Of a stretch of DNA of 64,000 bases, positions 1 through 64,000 are shown piece after piece. Under the pieces are notes generated by a model, which was not told where the DNA came from, did no database searches, and was given only the letters and a program-made list of their open reading frames with translations. The stretch is from Mytilus galloprovincialis (Eukaryota > Mollusca > Bivalvia > Mytilida > Mytilidae), in contig NC_134843.1 in assembly GCF_965363235.1 (NCBI RefSeq), positions 43,347,035-43,411,034 of the forward strand, given 5' to 3'. Made by a program: the position numbers and the translations under genes. The stretch's first letter is position 1. Each line of letters begins with the position of its first letter.

Positions 1-138
1 CCTGTCAAGTTGCTGACCAAATATGGTGTTGTTCTCTTTAATAGTTTTCGAGGAAAGTTTTGGGTTTTGGATGTCACATGACTGGTAATTTATCAACAAT
101 AAAAATAACTTCCACTAAAAATAAACCGGTGTACTTAC

Positions 139-3100
139 TTTGAACTAGCTGATGATGAACGACTGCCTGATGAACTTCTGCTGTATGAACGACTGTATGA
201 TGAAGACCGTGAACCAGAACGTGAAGACCCTGAGAATGAACTGTTCAAAAAGAAAATCAAAGTACTTGTGAACACTTAAGGGTTATGACTGCATAAGTTT
301 TCCAGTGGAAACTTAAAATAAAAAAATTCATTGTATTTATAAGCATTTGAAGGACTTAAACTATAGATAAAGGAAGATAACTCCAATTTTAAATATTACC
401 ACTGATATATTTAGAACAGATACAAGACACAAAAAATGTTATTGTTTTGATAAATTTGAATAGCTTGAAGAAACCAAACTACATTGATGTGAAATGTATT
501 ATCTGATGTTGCCTGAAAGTATCCACCCTTACAGTAAAACCTTTAGTGTCTGGTTACAGACCTGAAGTAGAGAATTGTCTGTTAACTAATATTTTATATT
601 TTCCCAAATACTATATCAATAAACTTCCTGTTTTTCTATTTTCTCTTGAAAAGTAAAGTTTACCTGGATGAAAATGAGGATGAATAACTATGTGAACGAC
701 GATTCTTCCGTCGAGCTCTGGAATGACTTCGTGAACTTCTGCCTTTATTATTTTTGGGAGATTTTGACCTGAAAAGAAAATATGTAGTTTTCAGTTAATA
801 AGTATGAAATGCAGCAAAATCATCTTAATTTATACATATTTATCATTTTTTTTTTATCTTCTCAAAATGATCAAATAGGTTATCAGCTAAGCTAATATAA
901 GAACCAAACAAATTTTCTCACATTGAAAAGTTAAAGCACAGACATTGTTATAAAACTCAATATCACTTTTGTAATTACAATTGATTATTTTTCCTTTAAA
1001 TAAGAATGGCTTTTAATCACACAAAACCTATTGCTGCGAGGGAAATGGTAAAAAACAAAAACAGAATCAAATAATAAACAGGTAAAATTTTATCAATAAC
1101 ATTATAAATACCGTTGCCATGGATCCTGCCAATGATCAGCAGCTCTGGGTCTATTAAACGTTTGTTGTGGTTGATTATTGACTCTTTCTTCTGGATAATC
1201 TTTCCGTCGATCAATTTCTCTTCTTTTTTCATATCTACACAAAAAGATTAATAGGTAAAAGAATAAGTGAACATATTTTAAATATGGACAAAAATTAATC
1301 AAGACATCAAGACATTATAACTGCTGTGTGTATTACCATCAAATATCAGCTTATTAAATAAAAATTTAAAACATGGGACTTAATTGTATCAAAGCACTTG
1401 TCAGCTTGTTAAATCCAGTAGTTAATGTAGATTATTTTTATTTCAATATCACTCTTGATGTTAAAATGCTAATTGTCTTCAGTTCTGACAAATTTCACTG
1501 GTGAGAACATACTGATGCTCCCAATTTTATTTTTTTTGAATAGTAGAATTTTAAGTGTTTGGTTGGCAATACCCACACTATCAGACAAAATAAAGTAATC
1601 CATTCTACCTCTGGACTTCTGCTTACCTTACGTCAATTCCGGACACAAAACAAAGTCTTACCTATGAATATGTGGCGGTGAATAATGACGAGGAGCAGGA
1701 TAATCAAAATGTTCTCTTTCCTGCAAAATACAATTTCAAAATTGTAAGATAGATTTATAGCAAAATTAATAAAGGTTTGTTTGTTTTCTATTATCAATCA
1801 TGACTTTATCATGGGCCATTCAGTTTTTGGTGGCCAGTTGTTAAATATCAGAATGGCGAATCAAGGATCCAAACCTTTCAAAATTCAATGTAGTACGGTG
1901 GATTCATCTATTTTCGTGGGTACCAATTTGTGTGAATTAATGAAAACTTCATTCGCGGATATTTTATTTCGTGGGTTTGCTGACGTCTGCATACAAGCCT
2001 ATTTAAAATTTGTCATTTGTTGAACATTTCTTTTCGTAGTACTACTGTTCCAACAAAATCCAAGAAAAATAATATCCCACGAATAATAATGAATCCACAG
2101 TATTTGATAATTGCATTCCTATAAGACATGTAAGACTACTGACCGTCAAGTGTTGAAATGTATTTGAATACGTTAAAACTTACTCTAGGCATATAGGGAG
2201 GAGGCATCCATTCTGGTTCCCTGTTCCATCGCACTTCAAAATTTTCATACTGTGCTGGATGCCACATATTTGGTGGCTGCTCCACTGGCGTACGATGTAA
2301 TGGCACTTTATCATAATATTCGTCATCATAACTATAATACATTAAGGTGAAAACACACTAAATGGTTGTTGTACATTTGAAGTAAAGCGGCATATGTTTT
2401 TGATGAATGTAGGATAAGGAAGTAAGAAATAAACGTGAAAGACAAATATTTGATCAGCTTTATAGCTAAAAGATATTTCAAAGGCAGACATCAAGTTTAT
2501 GAGCATTCGACTCAAAGATAATACACATGCTGACATATTAAGAAGATTGATTGATAGGTGTTTAACACCACTTTCAACTCTATTTCTTCGAAGTCATTTT
2601 TTAATGGTGGAGAAAGACAGAGTGCCGGAGACAACCACCCACAGTTAAAAAACTGTTTATCTAAGTCAATTAAGATTGAAGTCCAGTGCACCTGCCCCGT
2701 GAAGGTTGAAACCCACAACCTCAGTCTTGACTGGCTAGTGTTAACAGTATTTCAACTACTTAGATCAATCAGCCACAGAGGACCCTCATATTAAGAACAA
2801 TTTCAAAATGAATTGCAGGAATAAAATATAACCTACACTTGTTCTTCATAAAAGGGATTCTGTCTGTCATTCTCTTTATTGAATTCTCTCTCTTCATCCA
2901 CAGACAAATTCAGTTTCTTTTCTTCAAAGTCAGGTTCTTGTTCTTTTCTTTTGTGAGCTTTTTTCCTCAGCTGCAAAAACATATATTTAACTTACTGTTT
3001 ATATGTATCTTTAACAAATCATTAAATTAAATTTTAAACAGTTATTTCTTTAATTAAACTCTCATTTTCAATATTTTATATGAAATAAATGTATGAACAT

Positions 3101-6100
3101 ATGAAAAATCCTTAAACGATGATTCAATTTAATATTTTCATGTGCATGTATGCATGAATGAAAATACTGTACAAAAATAAATTTTATAAAAAAACAAGAA
3201 TGTGTCCCCCGTACACGTATCATCCGCACTATCATCTTCTATGTTCAGTGGACCGTGAAAATGGGGGAAAATCTCTAATTTGACATCAAAATAAGAAAGA
3301 TCATATCATAGGGAACAAGTGTACTAAGTTTCAAGTTAATTGCAATTCAACTTCATCAAAAACTACCTGGACCAAAAACTTTAACCTTAAGTGGGACAGA
3401 CAGACGAACAGAACGGATGCACAGCCCAGGAAACGTAAAGCCCATAAATGGGGCATAAAAACATGTTTTTACTTCTTTAGCATGTCGTAATCCTCTCTCC
3501 CATGCCGACTCTACAGGTGCAGCTTTAGGTGGGGGTGGAGGTGGTGGAGGCAAGTCTTCTTCTTCCATCTACAAATCAAATGAATAGTATAACATTATAA
3601 ATGCATATTTTCTAAATGGTTTAACAGTACAATAGGTTCTTCTGTATATATTTTACTAAAGAATGTAATTTCTGTCATGAACGAAAATTGTAACTTCTAA
3701 ATGAGATGGTAACAGAATACATCTGCGGTATTTAGACCAAAACTTAAATTTGTTACAGCTAACATTGAAGTCAGCATTTTTCCCCTTCATTATTTTGGTA
3801 GATCTTTTCAATGAAAAAGAGACAGTTCCATTTGAGTCTTTAAGACAGAAGCTATCTTCAAAGGATGACCACCATTTATGAACATGATGAGAGATTGTGT
3901 AGGTAGCACTGCAGTATAAATATTATTGATTGCATTGGTCTACGGCAATATATAATTTGATTTTTGTAACACACTTGTGTTAAATTTAGACATATTTAAA
4001 GGACTGCCTAGTTCAGAATACTTTATTTTAATGAAATACGTAAAAAAGAGACCAAAATTAAAATAATTTGCATTTCATGTTGACAATGTGATAACAGTTA
4101 TAAACCATACCTCTTCCCATGGTGGAGGTCCTGAATTGCCTCCAGGGTCTTCAAACAGTCTGTAATTCCCTAAAATAAAAATGTTGCAATGGTAACTATC
4201 AAAATCTATCTACATGTACCTGAAAGGTATGTCAAAAAACAATTGTACAAATACAGAGCTTTTAGTAAACTATTGTCATGAATTTGATCAATCAGTGTTA
4301 ATGCACATTACTTTTTTACTGTCATCACTTTGATCATAATCAAGTGGTGCAAATGTAATTAGTTATTTTGAAATCTAATGGCACAAATGTAACATGGGTG
4401 CAAAAGGATGCATTTTTGGAGAAAGCAGATTTCTTAATAAACAATTTTCTGATGTCCCCATGGATATCAAGTTAATAATAGTCAATCAGTTTTATCTGTG
4501 TTGACAACTGCAGTAGAAATACTAAGCAGATAACAGACAACTTACTTAATCATTAAATAATTTTTCAGCAAAACCTACTCAGAATTCAAAATAAATACTA
4601 TTTTGTAAAAAAATAAGAATTTTTCACAAGTTGATGATAATTAGTAAAACACATATGCTTACAAAAGACCCCTTTTAATGTTTACAAATAAAAGAAGAAC
4701 AAAAAGATCTTGACTTGTAGAACAAGATGGTAGTCTGCATACTTAGACACATAATTAAATAGTGTTTTCCATCTTCAGCATGGTATTTACCTTTGTCATT
4801 AACACCAGGGTGCAAAAATCTACAATTACTGCCCCAAGTACACAGTCCTCTCATGAAAAATCTACATGTAGGTTTAACAAATGGCTTCCGACTACCGGGT
4901 TCTTTTATTTCTCCCTCTTCACAATCATCATCCTGTTAAAAACATAAAAGAACTTGAACTTAAACAAAATGAATTGCAAATGCATAGTTACTTGATAACA
5001 AGTATTTCCCTAAAAAAAATGATTGATTATCTCTTTAAATAATTTCAGTTATTTTTTCCTAAAAAATAAATGCATAATATTGGCTACATTTTTATCATCA
5101 TTTGTTTATTGTATGATTGTCATGGTTCTAGATTGCTTATATTTGTAATTTTCATATTTTACCAACAAATTTCAAAATTGAACTAGTACTATATATGAAC
5201 ATGATAAATCTAGGTCGGTATTACAGTTAATGCAATATTTTTTCACATGTCTGATGCAAGCAGGCACAAACTGTTTTTTAATACATTAGACACTTAGTTT
5301 TCTCATTTGAATTGTTTCATATTTTTCATGTCAGGTCCTTAAATAGCTAACTAGACAGTATGGATTTTTCTCATTGTTGAAGGCCATACAGTTGTAAATT
5401 TTTGCTTACATCCACTTCATTTGAACTTGAGTGGATAGCTGTCTCATTGGCAATCATACCAATGTACGGTGAAATACAACATCAAACTCAGACTTACATC
5501 TTCAACTTCGCCGTCATCCTTGTCCGAGTCATGTTCTCCCTGTAATAATATATATGTAAAACTTAAATATAATGTTGATATATACTTGTTTATATATATA
5601 TGTGTGTGAATTAATATTGCAAACAATTATGACTAATAATCAAATAAACAGATATATTTTGAACAATGAAAATTTTCCCAAGACAATATTGATGTGGGGT
5701 GTTTACATGTAAATCTAAAATGTATCTGTTTGAAATATTCTTTAAAATGAATTTAATAATTTTGCCTTTGATCTTTTTTTATGAGTAGTTTAATCATTCA
5801 TGATGTAGGTAAAATCTAACATTTTTAAATATCAGTGTTTAGGCATGTAATTTTACAATCTAATTTATGATTCAAAGTAATCTGTACAGCATGCTACACA
5901 ATAAATGTATACAACATGTACCTTTATATAATAATCACATTTCTATATACATGTACAAAATGTACATGTACATGTAAACAGAGCATTTTTTGGTCTTGTA
6001 TGATTTACATGCAATTGTTTTCAATAAATGAAACCATATATCTTTACTTACATCCTCTCGTTCAATTTGATCTTTCTTTTCTTCACCATCTTTGCTGTCT

Positions 6101-8133
6101 TCAAACTTGTCTTTGTCATCTTTACCAACCTCATCCTCATCTTCATCCATGTAATCTAATTCGCCATGATCATCAGCGATACTAATATGAGTCCTAACTT
6201 TTTCACTATGTTTATTTTTAGCACTTTTTTCAGAGACTAGAATTCCTTTCGGTGGTTTTTCTTCATCACTAAAAGAATCATCGTCAGATATGTCTTTGTA
6301 TTCCTTCTCCAATCGCTGAGCTGGTCGATCGTTGAATGAAGAAATGCCATTTGGAACCTTACTTTGTGACTTTTCTCCATCTTCTGATGGTGACCCTGGG
6401 CCATCTGGCGATTTTGGACCCTTTTCCCTATCACTGGGAAAACTTTCATTTTCAGACACAGGAGAAGGGGCAGACAATTCCCCTTCAGAAGTAGGGGAAG
6501 CAGGTCCACTGAGATCATATTTAGAGAGTTTAGTTTCCCCTTCTTCCAGTTCCCCATCACTTTCATCAGAAACTGGAGAAGCAGGTCCAATCATAGAATC
6601 AACTTTTTTATTTTCACTAACTTCACCTTGTTCTTTATCACTCAAATCAGACACAGGGGAAGTAGGTCCAAATGCAGATTCAATAGTCTTTGATTCAGTT
6701 ATTTCCCCTAGTTCTTTATCACTTATATCAGAAACTGGAGAAGCTGGTCCCAACATAGAGTCAATATTTTGTTTAGAACTTTTTGCTTGCTCTGTATCAC
6801 ATGAATCAGATACTGGGGATGCAGGTCCTAAAACAGAATCTTTATTTCTACTTTGGGTTACTTCCCCTTCTTCCTGTTCACTGTCTGTATTATCTGATAC
6901 TGGAGAAGTAGCATCTACAATTTCACTCTTTTTCAAACCATGGGAAGTTTCTTCTTGTTCAAAATCACTTTCATCTGAAACCGGAGAGGTTGGACCAAGC
7001 ATGTCATTCTGTTTTGATTGAAAGTTTTTAAAATCTTGAGATTCCCCGTCATCTGAAACTTGGTCTAACATATTTCCTGAATCCATTTTTGGACTTTGTT
7101 TAGCTTCTCTTTGAGGTGAACTTTCGATATCACTGTTTTCAGGTGAATCAATATCTTCAGTTTGTTTAAGTTGTTGAACACTTGAAATATCACCATCTTG
7201 GACGAGATTTTCTTCACATATCTTTTCTTCTGATTCATCACTTTGACCTAAATTAGTGCTAGAAACTGGCTTGTCAATGTTTTCAGTGGTTATTTCTTTT
7301 GACCCATCTTCTGGTTGTGAATTTTCAATATCTATATCAACGTTACTTGATGTCATTTCTTCTTGATTACTATCAAAGTTTTCTTCATCTGAACTTATAT
7401 CAGACTCCTGATTTTTCACTTCTTGATCATCAATCGTTTTCGGCATTTCTTCATCTGAACTTTTATCAGACTCCTGATTTTTCACTTCTTGATCATCAGT
7501 GGATTTTGGTGATTGTGTTGAGGTATCAAAATTCTCATTTTTAGTCGATTCAAGAAAAGATTTGTCTGGTGAACTTGTTAAATCTAATTCATTGTCAGAG
7601 TCCTGGTCTTGTTCAACAAGAGTTGTATCCCTTTCATCTGCATAAACTGAATCATTCAACTGTTCTGATTTAATCTCTTCACTGTCAGTAACACGTGATG
7701 TATCAAAGTCGCTGTCTTTTAAATCTGACAGAGCATCCATTTTATCGTCTATATCTGAACTTTGATTACAAATGTCTAATTCACTAGCTTGTGATTGTGA
7801 CACACTTGCGTTTATATCTGTGCTAATATCAGCTGAAACCGGAGATTTCATGTCATAATCCTGTGATTCATCTAACTTATTTTCTTTTTCTTCAAATTCC
7901 ATTTGTTCTTCTTGCTGAGAACCATTTAAATGGTCTTCTTTCGAATTAGAACTGGGAGATGATGGCATATTCAAATCAACATTGTCTCCTGTGACTTCAG
8001 CTGTGTTCCCATCTTCCTGTCCTACTGATTGTGGTTGATCATTAGGTGAATCATGTAAGCTGACATCTTTTGCCTGTGGTGAAACAGGAGTTTGCTGATC
8101 AGGTGGTGACGATGGACTTGTATCAACCTCCAT
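139..8133 (-). CDS. ZC3H18: ZC3H18-like CCCH zinc-finger protein, 11 coding exons, C-terminus outside window
   Basis: Exons in gene order: 8133-6052, 5539-5498, 4932-4791, 4169-4111, 3568-3473, 2970-2837, 2331-2184, 1720-1662, 1234-1112, 768-664, 240-139. All have GT-AG borders and phases agree throughout; about 1030 residues are visible. The ATG at 8133 has an in-frame TAA directly upstream, and a 3' splice site at 8153-8154 implies a separate, unlocated noncoding leader exon. Exon 1 (694 codons) is acidic and Ser/Pro-rich. Exon 3 carries a CCCH finger, C-x7-C-x5-C-x3-H (CRFFMRGLCTWGSNCRFLH), then HPGVNDKGNY. Exon 5 has a proline run and ESAWERGLRHAKE, and exon 6 has EQEPDFEE; all are typical of ZC3H18. 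Later exons become Arg/Ser-rich. In vertebrates ZC3H18 links the nuclear cap-binding/ARS2 complex to the NEXT exosome adaptor, so a nuclear RNA-decay role is inferred. The least certain junction is the donor at 2837, chosen because it alone preserves frame. Confidence 0.92.
1894..2102 (+). mobile_element. TIR element (MITE), ACTGTGGATTCATT family, copy 1
   Basis: Ends are GGTGGATTCATCTATTTTCG and the inverse AATAATAATGAATCCACAGTA-like terminus. Internal text (GTTTGCTGACGTCTGCATAC) recurs inverted in the copy at 13802. Located in a ZC3H18 intron. Confidence 0.75.
2545..2775 (-). mobile_element. tRNA-like SINE with AATCAATC tail
   Basis: Read on the minus strand it has a B-box-like GGTTGTGGGTTTCAACC segment near its head and ends GTGTTAAACACC followed by TATCAATCAATC. 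It sits in a ZC3H18 intron. Confidence 0.75.
3195..3462 (-). repeat. GCCCC-family copy just inside a ZC3H18 donor
   Basis: One-unit copy ending in GGGGCATAAAAACATG; its start lies about 10 bases into the intron that follows the exon at 3473-3568, so it abuts the donor GTAAAAACATG. Confidence 0.75.
6455..7000 (-). repeat. ZC3H18: Protein-level tandem Ser-Pro repeat in ZC3H18 exon 1
   Basis: About seven degenerate copies of the motif G-P-[AT]-S-P-V-S-D, spaced roughly 22-35 residues apart, occupy about residues 380-565 of the ZC3H18 product. Spacers are acidic with recurring SD.E(Q)E(E)GE runs. A second short duplication, DDQEVKNQESD followed by SSDEE, occurs twice near residues 215-255. The Ser-Pro cores look like proline-directed kinase sites in a disordered acidic region; this function is inferred. 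Confidence 0.75.
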
Positions 8134-8892
8134 TTAAGATGAACCTTTAGGTCTGAAAAATATAAAGCAAACCATTAAAATAAGGTACAAAATTGCCCAA
8201 ATTTCATTTGATTTATGGCTTCCAGATATCCATCATCTGATAAATATGATCATTTATATTATTTGGCAAATAGGGTAAAAAAAATAACAAAAATCTCCGT
8301 GCAAATAAAAATCTATTATCAAGCAAGGTTGTTGTTCAAGTCAGGGCACACCATAGTGCCTGTATGTTTTAAATAATTAGTGATGCATACATGAATCTTA
8401 ATAAAATCTTTAAATGCAACAATTAAATTACCTAAATTTTTTGGTAACCACCTTAAAAAGAAGCCTCATAGTATGCAAGGCTAATCAAAGTTCTCCACTA
8501 TTTGAGTGTCAAGCTTTTAAATAATCAGGCATCCAGAAAAGTTGTTACTTTTAAACCGGATTTATTGATTTGGTCCACTAGAGTTTTTCCCAAAAAATAT
8601 ATTATACATAAGGATATTCCATGATAGCTATAGTATGTCTATATTCAAATAGTGTTTTTTTGGAATAGCTGGTCAAAAATTATGTCTAGTTAAGTCACAT
8701 TTTTTATCTTATACTTTACCAGCCTGTGACCATGCTCAAATCTCCCCAAGGACTAATAAAATATACTTAAGTTTGCACTATCCCTACATAACTTGAATTT
8801 TTTAACATATTCTGACAATCACTAATTTTAGGTCAAACTGTTTCCCTGGACTTGTTTAACATGTTTGAAGTTGAACAATCAAAACTTTCAAA

Positions 8893-9361
8893 TAAACAAG
8901 AATGTGTCCATAGTACACGGATGCCCCACTCCCACTATCATTTTCTATGTTCAGTTGACCGTGAAATTGGGGTCAAAACTTTAATTTGGAATTAAAATTA
9001 GAAAGATCATATCATAGGGAACATATGTACTAAGTTTCAAGTTGATGTAACTTTAACTTCATCAAAAACTACCTTGACCAAAAACTTTAACCTGAACTTT
9101 GCACTATCATTTTCTATGTTCAGTGGACCATGAAATTGGGGTTAAAACTATAATTTGGCATTAAAATTAGAAAGATCATATCATGGGGAACATGTGTATT
9201 AAGTTTCAAGTTGATTGGACTTCAGCTTCATCAAAAACTACCTCGACCAAAAACTTTAACCGGACGGACAACGGAGGCACAGACGGACGGACGGAGGGAC
9301 AGACGAACGGAGGCACAGACCAGAAAACATAATGCCCCTCTACTATCGTAGGTGGGGCATA
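8893..9361 (-). repeat. GCCCCACCTACGATAGTAG family, full-length-like copy
   Basis: On the minus strand it starts ATGCCCCACCTACGATAGTA, contains two tandem units of about 170-210 bp (AAAGTTTTTGGTC, CCTATGATATGATCTTTC, CACGGTCCACTGAACATAG) and ends at TGTACTATGGACACATTCTT. Other copies: 3195-3462 (minus), 20025-20482 (plus), a 5' stub at 26018-26082, and a variant at 37437-37690 (plus). Confidence 0.8.
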
Positions 9362-9475
9362 AAAAAATATTTGCCTGCCTTCATACCCTAATTATTTTAC
9401 CATGTAAACAAAATCTCCGGTATCATTTTTATTTTTAAGTTTTAAGACCAAACTGATATTGAGACATCTGCAATA

Positions 9476-9631
9476 CACCTTATTGCTATTCCAGCTGACC
9501 CGGCCGCTTGAACTTTTGTGGCATCCAACAATCACTCTTCCATTGTGGTGTCAGATATTTTGTTTTATGACGTCAAAATTTTACAGGAACCTGTGTGATA
9601 TCCAGTAATGGCGGAAAATAGCAATAAGGTG
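9476..9631. mobile_element. Short TIR element with TA target duplication
   Basis: Terminal inverted repeats CACCTTATTGCTATT / AATAGCAATAAGGTG are bounded by TA on both sides (9474-9475, 9632-9633). It is 156 bp, has no coding capacity, and the TA target suggests a Tc1/mariner-like or related mobilising transposase. Confidence 0.8.
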
Positions 9632-9804
9632 TATCAACCAAACCAATGAAAGTTAATTACATGTAGATTTTTCAGACGCTGAGTATTTGACATTTATAAT
9701 GTCGTTTCTGTTATCACTGAACTATATTTACTGTTACATATTGTTTTTCATTCTGTTACACTCTTCATTATCAAAGACATAAAGCAAGATTTTAAAAGTA
9801 TAAA

Positions 9805-11400
9805 TATCTATCAAAGAGGGTAAAGTTCCAGACGATTGGAAAAATGCTATAGTATCACCGATATTTAAGAAAGGGAAAAAACTGAAACCGGGTAATTATA
9901 GAACTGTAAGCTTAACATCAGTGGTATGTAAGATACAAGGATGTGAATCCATTATAAGAGACAATATTATGAAGTTTATTCTCACAAACAATCTTTTTAC
10001 TAGTAGTCAATATGGTTTCTGTCCGGTAGATCATGTGTTACTCAACTCCTTGAGGTTCTAGATGAGTGGTCAGAATTTATTGATAGTGGTTTTCCACTGG
10101 ACTCGATATTCCTTGATTTTTTCCAAGGCGTTTGATACCATGCCACATCAGCGTTTATTTTTGAAACTTGAAAAACTTGGAATAAAGGACTGCATTTTGA
10201 ATTGGATAAAGAGTTTTCCATTGTTTTCTATCTGGGCGTAAGCAATGTGTTCATATAAATAACACAACATCAACATGGTCAGACGTGGTGAGCGATGTAC
10301 CTCTGGGAAGTGTTTTAGGACCAGTTCTTTTCTTAACATTTATAAATAATGATCTTCCTGATGTAGTAGAGGGTATAGTGAAAGTTTTTGCTGATGATTG
10401 TAAAGTTTATTCTAAAGTCTCATCAGATTATGAGCGATGTAAGTTACAGGAAAATTTGGACAGATTATGTGAATGGTCAGATATGTGGAAATTAAAATTT
10501 AATGCTGCTAAATGTAGAGTATTGCATATTAATCCTGACAATGACCTGCAATACCGTTATACCATGTTGGATGAATCCGGAAATTTTATTGCATTATCAA
10601 CAGTGAAAGAAGAAAAGGATCTGGCAGTAACTTTCAGGTCTAATTTGAAATTTGAAAAACATATAAGTGATATTTATAACAAAGCGCAGAGAGTATTGTC
10701 TCTGATTAATCATTCTTTTGATTACATGGATCAAGATATGTTTTTTACTATTTATAAATCAATAGTGCGTCCGCTGCTAGAATATGCGACATGTGTCTGG
10801 TCACTGTATCTTAAAAAAGACATCCGCAAACTGGAATCTGTACAAAGAAGGGCCACAAAACTGGTAAAAAATATTTGTCATCTTAATTATGAAGACAGGC
10901 TACCTTCATTGGGTTTGCCAAACTTGGAATATCGTAGGGATAGGAATGATATGATACATGTCTACAAAGCTTTGCATGGTATAGATGACATCGACTGGAT
11001 GAGCCTATTTACTTTAGCACCATCTAATAATACTAGAGGTCACTCATTAAAACTTTTTAAAAAACAGTGTAAGACCACACATAGACTAAATACTTTTTCA
11101 ATTAGAGTAGTGGATCAGTGGAATAACCTGTCAGATTTAACAGTGACGGCAAAGACTCTGAACAATTTTAAAAGTCTGCATTAAATGGCAAAAATTGGAA
11201 CCCATATAAATTCATATGTTCGTGTTAGTGTTTCAGCTGCACACACCTAAATAAGTATTTTTTGATAAGTGTAATATATTATATATAAATATATTATCAG
11301 ATGAGAAATCATATACGACAATCCAAGATGAGGGGTCAGTAGAAGCCTTTGGCTTATGTAACGACCCGAAGATAAAGGTATAGGTATAAGGTATATATTT
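9805..11400 (+). mobile_element. Decayed non-LTR retrotransposon, reverse-transcriptase part (CR1/Jockey-like group)
   Basis: Translation from about 9814 reads EGKVPDDWKNAIVSPIFKKG and GNYRTVSLTSVVCKI, then breaks into several frames (IFLDF, AFDTMPHQR) before a clean open frame at 10285-11184. That frame has a degraded VPQGSVLGP motif (VPLGSVLGP), the catalytic FADD box and a C-terminal RRATKLV domain. Upstream endonuclease sequence is missing. The tail (about 11310-11400) ends in short GGTATA-type repeats. Frameshifts and stops make it nonfunctional; the clade assignment is approximate. Confidence 0.85.
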
Positions 11401-11599
11401 TTATAGTTTATCATGTATGGGTTTTTAGCACCAGAAGTTGTCTCCCCTTCACTAATATACCTATCTGAGGTCATTACCGGGTGCCGTATGTTGTTTAGGG
11501 TAATTTCATCAAAACTTTACAAATTTTTAAATACACATTAAAGATATCTTTATCATACAGTTGGTCCCGTTTAAAACATGCAAGATTATCGACCACGAT

Positions 11600-11944
11600 A
11601 TATTTTTTTTGTATTTTTATACCGAAACCAGAGACGAACGGACAGTGACAGCGCGTACTTACCAGACTACTAAAATTACAGCTGTATGGAATTATTACTT
11701 CTTTTCATCTTTTACTTGAAGGGTTCATGCTCTTTTATTTAAAAAGGTGCTTATTTCTTTATTTTTAGTTCAAGATATACACATTTTCGTTAGCTATTGA
11801 TGTCGCCATTCAGCGATTTTCATTGGACGCAACCGGAACACGTGGGAATAGTGAAAGCGGATCCTTTCGTAAAATATAATCTTTTCTTGTATCTGGGGTA
11901 GATTTAAGGCTAAATCTAGAGAGTTTCCAGTTACAGCAACAAAC
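11600..11944 (+). promoter_or_regulatory. Presumed 5' flank/leader of CTNNBL1
   Basis: The 340 bases before the CTNNBL1 ATG are less repetitive than their surroundings and contain a CACGTG E-box at 11839-11844. No TATA box is obvious. The transcription start is not visible; this is a positional inference. Confidence 0.3.
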
Positions 11945-14900
11945 ATGGACGTCGGGGAACTTTTATCCAAGGCTTTGTCCCACAAGGTTTATTACTTACC
12001 AATATCATGAATTTAATCAATTGTTTTTTTTTATGAAATATAAGAATCATTGTTATCAAGAACCAATTTAAGATTTTTACAAATAAGTCGTTTAAAAAGA
12101 AGAGACGTTTAAAGTTAACACTCATAAAAATAATTAAAATTTTTGAAGAAAAAAACAAACTGACAAATTGTTATGGCATGGCTAAGAACGGAAAACAACA
12201 TTAAGACACTGTGGTTCATCTCAGGTGCTCCTGAAGCTTACGCAGATCCTTCTTCACATGTGTCACCTATCATGTCTATGATTAGTTTTAACTGGGACTT
12301 TTATACTAATGCAGTAACAGGACTGGAAACTGGTCGATCTGATGAGATTTCAATGCCCCAATAGCGGGATTTCTGTATTGATTTTTTGTTTTGATTGACA
12401 GTTTATTGTGTGACGCATTCGGTGCATATAAACAATAGATTTCAGCAAACAATTCAGCCCATATAGTAAATTAATTAGTTTAAATGCAATCAAGACAATA
12501 GATAGTGTTTAGGAAAAAATATTAATAAATAGTCGATATATAAGTGTTGAAAATAAACCAGAGATAGTCGAAAAGCCGTCAATTTACTAGACCGCTAAGA
12601 TAACAATGTGTCGAAGGTTAACAGATCATAAATAATCCTGATAAAACAATAAGTGTGCAATACAAATTATGTGGACAATTTCCAGGGGTGGGGAAATATT
12701 TGCTGTGGGCACTTGTCCCTGTGCAAGTAAAACTGTAAAGTTCACTTGTCCGGAAAAAAAGTTACTTGCCCTGATGGTCCTAATAAATATTGAAGTTAAT
12801 ATATGATTCTTAGCACTGTTTTTTCATCACAAACAAATGAAATCCATTTGTTTATTATGTGTAAAAAATTAGGAAAGTAGGTTAACATCTATGGGACACA
12901 AACCAACCAATGAAATGACATGTAAATGTAACTTTTGCAGCAGTTTTTGAATAAGAATTGTAGCCAGTACATATAATGATATACTAATTTAAAGGACAGT
13001 GAGTGAAGAAATGGAAATTAAATAATGGATAAACTATTGACTTTTTTGCTGTTTCTCTCAACTGACAAACTTGTTTTTTTTGTGTTTTTTTTATAACTGT
13101 CTTGATGGGCAATTAAACCGTCCCTTCTATTTACCACTCTGACAACAAATAATGTTGACGTTTGATCTATAAATATAAATATAAAGTAAAAAAAAAAAAT
13201 TATTTTCCGAATTTCCATCCTAAATAGCCAGGGGCAATCTGAAATTAAAGATGTCTGAAATTCTCGCTTCCATATTTCTTTTTAATACTCCTTATCCTCC
13301 ATTTGGGTTTTAGGTTTTTCACTCGACTCATTACTCTTTTTGTCTTGCTTACCATGCTTACCCGGTGTTTTATAAAGTATTTATCAATCTGAATCTCGAT
13401 ACAAAATCATATAAAATGACACTTCCGGTACATGATGGTTAAAACCTAATCGACGATTCAGTGTCAATGGACAAAACCAATGCAATGTTATGCAACTCGG
13501 GTTCGCATACTTATTTTTATTTATTTTGTTAATCGATCTATTTCCGGTATTATGTAATATTTATCGTCATGAACATTGGTGTTTTTACTCGCTGACCATT
13601 GGTTTCTTTTACATAAATTTCACATCTTTATACATTTTGAACATGTTGAAATTAATTCTATATTTTTGTTGAATTTGAATTTTGTCTTTTATATTTTTTA
13701 ACTTGTCCACGGGCAAACCAGACAAAAATAATTACTTGTCCGGTTGTTCAAATGTACGAGTCGGGCATAGCATTTCCACACCCCTGATTTCAATTCCTAA
13801 TTACTGTGGATTCATTATTATTCGTTGGATACCAATTTTCGTGGATTTCGTGGTTATACAGTGTACATTTAGGTGAACCACGAAATGAAATATTCAATGC
13901 ATAACAAATTGTGTAAAGGCTTGTATGCAGACTTCAGCAAACCACGAAATCAAATATCCACAAACATGTAAGTTTTCGTTAATCCACAAAAATTGGTACC
14001 CATGAAAATAAATGAATCCACAGTAAATATAACAAAAGCTACCTGGGTCTCGATAAATAGCGCAGGTAAAGTCTCGTTCTAACGGCTGTGAAGTAGATAT
14101 TATTACACTGATTGGTGTAACAGTTTCCAGTCCCGTTAGTATAATAGTCCCAGGTTTTAATCTGTTCACGACTGTTGCTCGCAACTGGCATTTGTTGTCC
14201 TGTTGATTTGAGGAAAAGAGGACAGATTGGGGTTATGACATTTAAAACATTGTTTTTGTCGAATATTCGATAATAGTCAAAACACTTATGATGGTGTTCT
14301 TAAAATTTTTAAAGGGCTGAATTTAACTTCACCTAATGCCTGTTGGATCCAATTGTTAAAAACTGCTACCTTTTTCGATGAAATCATGATACGCAGTGCA
14401 AGTTTCGAATATTGTATCATGTAGGAGATAACTTATAGAAAAGAAAGAATATGGGTTATCCATGCATGACAAAAATAAGTCCATACTCACTTCTCAGCTA
14501 ATAACTCAAAAAGCAAAGGAACTGATTTTATTGCCGTTCTTCATTTCAAAGTCATAGTGAAGCCTTTCGGGTCCTCTCTAATTTTTCCTTGTATGAATCG
14601 AGGATATACAACATGTACAAGGTCTCATTTGCGCTTGAAATCCCGGCAATTTTTATTGTAAAATCATGCAGTAGAAGGAAAATTGAAAACAAATATTTTG
14701 ACATGCAAATGGCGGAAATCGGAAACGACGCTGTAAATATGGAAATATTTCAGCATTTCTATGGCGAAACTGACTACGAGGGTTAGTTAAAAGGTTTCTT
14801 GTTATCTCAATGTATTTATTACATTCAATTCATGTGGGAAATATGATTTGATCGATCATTACGAGACGAAGAAAAAGGGGGGAAAAAGGAGATTGACTGA

Positions 14901-17900
14901 AAATTTTGAGGACGGAGCCACTGATTTGTGCCTAGATTACATAATACGTTGTGTTTGGTGCAATATGCTACGGAATCGAGCAATTGGTGTCTTCTTTATT
15001 ATATGGCAGATATAACAACAAAATAGATAAAGACTAAAAGTAGTTTTATTCAAAATTCAACACAAATGTAATAAATTACACCTTTTACCTGTGAATTACC
15101 TGAAAATGCAGGTAACCTGATAAAAACTTTCCTAAAATAACTGCCTAACATTACAGTTCATACTATCCTCAGCATTTTTCACGCTATAACTTTCTCTGTA
15201 TCTCTTACAATAAAAAAGATACAGCAGTCTGAAAAGGAATATTCTGTTCTAGTGAATGAACACCAAAAAAATACAGCAGCAGCAGTTATTTTTCTATTTT
15301 TTTGTGTAGCGTTGAAAGGGTTAACTGTTCTAGAGTTATACATTGTACTCCTTAATAAACTGGAAAAATTGCAAAATTTTGTGTTTCCATTCTCTAACTT
15401 AAGTTGCCTCAACCAAATGTTATGAAACTTATACCCAATACTTATTACAACAAAACTCAGATCAAGTACAAATTTGGGTAGCATTACTTTTATCATTATT
15501 GAGTTATGTCCGTTTTTAATGTTGAATGCAAGCAGGGGTATCATCTGTGTCCATGGGGAACATATTCATCATTTGATTAATTTTATGGTGTATTTTTTTA
15601 CGTTGAGTTAAGAGTCAACATTCTGACTTAAACAGTGCTGAATGAAAATTGACAAAAAATCTTTTGAGTAGGCTATTATTAAGACTAAAAAGAAGGGTAG
15701 ATCATCAGGAAACTGAACCTTTCATATATTTTTATTTGCCCTAACAGTATATTTATATAACTTCAAGTAAATAAAAATTACTTGTACAAGTAGTACTCCT
15801 GACTGCATAAAGAGAATAAATGCTATTACCTACATCTAAATTACAGAAGAAGATGAGAAACTATTTTTTGCATAGTTAACCTTTGTTTCGACAAAATGGT
15901 GTACTGTAGAAATTATTGCTACATGTACATGCTTTTAAATATCACAAAAAAGTAAAAACTGAAATACTTAACAGGATTTTGTACTTTACTCAATTTAAGG
16001 TAAATAAAGGCAACAGTAGTATACCGCTGTCCAAAACTCGTAAATACATGGACAAAAAACAAAATCAGGGTAACAAACTAAAACTGAGGGAAACACATTA
16101 AATATAAGAGGAGAACAACAACCCAACATTAAAATGTAACACACACAGATAAATGATAGATCAACTATTTTAAGTATTGATCAATAAACTTAAGTGAAAA
16201 TTGAAATTCCAATAGAATGATATTTTCTGTAAGATATCTCTAAGTTGTCAGTTTTAATGATTTCTAAAGTTAAGTAAGTTTAGAGAGATTTATATACATC
16301 AAATATATATACATGTAGCATAAAGTTAATCAATAGTACTTTTAAAGTTTAAAAAAATAATAAAGGTCACCATTTATACATCTGTTTCTTTACATTCAAG
16401 AAAGAGTCTGCAATTCTGTTCACCAGGGAAAAAAAGTCATGAATATTTCAGCATTTAAAAGTTACGATTGAAAAAGAGGTCATGAAAACAAGCACATTTT
16501 TTTATTTACGTTATGGTGAACTGCAAAAAAAAAAGAAGATACAGTTGTGTTCAAATTTTATAACCTGCGATGTATTTTTTTTTTTAACATTTTAGGCTGA
16601 TAAATCTTCTTCTAAAAATCCAAGTATAAAAAGAAAAAGTGATGCTGCTTATGAAAATGGAGATTATGACAAAAGAAGGCGAGAGGAACCAAAAGGAATT
16701 ACTGATGAAGAAAGAGAAAAAATATTGGAAATGTTGGACAATGAACCAGAGGTACAAATAACAGCTTATTCTTGCCATGTTTTGTATACATTTGTAGATA
16801 AGTTTGAATGACATAACTTGAGTTTGAGTTACTTCCCTTGGCCACCATAAATGGATAAAGGGTTAATTTTCTTCTTTGACTAACCAAACTGAAACTTGCA
16901 ATACACTGACAAGATATCTATAGTAGTTTTAACATGATTACACATTATACCCTGTCATAATTGTTTTTATACGACCGCAAAAATTTTAATTTTTCGTCGT
17001 ATATTGCTATCACGTTGGCGTCGTCGTCCTGCGTCGTCTTGCGTCGTCGTCGTCGTCCGAATACTTTTAGTTTTCGCACTCTAACTTTAGTAAAAGTGAA
17101 TAGAAATCAATGAAATTTTAACACTAGGTTTATGACCACAAAAGGAAGGTTTGGATTGATTTTGGGAGTTTTGGTCCCAACATTTTAGGAATTAGGGGCC
17201 AAAAAGGGCCCAAATAAGCATTTTCTTGGTTTTCGCACTATAACTTTAGTTTAAGTGAATAGAAATCTATGAAATTTTGACACAAGGTTTATGACCACAA
17301 AAGGAAGGTTGGGATTGATTTTGGGAGTTATGGTTCCTACAGTTTAGGAATTAGGGGCCAAAAAAGGGCCTAAATAAGCATTATTCTTGGTTTTCGCACA
17401 ATAACTTTAGTATAAGTAAATAGAAATCTATGAAATTTAAACACAAGGTTTATGACCATAAAAGGAAGGTTGGGTTTGATTTTGGGAGTTTTGGTCCCAA
17501 CAGTTTAGGAATAAGGGGCCCAAAGGGTCCAAAATTGAACTTTGTGTGATTTCATCAAAAATTGAATAATTGGGGTTCTTTGATATGCCGAATCTAACTG
17601 TGTATGTAGATTCTTAATTTTTGGTCCCGTTTTCAAATTGGTCTACATTAAGGTCAAAAGGGTCCAAAATTAAACTTAGTTTGATTTTAACAAAAATTGA
17701 ATCCTTGGGGTTCTTTGATATGCTGAATCTAAAAATGTACTCAGATTTTTTATTATTGGCCCAGTTTTCAAGTTGGTCCAAATCGGGGTCCAAAATTAAA
17801 CTTTGTTTGATTTCATCAAAAATTGAATAATTGTGGTTCTTTGATATGCCAAATCTAACTGTGTAAGTAGATTCTTAATTTTTGGTCCCGTTATCAAATT

Positions 17901-20900
17901 GGTCTACATTAAAGTCCAAAGGGTCCAAAATTAAACTAAGTTTGATTTTAACAAAAATTGAATTCTTGGGCTTTTTTGATATGCTGAATCTAAACATGTA
18001 CTTAGATTTTTGATTATGGGCCCAGTTTTCAAGTTGGTTCAAATCAGGATCCAAAATTATTATATTAAGTATTGTGCAATAGCAAGAAATTTTCAATTGC
18101 ACAGTATTCAGCAATAGCAAGAAATCTTCAATTGCACAGTATTGTGCAATAGCAAGAAATTTTCAATTGCACAGTATTGCGCAATAGCAAGAAATCTTCA
18201 ATTGCACAGTATTGTGCAATAGCAAATATTTTCAATTACTCAGTATTGCACAATAGCAAGAAATATCTAATTGCAATTTCAATTGGAGTTATCTTTCTTT
18301 GTCCAGAATAGTAGTTGAATCAACTTAAATCTTTTTTTTATACAATATATATAATTAATATTTCAATTGGAGTTATCTTTCTTTGTCCAGAATAGTAGTT
18401 GAATCAACTTAAATCATTGTTTTATACAATATACAATGTATATTCACTTTTTCTACCAACTGATAAATTAAAACAATCTTTACCATTCAGTGATAACAAG
18501 CACTTTATTTTACATTTCAATATTTTATGATGTATTTAAATGAGTAGTTATTGTTGCAAACTCCATTAGAAATTTGAATTGAGATCAGTTTTGGAAAAAG
18601 GGAAAGGGGGATGTGAAAACAAATTGGGGTGGGGGGTTAAATTTTTCTCATTTCAGATTTCATAAATAAAAAGAAAATTTCTTCAAACATTTTTTTGAGA
18701 GGATTAATATTCAACAGCATAGTGAATTGCTCAAAGGCAAAAAAAATATTTTAAGTTCATTAGACCACATTCATTCTGTGTCAGAAACCTATGCTGTGTC
18801 AACTATTTAATCACAATCCAAATTTAGAGCTGAATCCAGCTTGAATGTTGTGTCCATACTTGCCCCAACCGTTCAGGGTTCAACCTCTGCGGTCGTATAA
18901 AGCTGCGCCCTGCGGAGCATCTGGTTTACCAATTTTACAGCTGAAGAATTCTTACATCTTCTTGGTACATGTAACACTTAAATTTGTTCTGATATTACTT
19001 CCTACATGACCTAACATATATATTTTGTGTTATTCATAAACCTCTTTTGTTCTGAATGCAGCGTATCAATGAGGTTTTAACTTCAGCATTAAACAAAATG
19101 TCTTCATACCAGATGTAGATATCATGTGTCACTGAAAATGCAAAAGAAAACAAACATGGGTCACTGAAAATGTTAAAAAAAGCATGGATCAATGAAAATA
19201 TTTTTTAAAAATGTCCACAGTTGTACAGCATCATGTATTTAGAGATAAATGGTTGAAATTTTAGCTCACCTGGCCCAAAGGGCCAAGTGAGCTTTTCCCA
19301 TCACTTGGCATCCGTCGTCTGTCGTCGTTAACTTTTACAAAAATCTTCTCCTCTGAAACTACTGGGTTAAATTTAACCAAACTTAGCCACAATCATTATT
19401 AGGGTATCTAGTTTAAAAAATGTGTCAGTGACCCAGCCAACCAATTAACATGGCTGCCATGGCTAAAAATAGAACACAGGGGTAAAATGTAGACTTTGGC
19501 TTATAACTCTGAAACCAAAGCATTTAGAGCAAATCTGACCAGAGGTTAACATGTTTATCAAGTCAATATCTATCTGCCATGAAATTTTCAGATGAATAGG
19601 ACAACTGGTTGTTGGGTTGCTGCCCCCAATTGTTAATTTTTAAAGAAATTTTGCCATTTTTGGTTATTATCTTGAATACTATTATAGATAAGACTTAAAC
19701 TGTAAACAACAAAAATGTTCAGCAAAGTAAAATCTAAAAATAAGTCAACATGACCAAAGGAGTTATTGCCCTTTATAACAATTTTCATTAATTTGGTAAA
19801 TTTTTGTAAATTTTTACAAAATATTTTCCTCTGTATCTATTGGGCTAGGTTTAATATAGATAGAGAAAATTGTAAGTAGCAAGAATGTTCAGTAAAGTAA
19901 GATCTACAAACACATCACCATCACCAAAACACAATTTTGTCATGACTCCATCTGTGTCCTTTCAGGCTTTGTTTAAATAGCACATAGACCAAGATGAGCG
20001 ACACAGGCTCTTTAGAGCCTCTAGTTTTATTATGCCCCACCTACGATAGTAGAGAGGCATTATGTTTTCTAGTCTGTTCGTTCTTTCGTCTATCCCCCTT
20101 CAGGTTAAAGTTTTTGGTCAAGGTAGTTTTTGATGAAGTTGAAGTCCAACCAATTTCAAACTTAGCACACATGTTCCCTATGATATGATCTTTCTAATTT
20201 TAATGCCAAATTAGAGTTTTGACCCCAATTTCACGGTCTGCTGAACATAGAAAATGATAGTGCAACTTTCAGGTTTAAGTTTTTGGTTAAATTTTTTAGT
20301 CAAGGTAGTTTTTGATGAAGTTGAAGTCCAATCAACTTGAAACTTATTACACATGTTCCCTATGATATGAACATTCTTATTTTAATGCCAAATAAGATTT
20401 TTCCACCAATTTCACGGTCCACTGAACATAGAAATTGACAGTACGAGTGGGGCATCCGTGTACTGTGGACACCTTCTTGTTTAATTTTGGCTACTGTTGG
20501 GTTTTTTTTTCAGACAGAAGCTTTGGATGAGACGAACTTAAAGAAGATGTTACTGAACTTTGAGAAAAGAGTTTATAAAAACCAAGAACAGAGAATCAAA
20601 TATCCAGATTTACCAGAGAAGTATGTTAAGAAAAGTAATTTCAGCAAGGCACATCATTGATATCATATACAGTTGTTAAAAAACAGAGCACTCACTACAT
20701 GAGTATGTCTTTAGTTGAAAAAAACAAGAATCAAGAATCAATGCAAGAAAGTTAAAAGGATAAAAATCCCTGTCGAAACCCACTGAAAAACGGCCCAATT
20801 GCTATTTGTAAAATATGATAAAAACAGAGCAATTAATATGCAGGTTTTAAAAGAACTTTTAGAATTTTAATCAAAGTACACTTTTTCTATAAGCTTGTTT

Positions 20901-23900
20901 GCAGACTTTGGTAATACATGTACAACTAAATCAAGTATCAATGAAAAATAAATCTTAAATTATGACTTCTGTGGATTCCTTTATTTTCCTGGGTATCAAT
21001 TTTCGTAAATTGACGAAAAAATAGCATTTTCATGGATATTGAATTTCATAGTTTTTAAAATCTCTGCATACAAAGCATAATAGAAAATTTATATTTCGTT
21101 GAACATTTAAATTTGTGGTTAACCTTTACTGAGGAAATCCACGAAAATCGGTATCCAGAGAATATTAATGATTCCTCAGTATATGAAATGACTTAAGTTA
21201 TTCAAAAGGTTGTATATCTAATATTTTCTTAATAAACCTGTCTTTTTTTCTTTTTCTTTTGATAGATTTATGGATTCAGAAATAGAAGTAAATGAAATTA
21301 TCCAACAGATGCATGTTATTGCTACAGCACCAGACTTATATCACATCTTAGTAGATTTGAACACAGTACAGTCACTTTTACAGTTGTTAGCACATGAAAA
21401 TACTGATATCCTTTATAAAGCAAATAAATTTCAGAAATGGAAATGAGAAAATAAATAATTTAGATTAAAACCTTGATACAATCATGCTGTGTGGGTGCAC
21501 TCGTCTCCCTTTTGTGATTGACAAGAATTGTCAGTTTACCTATCAAAGGTCAGTAGTTTTCTCCAGACTTCCTCCATCTATAAATTATAAAATCTGACCG
21601 CCACAAATAGCTTAAAAGTGGTGTTAAAACACCAACGATCAATCAACTGATATAATAATGGTTTATAATAGCAGGATTTTGTTTTTTTAATTTTAATGTA
21701 AGTCTTAATTGTTGATATTGGTGAGTCATTGATTTTTTTGTGTCTGTCCTTCACAATGGGGATCAGGTAACACTTGAAGTCTTTGTAAATATATTTCCTT
21801 AATGTTACCTACATGTATCAATAGCTGTGGTGGATCTAATACAAGAATTAACAGATGTAGATACATTAAATGAAAGTGAAGAAGGTGCAACTGCAGTAGT
21901 AGATAGTTTGGTAAGTATAAGGAAAATATCAGCTTTTATCCTACGAGGGGTTTTGTCAAGGGGTCTATGTTCTGCTCGAACTGCTCCCAAAGATTCCAAA
22001 AGACGTTATAGGATATTTGATATTTCCAAATAGTTTATGGTTCAAAATTGAGGTCAAATTCTCATATATTTTTGATTATTTAAAAAAAAAAAAATAGAGA
22101 TCTAACCTAACTATGGCCATCTTTCTTTTATAAATTGAATTAATGAACATTGATACCAAAAATTTTTGAATTTGCAAATGTAATAATATTTAAGCTTTGT
22201 ATAAAACATCTACTTCTCTCTTTTACCAAAAAAAAATAATTTGTAAAAGATTTTGTATTATTTTATTTTACAGTTAGAAAAGCAAGTTGTTGCAATTTTA
22301 GTGCAGAACTTAGAAAGACTGGATGAAAATAATAAAGAAGAAGCTGATGGTGTACATAATACTTTATGTAGGTATAATTATGTAGTATCAAGTTACATAA
22401 CACTTTATGTAGGTATAATTATGTAGTATCAAGTTACATACTACTTTATGTAGGTATAATTATGTAGTACATGTAACAAGTTACATAATACTTTATGTTG
22501 GTATAATTATGTAGTATCAAGTTACATAATACTTTATGTAGTATCAAGTTACATAATACTTTATGTAGGTATAGTTATGAAGTATCAAGTTACATAATAC
22601 TTTATGTAGGTATACTTATGTAGTATCAATTTACATAATACTTTATGTAGGTATACTTATGTAGTATCAATTTACATAATACTTTATGTAGGTATAATTA
22701 TGTAGTATCAAGTTACATAATACTTTATGTAGGTATAATTATGTAGTACATGTATCAAGTTACATACTACTTTATGTAGGTATAATTATGTAGTATCAAG
22801 TTACATAATACTTTATGTAGGTATAATTATGTAGTACATGTAACAAGTTACATAATACTTTATGTTGGTATAATTATGTAGTATCAAGTTACATAATACT
22901 TTATGTAGGTATAATTATATAGTATCAAGTTCCATAATACTTTATGTAGGTATACTTATGTAGTATCAATTTACATAATACTTTATGTAGGTATAATTAT
23001 GTAGTATCAAGTTACATAATACTTTATGTAGGTATACTTATGTAGTATAAATTTACATAATACTTTATGTAGGTATAATTATGTAGTATCAATTTGCATA
23101 ATACTTTATGTAGGTATAATTATGTAGTATCAAGTTACATAATACTTTATATAGGTATACTTATGTAGTATCAATTTACATAATACTTTATGTAGGTATA
23201 ATTATGTAGTATAAAGTTAGATAACAAAAATACTGAACTCCAAGGAAAATTCGAAACGGAAAGCCTGTAATCAAAATAAAAATTTCAAACACATCAAACA
23301 AATGGATAACAACTGTCATCATATTTCTGATTTTGTACAGGCATTTTATTATGTAAAAAATTGTGGATTAAACCTGGTTTTATAGCTAGCTAAACCTCTC
23401 ACTTATCCCAAATAATCAACAGCAATACAAAACAAATACTTGAAGGCGCTCAAAGTAAATAATTTCTATCAATATTTGTATATGTATTTTAAAATTTACA
23501 TGTTGAATTATCTGTTGCAGTTGAAGATAAACTCCTCACAGATACCAGGATTAAAATTTCAATTTGAGCCAGACGTGGGTTTTTACTACAAAAAACTGAT
23601 CAGTGACGCTCAAATAAATAAGTTTAAAAGGCCAAATAAAGAACAAAGTTGAAGAGCATTGAGGACCAAAATTTTTCATACATTTCATAAGAACCTATCT
23701 GTATTTCACAAATATAGAAATGCATTTTATGTTTTTGTTACTCAACTGTTTGGGAACATTTACTTTTCAATGTGTGTTTTAAATCTTAAGCATGTCATTT
23801 GTCTTTTTTTTTTTATAGTCAGATGATTTGATTGTCTTTTTTTCAGCAATCATAGAAAATGTGACAGAATTCCGACCCGAATGTTGTACAGAGGCAGCAC

Positions 23901-26900
23901 AGCAAGGTTTAATGGTCTGGTTACTAAAGAGAATCAAAGTAAGAAACTATTCAGACACATCTGCACCCATTTGTAATATGATATCTCTAAAGACAACCAG
24001 TCATTTCAGAATGTAAAGGCCTATGGGTAATTTCATTGTTTGTACTCTAAAATGAAAAATAACATCATGTCATTGGTTGAATTTCTGTTGATTGGGATGT
24101 TTTTAACCAATCATAAGGTGTACATTTTTGAATATTGCGCAGAATGCATTAGATTCTGGAACTGCAAATTACTCTCCTTAGCTTGCTTTTTATAGTTGGT
24201 CATCTTTAAATGCTTTATATAACAATAAATAATCACCTTTACATGTGTAAAAAAAATATTTAAAAAGTTTGTCACAGTAAGACAGTCTTGATTACAATGA
24301 AATTTATACATGGTAATAGTAAGTCCATTTAGTATCTGAGAGACGTCAACATATTATTCAGTAATTTTAGTAATATATTTAACTTACAACACATTTCAGC
24401 ATGTGTACTCTATTTGATCAAACATAATAAACTCAATTTATTACAAAATTAATACAAAATGTTTATTATTTTCAGTCCAAAATACCATTTGATGCAAATA
24501 AATTGTACGCCAGTGAAATTTTAGCTATTATCCTGCAGAACAGTGATGGTTTGTATTATAATGAATTTTATATGTTATTCAAGTCTAAGACAGGGTATAA
24601 AATGTGTCTTTCCAAGTCTTAGGGAATATGAATAAATATACAATATATGAACATTGTCAGAAAATATAAAATTTATTTGTATGAGGCTTGCTGAGCTGTT
24701 TTCCTGTTTTGTAGCAGGTACAATTAAATATATATTTTCTGACAATGTAATTATATTGTTGTTATCCTGCAATTTACACCCAACACTTGAAACATTAGTT
24801 ATTAAAATTCTAAACATTATTTCTCATTTTTTAAAAGAAATCAACATAATTTAAACGTGAACCGTGAAAAGGACCAAAAAATGAACTGTTACACAAAAAG
24901 AAATATCCACATTACAGCGTGCTCAACATGGAAACATTCTATTATATATGATACTGTTTTTACATCTCCAGTGCTCAGCATTCTCAACATATTTGAAAAT
25001 GTTATTTATTTTTCTTCTTCAGAAAATAGATTACTAATTGGTGAATATGATGGTATTGATGTTTTGTTGCAACAGTTAGCTGTAAGTTGGTTTTCTTCAT
25101 TTATATATTTCTTAATATTCTTTAATGTTTGAATAGATTGCTTTAACAAGTATATATAAAATTGATCAATGGAAATGGAGATAACAACACGACAAAAGAG
25201 CAGGAAACCATTGAAGGCCACCAATGGGTCTTCAACACAGCTAGAAAATTCTGCTTCTGCTGGCCTCTCAACAAAAATGTGTACTAGGTCAATAAAAATT
25301 AACTTCACACTAAACTCCAAAACATAAAAAATTACAAAAAAGATACAAGACTAACAAAAGACCAGAGGCTCCTGACTTTGGACAGGTGCAAAAACGAGGT
25401 GGGGTTACATTTGTTTGGTGAAATATCAGCCCTCCCCTTATACCTCTAGCCACGAGGTGCTATTCAACAACAAACAAATCTTTTAGAATGGTAAAGATTA
25501 GTTTAAAAGAATACAGACTAGAAGTGTTTAATGTTACAGGATCCATCGCTTTTTAACTGTAGGAATGTTTTAATGAAAATCATACTATGTTGACTGAATG
25601 TAAAATCGTACAACACGTCTACATTTTCTGCATTTAAAATTTTGACTCTGAATTAAATGTTGTGAAACATGTCTAACTGTTAAGCTATAAGCTGATGGCA
25701 CATTGTTAGCATATTTAAGTGCAAGATATATATATATATATAGATATGATTTGAAGATTTTTATTTCTTTTTTAGTCATACAAAAGAAATGATCCTTCAA
25801 ATAAAGAAGAATTGGAATACATGGAAAATCTGTTTGATTCAATGTGCTCATGTTTAATGAGGACAGAAAATCGGGCAAAGTTTTTACGTGGAGAAGGTTT
25901 GCAGTTGATGAATCTCATGTTAAGGTGAGTTTTATTTCCTATTTCTCAAACATTAGAAACTATGATATGGGTCATCTGGAGACCATGTTTGGCTTTCAAT
26001 TTTCAGTGAACTGCTTTTTATGCCCCACCTACGATAGTAGAGGGGCAGTATGTTTTCTAGTCTGTGCGTCCGTTCGTCCGTCTTACAACATGATTTAGCA
26101 AATATGCGGTGTTGAACACCAACTTACAACAAACAAATGGTTTAATTTAGGTAAAAGTTAGAAAGTTTCACCTATTTTTCTTACTTCATTGACTTCAGAG
26201 TTTATATCTAGGTCAGTATAAAACGCAGGCTTATCTAATCTGCACTCATGTTCATTTACAAAGAAAGTTACCATCAAGGTTTTCTTCCTTTTCTGACTAT
26301 TATTAATTTGTGTAGTCTAAATATCAGGTACTGTAAATTATAGGATCATCTAAACTTGCACTAAGTTGCTTGTAAGAAAGGAGAATTGATGTATATATCT
26401 TCCATACAGATACTAAATGCAATTCAAAGACATATGGAATCAGTATACAGGAAAAAAGTAGGTCAGTTTGATCTACTTTTAAAGCTTCATAGTTCATACA
26501 CCCTGATTTAAGTGTACTATTTTAGGATTTTAATAAATGTATTCAGAGGTCACCACACCAGGCAATATGAGAGACATTAATGCCCTAAGATTCCAGACTT
26601 CGCTTTATTGAAGCTCCAAGGAGTAGTTTATGTTGCCCACAATTTTCAGTAAAATCACCAAACGTTGCATGCTTTTTGATAATTCTGTATCTGTTAAGCA
26701 AATGCCGACTGGGTTGAAAAGGCTTTGAGAATTTGATCAATGTATTTATTTAAAATTCCTTCCGACTACAAGGCAAGGCAATAATATTTAAACAGTTGTC
26801 CAGCAAAAGACTGCCACAATTAACAAGGCAGTACAGATTCTGACAAATTTAGTTAAAAAAATCATTAATGCAGTTCTCATTGAAATTCTGAAGTGAGATG

Positions 26901-29900
26901 ACCCCTGATTTTTTCAATTTTTTTTTTACACTATATGATAGGAGAGGCAACAATGAGTTGGATAAGCTGACATTTGAATTAAAGTTTTATTGACTTTCCT
27001 GAATTTTTACATAACATCTTATACCTTTGTTATAAACAAGTAAAAGGAGAGGCAAAAGATACCAAAGGAAAATTCAAATTCATAAGTCTAAAAAAAAACT
27101 GACAACGCCATGGCTAAAAAAGAAAAAAACAAACAGACAAACAATACAGAAAACTAAACACTGAGCAACACCAACCCTAACAAAATCTTTGGGTGATCCG
27201 CAAGTGTAATACAAGTGTAATACTTGCTTTACTTTTCACATCTTGGTAATCTATGAATATAATCTTCAGATTTTAGTTTTATTAAATCTATTTCAGAGAA
27301 AAGAAATTGTCAAGAAATAGTGCAATAAAAGTTTTAAATCATGCAATGTCAGGGCCAGAGGGGGCAGATAACTCACAAAAATTTGTTGACATTCTTGGTT
27401 TACGAACAATCTTTCCTTTGTTTATGAAAACACCAAAACAGGCAAAAGCAGGACCATCTTCAGAAGAACTGGAAGGTATTTTTTTCTTAAAAATAAAAAA
27501 ATCTTATTTGTAAGTATTACCTATATAGTCAAAATGCTAACTTAAAAAAAATCAATATATATGTTTATTTTTTGTACAAAAAATTTATGTAATCATACTT
27601 CCATGGATAAATTTTCAATTTCAAATAAATCACTAATTTTAATTTTAAAAAAAGAACATGAGTTGCATATTTTTTTGTTTTATTTTTTTAAGTGAAAATG
27701 TAGATGCAAAGGAAGCTTTCATGTCAAAATGGCAAAGTAAAGATTTGTTATGGGTTTTTTTCAGAACACATAACATCTATAGTTGCATCAATGATGAAAA
27801 ATTGTCAGGCTACACAAAGGCAAAGACTGGTCAATAAATATACAGAAAATGATCATGAAAAGGTATTCAACAAATGTTTTAAGTGTGCTGTCTCATAAAA
27901 ATTTTATGGTTCTCTGTTATCTAAATAGATTTACCAATTTTCTGTACAAATCTGTGTTGATTCATACACCAATTTTCTTTACAGTAATTTAAATGTAGAA
28001 GTTGAATATATAGACGAGAATTACCGGTAATAATATTTCTGAGACTCAGGAGTTATCTCCCATATCCTAGATTTGAATAACTATAAAATGGCATTACCGG
28101 TAGATGATTATGAATGATACATTGAATATAATAACATGAATAATGAAGTTATTTTTAGCTTGATTTTTATTTTAGAGCATAATTTTAGCTTCGTGTTTTC
28201 TGATTTTATGGGATTTCCATGCCTTTATACAGATTTTTCTATTTTCAGCATGATGGGTAGCCATAATTCTAACTATTTTTGATAATTTTTTGTCATCTTT
28301 AAAATTAATTTGCAATTATTTAGATTTAAAAAAAAAATGTGCATAGTATTGTAAAATCATTGTACTAATCAATTTTTTCCTTGTTCGCAGGTAGAAAGAT
28401 TGCTAGAACTCCATTTCAAATACCTTGATAAAGTAAGGACAGTAGATGATCAGATTGAAAGAGAAAAACAGGTAAACAACTGGAATTTCTGAAACATTTT
28501 TCATGCATAATGTTATTATACATGTACTTATTGAGATTTAAAAAAATTATTATTGACAAATAATTTAATTTTTGATGTAACACGTCTTCTGATTGGCTGA
28601 CGTTATTTTGTTATCAGCCCATAGACATAATTTAGTCATGTGACCGTGACGTCATCAAAGTTTTTTCATGATTTTTTACGGTTTAAAATGCAATTTAGAA
28701 TTAAATTATAAGAAATGACTAATATTTTTTCTGTCTATTCGAAATAACATAAAAAATGTGATGCACACTGTTAAATAATCCGCTATGCGCATTATTCAGT
28801 GTGCACCACATTTTTATGTTATTTCGAAAGACAGAAAAATGTTACAGTCATTCCTTAAGTAATAGAAGTAATAACTGTGGTATACAAATGTCTGAAATAT
28901 TATTTTACTTGCAATAAAGTTCCTCAATTTGCAATGTTTCTACTATTGTGAAAACAGATCAATATACTTTTTGAAAAACCTTCATTGTAAAGTCTGAATT
29001 AATGAATTTGGTATTAAGATAGTTATTTGAACATGGAGAATGAAGTTATTGGCTCATTTGTGTTGTGAAGGAATTTCAGATATCCTTTTGCATCAATCAT
29101 TTTTGAAACAGATTTATGTTTATTAGGTTTTAAGTATAACCTTTTTTTCTGTTTACAGAGAATGAAGAACCGAGGAGAGGAAATTGAAGATGATGATGAG
29201 TTTTATATCAGACGTTTAGAAGCTGGTTTATTTACATTACAGCTGGTTGATTACATCATGCTTGAGATATGTGCCACAGGACCTTCATCAGTATGTTTAA
29301 ATAACAGTAATGTAGTTTGATAAAAGAGTAAAAACTGGTTCAGAAGCTTATTGGAAGGTATTTGTTTGAACCAGTGTTCCGGCAAAATTTTGCAACTGAT
29401 GGATAAATTTCACTCATTTGATATTTTTTTGTGAAAAGCTGGATCTGGTGATTTTATGCTTTGAAAATTTCGTCCATGTTTAGTCAATAAAATGAACAAG
29501 AAATAAATCCAAATAATTATGATGTCCATGAATGTAGTCCGAGGTTACTCTGACGTCCAAAGTCTGTTTTGCCGCGCAAAACAAAACAGCCGTTGGACAT
29601 CAGAGTAATCTCGGACTACCACGAACGCTACTTTGATTTTTACTTTGACAGTGTCCTATAACAAATAAGAAAACTTTAAAAGTCAAATTGTATTATGGCC
29701 TCAGCAGAAATATCTCTTCAATAAATTAAATTATTAGAATTAACAGCAACCCTGGCTGGATGTCAAAAATATAATTTGAGTCACATTAAGCACCACCAGG
29801 AGTCTGTCAGGTGTCATCAGGTCTTCACAGACCACAGAAGAAATCTTGGTACTTGTTATGCTGTGAAAATATAAAAAAGAAGATGATTGCCAATGAGACA

Positions 29901-32900
29901 ACTGTCCACAAGAGACCAAAATGACACAGACATTAACAATTATAGGTCACCCTACGGCCTTCAACAATGAGCAAAGCCCATACCGCATAGTCAGCTATAA
30001 AAGGTCGAATCAGACAACCGGTTTTTGGGTTGCTGCCCCTGAATTGGCAATTTTAAGGAAATTATACCGTTTTTTGGCTATTGTCTTGAATATTATTATA
30101 GATAGAGATAAACTGTAAACATAAAAATAATGTTCAGCAAAGTAAGATCTACAAATAAGTTAATATGACTAAAATGGTCAGTTGACCCCTTTAGGAGTTT
30201 TTGCCCTTTATAGTCATTTTTTACCAATTTTTCGTAATTTTTTCTTATCTTTTACAAAAATCTTCTCTTCTAAAACTACTGGTCCAAATTTAACCATACT
30301 TGGCTATAATCATCATTGGGGTATCTAGTTTAAAAAATTTGTGATCTGACCCTGCCAACCAACCAAGATGGCTGCCATGGCCAAAAATAGAACATAGGGG
30401 TACAATGTAGATTTTGGCTTATAACTCTGAAACCAAAGCATGAAGAGCAATTCAGACATGGGGTTAAATTGTTTTGTAAGACAAGATCTATCTGCCGTGA
30501 AATTTTCAGATGAATCCCACAACTGGTTGTTGGGTTGCTGCCCCTGAATTGGAAATTTTTAAGGAAATTTTGCTGTTTTTGGTTATTATCTTGAATATTA
30601 TAATAGATAAAAATAAACTGTAAACAGCAATAATGTTCAGAATAGAAAGATCCACAAAAATGTCAACATGACGAAAAAGGTCAGGTGACCCCTTAAGGAG
30701 TTATTGCCCTTTATAGTCAATTTTTTTAATAATTTTGTAAATTTTAACAAAATATTTTCCTCTGTAACTAATGGGCCAAGTTCATTTTAAATTGAGATAT
30801 CATAATTGTAAGAAGCAAGAATGTTCAGTAAAGTAAGATCTACAAACACATCACCATCACCAAAACACAATTTTGTCATGAATCCATCTGTGTCCTTTGT
30901 TTAATATGCACATAGACCAAGGTGAGCGACACAGGCTCTTAAGAGCTTCTAGTTAGCCATGGCGGCCATCTTGGTTGGTTGGCCAAGTCACCGGACACAT
31001 TTTTTTAAACTAGATACCCCAATGATGATTGTGGCCAAGTTTGGTTAAATTTGACCCAGTAGTTTCAGAAGAGAAGATTTTTAAAAAGTTAACGACGACG
31101 TACGCCTAACCCTCTTTATACGACCGCAAAATTTTAATTTTTCGTCGTATATTGCTATCACGTTGGCGTCGTCGTCGTCCGGCGTCCTGCGTCGTCGTCC
31201 GAATACTTTTAGTTTTCGCACTCTAACTTTAGTAAAAGTAAATAGAAATCTATGAAATTTTAACACAAGGTTTATGACCACAAAAGGAAGGTTGGGATTG
31301 ATTTTGGGAGTTTTAGTTCCAACAGTTTAGGAATTAGGGGCCAAAAAAGGGCCCAAATAAGCATTATTCTTGGTTTTCACACAATAACTTTAGTATTAGT
31401 AAATAGAAATCAATGAAATTTAAACACAAGGTTTATGACCACAAAAGGAAGGTTGGGATTGATTTTGGGAGTTTTGGTCCCAACATTTTAGGAATTAGGG
31501 GCCAAAAAGGGCCCAAATAAGCATTTTCTTGGTTTTCGCACTATAACTTTAGTTTAAGTAAATGGAAATCTATGAAATTTTGACACAAGGTTTATGACCA
31601 CAAAAGGAAGGTTGAGATTGATTTTGGGAGTTGAGGTCTGAACAGTTTAGGAATTAGGGGCCAAAAAGGGGCCCAAATAAGCCTTTTTTTTTTGGTTTTT
31701 GCACCATAACTTTAGTATAAGTAAATAGAAATCTATGAAATTTAAACACAAGGTTTATGACCATAAAAGGAAGGTTGGGATTGATTTTGGGAGTTTTGGT
31801 CCCCACAGTTTAGGAATAAGGGGCCCAAAGGGTCCAAAATTGAACTTTGTTTGATTTCGTCAAAAATTGAATAATTGGGGTTCTTTGATATGCCAAATCT
31901 AACTGTGCATGTAGATTCTTAATTTTTAGTCCCGGTTACAAATTGGTCTACATTAAGGTCCAAAGGGTCCAAAATTAAACTTTGTTTGATTTTGACAAAA
32001 ATTGAATCTTTGGGGTTCTTTGATATGCTGAATCTAACTGTGTATGTAGATTCTTAATTTTTGGTCTCGTTTTCAAATTGGTCAACATAAAGGTCCAAAG
32101 GGTCCAAAATTAAACTTAGCTTGATTTTATTAAAAATTGAATTCTTGGGCTTCTTTGATATGCTGAATCTAAACATGTACTTAGATTTTTTATTATGGGC
32201 CCAGTTTTCAAGTTGGTCCAAATCAGGATCCAAAATTATTATATTAAGTATTGTGCAATAGCAAGAAATTTTCAATTGCAGAGTATTCAGCAATAGCAAG
32301 AAATCTTCAATTGCACAGTATTGAGCAATAGCAAATATTTTCAATTGCACAGTATTGCGCAATAGCAAGAAATATCTAATTGCACAATATTGTGCAATAG
32401 CAAGAAATTTTCAATTGATTGGAGTTATCTTTCTTTGTCCAGAATAGTAGTTGAATCAACTTAAATCATTGTTTTATACAATATACAATGTATATTTTTA
32501 TACGACCGCAAAAATTTTAATTTTTTGGTCGTATATTGCTATCACGTTGGCGTCGTCGTCGTCGTCGTCCGAATACTTTTAGTTTTCGCACTCTAACTTT
32601 AGTAAAAGTGAATAGAAATCAATGAAATTTTAACACAAGGTTTATGACCACAAAAGGAAGGTTGGGATTGATTTTGGGAGTTTTGGTCCCAACATTTTAG
32701 GAATTAGGGGCCAAAAAGGGCCCAAATAAGCATTTTCTTGGTTTTCGCACTATAACTTTAGTTTAAGTGAATAGAAATCTATGAAATTTTGACACAAGGT
32801 TTATGACCACAAAAGGAAGGTTGGGATTGATTTTGGGGGTTTTGGTTCCAACAGTTTAGGAATTAAGGGCCAAAAAAGGGCCCAAATAAGCATTATTCTT

Positions 32901-35900
32901 GGTTTTCACACAATAACTTTAGTATAAGTAAATAGAAATCAATGAAATTTTAGCACAAGGTTTATGACCACAAAAGGAAGGTTGGGATTGATTTTTGGAG
33001 TTGAGGTCCTAACAGTTTAGGAATAAGGGGCCCAAAGGGTCCAAAATTGAACTTTGTGTGATTTCATCAAAAATTGAATAATTGGGGTTCTTTGATATGC
33101 TGAATCTAACTATGTATGTAGATTCTTAATTTTTGGTCCCGTTTTCAAATTGGTCTACATTAAGGTCCAAAGGGTCCAAAATTAAACTTAGTTTGATTTT
33201 AACAAAAATTGAATCCTTGGGGTTCTTTGATATGCTGAATTTAAAAATGTACTTAGATTTTTAATTATTGGCCTAGTTTTCAAGTTGGTCCAAATGGGGG
33301 TCCAAAATTAAACTTTGTTTGATTTCATCAAAAATTGAATAAATGGGTTCTTTGATATGCCAAATCTAACTGTGTATGTAGATTCTTAATTTTTGGTCCA
33401 GTTTTCAAATTGGTCTACATTAAGGTCCAAAGGGTCCAAAATTAAACTAAGTTTGATTTTAACAAAAATTAAATTCTTGGGCTTATTTGATATGCTTTAT
33501 CTAAATATGTACTTTGATTTTTGATTATGGGCCCAGTTTTCAAGTTGGTCCAAATCAGGATTCCATATCAAGTATTGTGCAATAGCAAGAAATTTTCAAT
33601 TGCACAGTATTGCACAATAGCAAGAAATATCTAATTGCACAATATTGTGCAATAGCAATTAATTTTCAATTGGAGTTATCTTTCTTTGTATAGAATAGTA
33701 GTTGATAATATATGTTGGAAATTTGACAGACATGACTATGATGTCATTTTCTATTTTTATTTGCCAATAACTTTATGTAAATAACTTCATTGGAAATTTG
33801 CCAATATAAAATGTTGCTGATGAAGCTTTTTTTCCTTATCTTCTTATCTAAAATGTTTTTAGATAATGTATGTTGGAAATTTGCCAGACATGACTATGAT
33901 GTCATTTTCTATTTTTATTTGCCAATAACTTTATGTAAATAACTTCATTGGAAATTTGCCAATATAAAATGTTGCTGATGAAGTTTTTTTTATTGTTTTA
34001 TACAATAAGCAATGTATATTCACTTTTACTACCAACCAATCTTTACCATTCAGTGATAACAAGCACTTTATTTTACATTTTAATATTTTATGATGTATTT
34101 AAAAGAGTAGTTATTGTTGCAAACTCCATTAGAAATTTGAATTGATATCAGTTTTGGAAAAAGGGAAACGGGGATGTGAAAAAAGGGGGGGGGGGTTTAA
34201 ATTTTTCTCATTTCAGATTTCATAAATAAAAAGAAAATTTCTTCAAACATTTTTTTGAGAGGATTAATATTCAACAGCATAGTGAATTGCTCAAAGGCAA
34301 AAAAAAAACTTTTAAGTTCATTAGACCACATTCATTCTCTGTCAGAAACCTATGCTGTGTCAACTATTTAATTTTAGATTTAAAAAGTTTGAAGAAGAAA
34401 TCTTAAATTGATTTGTAAAATCTTGACATTTGTTTTGTGTAAAAAAAACCATGTAATGTCAAAAATTTGATCACAATCCAAATTCAGAGCTGTATCACGC
34501 TTGAATGTTTTGTCCATACTTTCCCCAACTGTTCAGGGTTCAACCTCTGCGGTCGTATAAAGCTGCGCCCTGCGGAGCACCTGGTTACTTTTACTACCAA
34601 CTGATAAATTAAAACAATCTTTACCATTCAGTGATAACAAGCACTTTTTTTACATTTTAATATTTTATGATGTATTTAAATGAGTAGTTATTGCTATTTC
34701 TTCAATTTTTTTGAGAGGATTAATATTCAACAGCATAGTGAATTGCTCAAAGGCAAAACAAACATTTTAAGTTCATTAGACCACATTCATTCTGTGTCAG
34801 AAAACTATGCTGTGTCAACTATTTAATCACAGTCCAAATTTAGAGCTGAATCAAGCTTGAAATTGTGTCCATACTTGCCCCAACCGTTCAGGGTTCAACC
34901 TCTGCGGTTGTATAAAGCTGCGCCCTTCGGAGCATCTGGTTCTAACCTGGGACAGTAGTATAACAGTACAACATAAGAACGAACTATAAAAATCAGTTGA
35001 AAGAGGCTTAACTCATCAGATGGACACAAAAAAGATTATTTAACAATCCCTCCTGAACAAAAGATGCTACATATAGAACATACCCAAAAATGCCTGTGCA
35101 TCTACATTTGAAAATATGACTTCTACTCAATAAATCAACCACATAAATCTGGAGTTAATGGTTATTCCTTGATGTTCAAACATAATGTTTCTCGCTACAT
35201 TGAAGACCTGTTGGTGACCTTCTGCTGTTGTTTTTTTCTATGGTCGGGTTGTTGTCTCTTTGGCACATTCCCCATTTCCATTCTCAATTTTATATAATGT
35301 GATTGATTACTTGAAAAGTGTTCCCTTGTTCTTAAAACTGTTGTATCTTGCAGGTAAAACAAAGAGTGATGCAGATTTTAAATATGAGAGGAGGTTCTAT
35401 AAAGTCAATCAGAAGTATAATGAGAGGTTAGTTTAATTGAATAAAAGTTAACATTTCAGTGTGTGGTGAAAAACATTTTTTTGTAAATATCAGTCTGACA
35501 GTGGTTAAAAATATATTGTGAAACTTAAAGAATTAGAAATAAGAAGATGTTGTATGAGTGCCAATGAGACAACTCTCCATCCAAGTCACAATGTGTAAAA
35601 AGTAAACAATTATAGGTCAAAGTATGGCCATCAACATAGAGCCTTGGTTCTCGCTGAACAGCAAGCTATAAAGGGCCCAAAAAAGACTAGTGTAAATCAT
35701 TTTAAATAGGAAAAATGTATGTTTACCAATATTAAGATATACACCTTTATTATTTTCATGAGTGCCACAGTAATTTCAAGCACACTGTCACTGTAGTCTG
35801 TGTGTAAACAGATTTGTGGAGTAATTATCAAACACACAGCAGTCCATTAATGCATATAAAACATCGCATGTATATAAATAGAAAATAAGATACAGTATAG

Positions 35901-36489
35901 TATGATTACCAATGAGACAACTACCCATCAGAGACCAAATGATTTAGAATTTAACAACTATGACTCTGCAGCCTTCAACAATGAGCAAAACCCATACAGC
36001 ATAACAAGCTATAAAAGGCCAAAACATGTCAAAATGTAAAAAATTTCAGATGAGAAACCTACAATCTAATCTATGTACAAAGAATTAAATATGATATACA
36101 GCAACAAACAACCACTGAATTACAGGCTCCTTACTTTAGTTGAGATTTACGTGAATTTAATACTTTATTGACTCAGTGGAGGGAAAAAAACATCCACCAT
36201 TTTCTACATAGAAAATGTCTGTACCAAGTCAGGAATATGACAAATGTTATCCATCCGTTTGATGTGTTTTAGCTTTTAATTTTGCCATTTGATTAGGGTC
36301 TTTCCCTTTTAAATTTAATTTAATAGGATAACAATGTGCTTATGTAGAAAATGGTGAATTAAACCTGGTTTTATAGCTAGCATTGATTTTTGTCTTCCAG
36401 AATATGCAGGAAATATTGGTGATGCAAAAGATCCAGAGGCCAAAGAACAGGAACAGGACAGAATATTACAACTAGTGGATAAATTCTGA
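11945..36489 (+). CDS. CTNNBL1: Beta-catenin-like protein 1, complete, 16 coding exons
   Basis: Exons: 11945-11986, 16596-16751, 20514-20620, 21266-21405, 21813-21910, 22274-22367, 23847-23938, 24476-24548, 25023-25081, 25776-25924, 27297-27475, 27765-27862, 28391-28471, 29159-29290, 35354-35426, 36401-36489. They sum to 1662 nt, or 553 residues plus stop; human CTNNBL1 has 563. Exon 1 encodes MDVGELLSKALSHK, sharing the human start MDVGELL. Exon 2 carries a bipartite nuclear signal, KRKSDAAYENGDYDKRRR (residues 26-43). Armadillo-type helices follow, with conserved blocks such as FEKRVYKNQEQRIK, DVSIAVVDL, GEYDGIDVLLQQL, DILGLRTIFPLFMK and ending LQLVDKF. CTNNBL1 is a nuclear ARM-repeat protein of the CDC5L/PRP19 spliceosomal complex that binds nuclear signals of partners. 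Fifteen introns join in phase; one is AT-AC. The two largest introns, 1 and 14, are repeat-filled. Confidence 0.96.
12683..13786. mobile_element. hAT-like non-autonomous TIR element, about 1.1 kb
   Basis: Ends are CAGGGGTGGGGAAATATT and, inverted, CAGGGGTGTGGAAATGCT, with ACTTGTCC motifs repeated just inside both ends. CAGGGGTG ends are typical of hAT transposons. ATTTC flanks both sides, shorter than the usual 8-bp hAT duplication. No transposase is encoded. Confidence 0.7.
13802..14025 (-). mobile_element. TIR element (MITE), ACTGTGGATTCATT family, copy 2
   Basis: TACTGTGGATTCATTATTAT at the left and ATGAATCCACAGTA at the right form terminal inverted repeats. The interior runs opposite to copy 1. 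It is in CTNNBL1 intron 1, directly next to the hAT-like element that ends at 13786. Confidence 0.8.
14043..14199 (-). other. Orphan candidate exon within CTNNBL1 intron 1, opposite strand
   Basis: A 157-base stretch is open in one frame (52 residues, from DNKCQLRATVV through to FTCAIYRDP). It is flanked by an AACAG acceptor and a CCAG|GTAGCT donor, and has two cysteines and hydroxylated/hydrophobic alternation like an extracellular domain exon. I found no partner exons on that strand, so it may be a relic or part of a nested gene. A TIR element (13802-14025) lies right beside the donor. Confidence 0.3.
16969..18925 (+). repeat. TTATACGACCGC family, full-length-like copy (about 1.95 kb)
   Basis: Starts TTATACGACCGCAAAAATTT with a CGTCGT microsatellite and ends GCGGTCGTATAAAGCTGCGC then GGAGCATCTGG; the TTTATACGACCGC ends are inverted. 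Inside are tandem blocks of about 115 bp (ACCACAAAAGGAAGGTTGGG), about 130 bp (GGTTCTTTGATATGC) and about 34 bp (ATTGTGCAATAGCAAGAAAT). Located in CTNNBL1 intron 2. Confidence 0.85.
19262..20024 (+). repeat. GCTCACCTGGCCC family copy
   Basis: Opens with the hairpin GCTCACCTGGCCCAAAGGGC then CAAGTGAGC, and closes with GAGCGACACAGGCTCTTTAG. Contains repeated TTGGGTTGCTGCCCC and GTAAGATCTACAAA blocks. A second copy without the hairpin is at 30003-30956, followed by an inverted fragment to 31110. Confidence 0.75.
20025..20482 (+). repeat. GCCCC-family copy in CTNNBL1 intron 2
   Basis: Begins TATGCCCCACCTACGATAGT and ends GTGTACTGTGGACACCTTCT. It stops about 30 bases before exon 3 and directly follows a GCTCACC-family element. 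Confidence 0.8.
20965..21182 (+). mobile_element. TIR element (MITE), ACTGTGGATTCATT family, copy 3 (diverged)
   Basis: CTGTGGATTCCTTTATTTTC and the inverse AATGATTCCTCAGTA form imperfect TIRs. The interior retains CTCTGCATACAAAGCATAA, as in copy 1. Located in CTNNBL1 intron 3. Confidence 0.7.
21406..21812 (+). other. CTNNBL1: U12-type AT-AC intron of CTNNBL1 (intron 4)
   Basis: The intron starts ATATCCTTT, the consensus for minor-spliceosome AT-AC donors. It has TTCCTTAAT at 21795-21803, a near-perfect U12 branch-site match, and ends in AC about 10 bases later. Joining ACTG to ATGTATCA gives NTDVSIAVVDL, identical to the human protein here. No GT donor lies near the exon 4 end, and the nearest AG acceptor would delete conserved residues. 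The intron is 407 bp and contains a SINE copy in its middle. Confidence 0.93.
21478..21655 (+). mobile_element. SINE copy (5' truncated) inside the AT-AC intron
   Basis: Same family as 2545-2775, opposite orientation: TGTCAGTTTACCTATCAAAG, CTTCCTCCATC, CTGACCGCCACAAA and AGTGGTGTTAAAACACCAAC are followed by GATCAATCAACT. It makes up much of the 407-bp U12-type intron. Confidence 0.75.
22354..23220 (+). repeat. Minisatellite of about 41-bp units overlapping CTNNBL1 exon 6 donor
   Basis: About 21 head-to-tail copies of a roughly 41-bp unit, each holding ACATAATACTTTATGTAGGT or a close variant. The first unit covers the last 14 coding bases of exon 6 and its splice donor at 22368-22369; the rest lie in intron 6. 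One unit is shortened (around 22530-22550). Two variant marks (ATGTAACAAG and the TGTTGGTATA form) recur 367 bp apart, indicating a higher-order duplication inside the array. Confidence 0.95.
24651..24748. mobile_element. 98-bp TIR/foldback element
   Basis: ACATTGTCAGAAAATATA at the left is matched by its exact inverse at the right end; imperfect pairing continues inward. Located in CTNNBL1 intron 8. Confidence 0.65.
28709..28862. mobile_element. Foldback element with about 70-bp arms
   Basis: Arms include CTGTCTATTCGAAATAACAT and, inverted, ATGTTATTTCGAAAGACAG, flanking a short loop near ATCCGCTATGCGC. TGATGCACACTG pairs with CAGTGTGCACCA. Located in CTNNBL1 intron 13. Confidence 0.75.
29534..29619. 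mobile_element. Near-perfect 86-bp palindrome
   Basis: GTAGTCCGAGGTTACTCTGA at the left is mirrored by TCAGAGTAATCTCGGACTAC at the right around a GCCGCGCAAAAC centre. Located in CTNNBL1 intron 14; a MITE-like foldback. Confidence 0.75.
30003..31110. repeat. GCTCACC family copy plus inverted fragment
   Basis: The plus-strand copy (30003-30956) ends ACACAGGCTCTTAAGAGCTT. The next 150 bases are the same family reversed (GGCCATCTTGGTTGGTTGG, ACCCCAATGATGATTGTGG), up to GTTAACGACGACG. Confidence 0.7.
31117..34944 (+). repeat. Three adjoining TTATACGACCGC-family copies in CTNNBL1 intron 14
   Basis: A copy lacking its 3' end (31117-32496) runs straight into a near full-length copy (32497-34585), followed by a 3' fragment (34586-34944). 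A 150-bp direct duplication at about 33686-33990 (GGAAATTTGCCAGACATGAC-type units) lies inside the second. Confidence 0.8.
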
Positions 36490-36523
36490 AACCATTGACA
36501 AAAACCTTAAAAAAATAAGGATA

Positions 36524-36529
36524 AATAAA
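36524..36529 (+). terminator. Candidate poly(A) signal of CTNNBL1
   Basis: AATAAA lies 35 bases after the CTNNBL1 stop codon. Further copies occur downstream (around 36805 and 37243), so the real 3' end is undetermined. Confidence 0.4.
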
Positions 36530-37917
36530 TGTGTTAATCCAAGTCAAACACAAAAATAACAGTGACTTATGTCAATATGATGTATTGTTAAGAGTATATT
36601 TAAAATTGACAACATAAACTGTGATACTGTCAAATTTCTTAAACATTATTTGCAGTTCACAATTGGTGTATAGAGACATTCAAAATTAATCCACCTATGA
36701 GCTTTACATCTCAATATTATGAAAATATAAAAATTTAGTGGTATCAGCTGGCCATGTATGGTACATGTAGGTCAAATAACTTGTTATGGTTGTTAGTAGG
36801 TATCAATAAATCATGATAATGTATACTTGTTCTGGTATTATTTACGCCCAGTTTTAACAAATCAACTATAGTAATTTTATGTAAATGATGTAAACATTAG
36901 CATAGAACATGGTCTCTCTTTTTAAAATACATTGGGCAAACTTGCAACTGAACATTGCAGGTAGAATCTATGACCTACCTGATATTTTATGAGACTGTAT
37001 GTATTTATAAGATGTAGCAATAATTGAAGTTAGTTTCAGTTGGCATAGCCAAAGTAGGAGATGTGGTATGATTGCCAATGAGATCCACCAGAGTTCAAAT
37101 GAAGTGGATGTAAGCAATTATTAGTCACCATGCAGCCCTCAACAAAAAGTTCATGTCAGCAGTTGTGATACTGTAAATCTTATTTTTTTAGCTATCATTA
37201 TAATTTTGTTTATTTGGCACCCAAGACCTATTTAAACAAGAAATAAAGCATAAACAAAAAGTTGATTAAGTATAATTAAAAATTTTTAAAGAATATATTT
37301 TACTATGAATTTGTCTATTCTACATTGGCTAGAAGTATAAGTGGAGGGTTTAGATCTCACAAAATATGTTTAACCCTGCTGTATGTTTGCACCTGTCCCA
37401 AGTCTGGAGCATCTGACCTTATATATCTTGTATATTTTTTATGTCCCATTTATGGGCATTAGGTTTTTGGGTCTGTGTGTCTGTTTGTCCCGCTCTAGGT
37501 TACAGTTTTTGGTCAAGGTAGTTTTTGATGAAGTCCAATCAACTTGAAACTAAGTACACATGTTCCCTATGATATGATCTTTCAAATTTGAATGCCACAT
37601 TAGAGTTTTCAACCCAATTTCACGGTCCACTGAACATAGAAAATGATAGTGTGATTAGGGAATCAGTGTACTATGGACACATTCTTGTGAAATTTTGTTC
37701 ATTGACATATTTTGGACTTAAGTATGACATACATTTTCACAGAACTAGTATACGTTTTTGTTAAGGAGCCAGCTGAAGCCAGCCTCTGGGTGTAGGATTT
37801 TCTGTGTGTTGAAGACCCATTGGTGGCTTTCAACTTTTTTCATCTTTTTGGTCTGGTTGTTGTCTCTTTGACACAATCCTATTTCAATTCTCTTATGATC
37901 AATATTTTGTTCATGTT

Positions 37918-39855
37918 TTTATGCCCCTGCCATAGCAGAGGGGGCATTGTCTGTCTATATGTACGTCCCAAAGTTGGTTTCTGTTCTGTAACTTTAGTTT
38001 GCCTAAACCAAATGTTATGAAACTTATACGCAATGCTTATTACCACAAAATCCAGATCAAGTTTGAATTTTAGTAGTATCACTTTTAACCCTTTCCTCCA
38101 TTGATAATTTTTTTTGTATACTTGATTCACATAGGATTTTTCAATAAAATGCTAAAAATATACACAATTTGCGAAAAAAAAAAAAAATCATCAAATAAAT
38201 TCGAGTCAGATATTCTTATGAATATCCTTTTCATATTGGATGCAAATTTTATAAAGTCTGAAGCAGACACTTTGTAGTCAAAGTGTTTTAACTGAGGTAC
38301 TACACAGGCGTCATTATGGAGTAAAGGGGGTGGCGTCAAAAGGCGTCACTATGGAGGAAAGGGTTAAGGTTTTGTAGTTATGCCCCTCTAGAAATGGAAA
38401 AATTGCCATATTTTTTCGTTTCTGTTCTCTAACTTATGTTTGCCTCAACCAAATGTTATAAAACTTATACACAATGCTTATTACCACAAATACAGATTAA
38501 GTTTGAATTTTGGCACCATTACTTGTAATGTTCTTTGCAAATGAAAAAAATGCAAAATTTTCCATTTTTTCTTCTAAAAATATCCATCCAGTAATTTTTA
38601 TATGACCGCAAAAATTTTTGCTGACGTATATAGGTATCACGTCATCGTCGTCTGCATTGTCTGAAGACAGATGGTTTCCGGATAATAACTTTAGTATACA
38701 TAAATGGAAATCAATAAAATTTTAACACAATGTTATATAACCACAAAAGGAAGGTTGGAATTGATTTTAGAGGTTATGGTCCTATTGGTTTAGAAATAAT
38801 AAGGGGCCCGAAGGAGCCAAAAACATACATTTATCTAGTTTCAGGATAATAAGTTGTGTAAAAGTATTTCAATTACTCTGAAATTTTACCACAATGTTCA
38901 TACCATTAAGAAGAAGGTTGGGATTTATTTTAAGGGTTATGGGGCAAACAGTCTAGTTATTAAGGGCCAAAAAGGGGCAAAAAACAAGCATTTTTGAAGT
39001 TCCAGGACAATAACTTATGTTTAACTGTATTGATCTCTCTGACATTGTAAAATTTTCTCATTTTAGATTTTAGAAATGAAAAAGAATTTTTCTTCAAATA
39101 TTTTTTTTGAGGGGATTTATATTCAACAGCATAGTGTATTGCTCAAAAGCAAAACAAAAATTGTTTAAGTTCATTAGACCACATTCATTCTGTGTCAGAA
39201 ACCTTTGCTGTGTCAACTTTTTAATCACAATCCAAATTCAGAGCTGTATCAAGCTTGAATGTTGTGTCCATACTTGCCCCAACTATTCAGGGTTCGACCT
39301 CTGCAGTTGTATAAAGCTGAGCCCTGAAGAGCACCTGGTTTAAATTGGAGTTATCTTCTTTTGTCCATGATTATAGCTCAATCAACTACAATCTATGGTT
39401 TATACAATGCAATATTTAATTTTGCCTTCCACTGATAAATTAAAGCATTTTTTACCCTTCATTTCTGAAAATATTTTTAAGTCTTCTTTGAAAATTTGAG
39501 TTATCTTTCTTTGTCCAAAATGGTAGTTGAATCAAATACAACCTCAATTTAACTTCCTGCTGATAAATTAAAGCAATGTTTAACATTCAGTTCTTACAAG
39601 CACTTTGATTACCGTTTCTAGTGTTTAATATGCACCTTTACAAATGAAAAAAAATGCTGAGTTTTTTCGTTTCCGTTCTCTTACTTGATTTTGTCTCAAC
39701 TTAATGTAATGAAATTTATATATGCATTTTACCATAAAACCCAGTTTCAGTTCAATTTTTGGAAGTGTCACTTTTAAAGTTCTTGAGTTATGTCCCTTTA
39801 TAGCGATATATGCTAACGGGGGCATCATCTGTGTCCCTATGGACACATTCCATAT
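37918..39855 (+). repeat. GCCCCTGCCATAGCAGAGGG family copy, interrupted
   Basis: Starts TATGCCCCTGCCATAGCAGA, has units with CCTCAACCAAATGTTATAAA and TTATTACCACAAA, and ends GGGGCATCATCTGTGTCCCT. The TTATACGACCGC copy at 38595-39342 splits it. A 3' part of the same family lies at about 15340-15570. Confidence 0.7.
38595..39342 (+). repeat. Diverged TTATACGACCGC-family copy nested in a GCCCCTGCC repeat
   Basis: Starts TATGACCGCAAAAATTTTTG and ends CTGCAGTTGTATAAAGCTGA then GCACCTGG. The flanking family resumes after it, in the 36490-45018 gene-free stretch. Confidence 0.7.
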
Positions 39856-40827
39856 TTATATCTAAATTGATTATTATATATTGATAATAGATTGTGTTTT
39901 TTTTAAGTACAAAATAACCTTGGCTGTCAATGGCCCTTTAATTGAAACAAAGTCTCTTATATCTATATTACATAAATCTGTATGGTCAGAATATCAAATG
40001 ACATAACATTTAAATAATCTCTTTAAATTGGTTAAAAAAATTAATAGATTATTGTCAAAATACCTTTGTTAAAAATTACTCATATGAATCTTTAAATATT
40101 CTACATTCACTTCCATTGCCAAATTATTGAAACAAATGTTGTTAAAGTTTAAAGTTTTCTTCAAAATTATTTCAACAGTCTTTGTCTTTGTGAAAAATAA
40201 TTCTAAATAATCAGTCACTGACATCTAATTTTAAATTGAATTTCATTGTAACAGTATTGAAATACAGTTTCTATGCCAAGTACCAAAAAATGAAGTGCCA
40301 ACTTTTTAGTAAAATGACGCTAAAATGTTTCAATTTAAGCTATTACAATGGAATTTTTCAACAGAATAGAATACAAAAGATATGAGGACCTTGATTTTGG
40401 GGGAGGGGGTTGATAATTTTTCATGCCATTTTTTCTCCATTTTTTCCCTATTATTCTCTTTTCTGTGAACACAATCAGATATCCGGACAACTTAATCAAA
40501 AGATGGATCTGTGATCATGGTTAAATTCCCTTTTCTTTCAAAGTCATTATCAATGCCTGGCAAACAGGTTTAAAGTGCCATAAATGAATGATAGATTAAA
40601 AAATTTGGAAAGCCTTCAATATATACATGGTTTACTTAGGTCAATTAGTTTTATAAAAAAAAAACCATGCTATAATTTCAGCAAACTTGCTATGTTTCAC
40701 TTTGACTCTGTAGTTTTTGAGACAAAGAAATTATATCTCTATATAACTTCACCAAGAATACAAATACATGTAAATATTGTTGTGATGTAACCTTATTGTT
40801 TCAGGTGAGGACCTATTTAAATGTTTA

Positions 40828-41140
40828 AACCTTCTGCATTTGTTTGCACCTGTCCTTAGTTAGCAAGGAACCTGATGTTCAGTGATTGTCATTTGTTGAT
40901 GTGGTTCATAAGTGGTTCTCATTTCTTCTTTTTTTGTATAGATTAGACTATCGGTTTTCTTGTTTGAATGGTTTTACACTAGCCTTTTTTTGGGGTCTTT
41001 AAAACTTGCTGTTTGGTGTGAGCCAAGGCTCTGAGTTGAAGACTGACTTTGACCTTTAATGTTTTACTTTTACAAATTGAAACTTGGATGGAGAATTGTC
41101 TCATTGGCACACATACCACATCTTCTTATATCTTTATAGA
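40828..41140 (+). repeat. GTCTCATTGGCA family, long copy
   Basis: Reads TTTGCACCTGTCC, GTTTTCTTGTTTGAATGGTT, TGTGAGCCAAGGCTC and GTCTCATTGGCACACATACC. Partial copies: 5420-5470, 29873-30005, 35540-35690, 35895-36030, 37060-37150, 37377-37430, 37770-37885, 44095-44160, 44230-44340, 44530-44690, 45975-46150, 56795-56920, 57240-57620, 62210-62330. It is one of the commonest repeats in the window. Confidence 0.7.
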
Positions 41141-41179
41141 TATAACTGACTAAATATTCATAAGAAGGGCAACAGAAAA

Positions 41180-43915
41180 CCAGGTGCTCTGCAGGGTGCA
41201 GCTTTATACAACCGCAGTGGTCGAACCATGAACAAATTTTGTCACAAGATTCAATTTGATACGTCTGAATTTAGATTGTGATAAAGTTTTTGACATAATA
41301 TAGGTTTTTGTCACAATATAAATGTGGTCAAAGTTCTTACAAATCTATTGCACAATACTGTGCAATTGGAATTTTCTTTAAACTTTTGAAAACAAGCAGT
41401 GAAAGGGAGGTAATCAAGTAATCAAACATATATATAACAGTATTCTTTAAATTTTAATTGCATTACCTCCCTTACACTGTTTTTAAATTGTCCTTTAACC
41501 AGAATAACCCTTGTTTCCCCCTTTTTTGCCCCTAATTGCTTAATGATTTGAGCCATTACACCCATAACCAAGTATGGAAACTTGTGATATAATTTCAGGG
41601 AGATTTATACACTTATAGTTTATTAAACTAAAGTTATTGGCAAATTTCCAATACACATAATTTAAAAGCAGTTTAGGTGAGATAAACAAAAAAACTTCAT
41701 CAGCAACATTTTATATTGGCTAATTTCCAATGAAGTTCATTAAACTAAAGTTGTCGGCAAATTTCCAATGGAATTTATTAATAATAAAGTTTTTGGCAAA
41801 TTTCCAATATACATAATTTAAAAGCAGTTTAGGTGAGATATTCAAATGAGTTTCAATTACCAACCTTACACTGCTTTTAAATTATGTTTTGTACTCAAGT
41901 ATTTATTGTCCATTAACCTGGAAACCCTTTTCCCCCCTTTTTTGCACCTTATTCCTTAACGGTTTGAGCCATAACTTCCAAAGACAATGTTTACCATCCC
42001 TTTGTGGTATTCCAATATCCAAAATCTAAATACATAGTTAGATTCATCATATCAAAGAACCCCAAGAATTCAATTTTTGATGAAATCAAATAAAGTTCAA
42101 TTTTGGACCCTTTAGACCTCACTGTGGACCAATTTGATAACTGGGCCCAAATATCATAAATCTAAATGGTTAGATTCAGCATATTGAAGAAACCCATATA
42201 TTCAATTTTTGTTGAAATCAAACAAAGTTTAATTTTGGACCCCGATTTGGACCAACTTGAAAACTGGGCAAATAATCAACCAGATGCTCAACAGGGCACA
42301 GCTTTATACGACGACAGAGTTCGAACCCTGAACATTGGGGCAAGTATGAACACAACATTCAAGCTTGATACAGCTCTGAATTTGGATTGTGATTAAATAG
42401 TTGACACAACACAGGTTTCTGACACATAATGAATGTGGTCTAAGAACTTCAACTTAAAATCTTTAAATTTTAAATTGGACATTACCTATTATGGTCCAAT
42501 ATCCAAAATCTAAATACATGGTTAGATTCAGCATATCAAAGAACCCCAAGAATTTAATTTTTGATGAAATCAAATAAAGTTCAATTTTGGACCCTTTAGA
42601 CCTCAACGTGGACCAATCTGATAACTGGGCCCAAACAACAAAAATCTAAATACATGGTTAGATTAAGCATATATCAAAGAACCCCATATATACAATTTTT
42701 GTTGAAATCAAACAAAGCTTAATTTTGGAACGCAATTTGGACCAACTTGAAAACTGGGCCTATAATCAAAAATCTAAATACAGGTTTAGATTCAGCATAT
42801 CAAAGAACACCAAGGATTCAATTTTTGTTGATATCAAACAAAGTTTAATTTTTTACCACGATTTGGACCAGCTTGAAAACTGGGCCCATAATAAAAATTA
42901 TAAGTACATGTTTAGATTCAGCATATCAAAGAACCCCAAGGATTCAATTTTTGTTGAAATCAAACAAAGTTTAATTTTGGACCACGATTTGGACCAACTT
43001 GAAAACTGGGCCCACAATAAAAAATATGAGTACATATTTAGATTTAGCATATCATAAAAACCCAAGAATTCAATTTTTGTTGAAATCAAACAGTTTAATT
43101 TTGGACCCAAATTTGGACCAACTTGAAAACTGGGCCAATAATAAAAAATCTAAGTACATGTTTAGATTCAGCATATCAAAGAAGCCCAAGAATTCAATTT
43201 TTGTTAAAATCAAACTTACTTTATTTTTGGACCCTTTGGGTCCCTTATTCCTAAACTGTTGGGACCAAAACTCCCAAAATCAATCCCAACCTTCCAATTA
43301 TGGTCATAAACCTTGTGTTTAAATTTCAAAGATTTCTATTAACTTATACTTAAGTTATGGTGCAAAAACCAAGAAAAATGCTTATTTTGGGCCCTTTTTC
43401 GGCCTCTAATTCCTAAACTGTTGGGACCTCAACTCCCAAAATCAATCCCAACCTTCCTTTTGTGGTCATAATCCTTGTGTTTAAATTTCATAGATTTCTA
43501 TTTACTTATACTTAAGTAATGGTGTGAAAACCAAGAAAAATGCTTTTTTGGACCCCTTTTCGGCCTCTAATTCCTAAACTGTTGGAACCAAAACTCCCAA
43601 AATCAATCCAATCCTTCCTTTTGTGGTCATAAACCTTGTGTTTAAATTTCATAGATTTCTATTTACTGATACATGTACTACAGTTATTGTGCGAAAACCA
43701 AAAAAATGCTTATATGGGTCCTTTGGGCCCCTTATTCCTAAACTGTTGGGACCAAAACTCCCAAAATCAATCCCAACCTTCCTTTAGTGTTCATAAACCT
43801 TGTGTCAAAATTTCTTAGATTTCTGTTCACTTAAACTAAAGTTATAGTGCGAAAACCAAGAAAATGCTTATTTGGGCCCTTTTTGGCCCTTAATTCCCAA
43901 ACTATTGCTGTCTGT
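41180..43915 (-). repeat. Two minus-strand TTATACGACCGC-family copies
   Basis: 3' ends in reverse at 41180 (CCAGGTGCTCTGCAGGGTGC) and 42282 (CCAGATGCTCAACAGGGCAC). The second extends through repeated CCAACTTGAAAACTGGGC and AACCTTCCTTTTGTGGTCAT units to about 43915 without reaching the 5' end. Open frames here are repeat artefacts. Confidence 0.75.
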
Positions 43916-45018
43916 GACCAGTTGTTTACATCCTTGACCTTTGTAAATATTTGTTTCATTGGCATTCACACCACATCTTTTTATTTTTTCACACCAATAA
44001 AAAACTTTACATCAATCAATGAACCCTGAAAATGAGGTAGAGATCACCTCACATAACCCTGTAACACTGACATATGCCCATATAAACAACCATTTTATAT
44101 ACCGTTTTATCTAGGTCATTTGGTGGATAGTTGTCTCAATACCAATCATACCACATTTTTTTTTTTAATATTAATCCTGGAATTTAACCTGACAACTGAA
44201 ATGAGGTCTTGCTACAAAAATTTCACATATATAAAAACAAAGATGTGGTATGATTCACAAGAGACCAAATGACACAGAAATTGACAACTATAGGTCACCA
44301 TATATAAGGCCTTCAACAATGAGCAAAGGCCAAACCACACAAAAAAAAAATCATGTACCAATTATTGTCGACCTGCAGTATGAATATAGGGAGATGTTTG
44401 GAATAAGTTAATGAAGCACATTACCCATTGTGCAAGAATAATAATCCTAATTTCCAGAGGGCCATACAGGGTTTTTGACAAGAGAAGTGTCTAAAAGTCT
44501 AGAATCTGTGATGTGAATAAATTTAACAGATAAAATTGTGAAAGGAGATGAGGAATGTGTCAAAGACAACAACCCAACCAAGAGCAGAAAACAGCCAGAG
44601 GCCAATAATGGGGCTTCAACACAGAGAGAAAATCCCACATTTGGAAGTAGGCTACAGTTGGCCCAAACTTGGGACAGACACAAAAATAGGGCTAGGTTGA
44701 AACTTTCTAAGATCTATTATCCCAACGACCAGAGGGTGATTTTAATGCCAAGGTTAAGTCACATTGATAATATAAGTGTATTTTGCTGCATAAAAATTGT
44801 TTGTTCACTTACATGAAAGTTGGGATGACATATGAAGGTATTATCAGAAATGTTATATCTAGGTCTTTCGTGAAAGGCAAAACAAAACTCAAAAGCTAAT
44901 AAAAACTTGTCAAATTTCATTACAATATGTGAACATATAAACTATCATCCACTGGTACCATTGTACATATTTTCACCGAAATAAATAAAATCATTGTTCT
45001 ATTATTTAAAATCCTTGG

Positions 45019-48000
45019 TTAACCAATAACCAGCATTGTTCCTTCAGGAAACGAATGGTCAGGGATGTCAAGGTTCAATGGAGCTGGACCTTTCCTTATT
45101 CTTCCAGATAAATCGTAATGAGATCCGTGACAGGGACAGAAATAACCATTATAATCTCCAGCCATGGGAACAGGTACACACCCTAAAAAATAAACAAATA
45201 GTAATTCATAGTCTTTTATAAAACAATAAGCATTGTGTATAATTTCATAATAAACAACGGTTATGGCAAACTAAATTTGGAGAACCGAAACAAATTTGGG
45301 ACATATGTACGGTCTACAGACGGTTCAATGGAATTTGATAAAATTTGTGTTAAGTCTAGCATGTCATCTTTCAAAATGTCTATGATTGTGAATATGTGTA
45401 TGGATGCTGTTCCTTCCAATGAATCCCTCAACAGTGAAAACTGAATATGTTAATCATCATATACACTAATGAATATAAATAAATGTGTACACAGAATGAT
45501 GGACATGGGTAGCATTATATGTAGTGACATACATGACATAGTTGAGCAGAATAATCTTGAATGTTATTTTGTTGTGCCACTGAAAGTGTCCATCTAGAGG
45601 GATTTGTATCAAATTTGAATCAGATTAGCATTTTGCTGGTGCCTTCCAATGAACATAGTTTTCTTAACTTCACTTTCTCGGATTTGTAAATTTGTGCTCA
45701 TTTGAAAAATTTGTCTATACTTATTATACTAGTGTGTTTAGTTTTCAGGTAAATACATGTCTCTGCTGAATGTAAAATCACTGCAAAATGTTCATAAAAC
45801 TGTTTTTTTTTATGTTTTCAAATTGAATCTTAACAATATATTGTGAGGAAAGGATCTTTTCATATTTGTTTGGTTGCAATTTGCAATTAATCATTTTAGT
45901 CTATGACATGACAATTGTGTAAGAATGATAAAATTGATGTATATGTAATGAACACTCAAGTTAACATAAGTACATAGTTGAATGGTTTTACACTAGTAAT
46001 TTTTGGGGCCTTAATAGCTTGCTGTCAACTTCAGTGTGAGCTTAGGGTCCGTGTTGAAACCGTACCTCAACCTATAATGGTTTAATGTGACTTGGTCTCT
46101 TGTGCAGAGTTTTCTCATTGGCACTCATACCACATCTTCCTATATCTATATAGAAACATAAGAAAACATATCTTTCTTCTATCTATTACCGAGGAGTTTA
46201 TAAATGATAGATTGCTTGATGTTAACACCATTTTCAACACTAGTGTGCTATTTTATGGCAGTCAGTTTTTATTGGTGGAGGAAGCTGAAGTGCCTGGAGA
46301 GAACCATCATTGGCAAACCTTCGGTAGGAACTCATTAGTGTATATAAACCAAATTTAAAGTAATTTGAGTAATAAGAAATATAACTTAAAATTCTTTGTA
46401 CCAATATGAACTAGGTTTCAGAGAACTATATCAATTTGTAAGAACATACAAGTCTATGGTACCACAGTACATGAAGCAAGCAAATTAACGGTATATTTTA
46501 GGTGACAATTACCTAAATGTGTGCAGACTCCTAACATCACAGCCCATTCTGGCTTTTGTGTTCTATCCAAGTCGTGTTGGGGATCTCTTAATGATGCTAA
46601 ATCAACACCGGCTTCTGTTGCGATTTCTTCTTCTGATCTATGCCTAATAAATACTGGTTTGCCTCGCCATTTTACTGTCAGATTCTCTCCGATAGGGACA
46701 TCGGCAAGATCTACCTCAACCTTGGCTAAGGCTAAAATATCAGCTGATACATCTATTATTCCCATTAAATCTTGTACAAAGGATTTAGCCACATATGTAC
46801 CTGCAAGTGCTCCACCTGTAAAAAATTAACAAGAGGCTGTCACAACGACAGCAAACCGGATTTATTAATATTTATTTGTGTCCTGGCAATATCACAAGAA
46901 CCATTACTGATGAATGGTGAAAGTGAAAATCGTCAATATCAAATTTGACCTCCATTTTGTCATCAGTATCAACATCTTAAAATTTGAAAAGCTTAGATTG
47001 AATGGTTCATGAGTAAATGCAACAACGTGAATGGAAACGCCATTTCACAATCTTTCAAGAACCATAACTCCTGAATGGTAAAAGTCAAAATCGTCATTAT
47101 TGAACTTGACCTCTAATTTGCCATCAGTAACAACATATAAAAATTTCAAAAGCTTTGGTTGAATGGTTCATGAGAAAATGCACGGACACGACTGGAAACA
47201 CCATTTTTCAATCTTTCAAGAACCATAACTCCTGAACGGTAAAAGTCAAAATCGTCATTATTGAACTTGACCTCTATTTTGTCATCAGTAACAACATATT
47301 AAAATTTGGGAAGCTTTGGTAAAACAGTTGGGACAAGATCCCTAATGCGCCTTGAAATGAGGAACTCAAAAGTCACGTGTAAACAAAAATTCTCTGTGTA
47401 GTGATATTTGACACTTTTCTATGATAAACAAGTGACTGAGCTTAACCATTTGAGTTAATTTAGAAAGTAGGGGAACACAGAATAAATGTGTAAAATCTAT
47501 GGAGCTATTAAATGTGTTCAAAGTATTAAATTTTCAAAGAACTTTTTGTGTTAAAAATGGGATTATTTACCATGAGGAGCCGCATCACAAAAGGATACTC
47601 GGGGTTTGCTAATTTACGGAAAAAGTAATCTCACTTCGTACCCCGAAAATTTAACCACATATGTCAAAATGTCTCAGCTTCGAAACGAGCCATCACACAT
47701 ATCCAAGTTAACGATATGGACTGAGCAACAGAAGAAAACGTTACCATTACGGCCTATGGAAAAACTAATGCGCATCTGTACCCAATTTAGAAGCTCAATT
47801 CCAGAAGTTGTCGGACTGATTTATGGATGATTTCACCTGTACACCACCGAAAATGATGGTTAGTATTTTTTTATTTATACCTAGTTATCATAAATGGTTT
47901 AAGATAAATATTATTGATAAAGATCAGCAAAAACTCAAGGAAATTTTCGCTTTTAAAATACATTACTGGCACGGGGCTGAACACTTTTTTTAGGCACAAT

Positions 48001-51000
48001 CATAACTTTGTTTACTTCCGAGAGATTCGAAAGGAATTTGTTTGCTACATTGAAAAGGCAAGAAATAACTTTTAAATATTATTAAATTGTAAGTAAACAT
48101 GACACAATATAGTCTTTGTTATGTAATTATCACTCTGGTCTACAGGAATACCTGATAATCAAGGGAGATAACACACTTCATACGAGTAAAGTGAGATACA
48201 TCATCGCATGTGCTTTTAACCAATGATTTGACCCCTGGTCAGTAGATATCATATGCATAAAAAACAGAAAAAACATTTACATGCTTTAAGAAAATCATGA
48301 ATTATTATTTTTAATGCACATGAGCAAAACAAAAGATATTGTCATTTCTCAGCACTGAAAAAGGGGGAGGGTCAAACTTTTTTGAAAACAATATTTCTGC
48401 ACCTATTCAATTATTAAGCTAGTTAGCTACTACCCATTGCTTCTAATACAAAAGGTTTAAATGAAGGTGGCTAAGCCACAAGGGAGAAGCATTTGTCTTT
48501 CTTTGTGATTAAACTTTCAAGAATAAGATTTTTCTCTCTCAATAATACTTATGTATTTAAATCAAATGATAACAAAGCCTGAGTATTTTTTTTGTCTTAT
48601 TTCAGTTCCAGACGTATCATTATTTTCAACCTGAGATGGCAAACTAGAGGTTTTAAAAAGTCCTGAATAACTGGTAAGCATTTTGTTTTATTAGGCAAGC
48701 TCTAAATTGTTTTTTATGATATTTATGCAATTGAAATTACAGACGGTATGTTAAAAATATGCTAATATGAAAACTGTTGCTATGGTCTTGGTATTAAATG
48801 AAAAGGCTTAGTTACAGATCGTTACGACTCAATATTTCGAGTTAAATCTTGCGGCAACTGTTTCTCATGTAACACTGCAAACTATATTTAGCACTACTTT
48901 GATCTGTCGTTATTTAATGACGCCATTATACATGTGATGTCACAATGTTTCCGTTAAGACCTCTTGTGGATTTCTCACTGATAAAAGGTTTTCACTGAAA
49001 TACATGTAAAAAACATTTTTTTCTCAAATAGAATTATGTGAAAGGACAAGTTTTGAAAATTTGCACTATATTGTACTCTAATTATATGATATGGATGATT
49101 TCCAAGTAGTTTAGAGTGGTTTTAACAGTATTAAATACCAGATTTCCACTAGTAAGAATAATTATTTTGGTGTTGTTTTTTTTATACAACCTTCATTTTT
49201 GCATAATTTCTCTGTCAAAATGCACTTTAAGGCACAAGAAAATTTTGTAGAATGCTTTAACAGGGTCTGTGTATTGTAATAAGAGGTTATAATCAGAAGT
49301 TTTGTCCTTGTTTTGACTAGTGAAGGTATTCTGGAAGAAATTACTTATACATACTCATTGTATTCAAAATAAATGAATATAGCGACGAAAGTGTCATTGC
49401 CTTATAGTGCTAAAACAACTTTATTTTTTTTCAGAAATGGACAAAAATACACAGATTTATTCAGAATGTTATACCGATGAAGATCACATAAAAATATTTG
49501 GAAAAATCAGAAGTATGGATTTCAATATGGGACAAGATCCCTAATGCGCCTTGAAATGAGGAACTCAAAAGTCACGTGTAAACAAAAATTCTCTGTGTAG
49601 TGATATTTGACACTTTTCTATGATAAACAAGTGACTGAGCTTAACCATTTGAGTTAATTTAGAAAGTAGGGGAACACAGAATAAATGTGTAAAATCTATG
49701 GAGCTATTAAATGTGTTCAAAGTATTAAATTTTCAAAGAACTTTTTGTGTTAAAAATGGGATTATTTACCATGAGGAGCCGCATCACAAAAGGATACTCG
49801 GGGTTTGCTAATTTACGGAAAAAGTAATCTCACTTCGTACCCCGAAAATTTAACCACATATGTCAAAATGTCTCAGCTTCGAAACGAGCCATCACACATA
49901 TCCAAGTTAACGATATGGACTGAGCAACAGAAGAAAACGTTACCATTACGGCCTATGGAAAAACTAATGCGCATCTGTACCCAGTTCATGCGTAAATGCA
50001 CGAACACGACTGGAAACACCATTTTTCAATCTTTCAAGAACCATAACTCCTGAACGGTAAAAGTCAAAATCGTCATTATTGAACTTGACCTCCATTTTGT
50101 CATCAGTAACAACATATTAAAATTTGGGAAGCTTAGTTAGAACAGTTCATGCGTAAATGCACGGACATGACTGGAAACTCCATTTTTCAATCTTTCAAGA
50201 ACCATAACTCCTGAACGGTAAAAGTCAAAATCGCCATTATTGGACTTGATCTCCATTTTTTCATCAGTAACAACATATAAAAATTTGGAAAGCTTAGGTA
50301 GAACAGTTCATGCGTAAATGCAGGGACACGACTGGAAACTCCATTATTCAATCTTTCAAGAACCATAACTCCTGAACGGTAAAAGTCAAAATCGCCATTA
50401 TTGAACTTGACCTTCATTTAGTTGTCAGTAACAACATATTAAAATTTTAAAAGCTTTGGTTGAACGGTTCATGAGTTAATGCACGGACAACATTTGATTC
50501 CCGCCCGCCCGCCCGCCCGACCGACCGCCCGCCCGACCGCCGTACATCCCCAAATCAATAACCGACATTTTTGTCACAAAAATCCGGTTAATAAAAAACA
50601 ACACATATTTAACTGAAAATGCATATTAGACATGTTAGATAGTTAAAAAAATACACAAAACTACTTTTGATGGAAGGAATTTGGTAGCTTCTTTTGGCAA
50701 TTCTTGTCAATTAAGAGTGGATTCGTACACACCCTGCTACAGGTGATATTGGAAACTCACAGTGTTTTAACTCACAGGCTAGTGATCATTAATAGTAATA
50801 ATCTACCAAGACCATTCCACAACGTAAGTTCCCTTCAACTAGGTTTTATAGTGTTGCCAGATAGTTGCCTCATTGCCATTAACTAAATATTACTTCCCTC
50901 CATATAATAATGTCTTATCATAAACTGAAATGAATGGGGGGGGGGGGGGAATATTCAATTGTACATTTGTACCAATAATCTAAATTTCAAACTTTTTCAA

Positions 51001-53401
51001 TCAAGTTGTAAATCCCAATGAGGATGGGTCACACAAATCGTGTTGGTTTATCATTCAGCTGAACCTACTATTGAGGAAATAACAGACATTGTTTTAGATT
51101 GAATTATTTTTTGCTGTGCCTACAGATTTATAGCCAATTTTTTGTATTTGTATGTTCTTGCATACTGTGGATTCATATAATTTAAATCAAAAATTCTTTA
51201 TTTTATTTAGAGTTTGCATGAAATGTTTAGCATTGGATGTTAAGAAATCAATCAATTAATCAATCTAATAATTTATAAATGGCAATACAAAAACATGACA
51301 GTTTAAAGGCAACAGAATATATGCCGATACTTGACACTGGTTCCTTGCAAATCCAAATAACAAGAACTAGAGTAATCTAATATAAAGATGCATTGTCTTG
51401 GCGGAAACCATCCTCATTCAAAAGATGGTAAGAAGTATTTAGGTATTTACATGATTTATCTATGTTTGCTCTGAGTGCTCCTGATCTAGCTACAAATAAC
51501 CTTTTGATGTTGTCAATAATAACTTATACATGTAATTGTGACATCAAATATTTTTTCAGAAAACTGTGTCACTTTAAGAATGGCATTACTAATGCACATG
51601 AACCTGAGCTTAAGGTTGCTTAACTTAACATTACTCACTTCCAACCATCAAATAGGAAAAGAGTTTCCTTTGTGGTTCTGATTGTACTTGAGATACATTA
51701 ACATCTTTAGAACCTGATCTTTTATATGATGAGTAGTCTGGAAAATTTATATCTGTATGGGAATACCTTACTTGTTGTGGTCCTGAAAAAATAAAGTTCA
51801 ATATTAAAGTTTGTCACACTTTAAAATCCAAAAGTCTCTCTATGTTTTTAACTATAGGTATAACCTGTGAAGACGAACGAGTCTGTTAGCTACATATGGA
51901 AAAAATGTTTTTTGTTTTAATTAATAAAATCATTTTCATTCATTATGACATGTATGGTGTACTAACAAAACTTTTTTATAAAAAAAAAACATTTTGTAAA
52001 TAATTTAACGTAGATTTCTTCAATATGACAAAACAAGTTTGAATGGGATAGACAACCACACTATCAGTATCAGGTCCGTTCACGCCCAATATACTTTCGC
52101 ACCCTACACGTTCGCACCCAAGGTCCGTTCGCACTCTACACGTTCGCGCCCAATTTTAATTCAAATTTCAGTTGAATAATTGGAAAATCATGATATTTGT
52201 TTTTAATTGCTTTTGTGTAAATACTGAATGTATGTATAGCTTGGTATGAGTAAAAGATTGAAGATTTTAAATTAAATGAAAAACACAAAAGATAATTGTT
52301 TTTAACAGCTTGGTCCCTTTGATCTGAAACAATGAAACAATAAAATATAGCAATACACTATTATAACCAAAACATGATCAAACATGATAAAATTTATTCA
52401 ACACACAAAGAAAAAAGTAGTCAGAATCTCACTCCATTTTGAAACAAGTCAATGAAACAAAGTTATAGCAATAAACTAACCAAAACATAATTAAGAGTTA
52501 TTCAACACAAAATAAAACATTGACAGAATCCTACTTTATTTAAAAAGGAATATTATTTTTTTTAACAATACACTGTCCAAAACATAATTAAGATTTATTC
52601 AACACAATAAAAAATGCTGTGTCACTTTATTTTGAGACAACGAAAACAATTATACTTATAAGAATTTACTACTTGCCAAAACTTGATTACAAAGTTATTA
52701 AACCCAAAACCAATTAAAATTGGGCGCGAACATGTAGGGTGCGAACGGACTTTGGGTGCGAACATGTAGCCTTTTGTAGGGTGCGAAAGTGAAAGGGGGC
52801 GAACATGAGTGGGTGAGAACATGAATGGGCGCGAACGGACCCGGATTCCACACTTTCCTGTGTCCACAGAATCAATAAGACAATATACAACCATGACAAC
52901 GGGAGTTTACAACTGTGAGTCATTTCTCAATAAAACTAGTTAGGTTCCTTGCATTATATTAAAGTTAATTAATTTCTTTTATAGACAAGTGCCTGAGAAT
53001 AATTTATGGGCCAGCTATTAAATAAACTGTAAGCCTCGCATTATCGGATTATCAGCATGTTAGAATTGTTATGTCAGACTTATGTACATGGTGTATTGAA
53101 ATAGTATTTGTGAGAGCATCAATTTCTATAATTAAACAAAAAATTAAATATAAAAAGAAACAAAAATATCAGAATTGTGTGTGCAACGATCAATGTACTT
53201 ACTACACCAGTTACTTGAAATTTTGACTGCAGACTTCGGTGCCAACTTATGTAACGTATAAGACGATTTCTTATCGTGTTGGGACGGTTTTAATGACACA
53301 ACTTCTGGTGCCAGTGAAGCTGAAGGTAGAATCGGTCTTGTTATTTTCCCTATCATTTGTGAAACTGCTGGCATAGCAGCGGATTTAGGTAGGGAATACA
53401 T
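45019..53401 (-). CDS. UQCRFS1: Cytochrome b-c1 complex Rieske iron-sulfur subunit, complete, 4 exons
   Basis: Exons in gene order: 53401-53203, 51782-51639, 46815-46513, 45182-45019. Total 810 nt, 269 residues; human is 274. Exon 1 encodes a Ser/Lys-rich, acid-poor N-terminus consistent with a mitochondrial presequence. Exon 2 contains HTDINFPDY and the start of the membrane helix ([18 protein letters not shown] spans the exon 2/3 junction). Exon 3 has [20 protein letters not shown] and [15 protein letters not shown]. The 2Fe-2S ligands are intact: C212 and H214 in CTHLGC, C231 and H234 in CPCHGSHYD, with C217 and C233 placed to form the conserved disulfide. The CTHLG/C codon is split by intron 3. 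The protein transfers electrons from ubiquinol to cytochrome c1 in the inner membrane. The exon 1 donor (A|GTAAGT) was picked by consensus and phase. Confidence 0.95.
46208..46335 (-). mobile_element. SINE fragment, same family
   Basis: GTTAACACCATTTTCAACAC, GGCAGTCAGTTTTTATTGG and GTGCCTGGAGAGAACCA are the reverse complement of the SINE 3' half seen at 21478-21655. Confidence 0.65.
47329..47784. repeat. Left terminal direct repeat (456 bp)
   Basis: Identical by eye to 49528-49983. It contains AATAAA at about 47482 and a small reading frame with [17 protein letters not shown] that continues a short way into the interior. Confidence 0.9.
49528..49983. repeat. Right terminal direct repeat (456 bp)
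   Basis: Identical by eye to 47329-47784, then returns directly to the interrupted host repeat at AGTTCATGCGTAAATGCACG. Confidence 0.9.
50502..50541. repeat. CCCG/ACCG microsatellite
   Basis: A run of CCCG units with interspersed ACCG, strikingly GC-rich against the AT-rich background. It lies at the 3' end of the dispersed repeat. Confidence 0.85.
51212..51276 (+). mobile_element. 3' fragment of the same SINE-like family
   Basis: GCATGAAATGTTTAGCATTG, then GATGTTAAG and an AATCAATC-type tail, closely matches the 3' end of the element at 54539-54970. It lies in UQCRFS1 intron 1. Confidence 0.6.
52073..52841. mobile_element. TIR element with TTCGC(G/A)CCC-repeated ends
   Basis: The left end (GGTCCGTTCACGCCC, then TACACGTTCGCACCC repeated, to CGCGCCCAATTTTAATT) is inverted at the right end, which is longer because it has extra TTCGCACCC-type units. 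The middle contains three to four degenerate units of roughly 110 bp (AACCAAAACATAATTAAGA, TTATTCAACAC). Lies in UQCRFS1 intron 1. Confidence 0.75.
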
Positions 53402-54538
53402 ATCCCAAAATTTTGTCCAAAATTCAAGGTGACCGGAAGAGAATTTATTCCGGTAGTTGCTCTCGTATATATCCGAAAATTAACAACTAAAAATCTATTT
53501 TGGTGTCTTATATAATAGTATTTATTTTTATTCAGATCTAAGTGTAATTAATCAACCTTATTTAGACACATAATAAATAAAAATTCAAAATATATTTTAC
53601 GACATGAGCTTTTGGGTAGAGTAAAATGAATATAAATCCGACTGAGGATTAAAAAACAAAATAGTCCCGGAACATCATATTCCGGGAATGAACAATTCAG
53701 CAACCGTGACATCTAAATCTGATTATACAATTACTATGTATGATATGAAATCATTTTGCAATTAAAGCCTTACCATGTGTCCTTCTTTCCATTCCATCCT
53801 CTTCTACTTCCCAGATCTTTCCAAACAGCTCATACAGCATTTGAGTTGAAGTTTCAATGTCTGCTTTCTTTATTTCTTCTGAAGCTGATGGTCTTTTACA
53901 GTCCACTGCCGAAAGCTCTTCCGAAGGTGGAATGTCACCTTTATTTACAGGTGGATCCTGGTTTAGCACATTCTTGAAATGCTCCACCCATCTTTTCATT
54001 TGCTCTTCATGTGTGACGAGTGTTTTCCCTTCTTTGTTTTTGACTGGTCTACTTCCTTTCTGGCATTTCCCCGTTACTGAGCAGTTTTATGTTGTCATAC
54101 AGAGCTTTGATGTTGTTTGCTCTAGCTGCTTCTTCTGCTTCTGCTGTCAGTTTTCTACAAATGCCCTCCTAGATTATCTCTCCTTGCACTGTTCCTGACA
54201 TCCTTGTTAGCTATAGTTGGTATACTCTTCTGATATGCTAATTGTTTTGCTGATCTTGTTTTGCTGTTGTTCAGGATATTTTTTTTTTATATTTTTCCAT
54301 TCTTCCACTTTTACAGGTGTTTCTGGCGTTATCCATTCCTTGTGTTTTCTATTTTTTAAACCACCTGATGTTTCGCTAGCTGTCGTGAAAGCTTTTTTAA
54401 TTACTTGCCAGTGATCTTCTATTGAAACTGTTTCCTCTATTGCATTCTTGGAGCGATTTTTTGGAATTCTGGAACATTTGGAACTCTATTTGGAATTCTG
54501 ATTTCTTTTTTGCCAACATTGATATTTTAAACCGTTTT

Positions 54539-54970
54539 AACCCCAAGGGTGACTGGGGTATAGAAATATGGTCACTTGGTCTTCTCCCGACCGGCAGTAA
54601 AACGCTTGCTGAAGTGGGGCGTCCGTTTGGCTGTGCGGGATGTATCAAGTTCGCAGTCACGTCCGGTCAGAAGGGGACGTTAAATCAATCCGATGCCTCG
54701 TGTAAAGAGAGTGCCACGCTCTTTGCACGTTAAGAACCCTTGCAACAACTCTTTGAGGGGTCCGTAGGTGGCCTGTTGCAAGGCAAAATTTCTGTCCCTA
54801 TCCAATATACCCTCATTTTCCAGTGGCAGTCCAAATTTCCCCGACCATCATCCTAGATGGCCTCTATTACAACAACCTACGTATTGTATTTATTGTGAAC
54901 TTGTTCTCGTCCTGAATATGCATGAAATATTTGCCACTGGACGTTAAGCAACCAACAATCAATCAATCAA
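54539..54970 (+). mobile_element. SINE-like element with AATC tail and 12-bp target duplication
   Basis: The element is bracketed by TTAAACCGTTTT at 54527-54538 and 54971-54982, and ends in CACTGGACGTTAAGCAACC followed by AATCAATCAATC. It interrupts the minus-strand LINE. The perfect 12-bp duplication and repetitive tail indicate target-primed insertion by a LINE in trans. A related 3' end lies at about 51212-51276. Confidence 0.88.
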
Positions 54971-55169
54971 TTAAACCGTTTTCCTATTGATTCAATAATT
55001 TGGTGTTTCTTTAGCTTCAATTTGACTTTTGCTATAATAAGATGGCGGTCAGTGTCAGCGTCGGCTACTCTTTTAACTTGGACATATTGTAAACTACTCC
55101 TAAACTTCTTGAAGATGCAGACATGGTTTATTCGATTTTCAGTGTTCATGACTGGAGATATCCATGTTG

Positions 55170-55751
55170 CTAGATGACATTTTTGTGTGGGAAAACTGTT
55201 CCACCAATGGCCAGATTGTGATTTGCACAGTGGTTGACAAAAAAATCTCCATTCTCATTCATTTCTCCTAGCCCATGTCTTCCCATCACTTGTTCATAAC
55301 TGTTGTTGTCACTTCCTATCTTAGCATTTGGGTCTCCCATTAAGATGGTGATGTCTTTGGAGTTACATTTCCTGGTGGTTTCTTCAAGCAATCGATAGAA
55401 TCCTTCCTTGATGTCGTCCTTTGCGTCATTTGTAGGGGAATAGCATTGGATGATGTTTAATGATATCCTTTTATGTGTGGTCTTGAATTTTGCCATGATG
55501 ATTCTGGCACTTATTGGCTCCCAGCCAATTAATGTTTTCTGAGCTTCTTTTGACAGAATAATGGCAACCCCTTCAGAATGTTGGGTATTCTCTTCCATAT
55601 GTCCAGAGTATATAATCACTTCTCCTAATGTTAGTTTTGATTGTCCTGCATCATTCCATCTTGCATCTGCTATTCCTAGTAAACCTATTTCATATGCCTT
55701 CATTTCATTGGCGATGGTTTGTGCTTTTCCTGGAACGTACATAGATCTCAC
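55170..55751 (-). pseudogene. LINE endonuclease-domain ORF remnant
   Basis: The longest intact piece of the LINE, 193 residues. Recognisable blocks are GLLGIADARW, EGVAIILSKEA, IIQCYSPTNDA, ITILMGDPNAK and RHGLGEMNENGDF. The Phe of the usual GDFN motif is Pro here, which with the truncation argues against activity. Confidence 0.8.
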
Positions 55752-57055
55752 ATTTCATGTTCCTATCTTTGTTGCGGATTTAGAGTTCAGAAGTCTCAGT
55801 TGTGTAGCTTCCTTTCGGTTTTGGCCATCCAACGTCATTCTCCTTCTATGTAAAGGTCTTCTTTCTCTTTCATCCAAGGTTCGTAAATTTTCGTTTCGTG
55901 TTTTTGTAATCCGCTTTTACCTCCAAGCAGGGCATTAGCCTACCTTAAGGTTCCAGGAGGGTTTTTAAAGGCATCTTGAATGCAGCTTTCCACATACGAG
56001 TCACTGGCCGGTGGGGCATTGTTTGCCCTCCTACGCTCTTTGTCGTTGTCGCTTGACAGCAATCTTCCACAGGGGCAGTGATCTCCCCACTATTTGTCCA
56101 ATAGCTGGAGTGGTTGTCTTGAAAGGACTAACGCCGTGACGGTTACCACAACCGGGATTTGAAATCAGAGTTTTTCTTCTACTAGACAGGCTGCCTACCT
56201 AGGCTCACAAGACCCATCTTCCCGTCGCCCTTGTAGTTTTGCCTAAGGCCTTTTGGTGCTCAGTATTCATCTGTTACCACGGAAAGGAACTACATAGGAC
56301 TTGATGTGGAGAGGCTATGTACTGACAGGGAGAGACTGACTAACTGTGCACCTTTTTACATTTCTGTTAGCAAGCGGCGCTGAAAGCGAGAGATGACAAG
56401 GCGAAGCACACAGATAAAAAACACAGAACACTAGACGCATCACACAACATTTATCAGACAGTATACAGTTTATACGATATTTTAAATACTTTATGAGATA
56501 TCTTCTTTTAAAAGTTTAAAAGATACCTTATAAAGTATATGATATACTAGTATCTTATAAATATTTTTATATAAGATAGCTAGTACAATTTCTGAGATAT
56601 CTTATATAGTTTATATGATATATCAAATCATGAGTTAAATATTTATAAGATATCTCACATAATTGATAAGAAAATAATATAAGATATCTTATAATTTATA
56701 TGAGATGTCTTATAGACTATATGGGATATCTTATAAACTATATAGGATAGATATCTTATAAACTATATAAGATATCAAGATACTTTATAGCTTACTGTTC
56801 GATGTGAGCCAAGGCTTCGTGATGAAGGCCGTACTTTGACCTATAATGGTTTACTTTTATAAATTGTTATTTGGGTGGAGAGTTGTCTCATTGGCACTCA
56901 TAGCACATCTTCCTATATCTATCTAATACATTAAATAAGATATCATATACTTTATTATATATCTTATATACTTTACAAGACATCTTATAAGATATCTTAC
57001 ATGATATACTTTCAAGATAAGGTATCTCCTGAATATCTTTATATAAGATGTCATC

Positions 57056-57118
57056 ACAGGCACTTGTCTCAAAATTTATTTTCTATATAAAAACAATTTC
57101 TAAGACAAGGGCCTGTGG
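57056..57118. mobile_element. CACAGGCACTTGTCTC foldback element, short copy
   Basis: ACAGGCACTTGTCTCA at the left pairs with AAGACAAGGGCCTGTGG at the right. It is inserted in the GATATC-rich satellite. Confidence 0.7.
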
Positions 57119-57356
57119 ATATAGTTTTTAAGATACCCTATATAGTTTATAAGATATCTTATGAAGAAAATTATATGAGATATGTTATAACCCATATAAG
57201 ATATCCCATAAACTGTCATAAGATAGCTTTTTTCTTTCATATTTTATATAAATAAGGCCATTAGTTTTCTCGTTTGAATTGTTTTACATGGTCATTTCGG
57301 GGCCTTTTATCGCTGACTATGTGGTGTGGGCTTTGCTCATTGTTAAGTTTAAGTCC

Positions 57357-57521
57357 AGTGGCGGATCCAGAACTTTTCTTAAAGGGGGGCCCGCTGACTG
57401 ACCTAAGGGGGGCCCGCTCCAGTCATGCTTCAATGATTCACTATATAATCAACCAATTTTTTCCCACGAAAGGGGGGGGGGGGCGGCCCCGCAGCCCCCC
57501 CCCCCCCTGGATCCGCCTATG
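57357..57521. mobile_element. Foldback element with GGCGGATCCAG ends
   Basis: Starts AGTGGCGGATCCAG and ends CTGGATCCGCCTAT; flanked by AAGTCC at 57351-57356 and 57522-57527. It interrupts a copy of the GTCTCATTGGCA family. It contains long G and C homopolymers. Confidence 0.8.
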
Positions 57522-57689
57522 AAGTCCGTACGGTGACCCTTTACGAGTTGTTAATTTCTGTGTCATTTTGGTCTCTTGTGGAGAGTTGTCTCATTGGCAA
57601 TCATTCCACATCTTCCTTTTTATATAAACTATATAAGATATCTTATAAAGTCAATGAGATATCTTGAAGTTAGAATAAATTCTTTTTTT

Positions 57690-58165
57690 TTCAATTCAAA
57701 TCAGATTTATTGTCATGTAAACTATGAATAAGTTTGTGACAAATTATATAAACATGTACACAATATACATTTCACAAACAAAAATCAAAGGAAAACATCA
57801 GTCATAAAACATAAAAAGTTCAAAAGCAAAACAATCTATCTGTATGATATACTACTATATTTATATAAATAAATCAAGAGTCCCCTGTCCTGCAGTTCTA
57901 ATGCCTGTTTTAAAAAGGACCATAAGCTTTCTACATCTTTTGAGGTTGATGGGCAAAGAAGAAATTTAATTTTCTGTCATTTTCTTGCCAGGACATACAA
58001 TCTGGCATATGATAGCATATGTTTAACTTTGTTTCCTATACTGTAGTAAAACGGCTTGTCGCAAATTGCGTTAATTTGCCGGAACAGATTATCATTTATA
58101 TTTTTGCCAGTCTTACTGCATAAGTTGTGTTCAGTATAGAATGGGGTGCTCATTTTCGCCATAAC
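57690..58165 (-). other. Unidentified coding-like remnant with 3'-UTR-like flank
   Basis: A 61-residue minus-strand frame at 58162-57977 (start MAKMSTPFYTEHNLCSKTGK, end SYARLYVLARK) has amphipathic, cysteine-containing composition unlike the surrounding repeats. It is followed by AT-rich sequence with TTTATTGTCATGTAAACTA. Probably a transposon-derived C-terminus; I do not recognise it. Confidence 0.3.
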
Positions 58166-58369
58166 TTTCCATGTTTTCTGCAGTTTATGTTCAGGTCTTT
58201 ATGTTTTTGAAGTTTACTGATATTTCTATATGAAGATAACATCAAAAACAAAATATTCTTAGCTTGAAAATGTGTTTCTTTGAAAAAAAATCATCTGAAC
58301 AGTTAGATTAAAGGCTATTTGAAATTTCCTGATGTTTTGTCAAAGGGGGACACATATTCGCCGTTTTTA

Positions 58370-58464
58370 CCACAGGCACTTGTCTCAGAATTTTTTTTCC
58401 CTATATATATACCTTAATATTAAGGTATATTGGGGAAAACAAATTCTGAGACGAGTGCCTGTGG
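58370..58464. mobile_element. CACAGGCACTTGTCTC foldback element, long copy
   Basis: CCACAGGCACTTGTCTCAGA is mirrored by TCTGAGACGAGTGCCTGTGG, and pairing extends to a CCTTAATATTAAGG centre, forming a 95-bp near-perfect hairpin. Confidence 0.85.
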
Positions 58465-58803
58465 TTTTTATACATCTATTTAAAACCAAATAAGTACAGC
58501 ATATTCATCAAATCAATTTCATTATATATGAATAGCAGACATTTCAAAGAGGGGGGCAAGGGGGGTCCCAATAACAGCAAAACAGCAAATTGATTTGGCT
58601 CATAACAGATAACAAGGAATTAAAATGGACAAAAACAGATAACAGTAAATGAAATATTAAAATAATATCGTCTTTGACAAATCAGTATTTCTTATTACGG
58701 ACATAATCCTTTGTAATGTATTCCATTTTCTATGACTATGTTTTAGTATTAATTTATGTATCTAGAATGTGTTTAAATTACTACTCAATATATTATAATA
58801 TTT

Positions 58804-59440
58804 TTTATACGCTCGTTAACGGAACGTATTATGGTATACTGTTGTCCGTCTGTTGTCAACATGTCGGACATTAACACAAAAACTCTTTAACCAATTTGCA
58901 TTAAACTTTAGAAAATTGTTTATATCTATTGACGTGAGCTCCCTTTTTTTTCTTTTTTTTTTTTATAAATTTTAGATTTTAAGTTTCTGGGTAATGGGTT
59001 TTTATTCAATAAAATTGGTGTTTTTTTCAGTTTTCTGATAATATCTCAAAAATGCTTTCACAAAGCAAGGAATTTTGGTGAATTGTTTACATCTGTTAAC
59101 ATGAGGTCACTTTCAATTTTTATAAATTTTAGATTTTACGTTTCCGAGTTAACGGGTTTTATTAATTAAAAAGGGGGGATTTTCCAGTTTTCAGACATTA
59201 ACACAAAAATGTTTTCAGTAGTTCTCATGAAACTTTGCTGAAATGTTTATATCTATTGTTGTAAACTCCCTTTCGATTTTTATTAATTTTCGATTTTATG
59301 TTATTGAGTTAAGGGATTTTATTCATTAGAAAAAGGTGGCATTTTCTAGTTTTCAAAAGTTACTAAAAAATGCGTTCAGCAGTTCTCATGAAACGTTGGT
59401 GTATTGTTTATATATATTGACTGAAGCTCCCTTTGTTGCT
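58804..59440 (+). repeat. TTATACGCTCGTTAACGG family with about 115-bp units
   Basis: Starts TTATACGCTCGTTAACGGAA and CGTATTATGGTATAC, followed by about four degenerate units containing TTGTTTATATCTATTG and CTCCCTTT. Confidence 0.7.
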
Positions 59441-59459
59441 AATAAAAAAAAATGACCTA

Positions 59460-59730
59460 AAAGAGTTTGAACATTCTGACTTTTTCTAAATGACCATCTA
59501 ATGAGGTGTGTAAATTTTTCTTAATAAGACTATGAGGCAAAGTGGTATGTAGGGTAGAAAAATCAAAAGCACCAATTATAAGCTTGCAATTTATCAAGTA
59601 CTTCGAACGAATTTTGACACTCCAAAAGCAATTTATTTGAACAATTTTTTATCAGGTTTTTGATTGTACCAAGTGTACTAGTAAATAGAATACATAGTTT
59701 AGTATGGAAACAATGGCTTGAAACGAAATA
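59460..59730 (-). pseudogene. Reverse-transcriptase remnant (Penelope-like type suspected)
   Basis: Minus-strand frames give NSFEVLDKLQAYN, then after one frameshift FDFSTLHTTLPHSLIKKN, then HLIRWSFRKS in a third frame. The FDFSTLYTTLPH-type motif followed by LI.W.F is characteristic of a widespread bivalve RT family that I associate with Penelope-like elements. At least two frameshifts; no catalytic YxDD segment is present. Confidence 0.55.
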
Positions 59731-61950
59731 AGTCTTTGTTTGTAATGAGTTATGTGCAGCTTAAGGACCCAAGTACATGGTTGGAACTTTCATTGTACAA
59801 TGCATTTGGTTCTGCTTTGAAAAGAATCACAGAGCCGAGTCTATGTACCATATTATATAAAAGGTTAAGTGGTTGTTAGGACTTAGTCCTTAATTGAGAT
59901 CCTTGTCAGATATTCCTGGCCATATGTTTTCCTTTTTGTCATATTAAGAATTGTTTTAATTTAATATGTTCGTAGGGGAAACAAGGAACATTATTCTCAT
60001 ACAAAAAATTAAGATAATTCTAAATACACATTCATAAAAAAATAGAATTTATTACAAAGGATAATCATAAGATATACTTGAATTGTCCTGGACCTCACTT
60101 CTGTGATGGGTATATGTTAATGGAATCCTTCTCTGAATACGGGACAAACATATTAGTAGTGGAAGACCCCAATGTCCAATGATCTTCAATTTATATCGAA
60201 TATTGACTGTCAAAAAAAAAACCGCTAACATTCCAATTTTCAATAACAGTTAACAGCAAATACATTATCACAAAAACAGATAACAAAAAAACTAGAAGCC
60301 CAATAACAGCTAACAAAGAATAAGACAATAACAGCTAACAGCAAATATATTTTCAAAATAACAGATAACAAAGAATTAAATTGCCCCATAACAACATAAC
60401 AGTTAAACCCCTTGCCCCCCTCTTCAAAGGTGTAAAAAACTGAAGTCAAAGAATTACTAAGAAATACTTCTTTGAAATCATTATTTCATTTGGGAAATTG
60501 GCCGAAAAGCGTTGTCTGTTTTTCGGTCCTTTGCAGTAAGTTCCGACATTTTGTCTGAGTTTAAAAAATAATCATATTTTTTGTAATAATATAATTTACC
60601 GGCATATTTCTTCCATTTTACCTATCCTTTGAAGTTTTTACACCTCAAAATCATAAAACGGCGAAATTGTGTCCCCGGCGAATATGAGCGCCCACTCTAT
60701 GTCTCTGCAAATCGTGATTGAAAAATAAATTTGGTTCGAATTTCGAAAACTGATTTCACAATTCTTTTCAAAATGGTCCAAGTATTCTTAAAATTGATTT
60801 ATTTTTTTGGGTCCGAAATGTCCTAATCTCGCTTCGAAATGTCCGCGACTGAATCTTTGTTTGCTAAATACCTTACCCATTTGCAATGCACGACGGGAAA
60901 TCGGGAAATTTAAACATGGAGGTTTGTATTTCAAATTTTCAAATATCCGATACTTGATGTTTAATTCTTTGACTTTGGGTTTCTTATGCAGTACTTTAGT
61001 CATGTTTATGATGATTATCACCAATAAAGGAATCCAAAACTTATATTGCATTTGATATACTTAAAGCACTTGAGCCACTTTCACTTTGGCGTCCCCACGC
61101 ACCTGACAAGGTTGTAAACAAATCTGCCGAAGTATTTTTTTGCTTATTTTCTTTAGAAATATTATAATAATGGCTTCCAGTTACACCAGTCATAACCATA
61201 CTAAATGGGCGTGTGGGACAATTATATTATTCAAGACATTCCAAATACTATATATAACGTCATGAACAGGTTGTGCTTGTGGCTGTGGATAAACACCCAC
61301 TTGGGTCATTGTTATAGATAATAGACATTATGCATAGTATACCTGAATTGTCAATTTTTAGTTCTGCAATTCATCTACATTGTTGTTTAGTGCCATGATG
61401 ACCAGAGTCTGTCCAAATAATTATGAAGTTTGGCAAGGCTATTTTTTTTTCAATTAAACCTTCCTACGACAGTCACATGTATGACGTCATGAAGCTGAAG
61501 CTATATTTTACTTCTGGACTTTGAGAATGACTTTTGGGGGGAAATTTGAGACACAATTTAAGGTTGAAATCTTCATAGTGGGCCAGAAATTTTTGCAAGG
61601 TACATGTAACAAAGTCCCTTTTGTGTTCTTATCGATACAAAATATCCAAAATAAATAATAAAATAAAATACGATTCTATATGATGTGGTCAAATAATATT
61701 TACTTTAATTTCAAAATTGTTTCCTAGATTTTCTAAATATGTCACTTCCGTCGAGTACTAAATACCAAAATTTGGAAGACGAACTTCTGGTTAATAAAAA
61801 TCCATGTTCCATCAAATTTTACCGATTTTGATATTTTATACTTTCCCAAAGTAATGTATTTTGGAATTTCTGGGAAACCATTTTGAAATTAAAGTTTTGG
61901 GTGGTAAATGACCTTCAAAGGGTTGCTGCCTTCAAATTAGTCTAACCCAG

Positions 61951-62206
61951 TATACCTGCCAACTTTCCAAAATGCCAGGGATTTTTATGTGCAAGATGGC
62001 TCTTATAAGCCTTCAAAACCTTCAAGAGGGCCTTTAATTATATTTTAATGTTGGTTTGGGGATTCTTTATACTTTAAAAAGCCTGTAGCCATTGTAAAAT
62101 AAATTGTTTTGTTTAAAATTGTGGACGAAATTGCTCTTTTAAACTTTCAATTTTGGCGCCTCCATGGGGGGAAATCACCTGCAAATAGTGACAGTTGGCA
62201 GGTATG
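61951..62206. mobile_element. 256-bp TIR element with ACCCAG duplication
   Basis: ATACCTGCCAACT near the left end is inverted as AGTTGGCAGGTAT at the right; ACCCAG flanks at 61945-61950 and 62207-62212. No coding capacity. Confidence 0.8.
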
Positions 62207-63840
62207 ACCCAGCCACATTCTGCTTGTGCCTGTCCGAAGTCAGGAGCCTGTAAATCTGGTTGTCATTTTTTTTGCTGTGTAACACGTTGAAGTAAGTCCA
62301 TGAATTATCTCGATTCTAATATGGACCATAATTTGATATTCGGCCTTTGGTTTCTTTTTGTATCCTTTTTTATAAGTTCTAAAATTTTAACTTTTATTTT
62401 GTGGGTTGTGTTGGTGTTAGAATAGTATGAATGGAACAATTGAGTTTTTCGAGAAAAAATTAATACATTTTGATTCACCGTTTACGTGACAGGAAACCAA
62501 ACAGGAAACCAATCTTTATTTTCTTTATTTTGCACAATATAATTCAAAAGGCATAAATAAACACCATTACAAGTGTTACTTGCTTCATGTTAATATTTAA
62601 AATCTATTTTCAATGTTATATTAAAGTTTTTTTTAAACGTGACAGGAAACCATAAGAAACCGAAAGCATTTTTTTAGTTTTATTTTATTGCAAAATCTGC
62701 TTAAAATAATCTGAACAGTATACTTTTTCTTAAAATCCATCTTAAATGTAACAGTATTATAAAACTCCTAAATATGTGCATGTTTTGAAAACAATTAGTA
62801 CAATTTATTCAGAATTTTCCATATTTTCTTCATTGATACAGGATACCATAATCGTTGTATCTTGATGTTTTGGCAAAAAAAATATATTTATATTTGGTTT
62901 TGAAATTCCAGTTATATAAAATTTATTCCAAATCATTGGCAATGTAAAATTCTTTAAATCCAGTAAAGAAAAAAACTTTTAACTTGGAATTAAAATCTTT
63001 AAAATAGGCACCATGTGATATTTGTGACCTGTACACCATCTACATGGTTTCCACATTTTAACCTACTTTAGTGGGCTAAATTCAATAAAGTACTTCCTTT
63101 CAAGTCATGCCTGGTAAAAGTTTACTTTTCCTTTGACAAGTTTATTGCGTTTCTGAAAAGTGTTTGCAGAACATGAATAAAAAAAAATAATTAAAAATTG
63201 TGACAAAGTTACCAACTTTGTACATTCCTAGTGTAACGGTATATTAACATGCATTTTTCATTTAATTATCTTTATTCACCTAAAATATCCAGTAATATTT
63301 ACTGCTGAAGCAAAATCAATCCAACGAACATCGGCACCATGATAAGAGACGTAATTTCGATTGAATTTTCCAAGGACCCTTTACATCGTTATTGGGAAAC
63401 GTAGTGTGTTTAAACGTCGGTCAAATTTGAAATCGATTTTGTCAAGTCATTGGGCATTTATTTTCACACAAGATCGTATGTAACATTATGCACATAGGAA
63501 TAATAATAAACCCCGGCGCAATCTCTTTGAAAATTGTATTTTCCTTTTTTAAACAAGTCGAAACAAGTCTACAGATTATGTTTGCTAACATCCCGTTGGA
63601 AACAAAAACAATGTTTAGAACTAGTATATCGTATGTCCGGCTGTAAGGGCGTGATCACATGTTAGTCACATGTTTCACGTATGACCGGAAATGATTAGAA
63701 CTTAAGGACAAAAACAATTTTAATAAATAACTGGACTTCTGTTTCGTGTGAAATGTAACGCATAACGATAACATCATTTTCTTACTTAATTATTACGAAG
63801 ATCAAAACAAGAATGTAAATCATCTCTGATTTACCTGTTT
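62207..63840. other. AT-rich interval without a recognised gene
   Basis: Contains a GTCTCATTGGCA-family fragment (62210-62330) and two related segments starting GTGACAGGAAACCA at about 62488 and 62640. No coding sequence or RNA gene seen. Confidence 0.5.
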
Positions 63841-63845
63841 GAACA

Positions 63846-63855
63846 TCTCGCGAGA
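63846..63855. promoter_or_regulatory. TCTCGCGAGA palindromic promoter motif
   Basis: An exact TCTCGCGAGA, known in animals as a core-promoter element of TATA-less, often bidirectional promoters. Base composition becomes less AT-rich and repeats thin out from about 63340 to the right edge. Promoter function for a gene beyond the window is inferred. Confidence 0.4.
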
Positions 63856-64000
63856 GTTCATATTTGCATATTGTTTTTAAGAATTCTATTACTACAAAGC
63901 AGATTACATCATCTAAAATTTGCGTTACGAAATCGGACACAAAAATCACGCCACTGTTCTTACATCTGCTACATAAATACTTATAGTTCTCGGCATTTTT

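Follow-up and report, generated by a model that had tools for sequence, protein, structure and literature searches.

An intron in the mussel CTNNBL1 gene is almost certainly an ordinary AT-AC intron of the U12 type, and we infer that it is spliced as such in vivo. It lies in a 64,000-nt stretch of Mytilus galloprovincialis DNA (C6:43347035-43411034), all of which was analysed and which is called the window here. An earlier note on this DNA had proposed a minor-spliceosome AT-AC intron in CTNNBL1 on the strength of donor and branch motifs and an AC end at ideal spacing and the joined peptide NTDVSIAVVDL. That proposal is upheld, and the naming of the gene is borne out by strong matches to the Pfam family CTNNBL (PF08216, E 8.3e-180) and to human CTNNBL1 (E 4.2e-215). 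Coordinates of the intron, its motifs and the gene are collected in the table.

The exons were located with a human CTNNBL1 query, and the first homology-supported exon probably starts at 20514. A start-codon exon was not located in the window. Joined together, the 14 exons encode a 484-residue stretch that is matched over its whole length by human CTNNBL1 chains in the PDB, the E value above being the best of seven distinct PDB sequences, with the N-terminal part of the protein outside the match. Across the junction of interest, a 143-aa stretch aligns to human CTNNBL1 with an E value of 2.7e-64, without gaps there, and NTDVSIAVVDL is identical in the human protein. The Asp codon split by the intron aligns with human D156, a position derived from the 563-aa chain, to which the alignment has no gap. 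When a 77-aa junction query was run against the whole genome (1,384,861,812 bases, 331 contigs), neither a second nor a processed copy was seen, the only hits being the two window exons. CTNNBL1 relatives were not confirmed among 149 pattern stretches in viral_contigs and 167 in genome_contigs; as these are not eukaryote collections, the result has no bearing on the conservation of CTNNBL1.

Table. Positions of the AT-AC intron, its splicing signals and the surrounding CTNNBL1 exons in the window.
Feature	Position	Strand	Details
CTNNBL1 coding region, homology-supported	20523..36488	+	14 exons, 13 introns (12 GT-AG, 1 AT-AC)
Tentative upstream CTNNBL1 exon	16596-16751	+	assigned by eye
CTNNBL1 exon 5' of AT-AC intron	21266..21405	+	FMDSEIEV...AHENTD; ends AAT ACT G
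U12-type AT-AC intron of CTNNBL1	21406..21812	+	407 nt, phase 1
U12-type donor ATATCCTTT	21406..21414	+	0 mismatches to RTATCCTTT
U12-type branch site TTCCTTAAT	21795..21803	+	0 mismatches to TTCCTTRAY
3' splice site AC	21811..21812	+	read from sequence
CTNNBL1 exon 3' of AT-AC intron	21813..21910	+	VSIAVVDLIQEL...; opens AT GTA TCA ATA GCT

U12-type introns have the donor consensus RTATCCTTT and the branch consensus TTCCTTRAY. The CTNNBL1 intron opens with ATATCCTTT and closes with TTCCTTAATGTTACCTAC, and its branch A, either 21802 or 21801, sits 10-11 nt before the intron's final base. U12-type introns are defined by their donor and branch site, and the optimum distance from branch to 3' splice site is 11-13 nt (PMC3584512, excerpt), so the spacing is near-optimal, at the short edge of that range. 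The extract of PMC7367187 reports phase 0 to be under-represented among U12 introns.

The exact register of the junction is set by these motifs. An AT is common to the exon end and the exon start, and sliding the junction by +1 or +2 leaves the mRNA unchanged, so that AT-AC, TA-CA and AT-AT junctions give identical mRNA (3 of 14 shifts tested). Thus, the motifs rather than the protein fix the AT-AC termini, and the earlier note's statement that only this splice yields NTDVSIAVVDL is too strong. In so AT-rich a window, either motif alone has little meaning: RTATCCTTT is seen 7 times against 2.57 expected (7 or more in 1 of 100 shuffles), and TTCCTTRAY followed by YAC is seen 3 times against 2.06 expected (reached in 33 of 100 shuffles). 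Occurrence of both at a single junction fixed by homology is not expected by chance (p about 8e-9 under a first-order Markov null; about 3e-7 once multiplied for 13 introns with 3 slide positions each).

The AT-AC intron is the sole one of the 13 scored with no mismatch to either motif. The remaining 12 are all GT-AG and carry 2-6 mismatches to the U12 donor consensus, and the best branch-like site in their last 40 nt has one mismatch in one intron, two in another and 3-4 in the other ten. For alternative introns at the same place, the ranking covered GT/GC-AG pairs whose donor lies within 21280-21811 and scores 4 of 6 or better and whose acceptor lies no further than 21904, after removal of frame-shifting pairs, stop-holding pairs and weaker donors. 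Three open in-frame pairs were left. Only one of them (21386/21877) differs from the expected length by no more than 30 codons, and it loses 28 residues. None of the in-frame pairs at this donor score rebuilds the conserved protein, so the GT-AG intron yielding that protein, which the earlier note had named as the case against its reading, is found in 0 of 3 pairs.

It is accordingly very improbable that the main splice is a nearby GT-AG intron and that the AT-AC motif is a coincidence or one arm of a twintron, even though human CTNNBL1 is a reported twintron with a U2-type variant (PMC3564746, excerpt) and an external U2 intron (PMC8329584, excerpt). A minor twintron product may exist among the out-of-frame pairs and weaker donors. 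The intron might instead have AT-AC ends and be removed by the major spliceosome, as in the rare U2-type AT-AC class, but this is extremely improbable: the U12 donor and branch motifs are both exact, the stretch leading up to the AC lacks a polypyrimidine tract (last 35 nt, judged by eye), and the bases after the donor AT are unlike the U2 pattern. Introns of this class do exist, 85 major AT-AC or related subtypes being given for human data in the extract of PMC8280824.

The four snRNAs particular to the minor spliceosome are all encoded, as predicted genes, by the window's own genome. The genome was searched at the Rfam cut-off with only the best candidates scored, so the counts are lower bounds: at least four matches for U6atac (best 93.5 bits), at least four for U12 (best 118.1 bits), at least five for U11 (best 94.5 bits) and at least one for U4atac (82.9 bits). 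The same searches were positive in 0 of 14 control genomes. The window itself has no minor snRNA match at the Rfam gathering threshold. Among the matches listed, GTAAGGAA, complementary to TTCCTT, is present in 4/4 for U12, and AAAGGAGA, complementary to the donor, in 4/4 for U6atac. AAAAAGGGCC is found at the 5' end of three of the five U11 matches listed, and the 5' end is diverged in the other two. All five of these U11 matches map to one contig (C13), where four cluster in roughly 6 kb; both 5'-diverged matches belong to that group of four.

Free duplex energies were calculated for 14 introns, namely the 13 scored and the tentative upstream one. With U11, 7 of 13 other donors form a stronger duplex than the AT-AC intron donor, and with U12 the same is true for 2 of 13 other intron tails. 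With U6atac the AT-AC intron is strongest, by only 0.2 kcal/mol. Duplex energy was dropped as a discriminator of the AT-AC intron, given the stronger U11 and U12 duplexes elsewhere.

Introns of the U12 type are removed by the U11/U12 di-snRNP and then by U4atac/U6atac.U5. For the CTNNBL1 intron, taken as an ordinary U12-type AT-AC intron, U11 of the di-snRNP would bind ATATCCTTT and U12 would bind TTCCTTAAT, with U4atac/U6atac joining afterwards. The minor spliceosome would then cut out the 407 nt and rejoin the Asp codon of NTDVSIAVVDL. From the sequence, CTNNBL1 RNA is probably spliced at AT-AC in this way in the animal. If the intron is retained, 12 intron-coded residues are followed by an in-frame stop ending at 21446. 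Full-length protein is then impossible, and no productive CTNNBL1 mRNA would arise without the minor spliceosome.

The stop on retention would also suit a regulatory switch, in which a slow AT-AC intron would make CTNNBL1 a sensor linking minor-spliceosome capacity to the supply of the Prp19 complex. Normal levels of that complex depend on CTNNBL1 (PMC4538830, excerpt), and basal retention is relatively high for AT-AN minor introns (PMC8280824, excerpt). However, dependence on the minor spliceosome is shared by all genes that have a U12 intron and is not special to CTNNBL1, and a tandem U11-binding-like element is absent: TATCCTT occurs only at 21406 and 29080, about 7.7 kb apart (+ strand, 20401-36600). 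Such a switch is therefore unlikely, and the idea that CTNNBL1 output is coupled to splicing capacity is speculation. Enrichment for U12 introns is reported for RNA-processing genes as a group (PMC3584512 and PMC10639083, excerpts), although doubt has been raised about how strong the association is (PMC10639083, excerpt).

At the start of intron 22368-23846, two introns downstream of the AT-AC intron, lies a tandem array of a 41-bp unit (22353-23224, about 21 copies) that begins inside CTNNBL1 exon 22274-22367. The 41-bp unit comprises the last 15 nt of this exon together with the 5' splice site. Spanning that site, the 14-mer ACTTTATGTAGGTA is present 17 times on the window's + strand, always within the array and with the authentic donor counted. 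Splicing from any one of the 16 later donors would bring a stop 16-19 codons past the exon end. An 82-base array query gave 16 matches in the mussel's own genome, all at the 22353-23224 locus, in a search that passes over simple repeats and very frequent words. From these copies, part of the exon seems to have been multiplied locally along with its splice site. In our view this donor array is stranger than the AT-AC intron itself; the nearest match to donor-repeat arrays in a literature search was, by its title, unrelated. The slow AT-AC intron and the 17-fold donor array could together tune the amount of CTNNBL1, a Prp19-complex chaperone, to splicing capacity, but we consider this very unlikely.

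Further tandem repeats are present in the window as three composite arrays, apparently related to one another (17070-18433, 31212-33672 and 42505-43907), with units of about 159-163 and 126-135 bp, and in the first two also 35 bp. One of the three sits within CTNNBL1 intron 29291-35353. Outside CTNNBL1, the open frame at 10210-11184 contains the reverse transcriptase domain RVT_1 of Pfam (E 2.2e-09) and is probably a retroelement remnant. The 732-residue open frame at 5935-8133 (- strand) is acidic and serine-rich, with GP(A/T)SPVSD repeats and an 81-bp imperfect repeat, and has no Pfam match at E 0.001. An open frame at 46454-46825 (- strand), which we take to resemble part of a Rieske iron-sulfur protein, likewise has no Pfam match at this threshold.

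A U12 intron in CTNNBL1 is already known from vertebrates, and the mussel intron is another case, with nothing new in kind. In Janice et al. 2013 (PMC3564746), human CTNNBL1 is among the genes with a U12-type intron, and Table 1 there has it as one of 18 human twintrons, with a U12 variant given as 563 aa and a U2 variant as 376 aa. The arrangement of the human twintron is a U2 intron outside and a U12 intron inside (PMC8329584, excerpt). For the human U12 intron, the excerpt of PMC3564746 gives neither codon nor termini and that of PMC8329584 gives no codon, and the position of the intron is not derivable from the 376-aa length of the U2 variant. CTNNBL1 is absent from the main texts of PMC2831892, PMC7367187, PMC6717393, PMC10853781, PMC10639083 and PMC6865273, and CTNNBL, catenin and C20orf33 are absent from PMC2426677. 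The Arabidopsis gene is At3g02710, for which a U12 intron is not stated in the excerpt of PMC545797. Minor introns are relatively enriched in molluscs (Larue and Roy, PMC10639083, excerpt), and a literature search on the minor spliceosome in bivalves returned as its only match, by title, an ascidian genome.

The intron described here is possibly orthologous to the human CTNNBL1 U12 intron. Should the human intron prove to split the same codon, and should this animal be a protostome, the intron would have been retained from before the divergence of deuterostomes and protostomes, as has been reported for many such introns. The AT-AC intron of CTNNBL1 is in any case one more data point for minor-intron retention, and it matters for annotation, since CTNNBL1 would be broken at 21406-21812 by a gene finder that allows only GT-AG.

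Human CTNNBL1 is the closest known system, being the same gene and also having a U12-type intron (PMC3564746, excerpt), and its 563-aa U12 variant is as long as the PDB 7abi chain. Unlike the human twintron, the mussel locus has no in-frame U2-type alternative that keeps the protein (donor score at least 4 of 6). From the AT-AC (A-type) subclass of minor introns the CTNNBL1 intron differs in none of the features tested: the ATATCCTTT donor, the TTCCTTRAY branch and phase 1 are common to both, and the AC end fits as well when the junction is placed by the motifs.
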